A model generated the notes under the pieces. The model did no database searches, was not told where the DNA came from, and saw only the letters and a program-made list of their open reading frames with translations. A program made the translations under genes and the position numbers. Source: Methylophilales bacterium (GTDB taxonomy: Bacteria; Pseudomonadota; Gammaproteobacteria; Burkholderiales; Methylophilaceae). Taken from it: DNA of 40,542 bases. Shown here piece by piece: positions 1-40,542 of this stretch. The number at the start of each line of letters is the position of its first letter. The stretch's first letter is position 1. The stretch lies in assembly GCA_021414145.1 (NCBI GenBank), contig JAIOOY010000008.1, positions 1-40,542 of the forward strand, written 5' to 3'.

Positions 1-31
1 GGACGCGGGACGCGCGTGACGGTCACCTTCA

Positions 32-1285
32 CTATTTCGTCTTAACGTCGAGTTGCTTGAGTTTACGGTAAAGGTGGGTACGCTCTAGGCCCACGGCATC
101 GGCCACGCGGCTCATATTGCCGCCTGCCTTGGCGATGTGATGCTCGAAATATAGACGCTCGAACGCATCTCGTGCCTCGCGCAAAGGCTGGTCAAACGAC
201 ACCAAGAACGGCGCGTTGGTGTGTTCCAGGCCGGAAAATTCTTGCAGTATGTGTTGAACCTCGCTCAAACCAATTACGTCTTCTTTGGCTGCGAGCAATA
301 ATCTTTTGACGACATTTTCCAACTGCGCCAGATTACCCGGCCATTCTGCGTTGCGTAATGCATTCAGCGCGGCTGTATCGAAGCTATGGTAAGGTGTTTC
401 ACCAGCCTCAGTTAAGCGTGTGGCAAGGCCGCTGGCGAGTTCCGGAATGTCTTCTCTATGCTCGTTTAGCGCCGGAACACGCACGGTGAGCGCACCTATG
501 GCCTGTAGCAAGATGTCATCAAATTGGTGCGCAGCGGCAAGCTGCGGCAAGTCACGCGAAGTACTGCAAATCACGCGCACGGCGTATTTCTCGGCTTTTT
601 GTATGAGCAACAACAGGCCTTTTTGCGCACTGTTGGAAAGCTCGGCGATTTCGCCAGTAAACAACACGCCATTTTGGGCGTGTTGTAGCATTTCCAGCGG
701 TGATTGCGCCAGTTTTTCCGGCGCCTCCAGTGTCAGCCAAGGCGTGTCAGCTTGATGCAAAGCTCGAGCGCAGAGCTCCACGCCGCAGCCTTTAGCACCT
801 AACAATAGCAAAGGCGCTTTGGATTTGGCAGCTTGCTCCAAGCGCGAGCGCAACTCCATCATGGCCGCACTTTTGCCTAGGCCGATTAAATTCACGCTCT
901 GGCGCGGTAGATGTTCGCCCGCCTTGAGCGCGGCACTGACCGTTTTGAGCAGTTTTTGCAGGGCAATAGGTTTTTCCAGAAAGTCGAACGCACCTATCCG
1001 CGTGGCTTCCACCGCGGTATCCACCGTAGCATGGCCGGACATCATCACTACCGGCATTGTCAGCAGGCCCCCGCTGACCCACTCCTTAAGCAGAGTCACG
1101 CCGTCGCAGTCGGGCATCCAAATGTCGAGCAGCACCAAATCAGGCTGAGTTTTCAGACGGAAATTGCGCGCTTCAGCAGCGTTTTCCGCCAAAACTACGT
1201 GATAGCCCTCATCTTCCAGAATGTCGCGTAGCAACTCGCGGATGCCGACTTCATCATCTACCACAAGGATATGCCGTGCACTCAT
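32..1285 (-). CDS. ntrX: NtrX-like response regulator with degenerate sigma54 AAA+ domain
   Basis: Receiver domain with LVLLDIWMP, a Fis-type HTH at the C-terminus (NMSRVADAVGLERTHLYRKLKQL), and an AAA+ middle region. 4-nt overlap with an NtrY-like kinase. Confidence 0.85.
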   Translation of the reverse strand: MSARHILVVDDEVGIRELLRDILEDEGYHVVLAENAAEARNFRLKTQPDLVLLDIWMPDCDGVTLLKEWVSGGLLTMPVVMMSGHATVDTAVEATRIGAFDFLEKPIALQKLLKTVSAALKAGEHLPRQSVNLIGLGKSAAMMELRSRLEQAAKSKAPLLLLGAKGCGVELCARALHQADTPWLTLEAPEKLAQSPLEMLQHAQNGVLFTGEIAELSNSAQKGLLLLIQKAEKYAVRVICSTSRDLPQLAAAHQFDDILLQAIGALTVRVPALNEHREDIPELASGLATRLTEAGETPYHSFDTAALNALRNAEWPGNLAQLENVVKRLLLAAKEDVIGLSEVQHILQEFSGLEHTNAPFLVSFDQPLREARDAFERLYFEHHIAKAGGNMSRVADAVGLERTHLYRKLKQLDVKTK

Positions 1286-3381
1286 GTTGATCCCTTTAGT
1301 ACGGGCAGCGACAGACTGATTTCAGCGCCGCCGTCGGGGTGATTTTTGATTTGTATAGCGCCATGATGTTCTTCCACTATCTTCTTTACGATGGCCAGAC
1401 CCAAGCCCGTACCATGACGCTTGGTGGTGACATAAGGTTCAAACACGCGCGCAATCATTTCTTCTGGGAAACCGCTACCGTTATCTCGAATCATTAGGTG
1501 TACATGATTATCGCGCAAGGTGCTCGCAACATGAATGCTGGCATCGGCTACATCCTCAAGTGCGTCTTGCGCGTTGCGCAACAGATTATGCAGCACTTGG
1601 CGCAACATTGTGGCATCACCTTCTATAATAAAAGCGGTTTTAGGCACGCTGATGTGCATGGTCACACCAGGCGGCTCGTACAACGCCAGCACTTCGCGTA
1701 GCAAATCATTAAAGTTAAGCTCAGCCAGATTTAGCGCGGGTGAGCGCGCATATTCGCTGAATTCATTCACCATACTTTTCAACGCAGTGACTTGGGCGAC
1801 GATGGTATGGGTGGCGCGCTGCAATACCTTGGCATCGCTCGCGTCCAGTTTGCTGGTCAGTTTGTGTTCCAAGCGCTCGGCGGAAAGCTGAATCGGTGTG
1901 AGCGGGTTTTTAATTTCATGCGCCAAACGCCTTGCCACCTCACCCCAAGCTGCGTCGCGCTGAGCTTGCATAAGCTTGGTGATATCGTCGAACACCACTA
2001 CAAAGCCGCTATCACTGCCAGCAGGCAAGCGACTGCCACGCACCAGCAACACTTGCCCACCCGTCAGTTCGATTTGTTGTTGCCAGTCCGCATCGGATTT
2101 CTGCAACAAAATAGACTGAGCCAAAGGCGCTAATATTTCCTGCGATTTTGCCAAATCTACCAATGCTTGCCCAGGAGTGAGATCCACACCCAAAATCAGC
2201 CTGGCGGCTGGGTTACAGGCGCGCAAAGCATAATGCTCATCCAACGCCAGCACCCCTGAAGACAGATTGGCCAAGATTGCTTCAAGATAACCGTGCGCGG
2301 CCTCCACCTCAACGCGATGCTGTTCGTTGGAAAGCGTAACCTCACGTAGTTGTTTGGTCATGCTGTTGAAGGAGCGCACCAAAATACCCAACTCATCCTT
2401 GCCATGCACTGGCAGCACAACATTGTAGTCACCGCTGGCAATAGCGCGCGTACCTTCAGCCAGCACGCCCAGCGGGGCCGATAGGCGGCGACTCAACACA
2501 AAGGCAAATGCCACTGCAGAAAGCATGGCCAGCATCAGCACCAAGGTCAACGTGAGCGCGAACACATCCTTCAAAGCGCTACGCGCAAAAGACAATTCCT
2601 GATAATCCTGATACACAGTTTGCACAGCTTCCGCCGTGTCAGACAAGGTTTTTGGCACCGGTTGCAACAGCTGCAAAATACGGGCGTCTTCTTGTAAATC
2701 TTGCGTATTGACTGGGGATAGTACGCGCAAATACAGGCCTTTTCCTAAAATCGGGTCTATCATCCCGAAGCTGTGCTTGCGACCTTTTCGCAGCTGATCA
2801 ACGCTGGGTAGTTCAGGCAAAAAGCTGGTGGAATCACTGCTGGAAAATGCCAAAATTTTGCCTTGTGGTGTAAGTAATACTGCGTCTTGTACACCCGACT
2901 TTTCGCGCAGGTCATTAAGCGCGCTAATGTGGCCAGTGCTGCTTTGTAATGCCAATTGCAGCGCCATGTTTTCGCCCTTGTCTTGCAGCTCGTGCAGCAT
3001 GATGTCCAAGGTGCTTTGCCCTAGTCGCAGACCACCATCCAGCGCGGCCTCCACTTTGACGTTGAACCATGATTCGATAGAACGCGTGAGGAAATTTACC
3101 GATACGGAGTAGACAATCAACCCAGGAATAATCGCCATCATGGCAAACATGCCCAGCAAGCGTAAGGTGAGGCGACTGCCCATCACTTGGGCTTTAAATT
3201 GGCGATACAGCTTCCACAATTGCCAACCTACTAATACCGCCAAAGATCCGGCGAGAATGATGTTCAGCACTAACAAAATGGTGTAGTTTTGGCCGGAAAC
3301 GGCTGTGTTAGCGCTGGCATGAGACAGCAGATAGAGCAGGATTGCTCCCAGAACCACACCTATCAAAACCACGTACTTCAT
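1282..3381 (-). CDS. ntrY: NtrY-like sensor histidine kinase (TM, HAMP, PAS, HisKA, HATPase)
   Basis: RRLAHEIKNPLTPIQLSAERL H-box, GTGLGLAIVKKIVEEHHG G-box, N-terminal TM segments, coupled to ntrX. Confidence 0.88.
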   Translation of the reverse strand: MKYVVLIGVVLGAILLYLLSHASANTAVSGQNYTILLVLNIILAGSLAVLVGWQLWKLYRQFKAQVMGSRLTLRLLGMFAMMAIIPGLIVYSVSVNFLTRSIESWFNVKVEAALDGGLRLGQSTLDIMLHELQDKGENMALQLALQSSTGHISALNDLREKSGVQDAVLLTPQGKILAFSSSDSTSFLPELPSVDQLRKGRKHSFGMIDPILGKGLYLRVLSPVNTQDLQEDARILQLLQPVPKTLSDTAEAVQTVYQDYQELSFARSALKDVFALTLTLVLMLAMLSAVAFAFVLSRRLSAPLGVLAEGTRAIASGDYNVVLPVHGKDELGILVRSFNSMTKQLREVTLSNEQHRVEVEAAHGYLEAILANLSSGVLALDEHYALRACNPAARLILGVDLTPGQALVDLAKSQEILAPLAQSILLQKSDADWQQQIELTGGQVLLVRGSRLPAGSDSGFVVVFDDITKLMQAQRDAAWGEVARRLAHEIKNPLTPIQLSAERLEHKLTSKLDASDAKVLQRATHTIVAQVTALKSMVNEFSEYARSPALNLAELNFNDLLREVLALYEPPGVTMHISVPKTAFIIEGDATMLRQVLHNLLRNAQDALEDVADASIHVASTLRDNHVHLMIRDNGSGFPEEMIARVFEPYVTTKRHGTGLGLAIVKKIVEEHHGAIQIKNHPDGGAEISLSLPVLKGST

Positions 3382-3983
3382 GGCTTTTCTGGTTTGTCTA
3401 AATTAGACTTGTCTAAGTTGGGCTTGTCAAAATTGGGAACCCAACGATAGCGCTCAGACACCAAATTCCACTCCTCCGAACCAAGAGCGCTGACTTGTAG
3501 CGGCTTAGGCAGCCTCGTAGGATCTAGCCGCATGCGTAGCAAAGCGTAATAGTTGGCATCTTTTTTGAGCGCAGATTTTTCTACCACGAACAAGCCGCGC
3601 AATTTACCCAAAGCATCTAGCGCTTCCGCCAAAGTGACGTAACTGGTTTGGTGTTTACCCAGCGTGAGCAAATATTGACGCGATAGGGCGTGGTAACCCA
3701 GTTTAGCCACTACGCTGGTATTGGCGGCTTCTTGATCCACCCAGTATCTATGCGGTTCCATCAGCACGAATTCGATTAAAAAATTGAGCGCGATACCTTT
3801 GTTGATGGCTTCTTCCAATTCACGACTAAAGCTAATCTCAAAATCTGCATTGAGGTGATAAGCATCATCGGCGGGCACCAATTCGGCATGTGCCACACTG
3901 ATGCCAGCGGCATTAACGTAACTTGCGGTCGCGAGCAATAGCGCCGCACACAGCATCAAGCTACATTTTTTGTATAAGCGCAT
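3378..3983 (-). CDS. DUF4390-family secreted/membrane protein
   Basis: Lies between rsmB and ntrY; signal peptide MRLYKKCSLMLCAALLLATASYVNA. The internal ATG at 3983 is preferred over the ORF-track start at 4007. Confidence 0.7.
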   Translation of the reverse strand: MRLYKKCSLMLCAALLLATASYVNAAGISVAHAELVPADDAYHLNADFEISFSRELEEAINKGIALNFLIEFVLMEPHRYWVDQEAANTSVVAKLGYHALSRQYLLTLGKHQTSYVTLAEALDALGKLRGLFVVEKSALKKDANYYALLRMRLDPTRLPKPLQVSALGSEEWNLVSERYRWVPNFDKPNLDKSNLDKPEKP

Positions 3984-5238
3984 AAAAGAATCCGTCATGT
4001 TCATCACAGGGCAAAAGTTGACCAGACTGACCTAATCCCTCCCAAAGATTAAGCGTTTTGGCATCTGCGGTAGAGGCCAAAAACGCTTGAATTTGCTGGT
4101 GATTTTCTTCTTCAAACACCGAGCAAGTGGCGTACAGCAATTTACCACCCTTTGCCAAAGTTGACCATAAACTGTGCAAAATCGCATTTTGCTGCGCGCA
4201 AAAGCTGGCGATGTCGGCCTCGCGGCGCAACCATTTAATATCGGGGTGGCGGCGCACGATGCCGGATGCGGTACATGGCACATCGGCCAGAATGCGGTCA
4301 AACGGCACGCCGTTCCACCATGTTTCCGGTTTGGCGGCATCACCCGCTTTCACTCTGGCTTTTAGCCCCAATCTCTGCAAAGTGCCGCTCACTTTTTGCA
4401 GCCTCATCTCGTCACTATCCAAAGCTAGCAGTTCAATGTCCGCCAACTCCAACAAATGTGCCGCTTTTCCGCCCGGTGCGCTGCACGCGTCCAGCACCCG
4501 CATTTCAGCTTTAACATCCAGCATAGGTGCGGCGAACTGTGCTCCCAAATCTTGCACAGAAAGCAGCCCCTGAGAAAATCCGGGCAGTTTCTCCACCGGC
4601 AATGGTTTTTCTAAAATAAGTCCAAATTCGCCAACAAGATGAGCGTCTATGCCCTCCTTCATCAGCTGCTGAAGATAGTCATTACGCTTGGTTTTGCGAA
4701 TATTGATGCGCAAGGTCATAGGTGGATGCTGATTTCCGACTTTAAGCATGGCCTCCCAATCGTCTGGATATTGCTTTTGCAGTTTATTCACCCACCACTG
4801 AGGATAAGCCAGTTGAATGGATGGTTTCTGCGACAAATTCTGGTTGAGTGTCTCGCGCTGACGCAAAAAATTACGCAACACACCATTCACCAAGCCCTTT
4901 ACCCATGGTTTATTTAGCGTAGCAGCAGCTTGTACAGCATGATCTACCACTGCGTGCGACGCATTTTTGCTGTACTCCAACTGGTACAACGCCACCAACA
5001 GCAGATAATGCACACGCTCATCATCCAGTGGCCGATCCAGTAAGGCGGAGAGCAAAGCTTGCAGGCGCGATAACCAGCGCAATGTGCCGTAACTCAAATC
5101 TTGCATAATACCGCGCTGTTGGGGCGTGAAATCTGGCTGGCGCGCCTCGTCCAAAGCTTGATTCAGGTTACGACCTGATAATACCTTTGCCACCACTTGG
5201 GCGGCGAGAAGTTGGGCGTTATGCAAACTTATCGCCAA
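3961..5238 (-). CDS. rsmB: 16S rRNA (cytosine-967-C5)-methyltransferase RsmB
   Basis: NusB-like N-terminus, VLDACSAPGGKAAHLLELAD SAM motif, ADVPCTASGIVRRHPDIKWLR, LLYATCSVFEEEN. Confidence 0.92.
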   Translation of the reverse strand: MAISLHNAQLLAAQVVAKVLSGRNLNQALDEARQPDFTPQQRGIMQDLSYGTLRWLSRLQALLSALLDRPLDDERVHYLLLVALYQLEYSKNASHAVVDHAVQAAATLNKPWVKGLVNGVLRNFLRQRETLNQNLSQKPSIQLAYPQWWVNKLQKQYPDDWEAMLKVGNQHPPMTLRINIRKTKRNDYLQQLMKEGIDAHLVGEFGLILEKPLPVEKLPGFSQGLLSVQDLGAQFAAPMLDVKAEMRVLDACSAPGGKAAHLLELADIELLALDSDEMRLQKVSGTLQRLGLKARVKAGDAAKPETWWNGVPFDRILADVPCTASGIVRRHPDIKWLRREADIASFCAQQNAILHSLWSTLAKGGKLLYATCSVFEEENHQQIQAFLASTADAKTLNLWEGLGQSGQLLPCDEHDGFFYALIQKM

Positions 5239-6133
5239 TCTTGAGCGGCGTTCCCGCCAAAAACTCTTTCCATCCCAAGCGCTTGCCGCCGGGTTTTTGC
5301 AGCTCGGTAATACACAATGCTCCTTCGCCGCAGGACACGACTATGCCGCCTTCCAGCGCGATGACTTCTCCTGCCGCGCCGCGCCATTGTGCTGCACTGG
5401 CGAACCAGACTTTCCATACTTCACCCTGCATCATGGCGGTAGCCACCGGAAACGGATTGAATGCGCGTACCTGCCGTGATATTTCTACCGCGCTACGATT
5501 CCAGTCTATAGGTGCTTCGGATTTTTGCAGCTTTTCGGCATAGGTCACCAACGCCTCTTTTTGTGGCTCTGGAACCAGCGCATCAAGTTCCGCTAACGCC
5601 TCCACCATCAGCCTGCCGCCTTGTTCAGCCAAGGTATCATGCAATGTCTGTGCAGTATCTAGCGTGGTGATGGGAATCACCGCTTTTTTCAACATTGCTC
5701 CCGCATCCAGCGCCAGCACCACTTGCATGATGGTCACTCCGGTTTCGCTGTCTCCCGCCAGAAGTGCCCGCTGTATCGGTGCAGCCCCACGCCAGCGAGG
5801 CAACAGCGAAGCGTGGATGTTGTAACAACCATGTTTAGGCATATCGAGAATAGCCTGCGGAATGATGAGACCATAAGCCGCCACAACCATCACTTCGGCT
5901 TCAGTCTCAGCGATGCGGCTTTGTACTTCAGGCGCTTTTAGCGTTTCTGGCTGGAAAATTAGTAACTGGTGAGCCAGGGCCAACTCCTTCACCGGACTGG
6001 CTTTTAGCTTCATTCCCCGCCCGGCAGGCCGATCCGGTTGGGTGAGTATCAATACGATATCGTGCCCAGCTTTAATCAGTGCGGCGAGCGCGGGTACAGC
6101 AAAATCCGGCGTACCGGCAAAGATGATTTTCAT
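5219..6133 (-). CDS. fmt: methionyl-tRNA formyltransferase
   Basis: MKIIFAGTPDFAVPALAALI, NIHASLLPRWRGAAPIQRALLAGD, adjacent to def. Confidence 0.95.
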   Translation of the reverse strand: MKIIFAGTPDFAVPALAALIKAGHDIVLILTQPDRPAGRGMKLKASPVKELALAHQLLIFQPETLKAPEVQSRIAETEAEVMVVAAYGLIIPQAILDMPKHGCYNIHASLLPRWRGAAPIQRALLAGDSETGVTIMQVVLALDAGAMLKKAVIPITTLDTAQTLHDTLAEQGGRLMVEALAELDALVPEPQKEALVTYAEKLQKSEAPIDWNRSAVEISRQVRAFNPFPVATAMMQGEVWKVWFASAAQWRGAAGEVIALEGGIVVSCGEGALCITELQKPGGKRLGWKEFLAGTPLKIGDKFA

Positions 6134-6143
6134 AGACTGTTAG

Positions 6144-6647
6144 CTACATCGTCTCGCGCAGCCGCTTTTTCATCTTGTTTTTGATGCGGATCTGCTTCAA
6201 CTGCGACAAATATTCCACAAACACTTTACCCTTGAGGTGATCCATCTCATGCTGAATGCACACTGCCAGCAAACCATCCGCATTGAGTTTGAACTTTTTC
6301 CCTTCAATATCCAACGCCTCTACCGTAATTTTTTCCGGTCTTTTTACAATTTCAAAAATGCCGGGAACGGAGAGGCAGCCTTCTTCAAATTCCTGCATGC
6401 CGTCGGCTTGGAGGATACGCGGGTTAATGAACACTTGTAGTTTGGATTTATCTTCTGAAATATCCATGACGATGACTTGCTGATGCTCATCCACCTGAGT
6501 TGCAGCCAAGCCTATGCCAGGCGCGGCATACATGGTTTCAGCCATGTCACGTACCAGTTTGCGGATGTTGTCATCCACGACGGCGACAGGTTTTGCCACG
6601 GTATAAAGTCTTGGGTCGGGATAATGAACTATCTCTAGAATTGCCAT
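6144..6647 (-). CDS. def: peptide deformylase
   Basis: [19 protein letters not shown] and [17 protein letters not shown] motifs. Confidence 0.96.
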
Positions 6648-6696
6648 AATGCTTGCCTTACAATGAAGTCATGATTATAACGCTGCGGGCACTAGT

Positions 6697-7770
6697 ATGT
6701 TAGACGCGGAAGAAGCCCGCTACTGGATTGCGCTTTCACTGATTTCTGGGCTAGGTGGCGAAAATTATCGCCGCTTATTGAGCGCTTTTGGCGACCCCGA
6801 GCAAATATATGCCACTCCCATCTCGCATCTGCGCGACGTAGTAGATAGCAACATCTCCAGCGCCATCACCCAAGGCATAGATGAAGAAAAACTAGCCCCC
6901 GCTATGGCTTGGTTGGCGCAACCCAATAATCGGCTGCTGACGTTGGCAGATAGCGATTACCCCCAGACTCTACTAGAAATTTCTGATCCGCCGCCTGTGC
7001 TGTATCTCAAAGGGGATGTGACACGTCTCAACCAACCATGCCTCGCCGTAGTAGGCAGTCGTAATGCTTCCCCGCAAGGCTTGAACACAGCAGAGGCGTT
7101 TTCTCAAGCACTTGCCGATGCCGGTTGGTGCGTAGTCAGCGGCATGGCATTAGGGATTGACGGCGCAGCGCATAAGGGCGCGCTGAAAGGCAAGGCTAGT
7201 ACCGTCGCCGTGGTAGGTACTGGTTTGGATATTGTGTATCCATCACGTCATCGTGATTTGGCGCATGAGATTGCTCAAAAAGGAGCGATGATTTCCGAGT
7301 TTCCGTTGGCAACACCCTCCATCGCGGGCAATTTTCCGCGTCGGAATCGCATCATCAGTGGTTTGGCAAGAGGTGTGCTGATTGTGGAAGCCAATTTGCA
7401 AAGCGGCTCGCTCATCACCGCACGCCTAGCAGGCGAACAGGGACGCGAGGTGTTCGCCATCCCCGGTTCCATCCATTCGCCCTTGTCCAAGGGCTGTCAT
7501 CTGCTCATCAAACAAGGCGCAAAACTTGTAGATAGTATTCACGACATCCTTGAAGAATTAGGCACTGCCCCCATTTCTCAATTAGAGGAGTCAAGTCAAG
7601 GCGAAGAATTACCGTTATTAACAGCAATGGGCTACGAAGCTGTTGCAGCAGAAACTTTAATTCAGCGGTGTAGCTTGACGAGTGAGCAGGTTTCGGCGAT
7701 GCTACTTACGCTGGAACTCGATGGAAGAATTGCCAGTTTGCCGGGTGGGCGGTATCAGCGCCTAAATTAA
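6697..7770 (+). CDS. dprA: DNA-processing protein DprA
   Basis: Rossmann fold with AVVGSRNASPQGLNTA, SGMALGIDGAAHKGAL, NFPRRNRIISGLARGVLIVEA. Confidence 0.94.
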   Translation: MLDAEEARYWIALSLISGLGGENYRRLLSAFGDPEQIYATPISHLRDVVDSNISSAITQGIDEEKLAPAMAWLAQPNNRLLTLADSDYPQTLLEISDPPPVLYLKGDVTRLNQPCLAVVGSRNASPQGLNTAEAFSQALADAGWCVVSGMALGIDGAAHKGALKGKASTVAVVGTGLDIVYPSRHRDLAHEIAQKGAMISEFPLATPSIAGNFPRRNRIISGLARGVLIVEANLQSGSLITARLAGEQGREVFAIPGSIHSPLSKGCHLLIKQGAKLVDSIHDILEELGTAPISQLEESSQGEELPLLTAMGYEAVAAETLIQRCSLTSEQVSAMLLTLELDGRIASLPGGRYQRLN

Positions 7771-7798
7771 TAAACCCCTGAAACTAAAAGGAAAAATC

Positions 7799-8248
7799 AT
7801 GTTCGAGCTACTGGTATATCTGTTTGAGAATTACATCGAAGTGCAAGTGCGTGCCGATGAAAAAACTGTGGCCAAAGAGCTCTCCGCCGCTGGTTTTGAT
7901 AGCGATGACATCAACCGCGCTTTCAGCTGGTTTAACAGCTTAGAAGTCCTATCTGCCAGCGACATGGCGGCTGACAGCGCAGGCTGCCGCATCTACGCCG
8001 AAGAAGAAACCAAGAAAATCGGCCACGAGTGCTTGAGCTTTCTGATGTTTCTAGAACAAGCCGGCGTACTCAATCCGCAAGAACGTGAAGTGGTAATAGA
8101 TCGACTGCTGGCGTTACCGGAGATGGAAGTCAATCTAGAGCAAACTAAATGGATCTCACTAATGGTGCTGTGGCGGCACGGTAAAGCGAAGGATTATCTG
8201 TTTGTAGAGGATGCCCTGTTCAACAACAGTCACCCTACCATACACTAG
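7799..8248 (+). CDS. smg: Smg family protein (DUF494)
   Basis: MFELLVYLFENYIEVQVRADEKTVAKELSAAGFDSDDINRAFSWF; downstream of dprA as is typical. Confidence 0.88.
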   Translation: MFELLVYLFENYIEVQVRADEKTVAKELSAAGFDSDDINRAFSWFNSLEVLSASDMAADSAGCRIYAEEETKKIGHECLSFLMFLEQAGVLNPQEREVVIDRLLALPEMEVNLEQTKWISLMVLWRHGKAKDYLFVEDALFNNSHPTIH

Positions 8249-8258
8249 AAAACCAATC

Positions 8259-8690
8259 ATGAATTTCATTCTTACCCGTTTTGATTCACAAGAAGTTGAT
8301 ATTGATAGCGAAAGCATCATTGTCTTCCCACAAGGCATCCCGCCATTTGATCACTGCACGCGTTACAAATTTTTTCATGAAGAAGGCAAAGGACGCATCT
8401 TCTGGCTGCAATCGCTGGATGAGGCTAGCTTGGTTTTTTCTGTCACCGATCCCGCACTACTCAGGTTAGCTTATGAAGTGGCGTTGACCGACGAAGAACA
8501 GGCTTTGCTCAGGTTTGATGAAGGTGATGAACTGCTGCTAGCAGTGATTTTGTACCGGGATGATGGCAAGCAAAGCAACGCCTTGAATGCGGTTACTACC
8601 TCGCCAATAGTACTCAACACCGATAAACGGTTGGGCTTACAAAAAACATTGACGGAGTTTGGCGCGCAGGTGGTGATTAAAGGTATGTAA
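8259..8690 (+). CDS. fliW: FliW-like flagellar assembly factor
   Basis: MNFILTRFDSQEVDIDSESIIVFPQGIPPFDHCTRYKFF...; FliW-type 'FPxGIPxF' signature. ATG at 8259 is preferred over the ORF-track start at 8211. Confidence 0.8.
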   Translation: MNFILTRFDSQEVDIDSESIIVFPQGIPPFDHCTRYKFFHEEGKGRIFWLQSLDEASLVFSVTDPALLRLAYEVALTDEEQALLRFDEGDELLLAVILYRDDGKQSNALNAVTTSPIVLNTDKRLGLQKTLTEFGAQVVIKGM

Positions 8691-8692
8691 CG

Positions 8693-9529
8693 CTATATCC
8701 CCAAGCGTTGCCAAATCGTCGAAACCGCACCCGCTTGGTTCAAGGCATAAAAATGCAATCCAGGCGCACCACCAGCCAACAATCTATCGCATAGTTCCGT
8801 CACAACATCCAGCCCCAGAGCACGCACTGAGGCGATGTCATCACCGTAATCCGCCAATCTTAAACTCAGCCAGCGTGGGATTTCCGCCCCGCACATCGCT
8901 GAAAAGCGTGCCAATTGGGCGTAGTTGTAGATGGGCATGATGCCGGGATAAACTGGGATTGCAATCCCCATCGCGTCACACTCTTCCATAAAGTGGAAAT
9001 AGGAATCGGCGTTATAGAAATACTGAGTGATAGCGGCGTTGGCACCAGCATCTACTTTACGTTTGAAATTGGCTAGATCGGCTTTTGCCGATGCGGCTTC
9101 GGGATGGATTTCAGGATAAGCTGCGACTTCAATTTCGAACCAGTCGCCAGTTTCTTTACGGATAAACTCTACTAGCTCGCTGGCATAGCGGAAGTCACTA
9201 GTGGTGACTTCGCCGGAAGGCAAATCACCGCGCAGCGCTACAATGTGGCGAAAACCGTGTGCTTTGTACTGTGCCAGCACATCTCTTATTTCGTCGCGGG
9301 TAGAGGCTATACAAGACAGGTGTGGCGCTGCTTCCAGCCCATCTGCTTGGATATCGAGCACGGTTTCCAGTGTGCGGTCACGCGTCGAGCCCCCCGCGCC
9401 AAAGGTAACCGAGAAAAACTTTGGCCCAAGCTGCGCGAGTTGCTTGCGGGCAGCACGCAGCTTAGCCATGCCTTCTGCCGTTTTGGGCGGAAAGAACTCG
9501 AAACTGTAGATTCGTTTTTCGCGGGTCAC
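8693..9529 (-). CDS. metF: 5,10-methylenetetrahydrofolate reductase
   Basis: YSFEFFPPKTAEGMAKL, SVTFGAGGSTRDRTLET; adjacent to ahcY. Confidence 0.94.
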   Translation of the reverse strand: MTREKRIYSFEFFPPKTAEGMAKLRAARKQLAQLGPKFFSVTFGAGGSTRDRTLETVLDIQADGLEAAPHLSCIASTRDEIRDVLAQYKAHGFRHIVALRGDLPSGEVTTSDFRYASELVEFIRKETGDWFEIEVAAYPEIHPEAASAKADLANFKRKVDAGANAAITQYFYNADSYFHFMEECDAMGIAIPVYPGIMPIYNYAQLARFSAMCGAEIPRWLSLRLADYGDDIASVRALGLDVVTELCDRLLAGGAPGLHFYALNQAGAVSTIWQRLGI

Positions 9530-9532
9530 GGC

Positions 9533-10942
9533 TTAGTACCGATAATGCTCGGCTTTATAAGGCCCTTGCTTGGAAACGCCAATGTAGGCAGCTTGCTGGT
9601 CGGTCAGCTCGGACAATTGCGCGTTGAGTTTCTTCAGTTGCAAGCGTGCGACCTTTTCATCCAAGTGCTTAGGCAATGTGTAAACGCCCACTGGATAGTC
9701 GCTGTTGCGCCCAAATAGCTCGATTTGCGCGATGGTTTGATTGGCGAAGCTAGAACTCATCACGTAGCTAGGATGGCCAGTGCCACAACCCAGATTCACC
9801 AAACGACCCTTGGCCAGCAAAATGATGCGCTTTCCATCAGGGAAGATGACGTGATCCACCTGTGGCTTGATTTCGTCCCACTCGTAACCTTCAATACTGG
9901 CAACGTCAATCTCGTTATCAAAGTGACCGATATTACACACGATGGCTTGGTCTTTCATCTTCTTCATGTGTTCATGGGTGATGACGTGATAGTTGCCGGT
10001 GCAGGTCACGAAAATGTCAGCTTTGTCGGCGGCGTAATCCATGGTCACCACACGGTAGCCCTCCATCGCGGCTTGCAATGCGCAGATAGGATCAATTTCG
10101 GTCACCCACACTTGGGCTGAAAGCGCACGCATGGCTTGAGCAGAGCCTTTACCCACGTCCCCATAACCAGCGATCAGCGCCACTTTGCCTGCGATCATCA
10201 CATCGGTAGCACGCTTAATGCCGTCCACCAAGGATTCGCGGCAGCCATAAAGATTGTCAAACTTGGATTTGGTGACGGAATCGTTGACGTTGATTCCTGG
10301 GAACTTGAGTTCACCACGTTCATGCATTTGGTACAGACGATGTACGCCGGTCGTGGTTTCTTCGGTAACACCTTTAATTTGGGCGAGGCGAGTGGAATAC
10401 CAAGTATTATCGATGGCCAGTTTAGCCTTAATTGCCGCGTACAAAACTTGCTCTTCTTCACTACCAGGTTTGTCCAACACAGAGATATCTTTTTCGGCTT
10501 TGGCACCCAAATGAAGCAACAACGTAGCGTCACCGCCGTCATCCAGAATCATGTTGGAGTAATGCCCATTCGACCATTCAAAAATGCGGTGAGTGTAATC
10601 CCAGTATTCGGTCAGAGATTCGCCTTTGACCGCGAACACCGGCACGCCAGTCGCGGCGATTGCGGCGGCGGCGTGGTCTTGGGTGGAGAATATATTGCAC
10701 GATGCCCAGCGCACTTCAGCACCCAATGCCGTCAGCGTTTCTATCAGCACTGCGGTCTGGATGGTCATGTGCAACGAGCCAGTGATACGCGCACCTTTCA
10801 GCGGCTTGGTCAGCGCGAATTCTTCGCGTATTGCCATCAGTCCCGGCATTTCGGTTTCGGCGATGGCCATTTCCTTGCGTCCCCAAGCGGCGAGAGACAA
10901 ATCGGCAATTACGTAATCATTGAAGTCGGTCACAGTGTTCAT
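9533..10942 (-). CDS. ahcY: S-adenosylhomocysteine hydrolase (adenosylhomocysteinase)
   Basis: [48 protein letters not shown]-terminal KAEHYRY. Confidence 0.97.
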
Positions 10943-11037
10943 TTCATTTTCCTTTGAACAAATGTGAAGGAGGGGAGGTGGCTTTAAGGCTCACCTAATT
11001 TCCGCACCTTACACAGGTTAAATTAACGGTTTAATCA

Positions 11038-11112
11038 GGTGAACGCAGTTGAAACTTTTACAGATTTTCGAGCCTGGGTTGCCGAATGGCAATCTCGCAG
11101 CGTTCCTCGAAG
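11038..11112 (-). promoter_or_regulatory. SAH riboswitch upstream of ahcY
   Basis: Minus strand reads TTCGAGGAACGCTGCGAGATTGCCATTCGGCAACCCAGGCTCGAA...AACTGCGTTCACC. It has GAGG-N-CGCTGCGA, a hairpin stem (TTGCC/GGCAA), the CCCAGGCTCG element closing P1 with TTCGAG, and a 3' GCGTTC able to form the pseudoknot with GAACGC. Located in the ahcY 5' leader. Confidence 0.9.
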
Positions 11113-11153
11113 AGTTGCGAATTGTAAATGACACAGTTCGCAAAATCAAACAA

Positions 11154-12356
11154 TTAGTCTATAGCGCTCGCCCAAAGTTCATTGAAGTTGGCAAAATTCC
11201 ACACTTTTGGGTCTTCTCTTGAGACAATTTTGTCATTGCATGGCACACGCGATAAATCGAGAATTTCCAACTTAACGTGAAGCATGGTTTTGGTCGAATA
11301 GAAAATTTTAACCTTAGGCGTAGTCAACGATTTTTTACTTTGGTCTATCACCACAGCCAAACGACCAGACTCCAAGCGCACCAAAGAGCCTATGGGGTAG
11401 ATACCTATACTTTTTACAAAACATTGAAAAATATGTTCATCAAAATGACCTTTCCAAGAAGCCATACGTTTGAGCGATTCTGACGGATCCCAGCCTTCTT
11501 TGTATGGACGGTTGGAAGTGATAGCATCGTACACGTCACACACAGCGCCCATTCTAGAAAGTTGGCTGATTTCTCCATTGATGAGCTTGTCCGGATAACC
11601 ACCACCTCCTATTTTTTCGTGATGGTGTCTCGCGACATCCAGCGCCGCTTCTGGTGCCCCCTTGGCATCCAGTAGCATATTGTAGCCTGCCATTGGATGT
11701 CCTTGGATGATGGTGAACTCTTCGTTTGTGAGTTTGCCGGGCTTATCTAAAATTTCAATCGGAATTGCCATTTTACCTACATCATGCAATAGCCCTGCCA
11801 CCCCTGCTTGGCGCGTGGTCTCAGCATCCAACCCGAGTTGCTTGGAGAGGGACACCATCAATGCACATACTGCTACCGAGTGCATGTAAGTATAGTCATC
11901 TTTAGTTTTGAGGCGCGCCAAACTAATGAGTGCGCTGGGATTACGCATCACCGATGCAGAAATTTCTTCCACCATCGCCACGGCTTCGGTGGCATCCATG
12001 GTTTTACCCATGCGCACTTCGTGAAACATAGAACTCACCGCATCTTTAGCCTTTGCACAGATTTTGGTGGCCTGCTCCATTTCATGCTCGATGCTGACTT
12101 CAACTGGCTTGGGTGGGGCTTTTGATGGTGGCGGAGGTGCCGCGGCGGCCACCTTGGGTTGAGCCACCTCTACATCCAGCCCTTTGTCCGTGTCTATCAC
12201 GACCTCCTCGATGTGGCTGTCGAGGATGGTCTTGATAGTGGCTTTGTCTTTGATCTCAAACTTGCTTTGCCAAAACGGATGCTGCATCCATGAGCCACAT
12301 AGCTCATGTAAATACATGCCTATGCGTAAATCTTTAGCAGGGATGCGCTTATACAT
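11154..12356 (-). CDS. HD-GYP domain protein (putative c-di-GMP phosphodiesterase) with DUF3391-like N-terminus
   Basis: LLHDVGKMAIPIEILDKPGKLTNEEF, HPMAGY, HHHEKIGGGGYPDKL, DVYDAITSNRPYKEG. Internal start MYKRIPAKDLRIGMYLHEL at 12356. Confidence 0.9.
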   Translation of the reverse strand: MYKRIPAKDLRIGMYLHELCGSWMQHPFWQSKFEIKDKATIKTILDSHIEEVVIDTDKGLDVEVAQPKVAAAAPPPPSKAPPKPVEVSIEHEMEQATKICAKAKDAVSSMFHEVRMGKTMDATEAVAMVEEISASVMRNPSALISLARLKTKDDYTYMHSVAVCALMVSLSKQLGLDAETTRQAGVAGLLHDVGKMAIPIEILDKPGKLTNEEFTIIQGHPMAGYNMLLDAKGAPEAALDVARHHHEKIGGGGYPDKLINGEISQLSRMGAVCDVYDAITSNRPYKEGWDPSESLKRMASWKGHFDEHIFQCFVKSIGIYPIGSLVRLESGRLAVVIDQSKKSLTTPKVKIFYSTKTMLHVKLEILDLSRVPCNDKIVSREDPKVWNFANFNELWASAID

Positions 12357-12364
12357 TGGACGGG

Positions 12365-13528
12365 CTATACGCCGGCAGACGACCTCAGAATAGAAGCTTT
12401 GTCTGTCGCTTCCCAAGTAAACTCCGGTTCATCACGGCCAAAATGGCCATAAGCCGCGGTTTTTTGATAGATCGGACGTAGTAGATCCAACATCTGCACG
12501 ATACCTTTAGGACGCAAGTCGAAATTCGCTAATACCAATTCCGTTAGCTTTTCGTTGGATACCTTACCCGTGCCATAAGTTTCCACCATGACACTTGTTG
12601 GTTTTGCTACGCCAATTGCGTAGCTCACTTGCACCATACATTTGGTAGCCAATCCCGCGGCAACAATATTTTTGGCTACATAGCGCGCAGCATAAGCCGC
12701 AGAACGGTCAACTTTCGAAGGATCTTTGCCGGAGAATGCTCCGCCACCATGCGGTGCAGCACCACCGTAGGTATCCACGATAATTTTGCGTCCGGTCAAA
12801 CCGCAATCGCCTTGTGGCCCGCCGATGACAAATCGGCCAGTTGGATTCACTAGAAAATTGACTTCGCCCTTGATGAGCTCTTTAGGTAATACTGGTTTGA
12901 TAATGTCTTCGATCACCGCTTCGCGTATGGATTCCAGCGAAATGTCGGGCGAATGTTGAGTAGAAATCACCACAGTATCAATAGACAGCGGTTTACCGTC
13001 CACATAGCGTATCGTTACCTGCGATTTGGCATCAGGACGCAGCCATGGCAAGCGGCCATCTTTGCGTAACTGTGATTGGCGTTCCATCAGGCGATGCGCC
13101 AAATAGATGGGCAGCGGCATCAAGCTAGGCGTTTCATTGCAAGCGTAGCCAAACATCAAACCCTGGTCGCCCGCACCTTGGTTGAGGTAGTCGTCAGAGG
13201 CACGATCCACGCCCTGTGCAATATCTGGTGATTGCTTATCGTATGCCACTAATACCGCGCAACCTTTGTAATCTATGCCGTATTCGGTGTTGTCATAGCC
13301 GATACGTTTAATTGTATCGCGCGCCACTTGGATGTAGTCAACATTGGCAGTTGTGGTGATCTCGCCCGCCAACACCACCAAACCTGTATTGGTGAGGGTT
13401 TCGGCGGCAACGCGTGAGTATTTGTCTTGTGCCAAAATGGCATCGAGAATGGCATCAGAAATCTGGTCAGAAACCTTGTCTGGATGTCCTTCTGAAACTG
13501 ATTCAGAAGTGAATAAATAGTCGCTCAT
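12365..13528 (-). CDS. metK: S-adenosylmethionine synthetase
   Basis: [65 protein letters not shown]. Confidence 0.97.
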
Positions 13529-13608
13529 GAGTAAAATCGGTTGGTTAAGGTAAGGCCTGCTAGAATAACAAAATTCCGAGTCTTAAAGAAGCAACTTAAT
13601 CAAACCAT

Positions 13609-14461
13609 CGTGCTTATTCGCTTGCTCCGTTTGTTCGCTCGATTACCTCTTTCCGTTAATCACTTCTGCGGCATGCTAGTTGGCTGGATGATGTATTTTT
13701 TGTCTCCCACTTACGCCGCCAGACTGCGTCACAATCTGCGTGCTAGCGGCATTTTTGCTGGTGCTACGGCGTACAAAAAAATGCTGCGCCACAACATAGG
13801 CGAGACAGGAAAAGGCGTGACCGAAGCCTTTGCTATCTGGTTTCGCCCGCAGCAAGAAGTGCTGGAATGGGTGCGCACCTGTCACGGCTGGCAGCACGTA
13901 GAAGATGCACTGACCGCCAAACGTGGCATTATCTTTCTCACACCGCATTTGGGCTGCTTTGAAATCACTGCACAGTACTATGCTGCCAACTATCCCATTA
14001 GCGTACTGTATCGTCCACCTCGCAAAGCTTGGCTGGAGCCTTTAATCCACGAAGGTCGTGCGCGCACCAAAATCAAGTTGGCCCCCACCAATTTGCAAGG
14101 CGTGAAGGGCTTGCTCAAAGCGCTGAAACAAGGCGAGGCGATTGGCATATTGCCGGATCAAGTGCCCAGCGCGGGCGAAGGTGAGTGGCAAGATTTTTTT
14201 GGTCGCTCTGCCTACACCATGACTTTGGTCAATCGTTTAGCGCAATCCACCGGTGCTGCAATACTGCTAGCCTATGGTGAGCGTCTAGCGGATGGTGCTG
14301 GTTATGTTATTCATATTGAGCCCAGCACGCTTGAGGATGGTTTGAACGCCGCGATTGAATCTTTGATACGGCGCTGTCCGGAACAGTATTTATGGGCTTA
14401 CAATCGCTATAAAACGCCGCGTGGCGCTGTGAAAACAGAAACGCTGAGACCAGAAACATGA
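13609..14461 (+). CDS. LpxL/HtrB-family lysophospholipid/lipid A acyltransferase
   Basis: [60 protein letters not shown]. Start uncertain: the ORF track starts at 13541, a GTG at 13609 is plausible. Confidence 0.82.
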
Positions 14462-15288
14462 ATTTGAAATTCACCAAAATGCATGGTGCAGGCAATGATT
14501 TTGTGGTGTTGAATGGAATCACCCAAAAATTAGCTCTGAGCGCTGCACAAATCCGCCACATCGCCGATCGCCATTTTGGTGTGGGTTGCGACCAGTTACT
14601 GCTCGTAGAAAATGCAACCGTAGCAGATGCGGATTTTCGCTATCGCATCTTTAACGCAGATGGAGGCGAGGTGGAACAGTGCGGCAACGGCGCGCGCTGT
14701 TTTGTGCGTTTTGTAACCGACGCTGGACTAACGCAAAAAACCGAAATTCGCGTACAAACCATGTGCGGCCTGATTACTCTTAAATTGGAAGCCGATGGCA
14801 TGGTCACCGTCAATATGGGAGCACCGCACTTTGAGCCGGAGAAAATCCCATTTTTAGCGGATTCGCAGGCGCTGACCTATACCTTGCCGCTGGAAAACCA
14901 AACCATAGAAATCGGTGCGCTGTCCATGGGTAATCCTCATGCAGTGCAGGTTGTTAATGACGTGGAAACCGCTCCAGTATTAACTCAAGGCGCAGCAATC
15001 GAACATCACCCTCAGTTTCCGCAACGGGTCAACGCGGGCTTTATGCAAGTGATAAATCGCCAGCACATCAAGCTCAGAGTATATGAGCGCGGCGCTGGTG
15101 AAACCTTGGCCTGTGGCACCGGTGCTTGCGCTGCGGTGGTGCATGGTATTCGATTGGGATTGCTGGAGTCACCAGTCAAGGTCAGCGCGCATGGCGGTGA
15201 ACTCAATATCTCTTGGACTGGCGCTCAGGCACCAGTGATGATGAGTGGTGAGGCGGTGGTAGTATTTGAAGGTGAACTTAACATTTAG
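14458..15288 (+). CDS. dapF: diaminopimelate epimerase
   Basis: [60 protein letters not shown]. Confidence 0.97.
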
Positions 15289-15294
15289 GAAAAC

Positions 15295-15972
15295 ATGATG
15301 GAATTAGATGACGCAGCTGTTGCCCAATTTTTACGCGCAGACCCGCAGTTTTTTGAACGCAATTTGAATCTACTGAAGGAAATCGTCTTACCCGATCCAC
15401 ATGGTGGGGCAGCAGTTTCAATGGCAGAACGTCAGCAAATGGCGCTGCGTGAAAAAATGCGCTCTTTAGAGGGTAAGTTGCTGGATTTGTTAGCGTATGG
15501 CGAAACCAATGACGTGATAGGCGAACGTATGCACCGCCTAGCCTGTGACATGCTGGAGACTACAAATTTTGCCAACCTCATCACCACGGTAGTGAATAAT
15601 CTGCGCGACGATTTTCAAGTACCGCATGTGGCGATACGTTTGTGGGCGACTGCAAAAAACAGCGAGGATGCCAATCTTGTGCAATTCGCTGTGGTGACAG
15701 CAGACTTCTGGAGCTGGGCCGATAGCCTCAAAACTCCCTACTGCGGACATCAGCCGGAAATGGATGTGAACAGCTGGTTTGGGACTACTCCTACGGAAAA
15801 TGGTGCCCCTTTGCATTCTTTTGCACTAATACCCTTGCGCGGTGAACGCACCTTGGGCTTGCTGGCCTTGGCTAGCGAAGACCCGCAACGTTTTTACCCC
15901 GATATGGGTACATTATTCTTGCAGCGCATCAGCGATATGCTCAGCGCAGCACTACTGCGGTACGTCGCCTAA
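15295..15972 (+). CDS. DUF484 family protein
   Basis: DDAAVAQFLRADPQFFERNLNLLKEIVLPDPHGGAAVSMAERQ..., GAF-like C-terminus; between dapF and xerC, the usual context. Confidence 0.88.
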   Translation: MMELDDAAVAQFLRADPQFFERNLNLLKEIVLPDPHGGAAVSMAERQQMALREKMRSLEGKLLDLLAYGETNDVIGERMHRLACDMLETTNFANLITTVVNNLRDDFQVPHVAIRLWATAKNSEDANLVQFAVVTADFWSWADSLKTPYCGHQPEMDVNSWFGTTPTENGAPLHSFALIPLRGERTLGLLALASEDPQRFYPDMGTLFLQRISDMLSAALLRYVA

Positions 15973-15973
15973 G

Positions 15974-16879
15974 ATGGTGCATGCAGATAGCGCCTCATCT
16001 GCAAATCCACTATTAAGCGCCTATTTGGCGCACCTTACCAACGAACGCGGCTTGAGTCACCTAAGCCGCGAAAACTACGCGCGGGATATTCTCGTGTTGC
16101 TACAATTAGCAGGCAACGCCGACCTCAAAACCTTACAAGTCGCGCACATCCGCCGCTTTGTTGCAGCTATGCACGGCAAAGGGCTTTCCGGAAAAAGCAT
16201 CGCGCGGCGCTTGTCGGCTTGGCGTGGGTTCTATCAATTCCTCATTCATAGACACGATTTTGACAGCAATCCTTGCATAGGCATGCGAGCCCCCAAGTCG
16301 CCAAAATCCTTACCACAAGCTCTATCGCCAGAGCAGGCCGGACGTTTGGTAGAAATCGACGACGACAGCCTACTCGCGGTGCGTGACTGCGCCATATTCG
16401 AGTTATTTTATTCTTCTGGGTTACGGTTGGCCGAACTGGTAGGGTTGGACATCAACGGTCTGGACTTGCGCGATGCCACGGTCACCGTAACCGGCAAAGG
16501 AAACAAGACGCGTATCGTACAAGTGGGCAGCAAAGCGATAGAAGCCGTGCAACACTGGCTGGAACTACGTCCCATGATTGCAGTGGAAAGTGAAACGGCG
16601 CTATTTCTTAACAATCGAGGGAAAAGGCTTAGTCCCCGTGCTGTGCAATACCGTATCAAGTATTGGGCAATCAAACAAGGCGTGGCGGGCGATGTGCATC
16701 CGCATACCCTAAGACATAGCTTCGCCACACATGTACTGCAATCTTCCGGCGATTTACGTGCGGTGCAGGAAATGCTGGGACACGCCAACATTTCTACTAC
16801 GCAGGTTTATACGCATTTGGATTTTCAGCATTTGGCTAAGGTTTATGATCAAGCGCACCCACGAGCGAAGAAGAAATAG
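15974..16879 (+). CDS. xerC: tyrosine recombinase XerC
   Basis: Catalytic residues in SGLRLAELVGL, HPHTLRHSFATHVLQSSGDLRAVQEMLGHANISTTQVYTHLD. ATG at 15974 rather than the ORF-track start at 15842. Confidence 0.93.
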   Translation: MVHADSASSANPLLSAYLAHLTNERGLSHLSRENYARDILVLLQLAGNADLKTLQVAHIRRFVAAMHGKGLSGKSIARRLSAWRGFYQFLIHRHDFDSNPCIGMRAPKSPKSLPQALSPEQAGRLVEIDDDSLLAVRDCAIFELFYSSGLRLAELVGLDINGLDLRDATVTVTGKGNKTRIVQVGSKAIEAVQHWLELRPMIAVESETALFLNNRGKRLSPRAVQYRIKYWAIKQGVAGDVHPHTLRHSFATHVLQSSGDLRAVQEMLGHANISTTQVYTHLDFQHLAKVYDQAHPRAKKK

Positions 16880-17527
16880 TTACTGCACCCGTCCATCTTC
16901 CAGCTTCAGCTTCACTGCATCCTGCATCTCTGACAACTCCTTGTCGTGCGTGGCAATAACCACGCAGTTATTGGCATCTCGCATATGCGCGATAAGTTCG
17001 ACAACTTGCTCACGGGCTGCATCGTCTAGGTTGGCAGTGGGTTCGTCTAGCAGCAGTAGTTCCGGCTTCAGCACTCGCGCTCTTGCCATTGCCACGCGCT
17101 GTTTTTCGCCACCGGAAAGCTGGTTGGGCGGCACGTCACGTAGATGAGAAATTCCCGCCCATGCCATTTCAGCCGCAACTAGTTGGTCTCGCTCATTTTT
17201 TGCTATGCCGCGTAACTTGAGGCCATAGCCTATATTTTCGGCGACGCTGGTGTAGAACAGGTAGGAATGCTGATGCACGTAAATCAACCGTGGCGCCAAA
17301 GCCGCGCGCTCAGATGCGTTGTTTACCGACTGACCGTCAAATTGGAAATTCCCGTTATCTGCTGCTTCCAGCCCCGCCATGATTTTCAACAGGGTGGTCT
17401 TACCCACACCATTTTCGCCCAGCAAGAGATAAGTACTGCCGCGCAGCATCTCTAGCGCCTCGACATTAAGCAGCAACCTTTCACCGTGTGATTTTCTTAG
17501 ATTTTGTAAAGAAAAAATGGAATTCAT
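16880..17527 (-). CDS. tupC: tungstate ABC transporter ATP-binding protein
   Basis: GENGVGKTTLLK Walker A, LSGGEKQRVAMARA signature, LLLLDEPTANLD Walker B; overlaps tupB. Confidence 0.85.
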   Translation of the reverse strand: MNSIFSLQNLRKSHGERLLLNVEALEMLRGSTYLLLGENGVGKTTLLKIMAGLEAADNGNFQFDGQSVNNASERAALAPRLIYVHQHSYLFYTSVAENIGYGLKLRGIAKNERDQLVAAEMAWAGISHLRDVPPNQLSGGEKQRVAMARARVLKPELLLLDEPTANLDDAAREQVVELIAHMRDANNCVVIATHDKELSEMQDAVKLKLEDGRVQ

Positions 17528-18219
17528 CGCGTGAGCCCTTTGCCTTGGAAGAAAGCCATCGTAAAGTTGACCGCCAAAGCCAAAGCCACCAGCACCACGC
17601 CTAGAGCAATGCCCTGGGCAAACTCACCTTTGCTAGTTTCCAGCGCAATGGCTGTAGTGATGTTGCGCGTCACGCCGGCGATGTTGCCACCCACCATCAT
17701 GGCACAACCGATTTCCGACAACACTCGCCCAAAACCCGTAGTAATCGCCACCAGCACCGCGAAACGAGCTTCCAGCAACACCGTCCACATGGCTTGCATG
17801 CGGCCAGCTCCCAAGGTTTTGGCGGTTTCTGCGGCGCGTTTGTCCACAGACTGTACAGCGGAAAGCGTCATCGCGGCGAGTATAGGAAAGGCCAGCACGG
17901 CTTGACCGAGAATCATGGCCTGTTGCGTAAACAGCCAATGCCACGCGCCTAGCACGCCTTGGCGAGAGAGCAGCAGGTACATGATGAGGCCGATGACTAC
18001 TGTAGGCAGAGCTAACAGGGTTTGTAACAATACAACCAACACCCGCCGCCCAGGAAAAGTAAATGTGGCTAGCGCAAAACCCATCGCCACGGCTGGCGGT
18101 ACAGCACAGATAAGTGCCAATGTGGAGACGCGCAGCGATACGCCTATGATATTCCACAGCGCAGCATCACCACCCAGAAGCAATTCAAAAGCTTGTTGGG
18201 TGGCTTGCAGTAATGTCAT
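17524..18219 (-). CDS. tupB: tungstate ABC transporter permease
   Basis: Multi-TM permease with GAGRMQAMWTVLLEARFAVLVAITTGFGRVLSEIGCAMMVGGNI; 4-nt overlaps with both neighbours. Confidence 0.86.
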   Translation of the reverse strand: MTLLQATQQAFELLLGGDAALWNIIGVSLRVSTLALICAVPPAVAMGFALATFTFPGRRVLVVLLQTLLALPTVVIGLIMYLLLSRQGVLGAWHWLFTQQAMILGQAVLAFPILAAMTLSAVQSVDKRAAETAKTLGAGRMQAMWTVLLEARFAVLVAITTGFGRVLSEIGCAMMVGGNIAGVTRNITTAIALETSKGEFAQGIALGVVLVALALAVNFTMAFFQGKGLTR

Positions 18220-19028
18220 TTAGCCGATGGCGTGAACAGCTGCTCACCATCAACTTTGAAGCTCGCAATCAAGCTCTGCCCCTCTGCGGAAGTTATCCAG
18301 TTGATCAATTGCGTTGCGCCTTTATAGTTAGCATCTGGGAATTTCTTGGGATTGACCGCGATAATGCCGTAGGGATTGTACATCTTAGAATCGCCTTGTA
18401 CCAAAATCGGCAGACCTACCTTATCCTTGAAAGCCAGATAGGTGCCACGATCGGTTAGGGTGTAAGCACGCATTTCACCCGACATCATAAGTACTTCTCC
18501 CATACCCTGTCCCGCAGATACATACCAAGCACCCTGTGGTTTGGTATTTAACGCCTTCCAATAACTTTTTTCCATTTGGTCGGTGCCAGAATCGTCGCCG
18601 CGTGATACAAAGCGCCATTTCTTCTGGGATATTTTTTGCATAGCGGTCAGCACGTCTTTCTCACCATTGATTTTGGCAGGATCGTTATTTGGGCCAATCA
18701 GGATGAAGTCGTTGTACATCACGTCCTTGCGGTCTATACCGTGACCCGCCGCAACAAAAGCATCTTCGGCGGGGCGAGCATGTACCAGCACCACATCCAC
18801 ATTACCGTCTTCGCCTAGTTTCAGTGCTTTGCCACTACCCACAGAGATGACGTTGACCTTACAACTGCACTTGACCTCAAACTTAGGCAATAAGAAATCC
18901 AGCAAGCCAGAATTGGCTGTGCTAGTCGTCGTAGCAAGACGAATAAGACTTTTGTCGCCCGCAAAAGCTAAGGTGGTTGCAATGGCAAAACAAAAAGCTG
19001 TGACTATGGTTACGAAGCGTTTCATCAT
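18216..19028 (-). CDS. tupA: tungstate ABC transporter substrate-binding protein
   Basis: Signal peptide; IRLATTTSTANSGLLDFLLPKFE (TupA-type TTTS motif), FVSRGDDSGTDQMEKSYW. Confidence 0.88.
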   Translation of the reverse strand: MMKRFVTIVTAFCFAIATTLAFAGDKSLIRLATTTSTANSGLLDFLLPKFEVKCSCKVNVISVGSGKALKLGEDGNVDVVLVHARPAEDAFVAAGHGIDRKDVMYNDFILIGPNNDPAKINGEKDVLTAMQKISQKKWRFVSRGDDSGTDQMEKSYWKALNTKPQGAWYVSAGQGMGEVLMMSGEMRAYTLTDRGTYLAFKDKVGLPILVQGDSKMYNPYGIIAVNPKKFPDANYKGATQLINWITSAEGQSLIASFKVDGEQLFTPSAK

Positions 19029-19034
19029 TACCCC

Positions 19035-20516
19035 TTAGAAGTCGTACTGAGCACGGAAAGTCACTGCGTTCTCAGTGTTGCTGGATTTACTGTTGATGAT
19101 AATAGGCGTATCAAACTCAGTGTGGATGTAGTTAAGCACAATACGCGCGTTGGGTGTCATGATCCATTTGGCACCTGCTGTCCAAGCATCGGCTTGGTTG
19201 GTAAAGGATGCGGCGGCCGTAGGCGTAGTTAAACAACCTGTCCCTGCCACGCAACCGTTGGCCGAGGTAACAAAATCAGAAGCATCAAACAGGCTGTAAC
19301 GTAACCCTAGCTCTATTGCACCATAACCGCCTTTATCAATCGAGAAACTGGTTTTGGGTGTAATGCGCCCAAACATGCCGTCCTTGTAGGAATCAGCGTA
19401 ACTCTCACCCGTCACAAGCCAATTTACGTCAGCGTACCAAGCGTTGATATCCTTGTCGAAAGTCCTATTTGCCGTTGTCCTGCCGCTGTAATTGGCTCTG
19501 ATATACTCACTTTGCAACTTGACTGGACCATAGGCCAACGCGGTTTCCAATCCCCAGCGATCTTTATCAAGGTCGTCACCCGTAAAAGCCGCCGTAGAAA
19601 AGAATTTTGTTGCCACGGTACTGGAGGTTGCCAGAGTGTTGGTTGTAATGCCGTTAGATTCTGTATAGCCCGATAATGTGAGTGTACCAGTGGCGGTTGT
19701 AGGCTGAGACGTTCCACGACTAACCGTACCACCCATGTGTACCACGGCCTTATTCCATTCCGCCCAGTCCGCTACGTTAATCACCGCACGACCAATCACG
19801 TCTTTGTTATCTTTGGTATCGTCGTTATTTTGACCACTACCGTTGACGTAGGACAAGTTGTAATAGGTACCCTTGAACGGTGAGCCAAACAACATCACGC
19901 CACGGTCGTAGGTAGAATTAAAGATTGCGCCCGTGGCAGTAGCCATCGACAATTCCTGGAAATCAGTAAAATTCGTGCTCTGCGCACGCTCTAATCCGAA
20001 AACTGGTTTGAACTGACCGATACGTATCCGCGCACCCGGAAAGTGCTTGTATTCCACGTAACCATAGGTCATACCAACAGTTCCCTTGGAGCCATCATTG
20101 GTATTGGAATACTCGCCTTCCACTCTGAGTAGAAAATCTTTTAGAAAGGTGAATTGCGCTCCGAGACGGGCACGACGTATGGAAAAAGTGTCATTTTTCC
20201 ACACCGTAGGATCTATCGCACGGTAGTCAGCTTGGATACGCCCGTTGAGTTGCAACGACCAATTGCCGGTACCATCGTCCAACACCAACCCATCCTTGAA
20301 GGCGGCATACACAGCATTGCCCTTGCTTTTGCCCTTTTCATCCATTTTGGCATCTTTGGTTTGCGCCATCTGTTGTTGCACCGCCATAAGCTCTTCACTC
20401 AAAGCTTTTAGTTGCTTTTCCAGAGCCTCAATACGAGCCGCCGCGTCCACCTCATCAGCTATCGCATGCCCACTCAAGGCTAGCAATAGCGCCATCCACA
20501 TCCATTTTTTTTTCAT
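19035..20516 (-). CDS. OprO/OprP-like oxyanion porin
   Basis: Signal peptide MKKKWMWMALLLALSGHAIA, coiled-coil N-terminus, FLLRVEGEYSNTNDG..., GARIRIGQFKPVFGLERAQST, C-terminal aromatic FRAQYDF. Start at 20516 with RBS GGGGGGG. Confidence 0.85.
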   Translation of the reverse strand: MKKKWMWMALLLALSGHAIADEVDAAARIEALEKQLKALSEELMAVQQQMAQTKDAKMDEKGKSKGNAVYAAFKDGLVLDDGTGNWSLQLNGRIQADYRAIDPTVWKNDTFSIRRARLGAQFTFLKDFLLRVEGEYSNTNDGSKGTVGMTYGYVEYKHFPGARIRIGQFKPVFGLERAQSTNFTDFQELSMATATGAIFNSTYDRGVMLFGSPFKGTYYNLSYVNGSGQNNDDTKDNKDVIGRAVINVADWAEWNKAVVHMGGTVSRGTSQPTTATGTLTLSGYTESNGITTNTLATSSTVATKFFSTAAFTGDDLDKDRWGLETALAYGPVKLQSEYIRANYSGRTTANRTFDKDINAWYADVNWLVTGESYADSYKDGMFGRITPKTSFSIDKGGYGAIELGLRYSLFDASDFVTSANGCVAGTGCLTTPTAAASFTNQADAWTAGAKWIMTPNARIVLNYIHTEFDTPIIINSKSSNTENAVTFRAQYDF

Positions 20517-20538
20517 GTTTACCCCCCCGAATATATAA

Positions 20539-20563
20539 CGGTTGTATTTTATCCTATACATCG
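20539..20563. promoter_or_regulatory. imperfect inverted repeat upstream of porin-tup operon (candidate ModE-type operator)
   Basis: CGGTTGTAT-TTTATCCT-ATACATCG; CG(G)TTGTAT versus CGATGTAT arms (7/8 with one bulge). AT-rich, flanked by CG, just downstream of the modE-like gene. Confidence 0.4.
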
Positions 20564-20599
20564 AGAGATATGCATCAACAAATACAGCGGGGTTTGAAA

Positions 20600-20944
20600 T
20601 TACTTAGCGAGGAGCTTTAGAAGGGCGTGGAGGTCACTCTCAATATGTGCGGCGGCTTTACTCTCCAGCGCTTGATAGCGCCGCAATACATCTAGGCCAA
20701 ACGTGGTCAGCTGTGCGCCGCCACCTTGTGCGCCCCCAGTTGCCGTGCTGACCAACGGTTCAAGAAAGGCTTGATTCATGGTGGAAACCAAATCCCAGGC
20801 GCGCTTGTAGGACATCCCCATGGACTTTGCTGCGGCGGAAATGGAACCGTGCTTCACTATGGCGTCCAACAACACTGCTTTGCCAGGGCCGATGGCGGAG
20901 AGTTTGCCATAGGGGATACGGATTTTGATGTGTGGTTGACTCAT
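20600..20944 (-). CDS. ModE-like LysR-type winged-helix regulator, N-terminal domain only
   Basis: IRIPYGKLSAIGPGKAVLLDAIVKHGSISAAAKSMGMSYKRAWDLVSTMNQAF, TGGAQGGGAQLTTFG. ATG at 20944 with GAGGG RBS. Confidence 0.88.
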   Translation of the reverse strand: MSQPHIKIRIPYGKLSAIGPGKAVLLDAIVKHGSISAAAKSMGMSYKRAWDLVSTMNQAFLEPLVSTATGGAQGGGAQLTTFGLDVLRRYQALESKAAAHIESDLHALLKLLAK

Positions 20945-21034
20945 AGAATACCCTCGTTGAAAGCAGCGTTGTTTCACGACGCTTAAGCGCATAGAATGGT
21001 TATCTTAACGTAAATCAAGTAACACTTACATGTC

Positions 21035-22036
21035 ATGAATCAGTCAAACACATCACTGATAGATCAGTTTGGCCGCAAGGTGGACTACATTCGCTTGTCC
21101 ATCACCGACCGCTGCGATTTTCGATGTGTTTATTGCATGGCGGAAGACATGACGTTTTTGCCGCGCGATGAAGTGTTGACCTTGGAAGAGTGCGCGCGTC
21201 TGGTGCAGGTATTTGTGGGTTTGGGTGTGAGCAAAGTCCGTATTACAGGGGGCGAACCACTGGTGCGTAAAAATGCACTATGGCTGTTTCAGGAAATCGG
21301 TCAGTTGCCGGGTTTGAGAGAGTTGGTGACTACCACCAACGGTTCGCAACTAGAGCACATGGCCAAAGATTTGCGCGCCGCCAACGTGAGCCGCATCAAT
21401 ATCAGCGTGGATAGTCTGAATGCTGCGCGCTTCAAAAAAATCACCCGTACCGGCGACCTAGATAAAGTGCTACGCGGTTTACAAGCAGCCAAACAAGCTG
21501 GGTTTAAGGGCATCAAACTGAATACAGTGCTGATGCGCGGCTTCAATGATGACGAGGCAGAAAGCCTAGTTGAGTTCGCCGTGAACCAAGAAATTGACAT
21601 CGCCTTCATCGAGGAAATGCCACTTGGCGAAGTGGATCACACCCGCGAATCTACTTACGTCAGCAACGCCGACACTTTGGCGCGGCTGCAAAAACAATTC
21701 ACACTCGTCAGCAGCACCGAGAACACTGGCGGCCCGGCAAAATATTGGCGCATAGCGAATTCCCAAACCAAAATCGGTTTTATTTCACCGCATAGTCACA
21801 ACTTCTGTGAAGCCTGCAATCGCGTGCGAATTACTTGCAAGGGCGAGCTGTATTTGTGCTTGGGGCAGGAGGACAAAGTAGATTTAATGCCGCTGCTGCG
21901 TGAATACCCGCACGACGATCAGCCTTTACTCGAGGCCATTTTGCGCAGCATGAGCATTAAACCCAAAGGTCACGATTTCGATTTGCGCCGCGCGGAGCCA
22001 GCCGTCATAAGATTCATGTCCGTCACGGGGGGGTAA
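21035..22036 (+). CDS. moaA: GTP 3',8-cyclase MoaA
   Basis: DRCDFRCVYCMAEDMTFLPR radical SAM motif, C-terminal FCEACNRVRITCKGELYLCLG cluster motif and terminal GG. Confidence 0.97.
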   Translation: MNQSNTSLIDQFGRKVDYIRLSITDRCDFRCVYCMAEDMTFLPRDEVLTLEECARLVQVFVGLGVSKVRITGGEPLVRKNALWLFQEIGQLPGLRELVTTTNGSQLEHMAKDLRAANVSRINISVDSLNAARFKKITRTGDLDKVLRGLQAAKQAGFKGIKLNTVLMRGFNDDEAESLVEFAVNQEIDIAFIEEMPLGEVDHTRESTYVSNADTLARLQKQFTLVSSTENTGGPAKYWRIANSQTKIGFISPHSHNFCEACNRVRITCKGELYLCLGQEDKVDLMPLLREYPHDDQPLLEAILRSMSIKPKGHDFDLRRAEPAVIRFMSVTGG

Positions 22037-22043
22037 TTCACTT

Positions 22044-22853
22044 ATGGCATACAAGCCAACCCTCACCCACGCCAGCCGCCAAGCTACCTTCCCCGCCATT
22101 GCAATAGATGAAACTGGTGCTCAAGTGCCAGTGGAAATCGCAGGTGAACATCCTCTTACGTTGTACCTCGACAAGCGCGAAATCGTCACTCTGATGACCT
22201 TGGGTGACTCTCCGGAAGCATTGATTATTGGCTATCTACGCAATCAAAAGCTGGTCAGACAATTGGCGGATATCGTGTCAGTACAAGTGGATTGGGAAAC
22301 CAACGCGGTGGCGGTGACCACCAACACGCAAATTGACGACTTGGATGAGCGCTTAGGAAAGCGTACCGTCACCACTGGCTGCGGCCAAGGCACGGTGTTT
22401 GGAGACGTGATGGAACACATCAGCCACCTGACGCTGCCCAACGATGTCATGCTCAGCAACCAGACTTTGTACGCGCTGCTAGAAAACCTGCGCCACCACG
22501 ACACTTTGTATAAAAAAGCGGGCGCTTTGCACAGTTGCGCTTTAGCTAAAGATTCAGAAATCCTCTATCACGTGGAAGACGTAGGCCGTCACAACGCGGT
22601 GGATGCGATTGCGGGATTCATGTGGCTGGATAACGTGACTGGCGACGATAAAATCTTCTATACCACAGGACGCTTAACCTCAGAAATGGTCATCAAAGGG
22701 GCGCAGATGGGCATTCCTTTCATCGTCTCACGCTCCGGCATCACACAAATGGGCTATGAAGTGGCGCAAAAAGTGGGGATTACCTTGATAGGTCGCGCTA
22801 AAGGTTCTCATTACTTACTCTTCACGGGCGAGCATCGCTTTAAGCGCTTATGA
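22044..22853 (+). CDS. fdhD: formate dehydrogenase accessory sulfurtransferase FdhD
   Basis: LYLDKREIVTLMTLGDSPEALIIGYLRNQ, TVTTGCGQGTVFGD, HVEDVGRHNAVDAIAG, FYTTGRLTSEMVIKGAQMGIPFIVSRSG. Confidence 0.95.
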   Translation: MAYKPTLTHASRQATFPAIAIDETGAQVPVEIAGEHPLTLYLDKREIVTLMTLGDSPEALIIGYLRNQKLVRQLADIVSVQVDWETNAVAVTTNTQIDDLDERLGKRTVTTGCGQGTVFGDVMEHISHLTLPNDVMLSNQTLYALLENLRHHDTLYKKAGALHSCALAKDSEILYHVEDVGRHNAVDAIAGFMWLDNVTGDDKIFYTTGRLTSEMVIKGAQMGIPFIVSRSGITQMGYEVAQKVGITLIGRAKGSHYLLFTGEHRFKRL

Positions 22854-23416
22854 AAGTGACTGGTATCGTGTTGGCAGGAGGCCAAGGCCGCCGGATGGGG
22901 AACGTGGACAAGGGCTTGGTTATTCTCAATAGCAGGCCCATGGTGGCGCATGTGCTGGAACGCCTCGCGCCGCAGGTGGACGAAGTGCTGGTCAATGCCA
23001 ACCAAAACCTGGAGCAATATGCCGCATTTGGCTTTTCCGTAATTTCTGATAGTTTGATTGGCTACGCGGGTCCATTAGCCGGATTACAGGCAGGTTTGAG
23101 CGCTGCACAGCATGAATTGGTCGCTACCGTTCCCTGCGATTCTCCCTTCTTGCCGCTGGATTTAATCGCACGACTAAAAGCAGCATTGCTAGAACACCGC
23201 GCCCAGCTTGCCGTAGCGGTTACCCATAACCAACCACATCCAGTGTTTTGTTTGTGCCTGCGCAATGTCTTGCCACATCTCACTGCTTTTCTTGATAATG
23301 GCGGGCGAAAAATTGACGCGTGGTATGCCACGCTTAATACCGTAGAAGTCAATTTTGACGACGAAGTAGATGCTTTTATCAACATCAACACCATGCAAGA
23401 ACTAAAGAACCTCTAA
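22850..23416 (+). CDS. mobA: molybdenum cofactor guanylyltransferase
   Basis: VTGIVLAGGQGRRMGNVDKGLV, GPLAGLQAGLSAA, ATVPCDSPFLP. Confidence 0.95.
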   Translation: MKVTGIVLAGGQGRRMGNVDKGLVILNSRPMVAHVLERLAPQVDEVLVNANQNLEQYAAFGFSVISDSLIGYAGPLAGLQAGLSAAQHELVATVPCDSPFLPLDLIARLKAALLEHRAQLAVAVTHNQPHPVFCLCLRNVLPHLTAFLDNGGRKIDAWYATLNTVEVNFDDEVDAFININTMQELKNL

Positions 23417-23949
23417 TGAAATCAGAAACACCCTTACTCGGTTTTTGTGCCTATGGCAGCGGCATAGGCAAGACCACACTGCTTGCCAGCCTGATTCCTG
23501 AACTGGTTGCTGCGGGACTAAGGGTATCTGTCATCAAGCATGCGCACCACAGCTTTGACATTGACCACCCGGGTAAGGATAGCTATCGGTTGCGCGAAGC
23601 CGGTGCGGTTCAGATGCTACTCGGCTCCAGAAAAAGATGGGCGCTGATGACGGAACTTTCACGCACTGGCAATAATCATGAAGAACCGAGCTTGGCTGAG
23701 CTTTTACCACATGTGGACGGCAATTTGGTCGACCTGATTGTGGTTGAGGGTTTCAAGAGTGCACCTATTCCCAAGATTGAGATTTACCGGCCATCTTTGG
23801 GTAAACCCTTGCTAGCCGCAAGCGATTCGCACATCATCGCCATTGCAAGTGACGGCGCGGTGGTGAGCGGGGTACCTGTGCTGGACTTGAACAGGCCTGC
23901 AGCGATCGCACAATTTGTACTGCAATGGCTTAAAAAGGAATCATCATGA
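23416..23949 (+). CDS. mobB: molybdopterin-guanine dinucleotide biosynthesis protein MobB
   Basis: GFCAYGSGIGKTTLLASLIP P-loop, VIKHAHHSFDIDHPGKDSYRLREAGA, LIVVEGFKSAPIPKIEIYR. Confidence 0.94.
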   Translation: MKSETPLLGFCAYGSGIGKTTLLASLIPELVAAGLRVSVIKHAHHSFDIDHPGKDSYRLREAGAVQMLLGSRKRWALMTELSRTGNNHEEPSLAELLPHVDGNLVDLIVVEGFKSAPIPKIEIYRPSLGKPLLAASDSHIIAIASDGAVVSGVPVLDLNRPAAIAQFVLQWLKKESS

Positions 23950-25208
23950 CCCTAGACTTTATCGCCGCCAGTTGTGCGGATGACTACGATCCCAACTCGA
24001 TGAACGTGGATAAGGCGCGACATTTTATTCGTCAATACCTAAGTCCAATTCAGGCACAAGAGAGCTTGGCTTTGCGTTCAAGTTTAGGGCGCATTTTGGC
24101 GACGGATATTTTGTCGCCGTGCAATGTGCCTAACCACGACAATTCGGCGATGGATGGCTATGCATTTAATGGCGACGATATTGCGGCAGATACCACTACC
24201 AGTTTAAAAATTGTCGGTACGGCTTTTGCGGGCAAAGTGTTCGATGGAAAAGTAGAGCGCGGCCAGTGTGTAAGAATTATGACGGGTGCCGTGATGCCGG
24301 ATGCCACCGATAGCGTGATTCCACAAGAGCAAGCGCAAGTAGATGGCGAGAAAATCATGTTTGGCGCAGGGGCTAGACGTGGCCAACATCGGCGTTTTGC
24401 CGGCGAGGACTTGAAGTTGGGGCAAGTAGTGTTACCCACCGGACACCTGATACGCCCTGCCGACTTGGGGTTGGTAGCGTCGCTAGGCATATGCGAAGTC
24501 AAAGTCTATCGCAAACTGCGCGTAGCATTTTTCTCTACCGGAGACGAACTTTCCAGCATCGGCCAACAACTTGAATCCGGGCAAGTGTATGACAGTAACC
24601 GCTATACCATTTATGGCATGTTGGCGAGGCTGGGAGTCGAAATCATCGACATGGGCGTGGTACGCGACGACCCAGTGCTGCTGGAGCAGGCGCTCGTTAA
24701 CGCTTCAGAATCGGCTGATGTCGTGATCACTAGCGGCGGCGTCTCGGTGGGTGAAGCCGACTACATGAAAGAGCTGCTTAACAAGCGAGGCCAAGTGGTG
24801 TTCTGGAAGATCGCCATGAAACCGGGACGACCTTTGGCTTATGGCAAAATCGGCAATGCACACTATTTTGGTCTGCCGGGTAATCCGGTTTCGGTCATGG
24901 TTACTTTTTATCAGTTTGTACGCGACGCACTGCTAAACTTGATGGGGCAACCCCATCCCAGACCCATTCCACTATTTTCTGCCATCTGCGACGACGAAAT
25001 TCGCAAAGCCCCTGGCAGAACTGAATTTCAGCGAGGCGTGTTACATCAAGTTAACGATGACTGGCACGTCAAACTCACTGGAAATCAAGGCTCCGGGGTG
25101 CTAAGCTCCATGTCGGAAGCCAACTGTTTTGTGGTATTGGATGAAGCTTGCGGCAATATCGCGGCAGGTGCTTTGGTGCAAGTGCAATTGCTGGAAGGCT
25201 TGATTTAG
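23946..25208 (+). CDS. moeA: molybdopterin molybdenumtransferase MoeA
   Basis: NHDNSAMDGYAF, VRIMTGAVMPDATDSVIPQEQ, TSGGVSVGEADYMKELL, KPGRPLAYGKIGNAHYFGLPGNPVSVMVTF. Confidence 0.96.
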   Translation: MTLDFIAASCADDYDPNSMNVDKARHFIRQYLSPIQAQESLALRSSLGRILATDILSPCNVPNHDNSAMDGYAFNGDDIAADTTTSLKIVGTAFAGKVFDGKVERGQCVRIMTGAVMPDATDSVIPQEQAQVDGEKIMFGAGARRGQHRRFAGEDLKLGQVVLPTGHLIRPADLGLVASLGICEVKVYRKLRVAFFSTGDELSSIGQQLESGQVYDSNRYTIYGMLARLGVEIIDMGVVRDDPVLLEQALVNASESADVVITSGGVSVGEADYMKELLNKRGQVVFWKIAMKPGRPLAYGKIGNAHYFGLPGNPVSVMVTFYQFVRDALLNLMGQPHPRPIPLFSAICDDEIRKAPGRTEFQRGVLHQVNDDWHVKLTGNQGSGVLSSMSEANCFVVLDEACGNIAAGALVQVQLLEGLI

Positions 25209-25245
25209 GTTGCTAATGACTAAGCTCTTATAGTAAAAAGCAATT

Positions 25246-26388
25246 ATGGCTGAAGAAGATAGCGACCTTGAACGAACAGAAGCGGCGTCGCCTCGACGAT
25301 TAGAAGAGGCGCGCGCCAAAGGCAATGTCCCGCGTTCGCGTGAACTCAACACATTTGCCATCATGATGGCTGGCGGCGTGACGCTATTAATACTAGGCCC
25401 ACGCTTTGCCAATGGCTTCAGCGCTTTGATGCAGCATTGGTTCACTTTCAACTATGTCACTCTACGTGACCCCATGATGATGTGGCGCGGACTATGGGAA
25501 ACCACCTTAGCCATGCTGATATTATTTGCTCCATTGATATTGGTGCTCCTCATCGCAGTGTTTGCCGCACCACTCTCTATTGGCGGCCTGTCCATAAGCT
25601 CACAAGCATTAGAACCCGATTTTGGACGTGCCAACCCTATCAAAGGCTTGGCACGCCTGATTTCCTTAAATGGCTTGGTTGAGTTAGTCAAAGCATTATT
25701 CAAGGCCTTGCTGGTAGGTGGCTTAGGATTCTGGATTATCTGGGGACGTAAAGACGAAATCATGCGGCTAGCCGCCGAACCGATTACCGGTAGCATTCCG
25801 CATTTGCTTGACCTCATGGCTTGGAGTTTCATCTGGTTATCCGCGACCTTACTCATCATCGTAGCCATGGACGTGCCATTCCAAATGTGGGATTACTATA
25901 AAAAACTACGCATGACTAAAGAAGAAGTGCGTAAAGAGATGCGCGAAAGCGAAGGGGATCCGCACATCAAATCGCGCATACGTTCACTGCAACGTGAAGC
26001 CGCGCGTAAACGCATGATGGCCGAGGTGCCCAAAGCGGACGTAATCGTCACCAACCCTACCCATTACGCAGTGGCCTTGAAATACAGCGCCGAGCTGATG
26101 AGTGCGCCAACAGTAGTGGCCAAAGGCAGCTATTTGCTGGCGCAGCGCATCCGTGAAATAGGTGAAGAGAACAAGGTGCCCATACTGGAAGCCCCACCTT
26201 TGGCGCGGGCACTCTACAAACATGCGGAATTAGGAATGGAGATTCCTTCCGCCTTGTTTGCCGCAGTAGCTGAAGTTCTGGCGTATATTTATCAACTTCG
26301 CAGCTATAATAGCGGCGAGGGTGAACAACCATTGCAACCTAAAGAGTTGCCGGTACCCAAAGAGTTGGATTTTGAACCAGTAGAATGA
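25246..26388 (+). CDS. flhB: flagellar export protein FlhB
   Basis: SDLERTEAASPRRLEEARAKGNVPRSREL, autocleavage motif NPTHYAVALKY. Confidence 0.96.
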   Translation: MAEEDSDLERTEAASPRRLEEARAKGNVPRSRELNTFAIMMAGGVTLLILGPRFANGFSALMQHWFTFNYVTLRDPMMMWRGLWETTLAMLILFAPLILVLLIAVFAAPLSIGGLSISSQALEPDFGRANPIKGLARLISLNGLVELVKALFKALLVGGLGFWIIWGRKDEIMRLAAEPITGSIPHLLDLMAWSFIWLSATLLIIVAMDVPFQMWDYYKKLRMTKEEVRKEMRESEGDPHIKSRIRSLQREAARKRMMAEVPKADVIVTNPTHYAVALKYSAELMSAPTVVAKGSYLLAQRIREIGEENKVPILEAPPLARALYKHAELGMEIPSALFAAVAEVLAYIYQLRSYNSGEGEQPLQPKELPVPKELDFEPVE

Positions 26389-26454
26389 TGCATTTGCCAC
26401 AAGGCCGCATCGCAGTTGATAATGTTTTTGATGGGTTTAAGGAAGAGCTAATAC

Positions 26455-28536
26455 ATGGCATTTAACGCCAGCAAAATACCTTTGCGCGAATTTGCATTAC
26501 CGTTACTTATCATCATGATTCTTGGCATGATGGTAGTACCGTTGCCGCCTATTCTGCTTGACCTGTTATTTACTTTCAATATCGCCCTGGCCATGATCGT
26601 CATCATGGTTAGCATCTACACCGTCAAACCTCTCGACTTTGCGGTGTTCCCCACTGTGCTGCTGCTCACCACCTTGATGCGCCTGTCGCTCAACGTGGCA
26701 TCGTCGCGTATCGTTCTGTTGCACGGTCACACCGGGCCTGACGCGGCGGGCAAAGTGATTGAAGCCTTCGGTCACTTCTTAGTTGGTGGTAATTACACTG
26801 TCGGCATCATCGTATTTATCATTTTGGTGATCATCAACTTTGTGGTAATCACCAAGGGCGCAGGACGTATCGCTGAAGTGAGCGCACGTTTCACCTTGGA
26901 CGCGATGCCAGGCAAACAAATGGCGATCGATGCAGATTTGAATGCCGGCCTTATCGGCGAAGAGGACGCTAAAAAACGCCGCGCCTATATCTCGCAAGAG
27001 GCCGAGTTCTATGGTGCGATGGACGGTGCCAGCAAGTTTGTGCGCGGCGATGCCGTCGCTGGCATTTTGATCGTATTCATCAACATCATCGGCGGTCTTA
27101 TCATCGGCATGGCGCAACACGGTTTGGATTTCGCTACCGCTATCAATAATTACACCTTGCTCACCATAGGTGACGGCTTGGTGGCTCAAATTCCAGCACT
27201 GATTATTTCCACCGCAGCCGGTATCGTGGTCACCCGCGTCGGTGGCGATGATGATCAGGACGTAGGCGCACAGTTGCTGGGGCAGATGTTCGCAAATTCC
27301 AAAGTTTTGTACATCACGGGTGGCCTGCTGCTCACCATGGGCATCATTCCCGGCATGCCGCATTTTGCCTTCATACTGCTAGGTGGGCTTTCCGCAGGTA
27401 CTGGCTATCTGATGGACAAGCGCGCACGCGAGGCGCTGCAAGCGGCAACAGATGGGATAAGGCCTACCACAGCACCAGTGCCGCTGGACGAAATGCCAGA
27501 AGTAGGCTGGGAAGACGTACAGGCAGTAGACGTGATCGGACTGGAAGTGGGTTACCGCCTCATCCCTCTGGTGGATCGTGGGCAAGACGGTGAGCTGCTA
27601 CGACGCATTCGTGGTATCCGTAAAAAATTCGCGCTGGATATGGGTTTCTTGGTGCCGCCAGTACACATACGGGACAATCTGGAACTCAAGCCCAACGTCT
27701 ATCGCATCGTATTAAAGGGCGTTGAAATTGGTCAAGGCGAAGGTTTCGTCAACCAATATTTGGCTATCAACCCGGGGCGTGTCACTGGCGAACTCACCGG
27801 TATCAAAACCCAAGACCCTACTTTTGGCTTACCCGCAGTGTGGATAGAAAGCGAAGCGCGTGACCAAGCGCAAGCATTTGGTTATACGGTAGTGGACGCG
27901 TCTACCGTAATTGCCACGCACCTGTCCAACGTCATCCAGACCCACTCCTCCGAGTTGCTGGGCCGCGAAGAGACACAAGCGCTGATAGACAGAGTCGCCA
28001 AAGAATCACCCAAACTGGTGGAAGACATTATCCCCAAAGTATTACAGCTCAGCACCTTGCAACGCGTGTTACAAAACCTGTTGGCAGAGGGCGTACACAT
28101 TCGCGACATGCGAACTATCCTCGAGGTTCTGGCCGACCACGCCGCACGCACACAAGACACCGAAATTCTCACCTCAGTCGTGCGTACCGCTTTAGGTCGC
28201 GCCATTACGCAACAACTGTTTGCAGGGAACGAAGAGATACAAGTGATTGCGCTGGAGCCACGTCTGGAAAGCATACTCATGAATGCCACGCAAACCCCTG
28301 GTGCGGATGGCCCAGGGCTGGAACCTGGCTTGGCTGAGCAACTACTGCAAGGGGTGAGTGAATCCGCCGCAGAACAGGAACAAATGGGCGTGCCGTCGGT
28401 GCTGTTAGTGCCTAGTCAATTACGTACGGTATTGGCGCGATTCTTACGTCGCTCCATCCCCGGCCTCAACGTGCTGTCGCATACCGAAATTCCCGATGGC
28501 CGCACCATCCGCATCGTCCATACTGTGGGTGGCTAA
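26455..28536 (+). CDS. flhA: flagellar export gate protein FlhA
   Basis: PLPPILLDLLFTFNIALAMIVIMVSIYT, LRLSLNVASSRIVLLHG, ALDAMPGKQMAIDADLNAGLI-type FHIPEP region. Confidence 0.97.
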   Translation: MAFNASKIPLREFALPLLIIMILGMMVVPLPPILLDLLFTFNIALAMIVIMVSIYTVKPLDFAVFPTVLLLTTLMRLSLNVASSRIVLLHGHTGPDAAGKVIEAFGHFLVGGNYTVGIIVFIILVIINFVVITKGAGRIAEVSARFTLDAMPGKQMAIDADLNAGLIGEEDAKKRRAYISQEAEFYGAMDGASKFVRGDAVAGILIVFINIIGGLIIGMAQHGLDFATAINNYTLLTIGDGLVAQIPALIISTAAGIVVTRVGGDDDQDVGAQLLGQMFANSKVLYITGGLLLTMGIIPGMPHFAFILLGGLSAGTGYLMDKRAREALQAATDGIRPTTAPVPLDEMPEVGWEDVQAVDVIGLEVGYRLIPLVDRGQDGELLRRIRGIRKKFALDMGFLVPPVHIRDNLELKPNVYRIVLKGVEIGQGEGFVNQYLAINPGRVTGELTGIKTQDPTFGLPAVWIESEARDQAQAFGYTVVDASTVIATHLSNVIQTHSSELLGREETQALIDRVAKESPKLVEDIIPKVLQLSTLQRVLQNLLAEGVHIRDMRTILEVLADHAARTQDTEILTSVVRTALGRAITQQLFAGNEEIQVIALEPRLESILMNATQTPGADGPGLEPGLAEQLLQGVSESAAEQEQMGVPSVLLVPSQLRTVLARFLRRSIPGLNVLSHTEIPDGRTIRIVHTVGG

Positions 28537-28640
28537 CATTTGCAGTCAATTGAACTTTTGCACCCATTTGTGACTCAAGTTACAGATGTCCACTGAAGCT
28601 TACAACACACTACCTTGGCAGAAAAAATATGGAGAATGTC

Positions 28641-29438
28641 ATGCGTAACACCCGATTGACCTTGGTGACTCTGGCTTTGAGCTTCCTCACTATGGCAAAT
28701 ACTGCTAGTGCCGAAGCCAACCCGGAACTATGGTCAGTACTCAAGCAAAGCTTCTTCGGCAGTAAAAACATAGAGCCTGCCGACTTCATTAAACTAGATG
28801 GCCCCAAACGCGCTGAGAGCGGTGCCCAAGTGCCAATTACGCTGACCATCAGTAAACCGCAAGACACGCCGGATGCCATCAAAAAAGTTTATCTTTTTGT
28901 GGATGCCAACCCAATCCCGCTCACTGCCACTTACTATTTCACGCCTCTTAACGGTAAAGTCGAGCTCGCTACACGCATACGCATGGAGGTAGATTCTTAC
29001 ATCCACGCCGTAGGAGAAACCGCAGATGGCAAACTTTATGTTACTGACGTGGCGATTCGTGCTGCTGGTGGCTGCGGCGGTAGCGTAGATGGCGATGAAA
29101 CAGCGATTCGTGCCGCTTCCGGCAAGATGAAAGTGCATGTAGAGTCCCCTGTGAAATTCGGCGAACCTACGCCCGTCACCTTTCTCATCAAACACCCCAT
29201 GTACACTGGCCTACAGCGTGATCTCGTCTCTGGCGGTTACAAGCCTGCCTTTTTTATGCACAAAGTCGCGTTCACCTATAACAAAAATCCCGTGATGCAT
29301 GTGGACTTTGGTGTAGGTGTGGCGGAAGACCCCTACATGCGTTTTTCTTACCTGCCGGAAGGCCCGGGAACGCTAGAGGTAAGCGCCACAGACAATGAAG
29401 GTAAGACGTTTACTCATCAGCTTGAAGTGGCTAACTAA
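28641..29438 (+). CDS. secreted fused SoxYZ-like carrier (quinoprotein dehydrogenase-associated type)
   Basis: Signal peptide MRNTRLTLVTLALSFLTMANTASA; SoxY-like domain ending in AAGGCGGSVDGD, followed by a SoxZ-like domain (HPMYTGLQRDLVSGGYKPAFFMHKVAFTYNKNPVMHVDFGVGVAEDPYMRFSYLP). Confidence 0.87.
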   Translation: MRNTRLTLVTLALSFLTMANTASAEANPELWSVLKQSFFGSKNIEPADFIKLDGPKRAESGAQVPITLTISKPQDTPDAIKKVYLFVDANPIPLTATYYFTPLNGKVELATRIRMEVDSYIHAVGETADGKLYVTDVAIRAAGGCGGSVDGDETAIRAASGKMKVHVESPVKFGEPTPVTFLIKHPMYTGLQRDLVSGGYKPAFFMHKVAFTYNKNPVMHVDFGVGVAEDPYMRFSYLPEGPGTLEVSATDNEGKTFTHQLEVAN

Positions 29439-29460
29439 ATCGGCAAGCACCCAATAAAAA

Positions 29461-29486
29461 AGGGCGCTGTCAGCGCCCTTTTTTAT
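29461..29486. terminator. bidirectional rho-independent terminator between soxYZ-like and cyt b561
   Basis: AAAAA-AGGGCGCT-GTC-AGCGCCCT-TTTTTATTTT: perfect 8-bp stem, A-tract 5' and T-tract 3', between convergent genes. Confidence 0.92.
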
Positions 29487-29500
29487 TTTCTGTACTCTGG

Positions 29501-30100
29501 TTAGCTACAGCTTGTCATGCGTCCCATCACTTCGTCCTTATCCACGAATTTGTGTTTGAGCGCGGCCAGCACATGTATCCCAATCAAGGTAATCAAAATA
29601 ACCGCTATAGTTTCATGTGTTTCTTTGAACACTGAGCGTATAGCCTCATTATCCAGTCCCTTAATAAAATCCATACCGAACAATTTCACACCATACTTGC
29701 TGTAGGTCGCCATGATAAGTCCGCTCAGTGGCATCAAAAACATCAGCATATACAGCAAATGGTGCGATGCGCTAGCTGCCTTTCTTTGCCATCCAACGAT
29801 GCTTGCAGGAAGTGCTGGCGCTTTGTGCGTAACCTTCCAGTAGATGCGGAACAACACCAGTGCAAAGACAATCACTCCGAATGATTTATGCAGATTAAAG
29901 TAATAACTTCTAGGTGAAATCGCCTCTGATAACTGCACCATATAAATTCCCAAATCAAACAAATCAAATGAGGCTACTTTAGGTGCATCCTTGGGTAAGT
30001 CTGCCATAAACCAACCGACGGTAAACATGCCAAATATCATCAATGCAATCAGCCAATGCAACATAATGGCCACCTTGGTATAGCGTTGCGTATTGCTCAC
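29501..30100 (-). CDS. cytochrome b561 family protein
   Basis: RYTKVAIMLHWLIALMIFGMFTVGWFM, LHKSFGVIVFALVLFRIYWK, SHHLLYMLMFLMPLSGLIM, THETIAVILITLIGIHVLAALKHKFV: four TM segments with His ligands. Confidence 0.92.
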   Translation of the reverse strand: MSNTQRYTKVAIMLHWLIALMIFGMFTVGWFMADLPKDAPKVASFDLFDLGIYMVQLSEAISPRSYYFNLHKSFGVIVFALVLFRIYWKVTHKAPALPASIVGWQRKAASASHHLLYMLMFLMPLSGLIMATYSKYGVKLFGMDFIKGLDNEAIRSVFKETHETIAVILITLIGIHVLAALKHKFVDKDEVMGRMTSCS

Positions 30101-30216
30101 TTGTAATACTCCTCAATAAAAACCGAATGGGTGAATCTTAGCGCATGTAGAATTGTCGTAATGTCTGTTCACTAAAAAGACATCATTTTGTAATCTTAGT
30201 TCATGAAAGCACTCTT

Positions 30217-31125
30217 ATGCTATACCGTCTAGTCACCTTGCTTTTATTTATTTCTACCAGCGTATACGCTGATCCATTAACGATGAAAGAAGTTGCCGAA
30301 GGAGTGTTCATCCACCAAGGTGCGCATGAAGAATTGGATGAAGGCTATCACGGCGACATCGCCAATATCGGCTTTGTGGTAGGTAACGACGCGGTGGCGG
30401 TGATAGATACTGGCGGCAGCAAACAAGTGGGCGACAGGCTGCGCGAGGCGATTGTTAAAGTCACGGCACTACCCATACGCTTTGTCATCAATACCCACAT
30501 TCACCCCGACCACGTGTTCGGCAATGCCTCTTTTGTGCAAGACAAACCAGAGTTTATCGGTCACGCCAAACTGGGCGACGCGATGGAGTTGCGTCGTGAT
30601 ATTTACATCAAAAATAATACTGATGTACTCGGCGCAGCCTTTGCTGGCAGCGCATTGATCAAGCCCACAAAGGCCGTCAGTGACACTTTGGAGATTGATT
30701 TAGGCGGGCGCAACCTGCAACTTAAAGCTTGGTCAACCGCACACACCAACACCGATCTAACCGTATTCGACGAAGGCTCCAGTACGCTGTGGACAGGCGA
30801 CCTGCTGTTTGTTGAGCGTACCCCCGCTATGGATGGTGACACTCGTAATTGGCTCAAGCTCATCCCGCAACTCAAAGCCATACCCGCCAAATTGGCCGTG
30901 CCTGGACACGGTACCGCTACACCTCAATGGCAAGCCGCGTTTGATAAGGAACAACATTATTTTGAGGTGGTATTGGCTGATATCCGCGCCAACATTGCCA
31001 AAGGCGTCACCATGGAAAAAACCATGGATAGTGCCGCCACCAGTGAAAAGGGCAATTGGGTACTATTCAACTCGGTAAATCGGCGCAATATCAATCTGCT
31101 GTATCCGCAACTGGAGTGGGAATAG
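30217..31125 (+). CDS. secreted metallo-beta-lactamase-fold hydrolase (SoxH-related / quinoprotein relay type)
   Basis: Signal peptide; FVINTHIHPDHVFGN, HTNTDLTVFDEGSSTLWTGDLLFVERTPAMDGDTRNW, VPGHGTATPQW. Confidence 0.87.
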   Translation: MLYRLVTLLLFISTSVYADPLTMKEVAEGVFIHQGAHEELDEGYHGDIANIGFVVGNDAVAVIDTGGSKQVGDRLREAIVKVTALPIRFVINTHIHPDHVFGNASFVQDKPEFIGHAKLGDAMELRRDIYIKNNTDVLGAAFAGSALIKPTKAVSDTLEIDLGGRNLQLKAWSTAHTNTDLTVFDEGSSTLWTGDLLFVERTPAMDGDTRNWLKLIPQLKAIPAKLAVPGHGTATPQWQAAFDKEQHYFEVVLADIRANIAKGVTMEKTMDSAATSEKGNWVLFNSVNRRNINLLYPQLEWE

Positions 31126-31165
31126 CACCTGCTATAATTTCCCGTTTTGTAACCCTTTTGTTCGC

Positions 31166-31960
31166 ATGTCATACGCAACGGAACCCTTGATGGAGAACGC
31201 ACAGCGCCAGAGTGATTTCATACTCATCGCGCTACTAATTTCTATTGGCTTACACAGCACGGCGATTGGCTTTTTGCCGGGGTTTGGTAAATCTCCTGCC
31301 CCGCTGACCCCGCCGCCACTGACAGTAGAACTGGTGACTCCAGAAGCACCTCCCCCTCCGCCACCCATTAAAGAACCTGAACCCGAGAAACCACAGCCTA
31401 AACCGGAACCAAAACCAACGCCTGTTTCACAACCACCAAAACCCGCTCCGGTACAGAAAGTGCTAACGCCTGAACCGCCTCCAACATCGTCGCCACGGAA
31501 TGAGCCACCGCCCACACCGGCAGCCGAAACTGCAAAACCTGTGGAACCTTCACCCCAACCAGTGATAGCAGTAGAGCAAAAATTTAACGAGCCACCACCC
31601 ACATCTACTGTGTCAGCGCAAACCCCAGTTGCTCCGCAAGAGTCTGACGCAAACCACAAAGCCGCCATTGTTGGTTACGGCAATCAACTAACCACGGAGA
31701 TGTCAAAAAACCAGAACTATCCCAAGCGCGCAAAAGAAAAAAACTGGACAGGTAAGGGCAGGATTTTATTGAAATACGATCCGAAGTCTAAAAAATTCAG
31801 CTATGTCATCTCGCAAACCAGTGGCAGAGCTATATTAGACGACGATGCGAAGCAAAATCTGCAAAATGCGCTGAGTTCGGTACCGCCTACTGGGCTGGTT
31901 GCGGACATCCCGTTCGAAGTCGAAATTCCCTTTGTCTACAGGCTAGAAATCTCTCAGTAA
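31166..31960 (+). CDS. TonB-family energy transducer
   Basis: N-terminal TM segment, long Pro/Glu/Lys-rich spacer (EAPPPPPPIKEPEPEKPQPKPEPKPTP), C-terminal TonB-like domain (NYPKRAKEKNWTGKGRILLKYDPKSKKF...FEVEIPFVYRLE). Confidence 0.82.
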   Translation: MSYATEPLMENAQRQSDFILIALLISIGLHSTAIGFLPGFGKSPAPLTPPPLTVELVTPEAPPPPPPIKEPEPEKPQPKPEPKPTPVSQPPKPAPVQKVLTPEPPPTSSPRNEPPPTPAAETAKPVEPSPQPVIAVEQKFNEPPPTSTVSAQTPVAPQESDANHKAAIVGYGNQLTTEMSKNQNYPKRAKEKNWTGKGRILLKYDPKSKKFSYVISQTSGRAILDDDAKQNLQNALSSVPPTGLVADIPFEVEIPFVYRLEISQ

Positions 31961-33420
31961 TGCCGAAATCACGCTCTCTCCGCGATTTGCTACTCGCTCA
32001 TGAGCTGATTTTTTTGCTCTTAGTAATTTTGGCTGGAACAGCTGGAGGTTACGGTATCCATCTATGGCGAGTTGCATCGAGTGAATCGGTACGTATTAGC
32101 CAACTCACCGAAGAAATCCAGCAAACACGTGGTGATTTATATCGGCAAATGAAAGAGTTATTTGATGCCCAGTTTCTTGAGGATAACGAAGCCAAAGGTG
32201 AATACGAACGTTACACAGTGGGGATAGAGCAGCATTTTCGGCAGCTCTTGCATCTAGCAAAAGGGAACGATGAATTATCTGCCATAACTAATATGCACGC
32301 GGCTTATAACGAGTTTTTAGCGCAAACGCAGGACTTGTTTAATCACGTACTTCCGCCCGATGCTGTGCATCAAACTGACTTAAAAAAGAAGCTTAACGGT
32401 GAGCTTGAATTAAAGGTGCTACACCAGTACGAAAGCGTCACTCGTCACGCTGAAAATCTACTAGCGCACAAACAAGAACAGGTGCGCCATAATCTTTACA
32501 TAGCTGACCGCGCAGCGACGATTATCCTTGCCATACCCATGCTGCTGGGAATCGCATTACTTTTATTCTCCCGCACCTTTTTACAACGTGCCATTGCCCG
32601 TCCCATCGCCGCTGTATTACGCGCGACACAGGAGATCAGTACAGGCAAACTTCAACACCGTGCCCCCGAAATAGGTACCACCGAACTAGCCCAGCTAGGG
32701 CTTGCCATCAACCGCATGGCTGACGATTTGGCGCACAGCCAAGAAGCTTTGATTAAAAGCGAAAAACAAGCGGCACAAGGTGCATTGGTGCCAGTGCTGG
32801 CGCATAACATCCGCAATCCGCTGGCGAGCATACGCGCTACTGCACAAGTGGCCGATGATCCCGGGCTGGATCTTAATATCCGCCAATCACTGAGCGACAT
32901 CATTGCCACTGTAGACAGGCTGGAGCGCTGGACTGGAGCGCTACTCGCCTATCTGCATCCGCTAAAACCACAAATCACCAGCACCACATTACTTACGCTC
33001 GTAGATGGCGCACTGTCTTTACTGCAAGCCAAACTCAAAGAAAGAAATATCAAGATCGACGCTGCTGAACTAGATGTTTCTCTCAAAGCCGACGTTCATT
33101 TGATGGAGCAGGCGATTTACAATTTGCTGCTGAATGCCATTGATGCCTCGCCACACAACTCCATAATCGAAGTAATGGGCGCGGAACACATGGGGTTTGT
33201 GTCCTTGCGGATAACCGACCAAGGTAGTGGAATACCATTCACACCGGAAAATACTACTAAAAATAATGCACTCACCCCTGGCCCGACAACCAAAAAAATG
33301 GGCACAGGTCTAGGTATTCCGTTTGCGTTCAAGGTGTGTGAGGCACACCATGGCACTCTTGCTTTCAAAGTTGGAGAGAATGGTGGCACGACCGTAACAA
33401 TGTCATTTAATACTACGTAA
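31960..33420 (+). CDS. membrane sensor histidine kinase (HAMP, HisKA, HATPase), no adjacent response regulator
   Basis: VLAHNIRNPLASIRATAQV H-box, NLLLNAIDASP N-box, ITDQGSGIP, MGTGLGIPFAFKVCEAHHG. TAATG overlap with the upstream tonB-like gene. Confidence 0.9.
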   Translation: MPKSRSLRDLLLAHELIFLLLVILAGTAGGYGIHLWRVASSESVRISQLTEEIQQTRGDLYRQMKELFDAQFLEDNEAKGEYERYTVGIEQHFRQLLHLAKGNDELSAITNMHAAYNEFLAQTQDLFNHVLPPDAVHQTDLKKKLNGELELKVLHQYESVTRHAENLLAHKQEQVRHNLYIADRAATIILAIPMLLGIALLLFSRTFLQRAIARPIAAVLRATQEISTGKLQHRAPEIGTTELAQLGLAINRMADDLAHSQEALIKSEKQAAQGALVPVLAHNIRNPLASIRATAQVADDPGLDLNIRQSLSDIIATVDRLERWTGALLAYLHPLKPQITSTTLLTLVDGALSLLQAKLKERNIKIDAAELDVSLKADVHLMEQAIYNLLLNAIDASPHNSIIEVMGAEHMGFVSLRITDQGSGIPFTPENTTKNNALTPGPTTKKMGTGLGIPFAFKVCEAHHGTLAFKVGENGGTTVTMSFNTT

Positions 33421-33487
33421 TTGCTTGCGTTAGGCGCAAATTTTCACAACAATGATGGTGTTATTTATTCTTAAGTCGGTTTGTTAA

Positions 33488-33943
33488 ATGCTCAACCAAG
33501 TTATCCCAGATTTCTCCCTCCCCGCAACCAGTGGCAAGACCTTTCAGCTATCTGAATATCAAGGAAAAAATATCGTACTGTATTTTTATCCTAAGGACGC
33601 AACCCCAGGTTGCACCACCGAAGGTCAGCAATTTCGTGACGCTTACAGCGCGTTTCAAACTGCCAACACCGAGATTTTTGGCATCTCACGTGATAGTTTG
33701 AAATCTCACGAGAACTTTAAAACAAAATTCAGTTTTCCTTTTGAATTGCTCAGTGATAGCGAAGAATTGGCCTGTAATTTATTCAAAGTCATCAAGATGA
33801 AGAATATGTATGGTAAACAAGTGCGTGGCATAGAACGTAGCACTTTTTTAATCGATGCCACCGGAAAGCTACGCCAAGAATGGCGTACTGTTAAAGTTGC
33901 CAACCACGTAGAATCGGTATTAGTTGCAGCACAAAACCTTTAA
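33488..33943 (+). CDS. bcp: thioredoxin-dependent peroxiredoxin (Bcp/PrxQ)
   Basis: IVLYFYPKDATPGCTTEGQQFRD, GISRDSLKSHENFKTKFSFPFELLSD. Confidence 0.94.
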   Translation: MLNQVIPDFSLPATSGKTFQLSEYQGKNIVLYFYPKDATPGCTTEGQQFRDAYSAFQTANTEIFGISRDSLKSHENFKTKFSFPFELLSDSEELACNLFKVIKMKNMYGKQVRGIERSTFLIDATGKLRQEWRTVKVANHVESVLVAAQNL

Positions 33944-33971
33944 CTTTTTGAGAACCTTTCGGATTTAGTCA

Positions 33972-35369
33972 ATGGCAAAAAAATCAGAGTCGCCCACCAA
34001 ACTTTTCGTTCTTGATACCAATGTCATGATGCATGACCCTTCTAGCTTATTTCGCTTTGAAGAACATGACGTTTATTTGCCTATGGTGACGCTGGAAGAA
34101 TTGGATAACAGCAAAAAAGGTATGACCGAAGTGGCGCGCAATGCGCGTCAGGCCAGCCGATTTATTGAGGAAGTGATCGGTACTAGCCTCGCCAATCTCG
34201 AAGAAGGCTGCCCTCTAGCCAAAAATGGCAATCAATTCAGTAGCGGACGACTATTTTTACAGACTAATGTTACCAGCCTAGACTTACCCATGCTGGCAGG
34301 CAGCAAGGCCGACAACCAGATTCTGGGGGTGGTAGCGCAACTGCAAAAATCCTTTCCTACTCGCCAAGTCATTCTAGTCAGTAAAGACATCAATATCCGC
34401 ATCAAAGCTCGTGCCTTGGGCATTCCAGCCGAGGATTATTTTAACGACAAGGTGCTTGAAGACACCGACTTGCTGTATACCGGCACCAAAGATTTACCAC
34501 AAGACTTCTGGGATAAACACAGTAAGGAGATGGAGTCATGGCAGGAGGCAGGCCGCATGTTTTATCGCGTGTCGGGTCCTTTGTGTGAATCTATGTTGGT
34601 AAATCAATTCGTTTATTACGAGTTTGAAGCGCCGTTTTACGCCATTGTGCGAAGTCAGGAAGGCAACAGCGCCGTCCTAGAAGTACTCAAAGATTACACC
34701 CAACAAAAACACAACGTGTGGGGCATTACCGCACGCAATCGTGAACAGAGCTTTGCGCTCAATCTGCTGATGAATCCTGATATAGATTTTGTCTCTTTGC
34801 TAGGTCAAGCCGGAACCGGTAAGACTCTGCTAACTTTGGCCGCAGCACTGACGCAGACCTTGGACAAAAAGATATACAGCGAGATCATCGTGACCCGCGT
34901 CACGGTTCCGGTGGGTGAGGATATAGGTTTTCTCCCCGGTACCGAAGAAGAGAAAATGAACCCTTGGATGGGCGCATTGGAAGACAATCTGGATGTGCTG
35001 AATAAGACCGACGAAGAGAGTGGTGACTGGGGACGCGCCGCTACGCAAGATTTGATACGCACTCGCATCAAAGTCAAATCCATGAACTTTATGCGCGGAC
35101 GTACTTTTTTGCATAAATTCCTCATCATAGACGAAGCGCAAAACCTCACACCCAAACAGATGAAAACCCTTATCACCCGCGCTGGCCCGGGTACTAAAGT
35201 GGTGTGCCTAGGCAATATCGCGCAAATTGATACGCCTTACCTGACAGAGGGCAGCTCTGGCCTTACCTATGTCGTGGATCGCTTCAAAGGCTGGCCACAT
35301 AGCGGGCATATCACATTGATGCGCGGCGAACGCTCGCGTTTGGCAGATTTTGCTGCTGAGATTTTATAA
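33972..35369 (+). CDS. PIN-PhoH ATPase
   Basis: N-terminal PIN domain (FVLDTNVMMHDPSSLFRFEEHDVYLP), PhoH domain with GQAGTGKTLLTLAAAL and FLIIDEAQNLTPKQMKTLITRAG. Confidence 0.95.
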   Translation: MAKKSESPTKLFVLDTNVMMHDPSSLFRFEEHDVYLPMVTLEELDNSKKGMTEVARNARQASRFIEEVIGTSLANLEEGCPLAKNGNQFSSGRLFLQTNVTSLDLPMLAGSKADNQILGVVAQLQKSFPTRQVILVSKDINIRIKARALGIPAEDYFNDKVLEDTDLLYTGTKDLPQDFWDKHSKEMESWQEAGRMFYRVSGPLCESMLVNQFVYYEFEAPFYAIVRSQEGNSAVLEVLKDYTQQKHNVWGITARNREQSFALNLLMNPDIDFVSLLGQAGTGKTLLTLAAALTQTLDKKIYSEIIVTRVTVPVGEDIGFLPGTEEEKMNPWMGALEDNLDVLNKTDEESGDWGRAATQDLIRTRIKVKSMNFMRGRTFLHKFLIIDEAQNLTPKQMKTLITRAGPGTKVVCLGNIAQIDTPYLTEGSSGLTYVVDRFKGWPHSGHITLMRGERSRLADFAAEIL

Positions 35370-35372
35370 GCT

Positions 35373-36545
35373 GTGAATCGCGGTTTTTACACCATCCTCG
35401 CGGCTCAATTCCTCTCCGCCTTGGCTGACAACGCGCTGCTGTTTGCAGCTATTGCGCTGTTACAAGAAATTTCCGCTCCCGCTTGGCACACCCCCCTGCT
35501 ACAGATGTTTTTCATCATCGCCTATATCATATTGGCACCCTTTGTCGGCTCATTCGCCGATGCCCTGCCCAAAGGGCGCGTGATGTTTATTTCCAACGCA
35601 ATCAAGTTCGTTGGTTGCCTTGCCATGTGGGCGGGTCTGCAACCCTTATACGCTTATGGCATAGTAGGTATTGGTGCAGCGGCATATTCTCCGGCTAAAT
35701 ATGGAATTCTGACCGAAATTTTACCTCCTGATTTACTAGTGAAGGCCAATGGATGGATGGAAGGCACTACTGTCGCCGCGATTATTCTAGGTGCCATATT
35801 AGGCGGCCAACTGGCCAGCATCAGTCCTCACGTTGCCTTGCTCGCTATCGTGGGGCTGTATTTGGCAGCCGCTGGATTTAATCTGTATATCCCCAAGCTG
35901 GCCATAGATCACAAGGTGGCAGAGCGTAATCCATTCTATTTAATACGCGACTTCTGGGTCTCTTTCACCACTTTGTGGCGGGACGAACAAGGCCAAGTCT
36001 CATTGGCTGTTACCACACTGTTTTGGGGTGCAGGAGCCACTATGCGCCTAGTCGTCATAGCCTGGGCAGCGGCCGCATTAAATTTTGGCTTGGAACATGC
36101 CACACAGCTGACTGCAACTGTTGCCTTAGGCATTGCCTTTGGTGCGGTATTTGCCGCGCGTTATGTCAAGCTTGAGGAATCAGTAAAAGTTTTACCAGCG
36201 GGCATAGCTATGGGAGTTCTGGTGATGAGCATGGTATTTTTGCGCGACTGGCATATCGCCGCGTTGATCTTATTTATGGTAGGTGCGCTTTCCGGCTATT
36301 TTGTGGTACCTCTCAATGCCTTGTTACAACACCGCGGGCATTTATTGATAGGCGCTGGACACTCTATCGCGGTGCAAAACTTCAATGAGAACATCGGCAT
36401 CTTACTGATGACACTACTTTATACTTTAATGGTCAGAGCAGAATTCCCCGTTTTCTGGACAGTGGTCATATTTGGTGCGTTTGTGAGCCTGACCATGACC
36501 GGCATCTATCTACGTTACCGTAAATTACCCGCGAATATATCCTAG
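35373..36545 (+). CDS. lplT: lysophospholipid transporter LplT-like MFS protein
   Basis: FYTILAAQFLSALADNALLFAAIALL, AYSPAKYGILTEILPPDLLVKANGWMEGTTVAAIILG, NALLQHRGHLLIGAGHSIAVQNFNEN. Confidence 0.92.
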   Translation: MNRGFYTILAAQFLSALADNALLFAAIALLQEISAPAWHTPLLQMFFIIAYIILAPFVGSFADALPKGRVMFISNAIKFVGCLAMWAGLQPLYAYGIVGIGAAAYSPAKYGILTEILPPDLLVKANGWMEGTTVAAIILGAILGGQLASISPHVALLAIVGLYLAAAGFNLYIPKLAIDHKVAERNPFYLIRDFWVSFTTLWRDEQGQVSLAVTTLFWGAGATMRLVVIAWAAAALNFGLEHATQLTATVALGIAFGAVFAARYVKLEESVKVLPAGIAMGVLVMSMVFLRDWHIAALILFMVGALSGYFVVPLNALLQHRGHLLIGAGHSIAVQNFNENIGILLMTLLYTLMVRAEFPVFWTVVIFGAFVSLTMTGIYLRYRKLPANIS

Positions 36546-37888
36546 TGCAGCTTGACGTGAGGAGATGTACGTCGTGTGATTATTCTCGCAATAGTGTCCA
36601 ATATAACCTTGCTCAGTCCGTGCAGAGCGTAAAGATGCATTTTGTATAGCATCCGGTACATAAAGCCAGCAAAAGTACCCTGAATAAACAATGCACCCCC
36701 TGTCAACCCACCCATCAAATTGCCTACCGTACTATATTTACCGAGATTGACCAAAGATCCGAAATCCCGATAGATATATTCCGGAAGCTTTGTTTCACCT
36801 TTCACCCGTAGCTTGAAAGATTTTAATAACATCGATGCTTGCTGATGGGCTGATTGCGCTCGCGGTGGCACCAGCATGTCACGACCAAGTGCATCTTTGT
36901 GCCCATTCCAAACGCAAGCTGCGCAATCCCCTAAGGCAAAGATATTGTCATCTCGCGTGGTTTGCAAGGTTGGTTTGACCATCAACTGGTTAGCCCAATT
37001 GGTTTCCAGTCCATCGATATCTTTCAGAAAATCTGGGGCTTTAATGCCGGCAGCCCACACAACCAGAGCAGCAGGAACCAGACGGCCACTTTCGGTGTGC
37101 ACTCCTTTCGAATCAACGCGAGTGACTTTTTCTCCTAGTTCCAGCTGGACGTCGAGCTTTCTGAGTTGTTTCTGTACTTCAAGAGAAATATCTTCGGGCA
37201 AAGCTGGTAGTACCCTAGGAGCCGCCTCGATAATGCTCAGCTTGACATCACGGTCAGGGTCAACGTTGTCTAGGCCATAGGCCGCTAGCTGTCTTGTTGT
37301 ATTATGTAGCTCCGCAGCCAGTTCTACACCGGTTGCACCACCTCCGATGATGGCAACATTCAGATGCCCCTGGTTAGTCACCCCCACTTGCGTGCGGATA
37401 CAGGCATTAACCAGCTTGCGATGGAACATAGCTGCCTCAGATTGTGTATCAAGTGATACCGCAAACTCTTGTACTCCCGGGATGCCGAAATCGTTGGAGA
37501 CACTACCTATGGCAATAACCAACGTGTCATAGTGGATATTCCGAATGGGAATCAGCACTTTTCCATCATCGTCAAAAGTAGGCGAAACACGTATTTGCTG
37601 GTTTTTTCTGTCTATGCCCTCAAGTGCTCCGAGGCGGAAATTGAAATGATGCCAGTGAGCCTGCGCAATGTAATCCAGCTCATGTTGATCTAGATCCATG
37701 CTGCCCGCTGCGACCTCGTGTAGCAAAGGTTTCCACAAATGGGTTGGGTACTTGTCAACAAGGGTCACCATCGCCTTGCCACGTTTACCTAATGTATTTC
37801 CCAAACGAGTTGCCAGTTCTAGGCCACCAGCCCCGCCGCCGACCACTACAATTTTATGTAGGGATTCAGTATTTTTATCAATAGTCAT
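36542..37888 (-). CDS. type II NADH dehydrogenase (NDH-2-like NAD(P)/FAD oxidoreductase)
   Basis: KIVVVGGGAGGLELATRLG, TLVDKYPTHLWKPLLHEVAAG, VAIIGGGATGVELAAEL, FALGDCAACVW, PPRAQSAHQQA. Confidence 0.9.
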   Translation of the reverse strand: MTIDKNTESLHKIVVVGGGAGGLELATRLGNTLGKRGKAMVTLVDKYPTHLWKPLLHEVAAGSMDLDQHELDYIAQAHWHHFNFRLGALEGIDRKNQQIRVSPTFDDDGKVLIPIRNIHYDTLVIAIGSVSNDFGIPGVQEFAVSLDTQSEAAMFHRKLVNACIRTQVGVTNQGHLNVAIIGGGATGVELAAELHNTTRQLAAYGLDNVDPDRDVKLSIIEAAPRVLPALPEDISLEVQKQLRKLDVQLELGEKVTRVDSKGVHTESGRLVPAALVVWAAGIKAPDFLKDIDGLETNWANQLMVKPTLQTTRDDNIFALGDCAACVWNGHKDALGRDMLVPPRAQSAHQQASMLLKSFKLRVKGETKLPEYIYRDFGSLVNLGKYSTVGNLMGGLTGGALFIQGTFAGFMYRMLYKMHLYALHGLSKVILDTIARIITRRTSPHVKLH

Positions 37889-37935
37889 TCAGTATTTTTC
37901 TCATTCCCTGTTATCAGTAGCGCACACCAAAAAAT

Positions 37936-37967
37936 AAGAAAGCGGCCATCGCTCACACAATGACCGC
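37936..37967 (-). terminator. rho-independent terminator after the lipoprotein cytochrome c gene
   Basis: Minus strand GCGGTCATTG-TGTGAG-CGATGGCCGC-TTTCTTATTTTTT; 10-bp stem including G·U pairs. Confidence 0.8.
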
Positions 37968-37988
37968 CAACTTGTATTGTTAACCGCG

Positions 37989-38582
37989 TTATTTTAACCA
38001 GGTTTTCTCGCCATCGCCTTTATATTCGGTACGAATATAAGCAATCACCTTCAAAATATCATCCGTGGATAAGCCGTCACCGGTGTGGTCTGGAAGCTGA
38101 ACATGCCAGATAAACATGGTGCCGCCTGATGTTCCAGGAGTGCCTCCAGCGATAGTCTCAAACATACCCTTATCGGTAGCATTCTTGGCGTAGACCCACT
38201 TTTGATCAAATGCGCCTTGACCACCCTGAGTATTTTTGCTCAAAGAAGGTGCCATGATGCCTTCCAACTTGCCACCGTGGCAACCCATGCAGTTGTTAAA
38301 GGTAAATACTTTTCTACCCGCTTTTGCTGCCTCAGCATCTGCTGCATATACTTTGGTGTATGGGTTTACGCAAGTTGCGAGAAATTCCTTCGCTTGCGGC
38401 GTATCTTTATCGGATACCTTTATGGCTAAAGGGCTATCATCTTTAGTGGAGACTAGCTTGCACTCCCCAGAAGTGCTCGCTGATTTGGCTTCACCCCCCG
38501 CAACAGAACCTTCGCCGCCTTTGCTACAAGCAGTGAGTGCTGCGAGTACCAGAGTCAATACGATGAATTTGATGTATTGCAT
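37989..38582 (-). CDS. lipoprotein class I cytochrome c, paralog of XoxG/cytochrome cL
   Basis: Lipobox LTACSKGG after a TM-like signal; NNCMGCHGGKLEGIMAPSLSK heme motif; near-identical C-terminus to the upstream cytochrome. Confidence 0.9.
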   Translation of the reverse strand: MQYIKFIVLTLVLAALTACSKGGEGSVAGGEAKSASTSGECKLVSTKDDSPLAIKVSDKDTPQAKEFLATCVNPYTKVYAADAEAAKAGRKVFTFNNCMGCHGGKLEGIMAPSLSKNTQGGQGAFDQKWVYAKNATDKGMFETIAGGTPGTSGGTMFIWHVQLPDHTGDGLSTDDILKVIAYIRTEYKGDGEKTWLK

Positions 38583-38636
38583 ATTATTTCCCCCTAGAAA
38601 TTAGCTTTAAGCTTTATAAATTCTTGTCTGCAAACA

Positions 38637-38667
38637 AGAAAGCGGCCATTGCTCGCACAATGACCGC
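38637..38667 (-). terminator. rho-independent terminator after the soluble cytochrome c gene (repeat of the 37936-37967 element)
   Basis: Minus strand GCGGTCATTG-TGCGAG-CAATGGCCGC-TTTCTTG; same sequence family as the element after the neighbouring cytochrome. Confidence 0.78.
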
Positions 38668-38690
38668 TTACTTAATTATAACTACCAGCG

Positions 38691-39254
38691 TTATTTCAAC
38701 CAAGTCTTTTCGCCATCACCATGGTATTCACTACGAATATAGGCAATCAGCTTTAATATCTCATCTGTGGTTAAACCGTCACCAGTGTGGTCTGGTAACT
38801 GATTGTGCCAGATAAACATTGTGCCACCAGAAGCACCTGGAGTACCACCTGCGATGGTTTCGAACATGCCCTTATCAGTAGCATTTTTTGCATAAACCCA
38901 TTTTGTATCGAATGCGCCTTGGCCACCAAATTTACTCAGCGACGGTGCCATAATCCCTTCTAACTTACCGCCATGGCAACCAGAACAGCCGTTATAACCA
39001 AATAGCTTTTTGCCTCCGGGTTTAATCAAAGATGGGTCTTTTGCATAAGCTTTTGTATAAGGGTTAACGCATGTTTCCAGAAACTCTTTCGCTTCTGCGC
39101 TATCGGTATCGGTAACCTTAATGGCTAACGGACTACCATCTTTGGTGGACTCCAATTTGCATTCTGCGGCAGCATTACCACTGAACACCATTGCGCCACT
39201 TATCACCAAGGCTGACAAAATCAACCGAGCCTGCACTAATTTGTTACTAATCAT
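38691..39254 (-). CDS. xoxG: periplasmic cytochrome c, XoxG/cytochrome cL-type
   Basis: Cleavable signal peptide ...VFSGNAAAECK; GYNGCSGCHGGKLEGIMAPSLSK; directly downstream of xoxJ and xoxF. Confidence 0.85.
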   Translation of the reverse strand: MISNKLVQARLILSALVISGAMVFSGNAAAECKLESTKDGSPLAIKVTDTDSAEAKEFLETCVNPYTKAYAKDPSLIKPGGKKLFGYNGCSGCHGGKLEGIMAPSLSKFGGQGAFDTKWVYAKNATDKGMFETIAGGTPGASGGTMFIWHNQLPDHTGDGLTTDEILKLIAYIRSEYHGDGEKTWLK

Positions 39255-39353
39255 GTCCTCTCCTCGTTTTGGGTTACTTCACATAATAAGCGGCTCAATG
39301 AACCACTATTTCACAACGAACTACCACCAGCTTGGTTGACAAGCTGGTGTCCG

Positions 39354-40271
39354 TTATTCGGTTTTTGGGATAGCTTCTCCACGTGATTCGTGTTGATCTT
39401 TTTTATAGACCTTCTCTACACTGTCACCTTCAACTACGGGTACATGAGGAATTCCATAATCATCCAGAATCTTCAAAATATCCGCTTGACGGCGGTCAAG
39501 TGCACCTTGAATCATCGCCATGCGTTCCTTGTCTTTTTTACGTACCGCTACTGAGATATTCCAGAACTCCTTACCTTTTGCATTCTTATTTTCATACTCT
39601 GGAATTTGCACAACGGTCAAAGGAATCTTGGCTTGCTTCGCATAATAACCCCCGATAGGTCCCCACACAATCGCCACATCAATGTCGCCCTTAACCAAGT
39701 CGTCAATCAAGAAACTGGCGGGCAAATTCAAATCACGCTGCATACGATATGGCCTGGAGTTCTCCATCAGACCATGATCAGCCAAAGGTCTAGTCGCTGG
39801 GCTTTCCTGAATAATGCCGATGAGACCTTTGTGTAAATCTTGGGAATCCCAATCCTTGATGTCGTAGCCACTATCTTTTCTAAACACAAACACATGTCCA
39901 GAACGATAATAAGGTTTAGACGTAAGCAATGCATCATTATCTGAGGTGGTGCTCATGATCACGTCACAACGATGTGCATTCAACGTATTACGTATGAATC
40001 CCATACGATCAAACCAAAACTGATAAGTCAGTTTTTTTCCTAAATCTTTTGCAATCAGTTCTGCAATTTTATTTTCAAAACCTTCTCGTTCTTTGTTGGA
40101 ATACGGCAGGTTGGCCGGATCGGCACACACCTTAAATTCAGTTGGGTCGTCAACACGTGTAGCTTCACCGCCTCGCCCAGAATTAAGATCAAAATCCAGT
40201 CCATCTTCAGCAAACGCCACGTTCACGGTGAGCAACAGCAGCAACAGAGTTACATTAATTTTCTTTAACAT
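39354..40271 (-). CDS. xoxJ: XoxJ/MoxJ-like periplasmic substrate-binding protein (quinoprotein dehydrogenase-associated)
   Basis: FKVCADPANLPYSNKEREGFENKIAELIAKDLGKKLTYQFWFDRMGFIRNTLNAHRCDVIMSTTSDNDALLTSKPYYRSGHVFVFR. ATG at 40271 fits the AAGGA RBS; the ORF-track start at 40316 is probably too early. Confidence 0.9.
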   Translation of the reverse strand: MLKKINVTLLLLLLTVNVAFAEDGLDFDLNSGRGGEATRVDDPTEFKVCADPANLPYSNKEREGFENKIAELIAKDLGKKLTYQFWFDRMGFIRNTLNAHRCDVIMSTTSDNDALLTSKPYYRSGHVFVFRKDSGYDIKDWDSQDLHKGLIGIIQESPATRPLADHGLMENSRPYRMQRDLNLPASFLIDDLVKGDIDVAIVWGPIGGYYAKQAKIPLTVVQIPEYENKNAKGKEFWNISVAVRKKDKERMAMIQGALDRRQADILKILDDYGIPHVPVVEGDSVEKVYKKDQHESRGEAIPKTE

Positions 40272-40321
40272 TTTCATTCCTTCGTCGTTAATGAGTCGCA
40301 CATTTACCCAGCACATATAAA

Positions 40322-40347
40322 AAGCACCCCGCCGAAGCGGGGTGCTT
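40322..40347 (-). terminator. strong rho-independent terminator downstream of xoxF
   Basis: Minus strand AAGCACCCCGC-TTCG-GCGGGGTGCTT-TTTATATG: perfect 11-bp stem with C(UUCG)G tetraloop and T-tract. Confidence 0.93.
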
Positions 40348-40403
40348 GTGTGACAACACTAACTTACGGTTAGTTCTGCTACTTGTAGTCTTGCGACTTC
40401 AAA

Positions 40404-40542
40404 TTACAGAGAGAACACGGTCAGTGCACCGCCGCCAGGAGCAGCGTTGTACTTCGTCAGTTCTGCATAACCACCAGCAGCGCCAAGAGCGTCTGTTGGG
40501 TTAGTCATACCAAGGTTCATCGCCACGCCAGCCCAACCGCCG
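40404..40542 (-). CDS. xoxF: PQQ-dependent methanol/alcohol dehydrogenase XoxF-like, C-terminal end only (runs off window)
   Basis: My translation of the minus strand: GGWAGVAMNLGMTNPTDALGAAGGYAELTKYNAAPGGGALTVFSL*. GGWAGV...LTVF is characteristic of the quinoprotein MDH C-terminus. Not in the ORF track because it is truncated. Confidence 0.88.
   Translation of the reverse strand, partial: GGWAGVAMNLGMTNPTDALGAAGGYAELTKYNAAPGGGALTVFSL

What the first reader, a model, noticed from the sequence alone, without database searches (positions are those of the whole stretch)
28641..31125. SoxYZ-fusion / cytochrome b561 / secreted MBL relay set near the xox cluster
A secreted fused SoxY-SoxZ carrier, a cytochrome b561 and a secreted metallo-beta-lactamase-fold protein sit together with no soxA, soxX, soxB or soxCD in the window, so this is not a normal thiosulfate-oxidation locus. 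Protein families named 'quinoprotein dehydrogenase-associated SoxYZ-like carrier' and 'quinoprotein relay system zinc metallohydrolase' are known from PQQ-dehydrogenase genomes, but their substrate and chemistry are, to my knowledge, not established. A xoxF-xoxJ-xoxG cluster lies about 8 kb away. Hypothesis: a covalent thiol-carrier relay moves a product or toxic intermediate (for example an aldehyde) to the MBL hydrolase, with cytochrome b561 handling electrons.
Basis: partly seen in the sequence, partly recalled or inferred. Interest (0 to 1): 0.78.

Follow-up and report, generated by a model that had tools for sequence, protein, structure and literature searches.

The report
Thiol carrier–hydrolase pair beside xoxF
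This is the methylotroph version of a known but functionally unsolved pair of exported proteins, a cysteine-bearing carrier and a zinc hydrolase; across 168 genomes the carrier was found only where a PQQ alcohol dehydrogenase is present, so it probably services those enzymes and not sulfur oxidation.

Summary
The fused carrier is TIGR04557 (239 bits, cut-off 140) and the MBL is TIGR04559 (400 bits, cut-off 280). A b561 gene lies between them on the other strand. They sit about 8 kb from xoxG-xoxJ, and the contig ends inside xoxF. No sox gene was found in the window and no soxB in the 72%-complete genome.

In 168 genomes of the class (nearly all from different families) the carrier occurs in 19. 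All 19 have a PQQ alcohol dehydrogenase (p=1e-17); there is no link to soxB (6/19, p=0.46). It never occurred where the only such dehydrogenases were haem-fused ones. Those seven still have the adjacent-cysteine pair, so the published disulfide-maturation idea looks weak. The rhodanese-like CXXCW protein is not general (2/19). b561 is a family-specific neighbour. SoxH-like MBLs follow SoxYZ carriers in both sulfur oxidisers and PQQ users, so I infer that the MBL acts on a carrier-bound adduct. The cargo, aldehyde-derived or sulfur, is unproven.

Families and context are known, so this is a new member of a known kind. By-product: an unannotated four-cysteine exported protein in 17/168 genomes, all with these dehydrogenases and 15 with the carrier.

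The parts
28629..29438 (+). Fused SoxY-SoxZ-like carrier with signal peptide; single mature cysteine Cys149 in ...AAGGCGG...; TIGR04557
   Evidence: Cys149 invariant in A1 (36/36) and A4 (58/58), GG(A)C kept in 117/117 fetched carriers; aligned with the C-terminal GGCG of Thermus SoxY 4uwq; AF2 mean pLDDT 88, cysteine loop 70-78
29501..30100 (-). Prokaryotic cytochrome b561 (PF01292), convergent with the carrier and divergent from the MBL; neighbour specific to this bacterial family
   Evidence: six His conserved in 10/10 family members; adjacency
30217..31125 (+). Exported zinc metallo-beta-lactamase-fold hydrolase, TIGR04559 'quinoprotein relay system zinc metallohydrolase 2', with the full HxHxDH...H176...D195...H231 ligand set
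   Evidence: H94, D98, D195, H231 invariant and H96, H99, H176 at 90% or more in A3; AF2 pLDDT 95.4; nearest solved folds 8d2z, chlorothalonil dehalogenase 6uxu, alkylsulfatase SdsA1
31166..31960 (+). TonB-like protein, about 40 bp downstream of the MBL; context
   Evidence: same order in L271-L273
33488..33943 (+). PrxQ-type peroxiredoxin; context; also near the carrier in five methanotroph loci
36542..37888 (-). NDH-2-like FAD pyridine nucleotide-disulfide oxidoreductase; context; next to the carrier/MBL genes in L040, L233, L237, L240
37989..38582 (-). cytochrome cL / XoxG-like
   Evidence: TIGR03872 77 bits (below cut-off 147.8)
38691..39254 (-). second c-type cytochrome of the xox cluster
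39354..40316 (-). XoxJ-like periplasmic binding protein
40404..40541 (-). C-terminal end of XoxF, cut by the contig end; the full gene in the same genus (L271) carries the Ln-type WDYDG motif

Best explanation
The carrier and the MBL form a two-protein, periplasmic carrier-plus-hydrolase module dedicated to haem-free, mostly lanthanide-type PQQ alcohol dehydrogenases such as XoxF. It is a relative of the Sox carrier machinery recruited away from thiosulfate. Proposed working: Cys149, on a flexible loop between the SoxY and SoxZ halves, is loaded with a group arising at or near the dehydrogenase. The dehydrogenase or its cytochrome would take the place of SoxXA as loader. The exported zinc MBL hydrolyses the carrier-bound adduct and frees the thiol, as SoxB does in the Sox cycle. 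The likeliest cargo is aldehyde-derived: aldehyde plus Cys-SH gives a hemithioacetal, oxidation gives an S-acyl (for methanol, S-formyl) thioester, and hydrolysis gives the acid; this would guard against product aldehyde or trim its leak, not carry the main flux. Shown here: families, conserved cysteine and zinc ligands, strict genomic tie to these dehydrogenases, no tie to soxB. Inferred: that the MBL acts on the carrier. Conjecture: the cargo. b561 is an accessory of this family only.
For: (1) 19/19 carrier genomes have a PQQ alcohol dehydrogenase, 30/168 overall, p=1e-17; 15/15 for TIGR04559; the other four carrier genomes have a TIGR04558-like MBL next to the carrier. (2) No link to SoxB: 6/19 vs 65/149, p=0.46; in the family 23/25 have the carrier above cut-off and 1/25 have SoxB. 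(3) All 18 carrier genomes whose dehydrogenases could be read have a D-x-D (Ln-type) enzyme; 7/7 genomes with only haem-fused type enzymes lack the carrier; p=2e-4. (4) SoxH-like MBLs track SoxYZ carriers generally: outside the PQQ-carrier genomes 45/51 MBL genomes have SoxB, p=5e-16; this points to a carrier-bound substrate. (5) Cys149 and the MBL metal ligands are conserved. (6) Neighbours: xoxF/xoxJ in many loci, NAD-linked (probably formate) dehydrogenase in methanotrophs, fae/mch and tetrahydromethanopterin genes in Azospirillum, pqqBCDE in Phyllobacterium.
Against: No adduct, activity or interaction has been measured. Four genomes with Ln-type enzymes lack the carrier (G026, G128, G145, G156). 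G181 keeps the carrier, cysteine intact, with no TIGR04559 hit; G176 has the MBL with no fused-carrier hit. XoxF in M. extorquens releases lethal formaldehyde in a fae mutant (PMC7391723). The cysteine is followed by a linker and the SoxZ half, not free at a chain end as in SoxY, so reaching a buried PQQ pocket may be hard. The top fold matches of the MBL are not thioesterases.
Confidence: 0.4

Rival explanations
1. Sulfur guard: the carrier binds sulfane or sulfite-type sulfur and the MBL removes it, so that sulfur nucleophiles do not form adducts with PQQ.
For: Ancestry is the Sox carrier; the 2026 ped review proposes this alternative and cites methanol-growth inhibition by thiosulfate in H. 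denitrificans (PMC12997753); H. denitrificans has a YeeE-like transporter pair beside its Sox(YZ) fusion and soxH (PMC11582611); alkylsulfatases are among the nearest folds of the MBL.
Against: No SoxXA-like loader is known for it and SoxB does not co-occur; haem-fused PQQ enzymes, whose PQQ should be equally exposed, go without the carrier; the authors of PMC11582611 found no evidence that the transporter pair serves sulfur oxidation.
Confidence: 0.25
2. Maturation: the set forms or repairs the adjacent-cysteine disulfide of the dehydrogenase, or stabilises its cofactor.
For: Proposed in PMC12997753 from gene context (rhodanese-like and thioredoxin-like neighbours); Phyllobacterium has thioredoxin, CXXCW and pqq genes in the same stretch.
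Against: Seven genomes with only haem-fused type enzymes, and four with Ln-type enzymes, lack the carrier but keep the adjacent CC; CXXCW occurs in only 2/19 carrier genomes; META1p1703-1705 are not among the 28 genes hit four or more times in the screen for XoxF-dependent formaldehyde production, while xoxG, xoxJ, pqq and cytochrome c maturation genes are (PMC7391723).
Confidence: 0.15
3. Redox signalling or electron sink: b561, carrier and the neighbouring kinase sense the periplasmic redox state; the carrier thiol is a sensor.
For: b561, TonB, HAMP histidine kinase and PrxQ lie beside the set in several genera of the family.
Against: b561 is almost never a neighbour outside the family, and in other family members b561 stays with the MBL when the carrier has moved (L266-L268, L270).
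Confidence: 0.08
4. Relic: inherited neighbours without a function in methanol oxidation.
For: Weak RB-TnSeq effects in P. putida without lanthanides (PMC12997753).
Against: Cysteine and zinc ligands conserved across families and classes, and exact nesting with PQQ dehydrogenases.
Confidence: 0.04

Closest known systems
TIGR04557 / TIGR04559 (NCBIfam quinoprotein dehydrogenase-associated SoxYZ-like carrier; quinoprotein relay system zinc metallohydrolase 2)
   Same: Both proteins exceed the curated cut-offs; same architecture, export signals and company
   Different: b561 between the two genes on the opposite strand, a layout of this bacterial family; not co-transcribed
P. putida ped cluster PP_2677/PP_2678 (with PP_2666) and M. 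extorquens META1p1703-1705
   Same: Fused SoxYZ plus SoxH-like MBL near Ln-type PQQ dehydrogenases (PMC12997753)
   Different: No CXXCW protein (the family to which I assign PP_2666, from memory) found in this genome
Sox thiosulfate system (SoxYZ, SoxB, SoxH)
   Same: Both folds and the carrier cysteine; SoxH-like MBL accompanies SoxB-type genomes too
   Different: No SoxB found; carrier fused, cysteine internal; below the true SoxY/SoxZ cut-offs
Glutathione-dependent formaldehyde oxidation (S-hydroxymethyl to S-formyl thiol, then hydrolase)
   Same: Only the proposed logic: thiol carrier, oxidation, thioester hydrolysis
   Different: Different proteins and compartment; analogy, not homology; chemistry unproven

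Membership tests
TIGR04557 SoxYZ-like carrier | score over curated cut-off across the whole model | tested here: met
   239.1 bits vs 140, model 1-226/226
TIGR04557 SoxYZ-like carrier | SoxY and SoxZ fused with the conserved cysteine between them | tested here: met
TIGR04557 SoxYZ-like carrier | PQQ dehydrogenase in the genome | tested here: met
   PQQ dehydrogenase hits in G000 and XoxF C-terminus at the window end
TIGR04559 metallohydrolase 2 | score over cut-off | tested here: met
   400 bits vs 280
TIGR04559 metallohydrolase 2 | complete metal site | tested here: met
TIGR04559 metallohydrolase 2 | hydrolysis of a carrier adduct | not testable with these tools
   no assay
Sox thiosulfate-oxidation system | true SoxY / SoxZ cut-offs | tested here: not met
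   87.6/125 and 69.3/76 for the window protein; met only by the second, unfused pair on C2
Sox thiosulfate-oxidation system | SoxB in the genome | tested here: not met
   absent in G000 (72% complete) and in 24/25 family genomes
Sox thiosulfate-oxidation system | SoxA, SoxX, SoxC, SoxD | tested here: inconclusive
   not among the scanned window ORFs; not searched genome-wide
Thiol-relay for aldehydes | aldehyde-derived adduct on Cys149 | not testable with these tools
   needs mass spectrometry

The most novel reading that the evidence does not exclude
A protein-borne, periplasmic counterpart of glutathione-dependent aldehyde oxidation: lanthanide PQQ dehydrogenases load product aldehyde onto the carrier cysteine and oxidise it to a thioester, and the SoxH-like MBL releases the acid. 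The unannotated four-cysteine protein found with XoxF and the carrier would be a further component in most lineages.
Probability: 0.2. Interest if true: 0.8.

Novelty: new member of a known kind. Interest (0 to 1): 0.45.

Why it matters
XoxF-type enzymes carry much of environmental methanol oxidation, yet a two-protein module that, wherever it was found in 168 genomes, accompanies a PQQ alcohol dehydrogenase has no known function. The comparisons here weaken one published idea (disulfide maturation), separate the core pair from occasional neighbours (b561, CXXCW), and name the genomes and residues on which a direct test can be run.

Tried and rejected
Canonical thiosulfate locus: rejected by profile scores and absence of SoxB. 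b561 as a core electron partner: only one b561 hit in about 100 loci from other families. CXXCW rhodanese as a third core part: 2/19. Adjacent-cysteine disulfide maturation: weakened, since seven carrier-free genomes with only haem-fused type enzymes have CC. Three dehydrogenases first seemed to lack CC and the D-x-D motif; they had been read on the wrong strand and have both CC and the aspartates. NDH-like neighbour as a sulfide:quinone reductase: best solved matches are NDH-2. A first profile scan of genome contigs failed because the alignment was too diverse; a narrower one worked. PMC12276312 on methanol dehydrogenase assembly is not held. PMC11520305, PMC12482762 and PMC11996626 gave no hit for the search terms used. 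Carrier fold search recovers SoxY and SoxZ domains only singly.

Full report
What is there. The window is contig C101 of a 1.45 Mb draft genome, 72% complete. ORFs at 28629-29438 (+), 29501-30100 (-) and 30217-31125 (+) encode a fused SoxY-SoxZ protein, a cytochrome b561 and an MBL-fold protein. NCBIfam puts the first in TIGR04557 (239 bits, cut-off 140) and the third in TIGR04559 (400 bits, cut-off 280); true SoxY and SoxZ models stay below their cut-offs. The xox genes at 37989-40316 are followed by the last 45 residues of XoxF at 40404-40541, where the contig breaks. The scanned window ORFs include no sox gene.

Who carries it. The same-family genomes (25 with this one; in my judgement Methylophilaceae, from a methylotrophic Burkholderiales-order context, not proved by name) have the carrier above cut-off in 23, TIGR04559 in 24, PQQ dehydrogenase in 25 and SoxB in 1. 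In 168 genomes of the class, nearly all from different families, the full-length carrier occurs in 19. All 19 have TIGR03075 dehydrogenases, against 30 overall (Fisher p=1e-17); SoxB shows no association (6/19, p=0.46). A further group of fused proteins scoring about 140 bits or less with the same model was left out; several of those genomes have SoxB.

Which dehydrogenases. I read the metal-site motif and the adjacent-cysteine pair in the enzymes of the 30 positive genomes. The 18 carrier genomes with readable enzymes all have a D-x-D type. The 11 without carrier split: seven have only WDYTA/WDFSA-type enzymes (in G015 and G149 also further paralogues), of which one per genome was checked and has a C-terminal CxxCH haem motif, and four have D-x-D enzymes. 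All seven checked haem-fused enzymes still have CC, so forming that pair does not need this module. The carrier is also found in an mxa cluster (L175), so the link is not strictly to lanthanide enzymes.

Carrier and MBL. The carrier cysteine is invariant (36/36 and 58/58 in two alignments; motif kept in 117/117 fetched carriers) and aligns with the terminal GGCG of SoxY, but here it lies on a loop before the SoxZ half (AF2 pLDDT 70-78 in the loop, over 90 in most flanking blocks). The MBL has the full metal-ligand set and a confident model (95.4); nearest folds are an uncharacterised MBL, chlorothalonil dehalogenase and alkylsulfatases. Weaker SoxH-like MBLs elsewhere track SoxB (45/51 outside the PQQ-carrier genomes, p=5e-16). 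The common denominator of the MBL is therefore a SoxYZ-type carrier, which is my main ground for proposing a carrier-bound substrate. That is inference.

b561. It is contiguous with carrier and MBL in 14 family genomes; in four others it stays with the MBL while the carrier has moved, and in one it stays with the carrier. Outside the family one locus has a b561 hit, about 7 kb from the carrier. The layout FlhA-carrier-b561-MBL-TonB-kinase-PrxQ-PhoH-LplT-NDH-xoxG-cyt-xoxJ-xoxF recurs, whole or nearly so, in several genera (L271-L274).

Fourth player. A 110-130 residue exported protein with four invariant cysteines, without Pfam or NCBIfam match, lies near the carrier, MBL or xoxF in 21 loci. 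In the 168 genomes it occurs in 17, all dehydrogenase-positive (p=1e-15), 15 with the carrier, two with xoxF and no carrier. It is also next to MBL/carrier in Azospirillum, Phyllobacterium and S. meliloti pSymB. It was not seen in the window or in the fetched loci of this family.

Literature. The 2026 ped review (PMC12997753) names the pair and offers two hypotheses, disulfide/cofactor maturation and PQQ protection from sulfur. PMC11582611 describes the Sox(YZ)-SoxH set of H. denitrificans as part of a PQQ alcohol-oxidation ensemble. In the M. extorquens screen (PMC7391723) the homologues named by the review are not among the 28 recurrent genes.

Verdict. A genuine, ordinary member of a known but unsolved module. 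The mechanism I favour, hydrolysis of a carrier-bound adduct that is most likely aldehyde-derived, rests on distribution and conserved residues; cargo and reaction remain to be shown.

Noticed in passing
L159:9470-9826 (-); also L160, L161, L162, L171, L204, L209, L218-L220, L231, L235, L241, L243-L245, L248, L256, L278, L279, L280: Unannotated exported protein (N-D-F/Y-P-T...C...CxC...C, four invariant Cys), no Pfam or NCBIfam match, beside xoxF or the SoxYZ-like carrier in Gamma- and Alphaproteobacteria; 17/168 class genomes, all with PQQ alcohol dehydrogenase.
   Followed up: partly
G000:C2:21300-22070 (L002:1360-2114): Canonical-scoring but orphan SoxY-SoxZ pair, beside an M48-like peptidase and a fused EutB-EutC-like gene, in a genome without detected SoxB; similar unfused pairs occur in many family members, only one of which has SoxB.
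   Followed up: partly
L188, L190, L194-L197, L204, L206, L209, L228: In many methanotroph loci a divergent LysR gene and a NuoE/F-like subunit of an NAD-linked dehydrogenase, probably formate dehydrogenase, sit directly beside the MBL-carrier pair.
   Followed up: no
L029-L039: A separate group of fused SoxYZ-like proteins scoring about 140 bits, near the TIGR04557 cut-off, mostly in genomes without PQQ alcohol dehydrogenase and several with SoxB; the curated cut-off does not separate them cleanly.
   Followed up: no
window 16880-20992: Tungstate-type ABC transporter (TupABC-like), porin and ModE-type regulator next to moaA-fdhD-mobAB-moeA (21035-25208).
   Followed up: no
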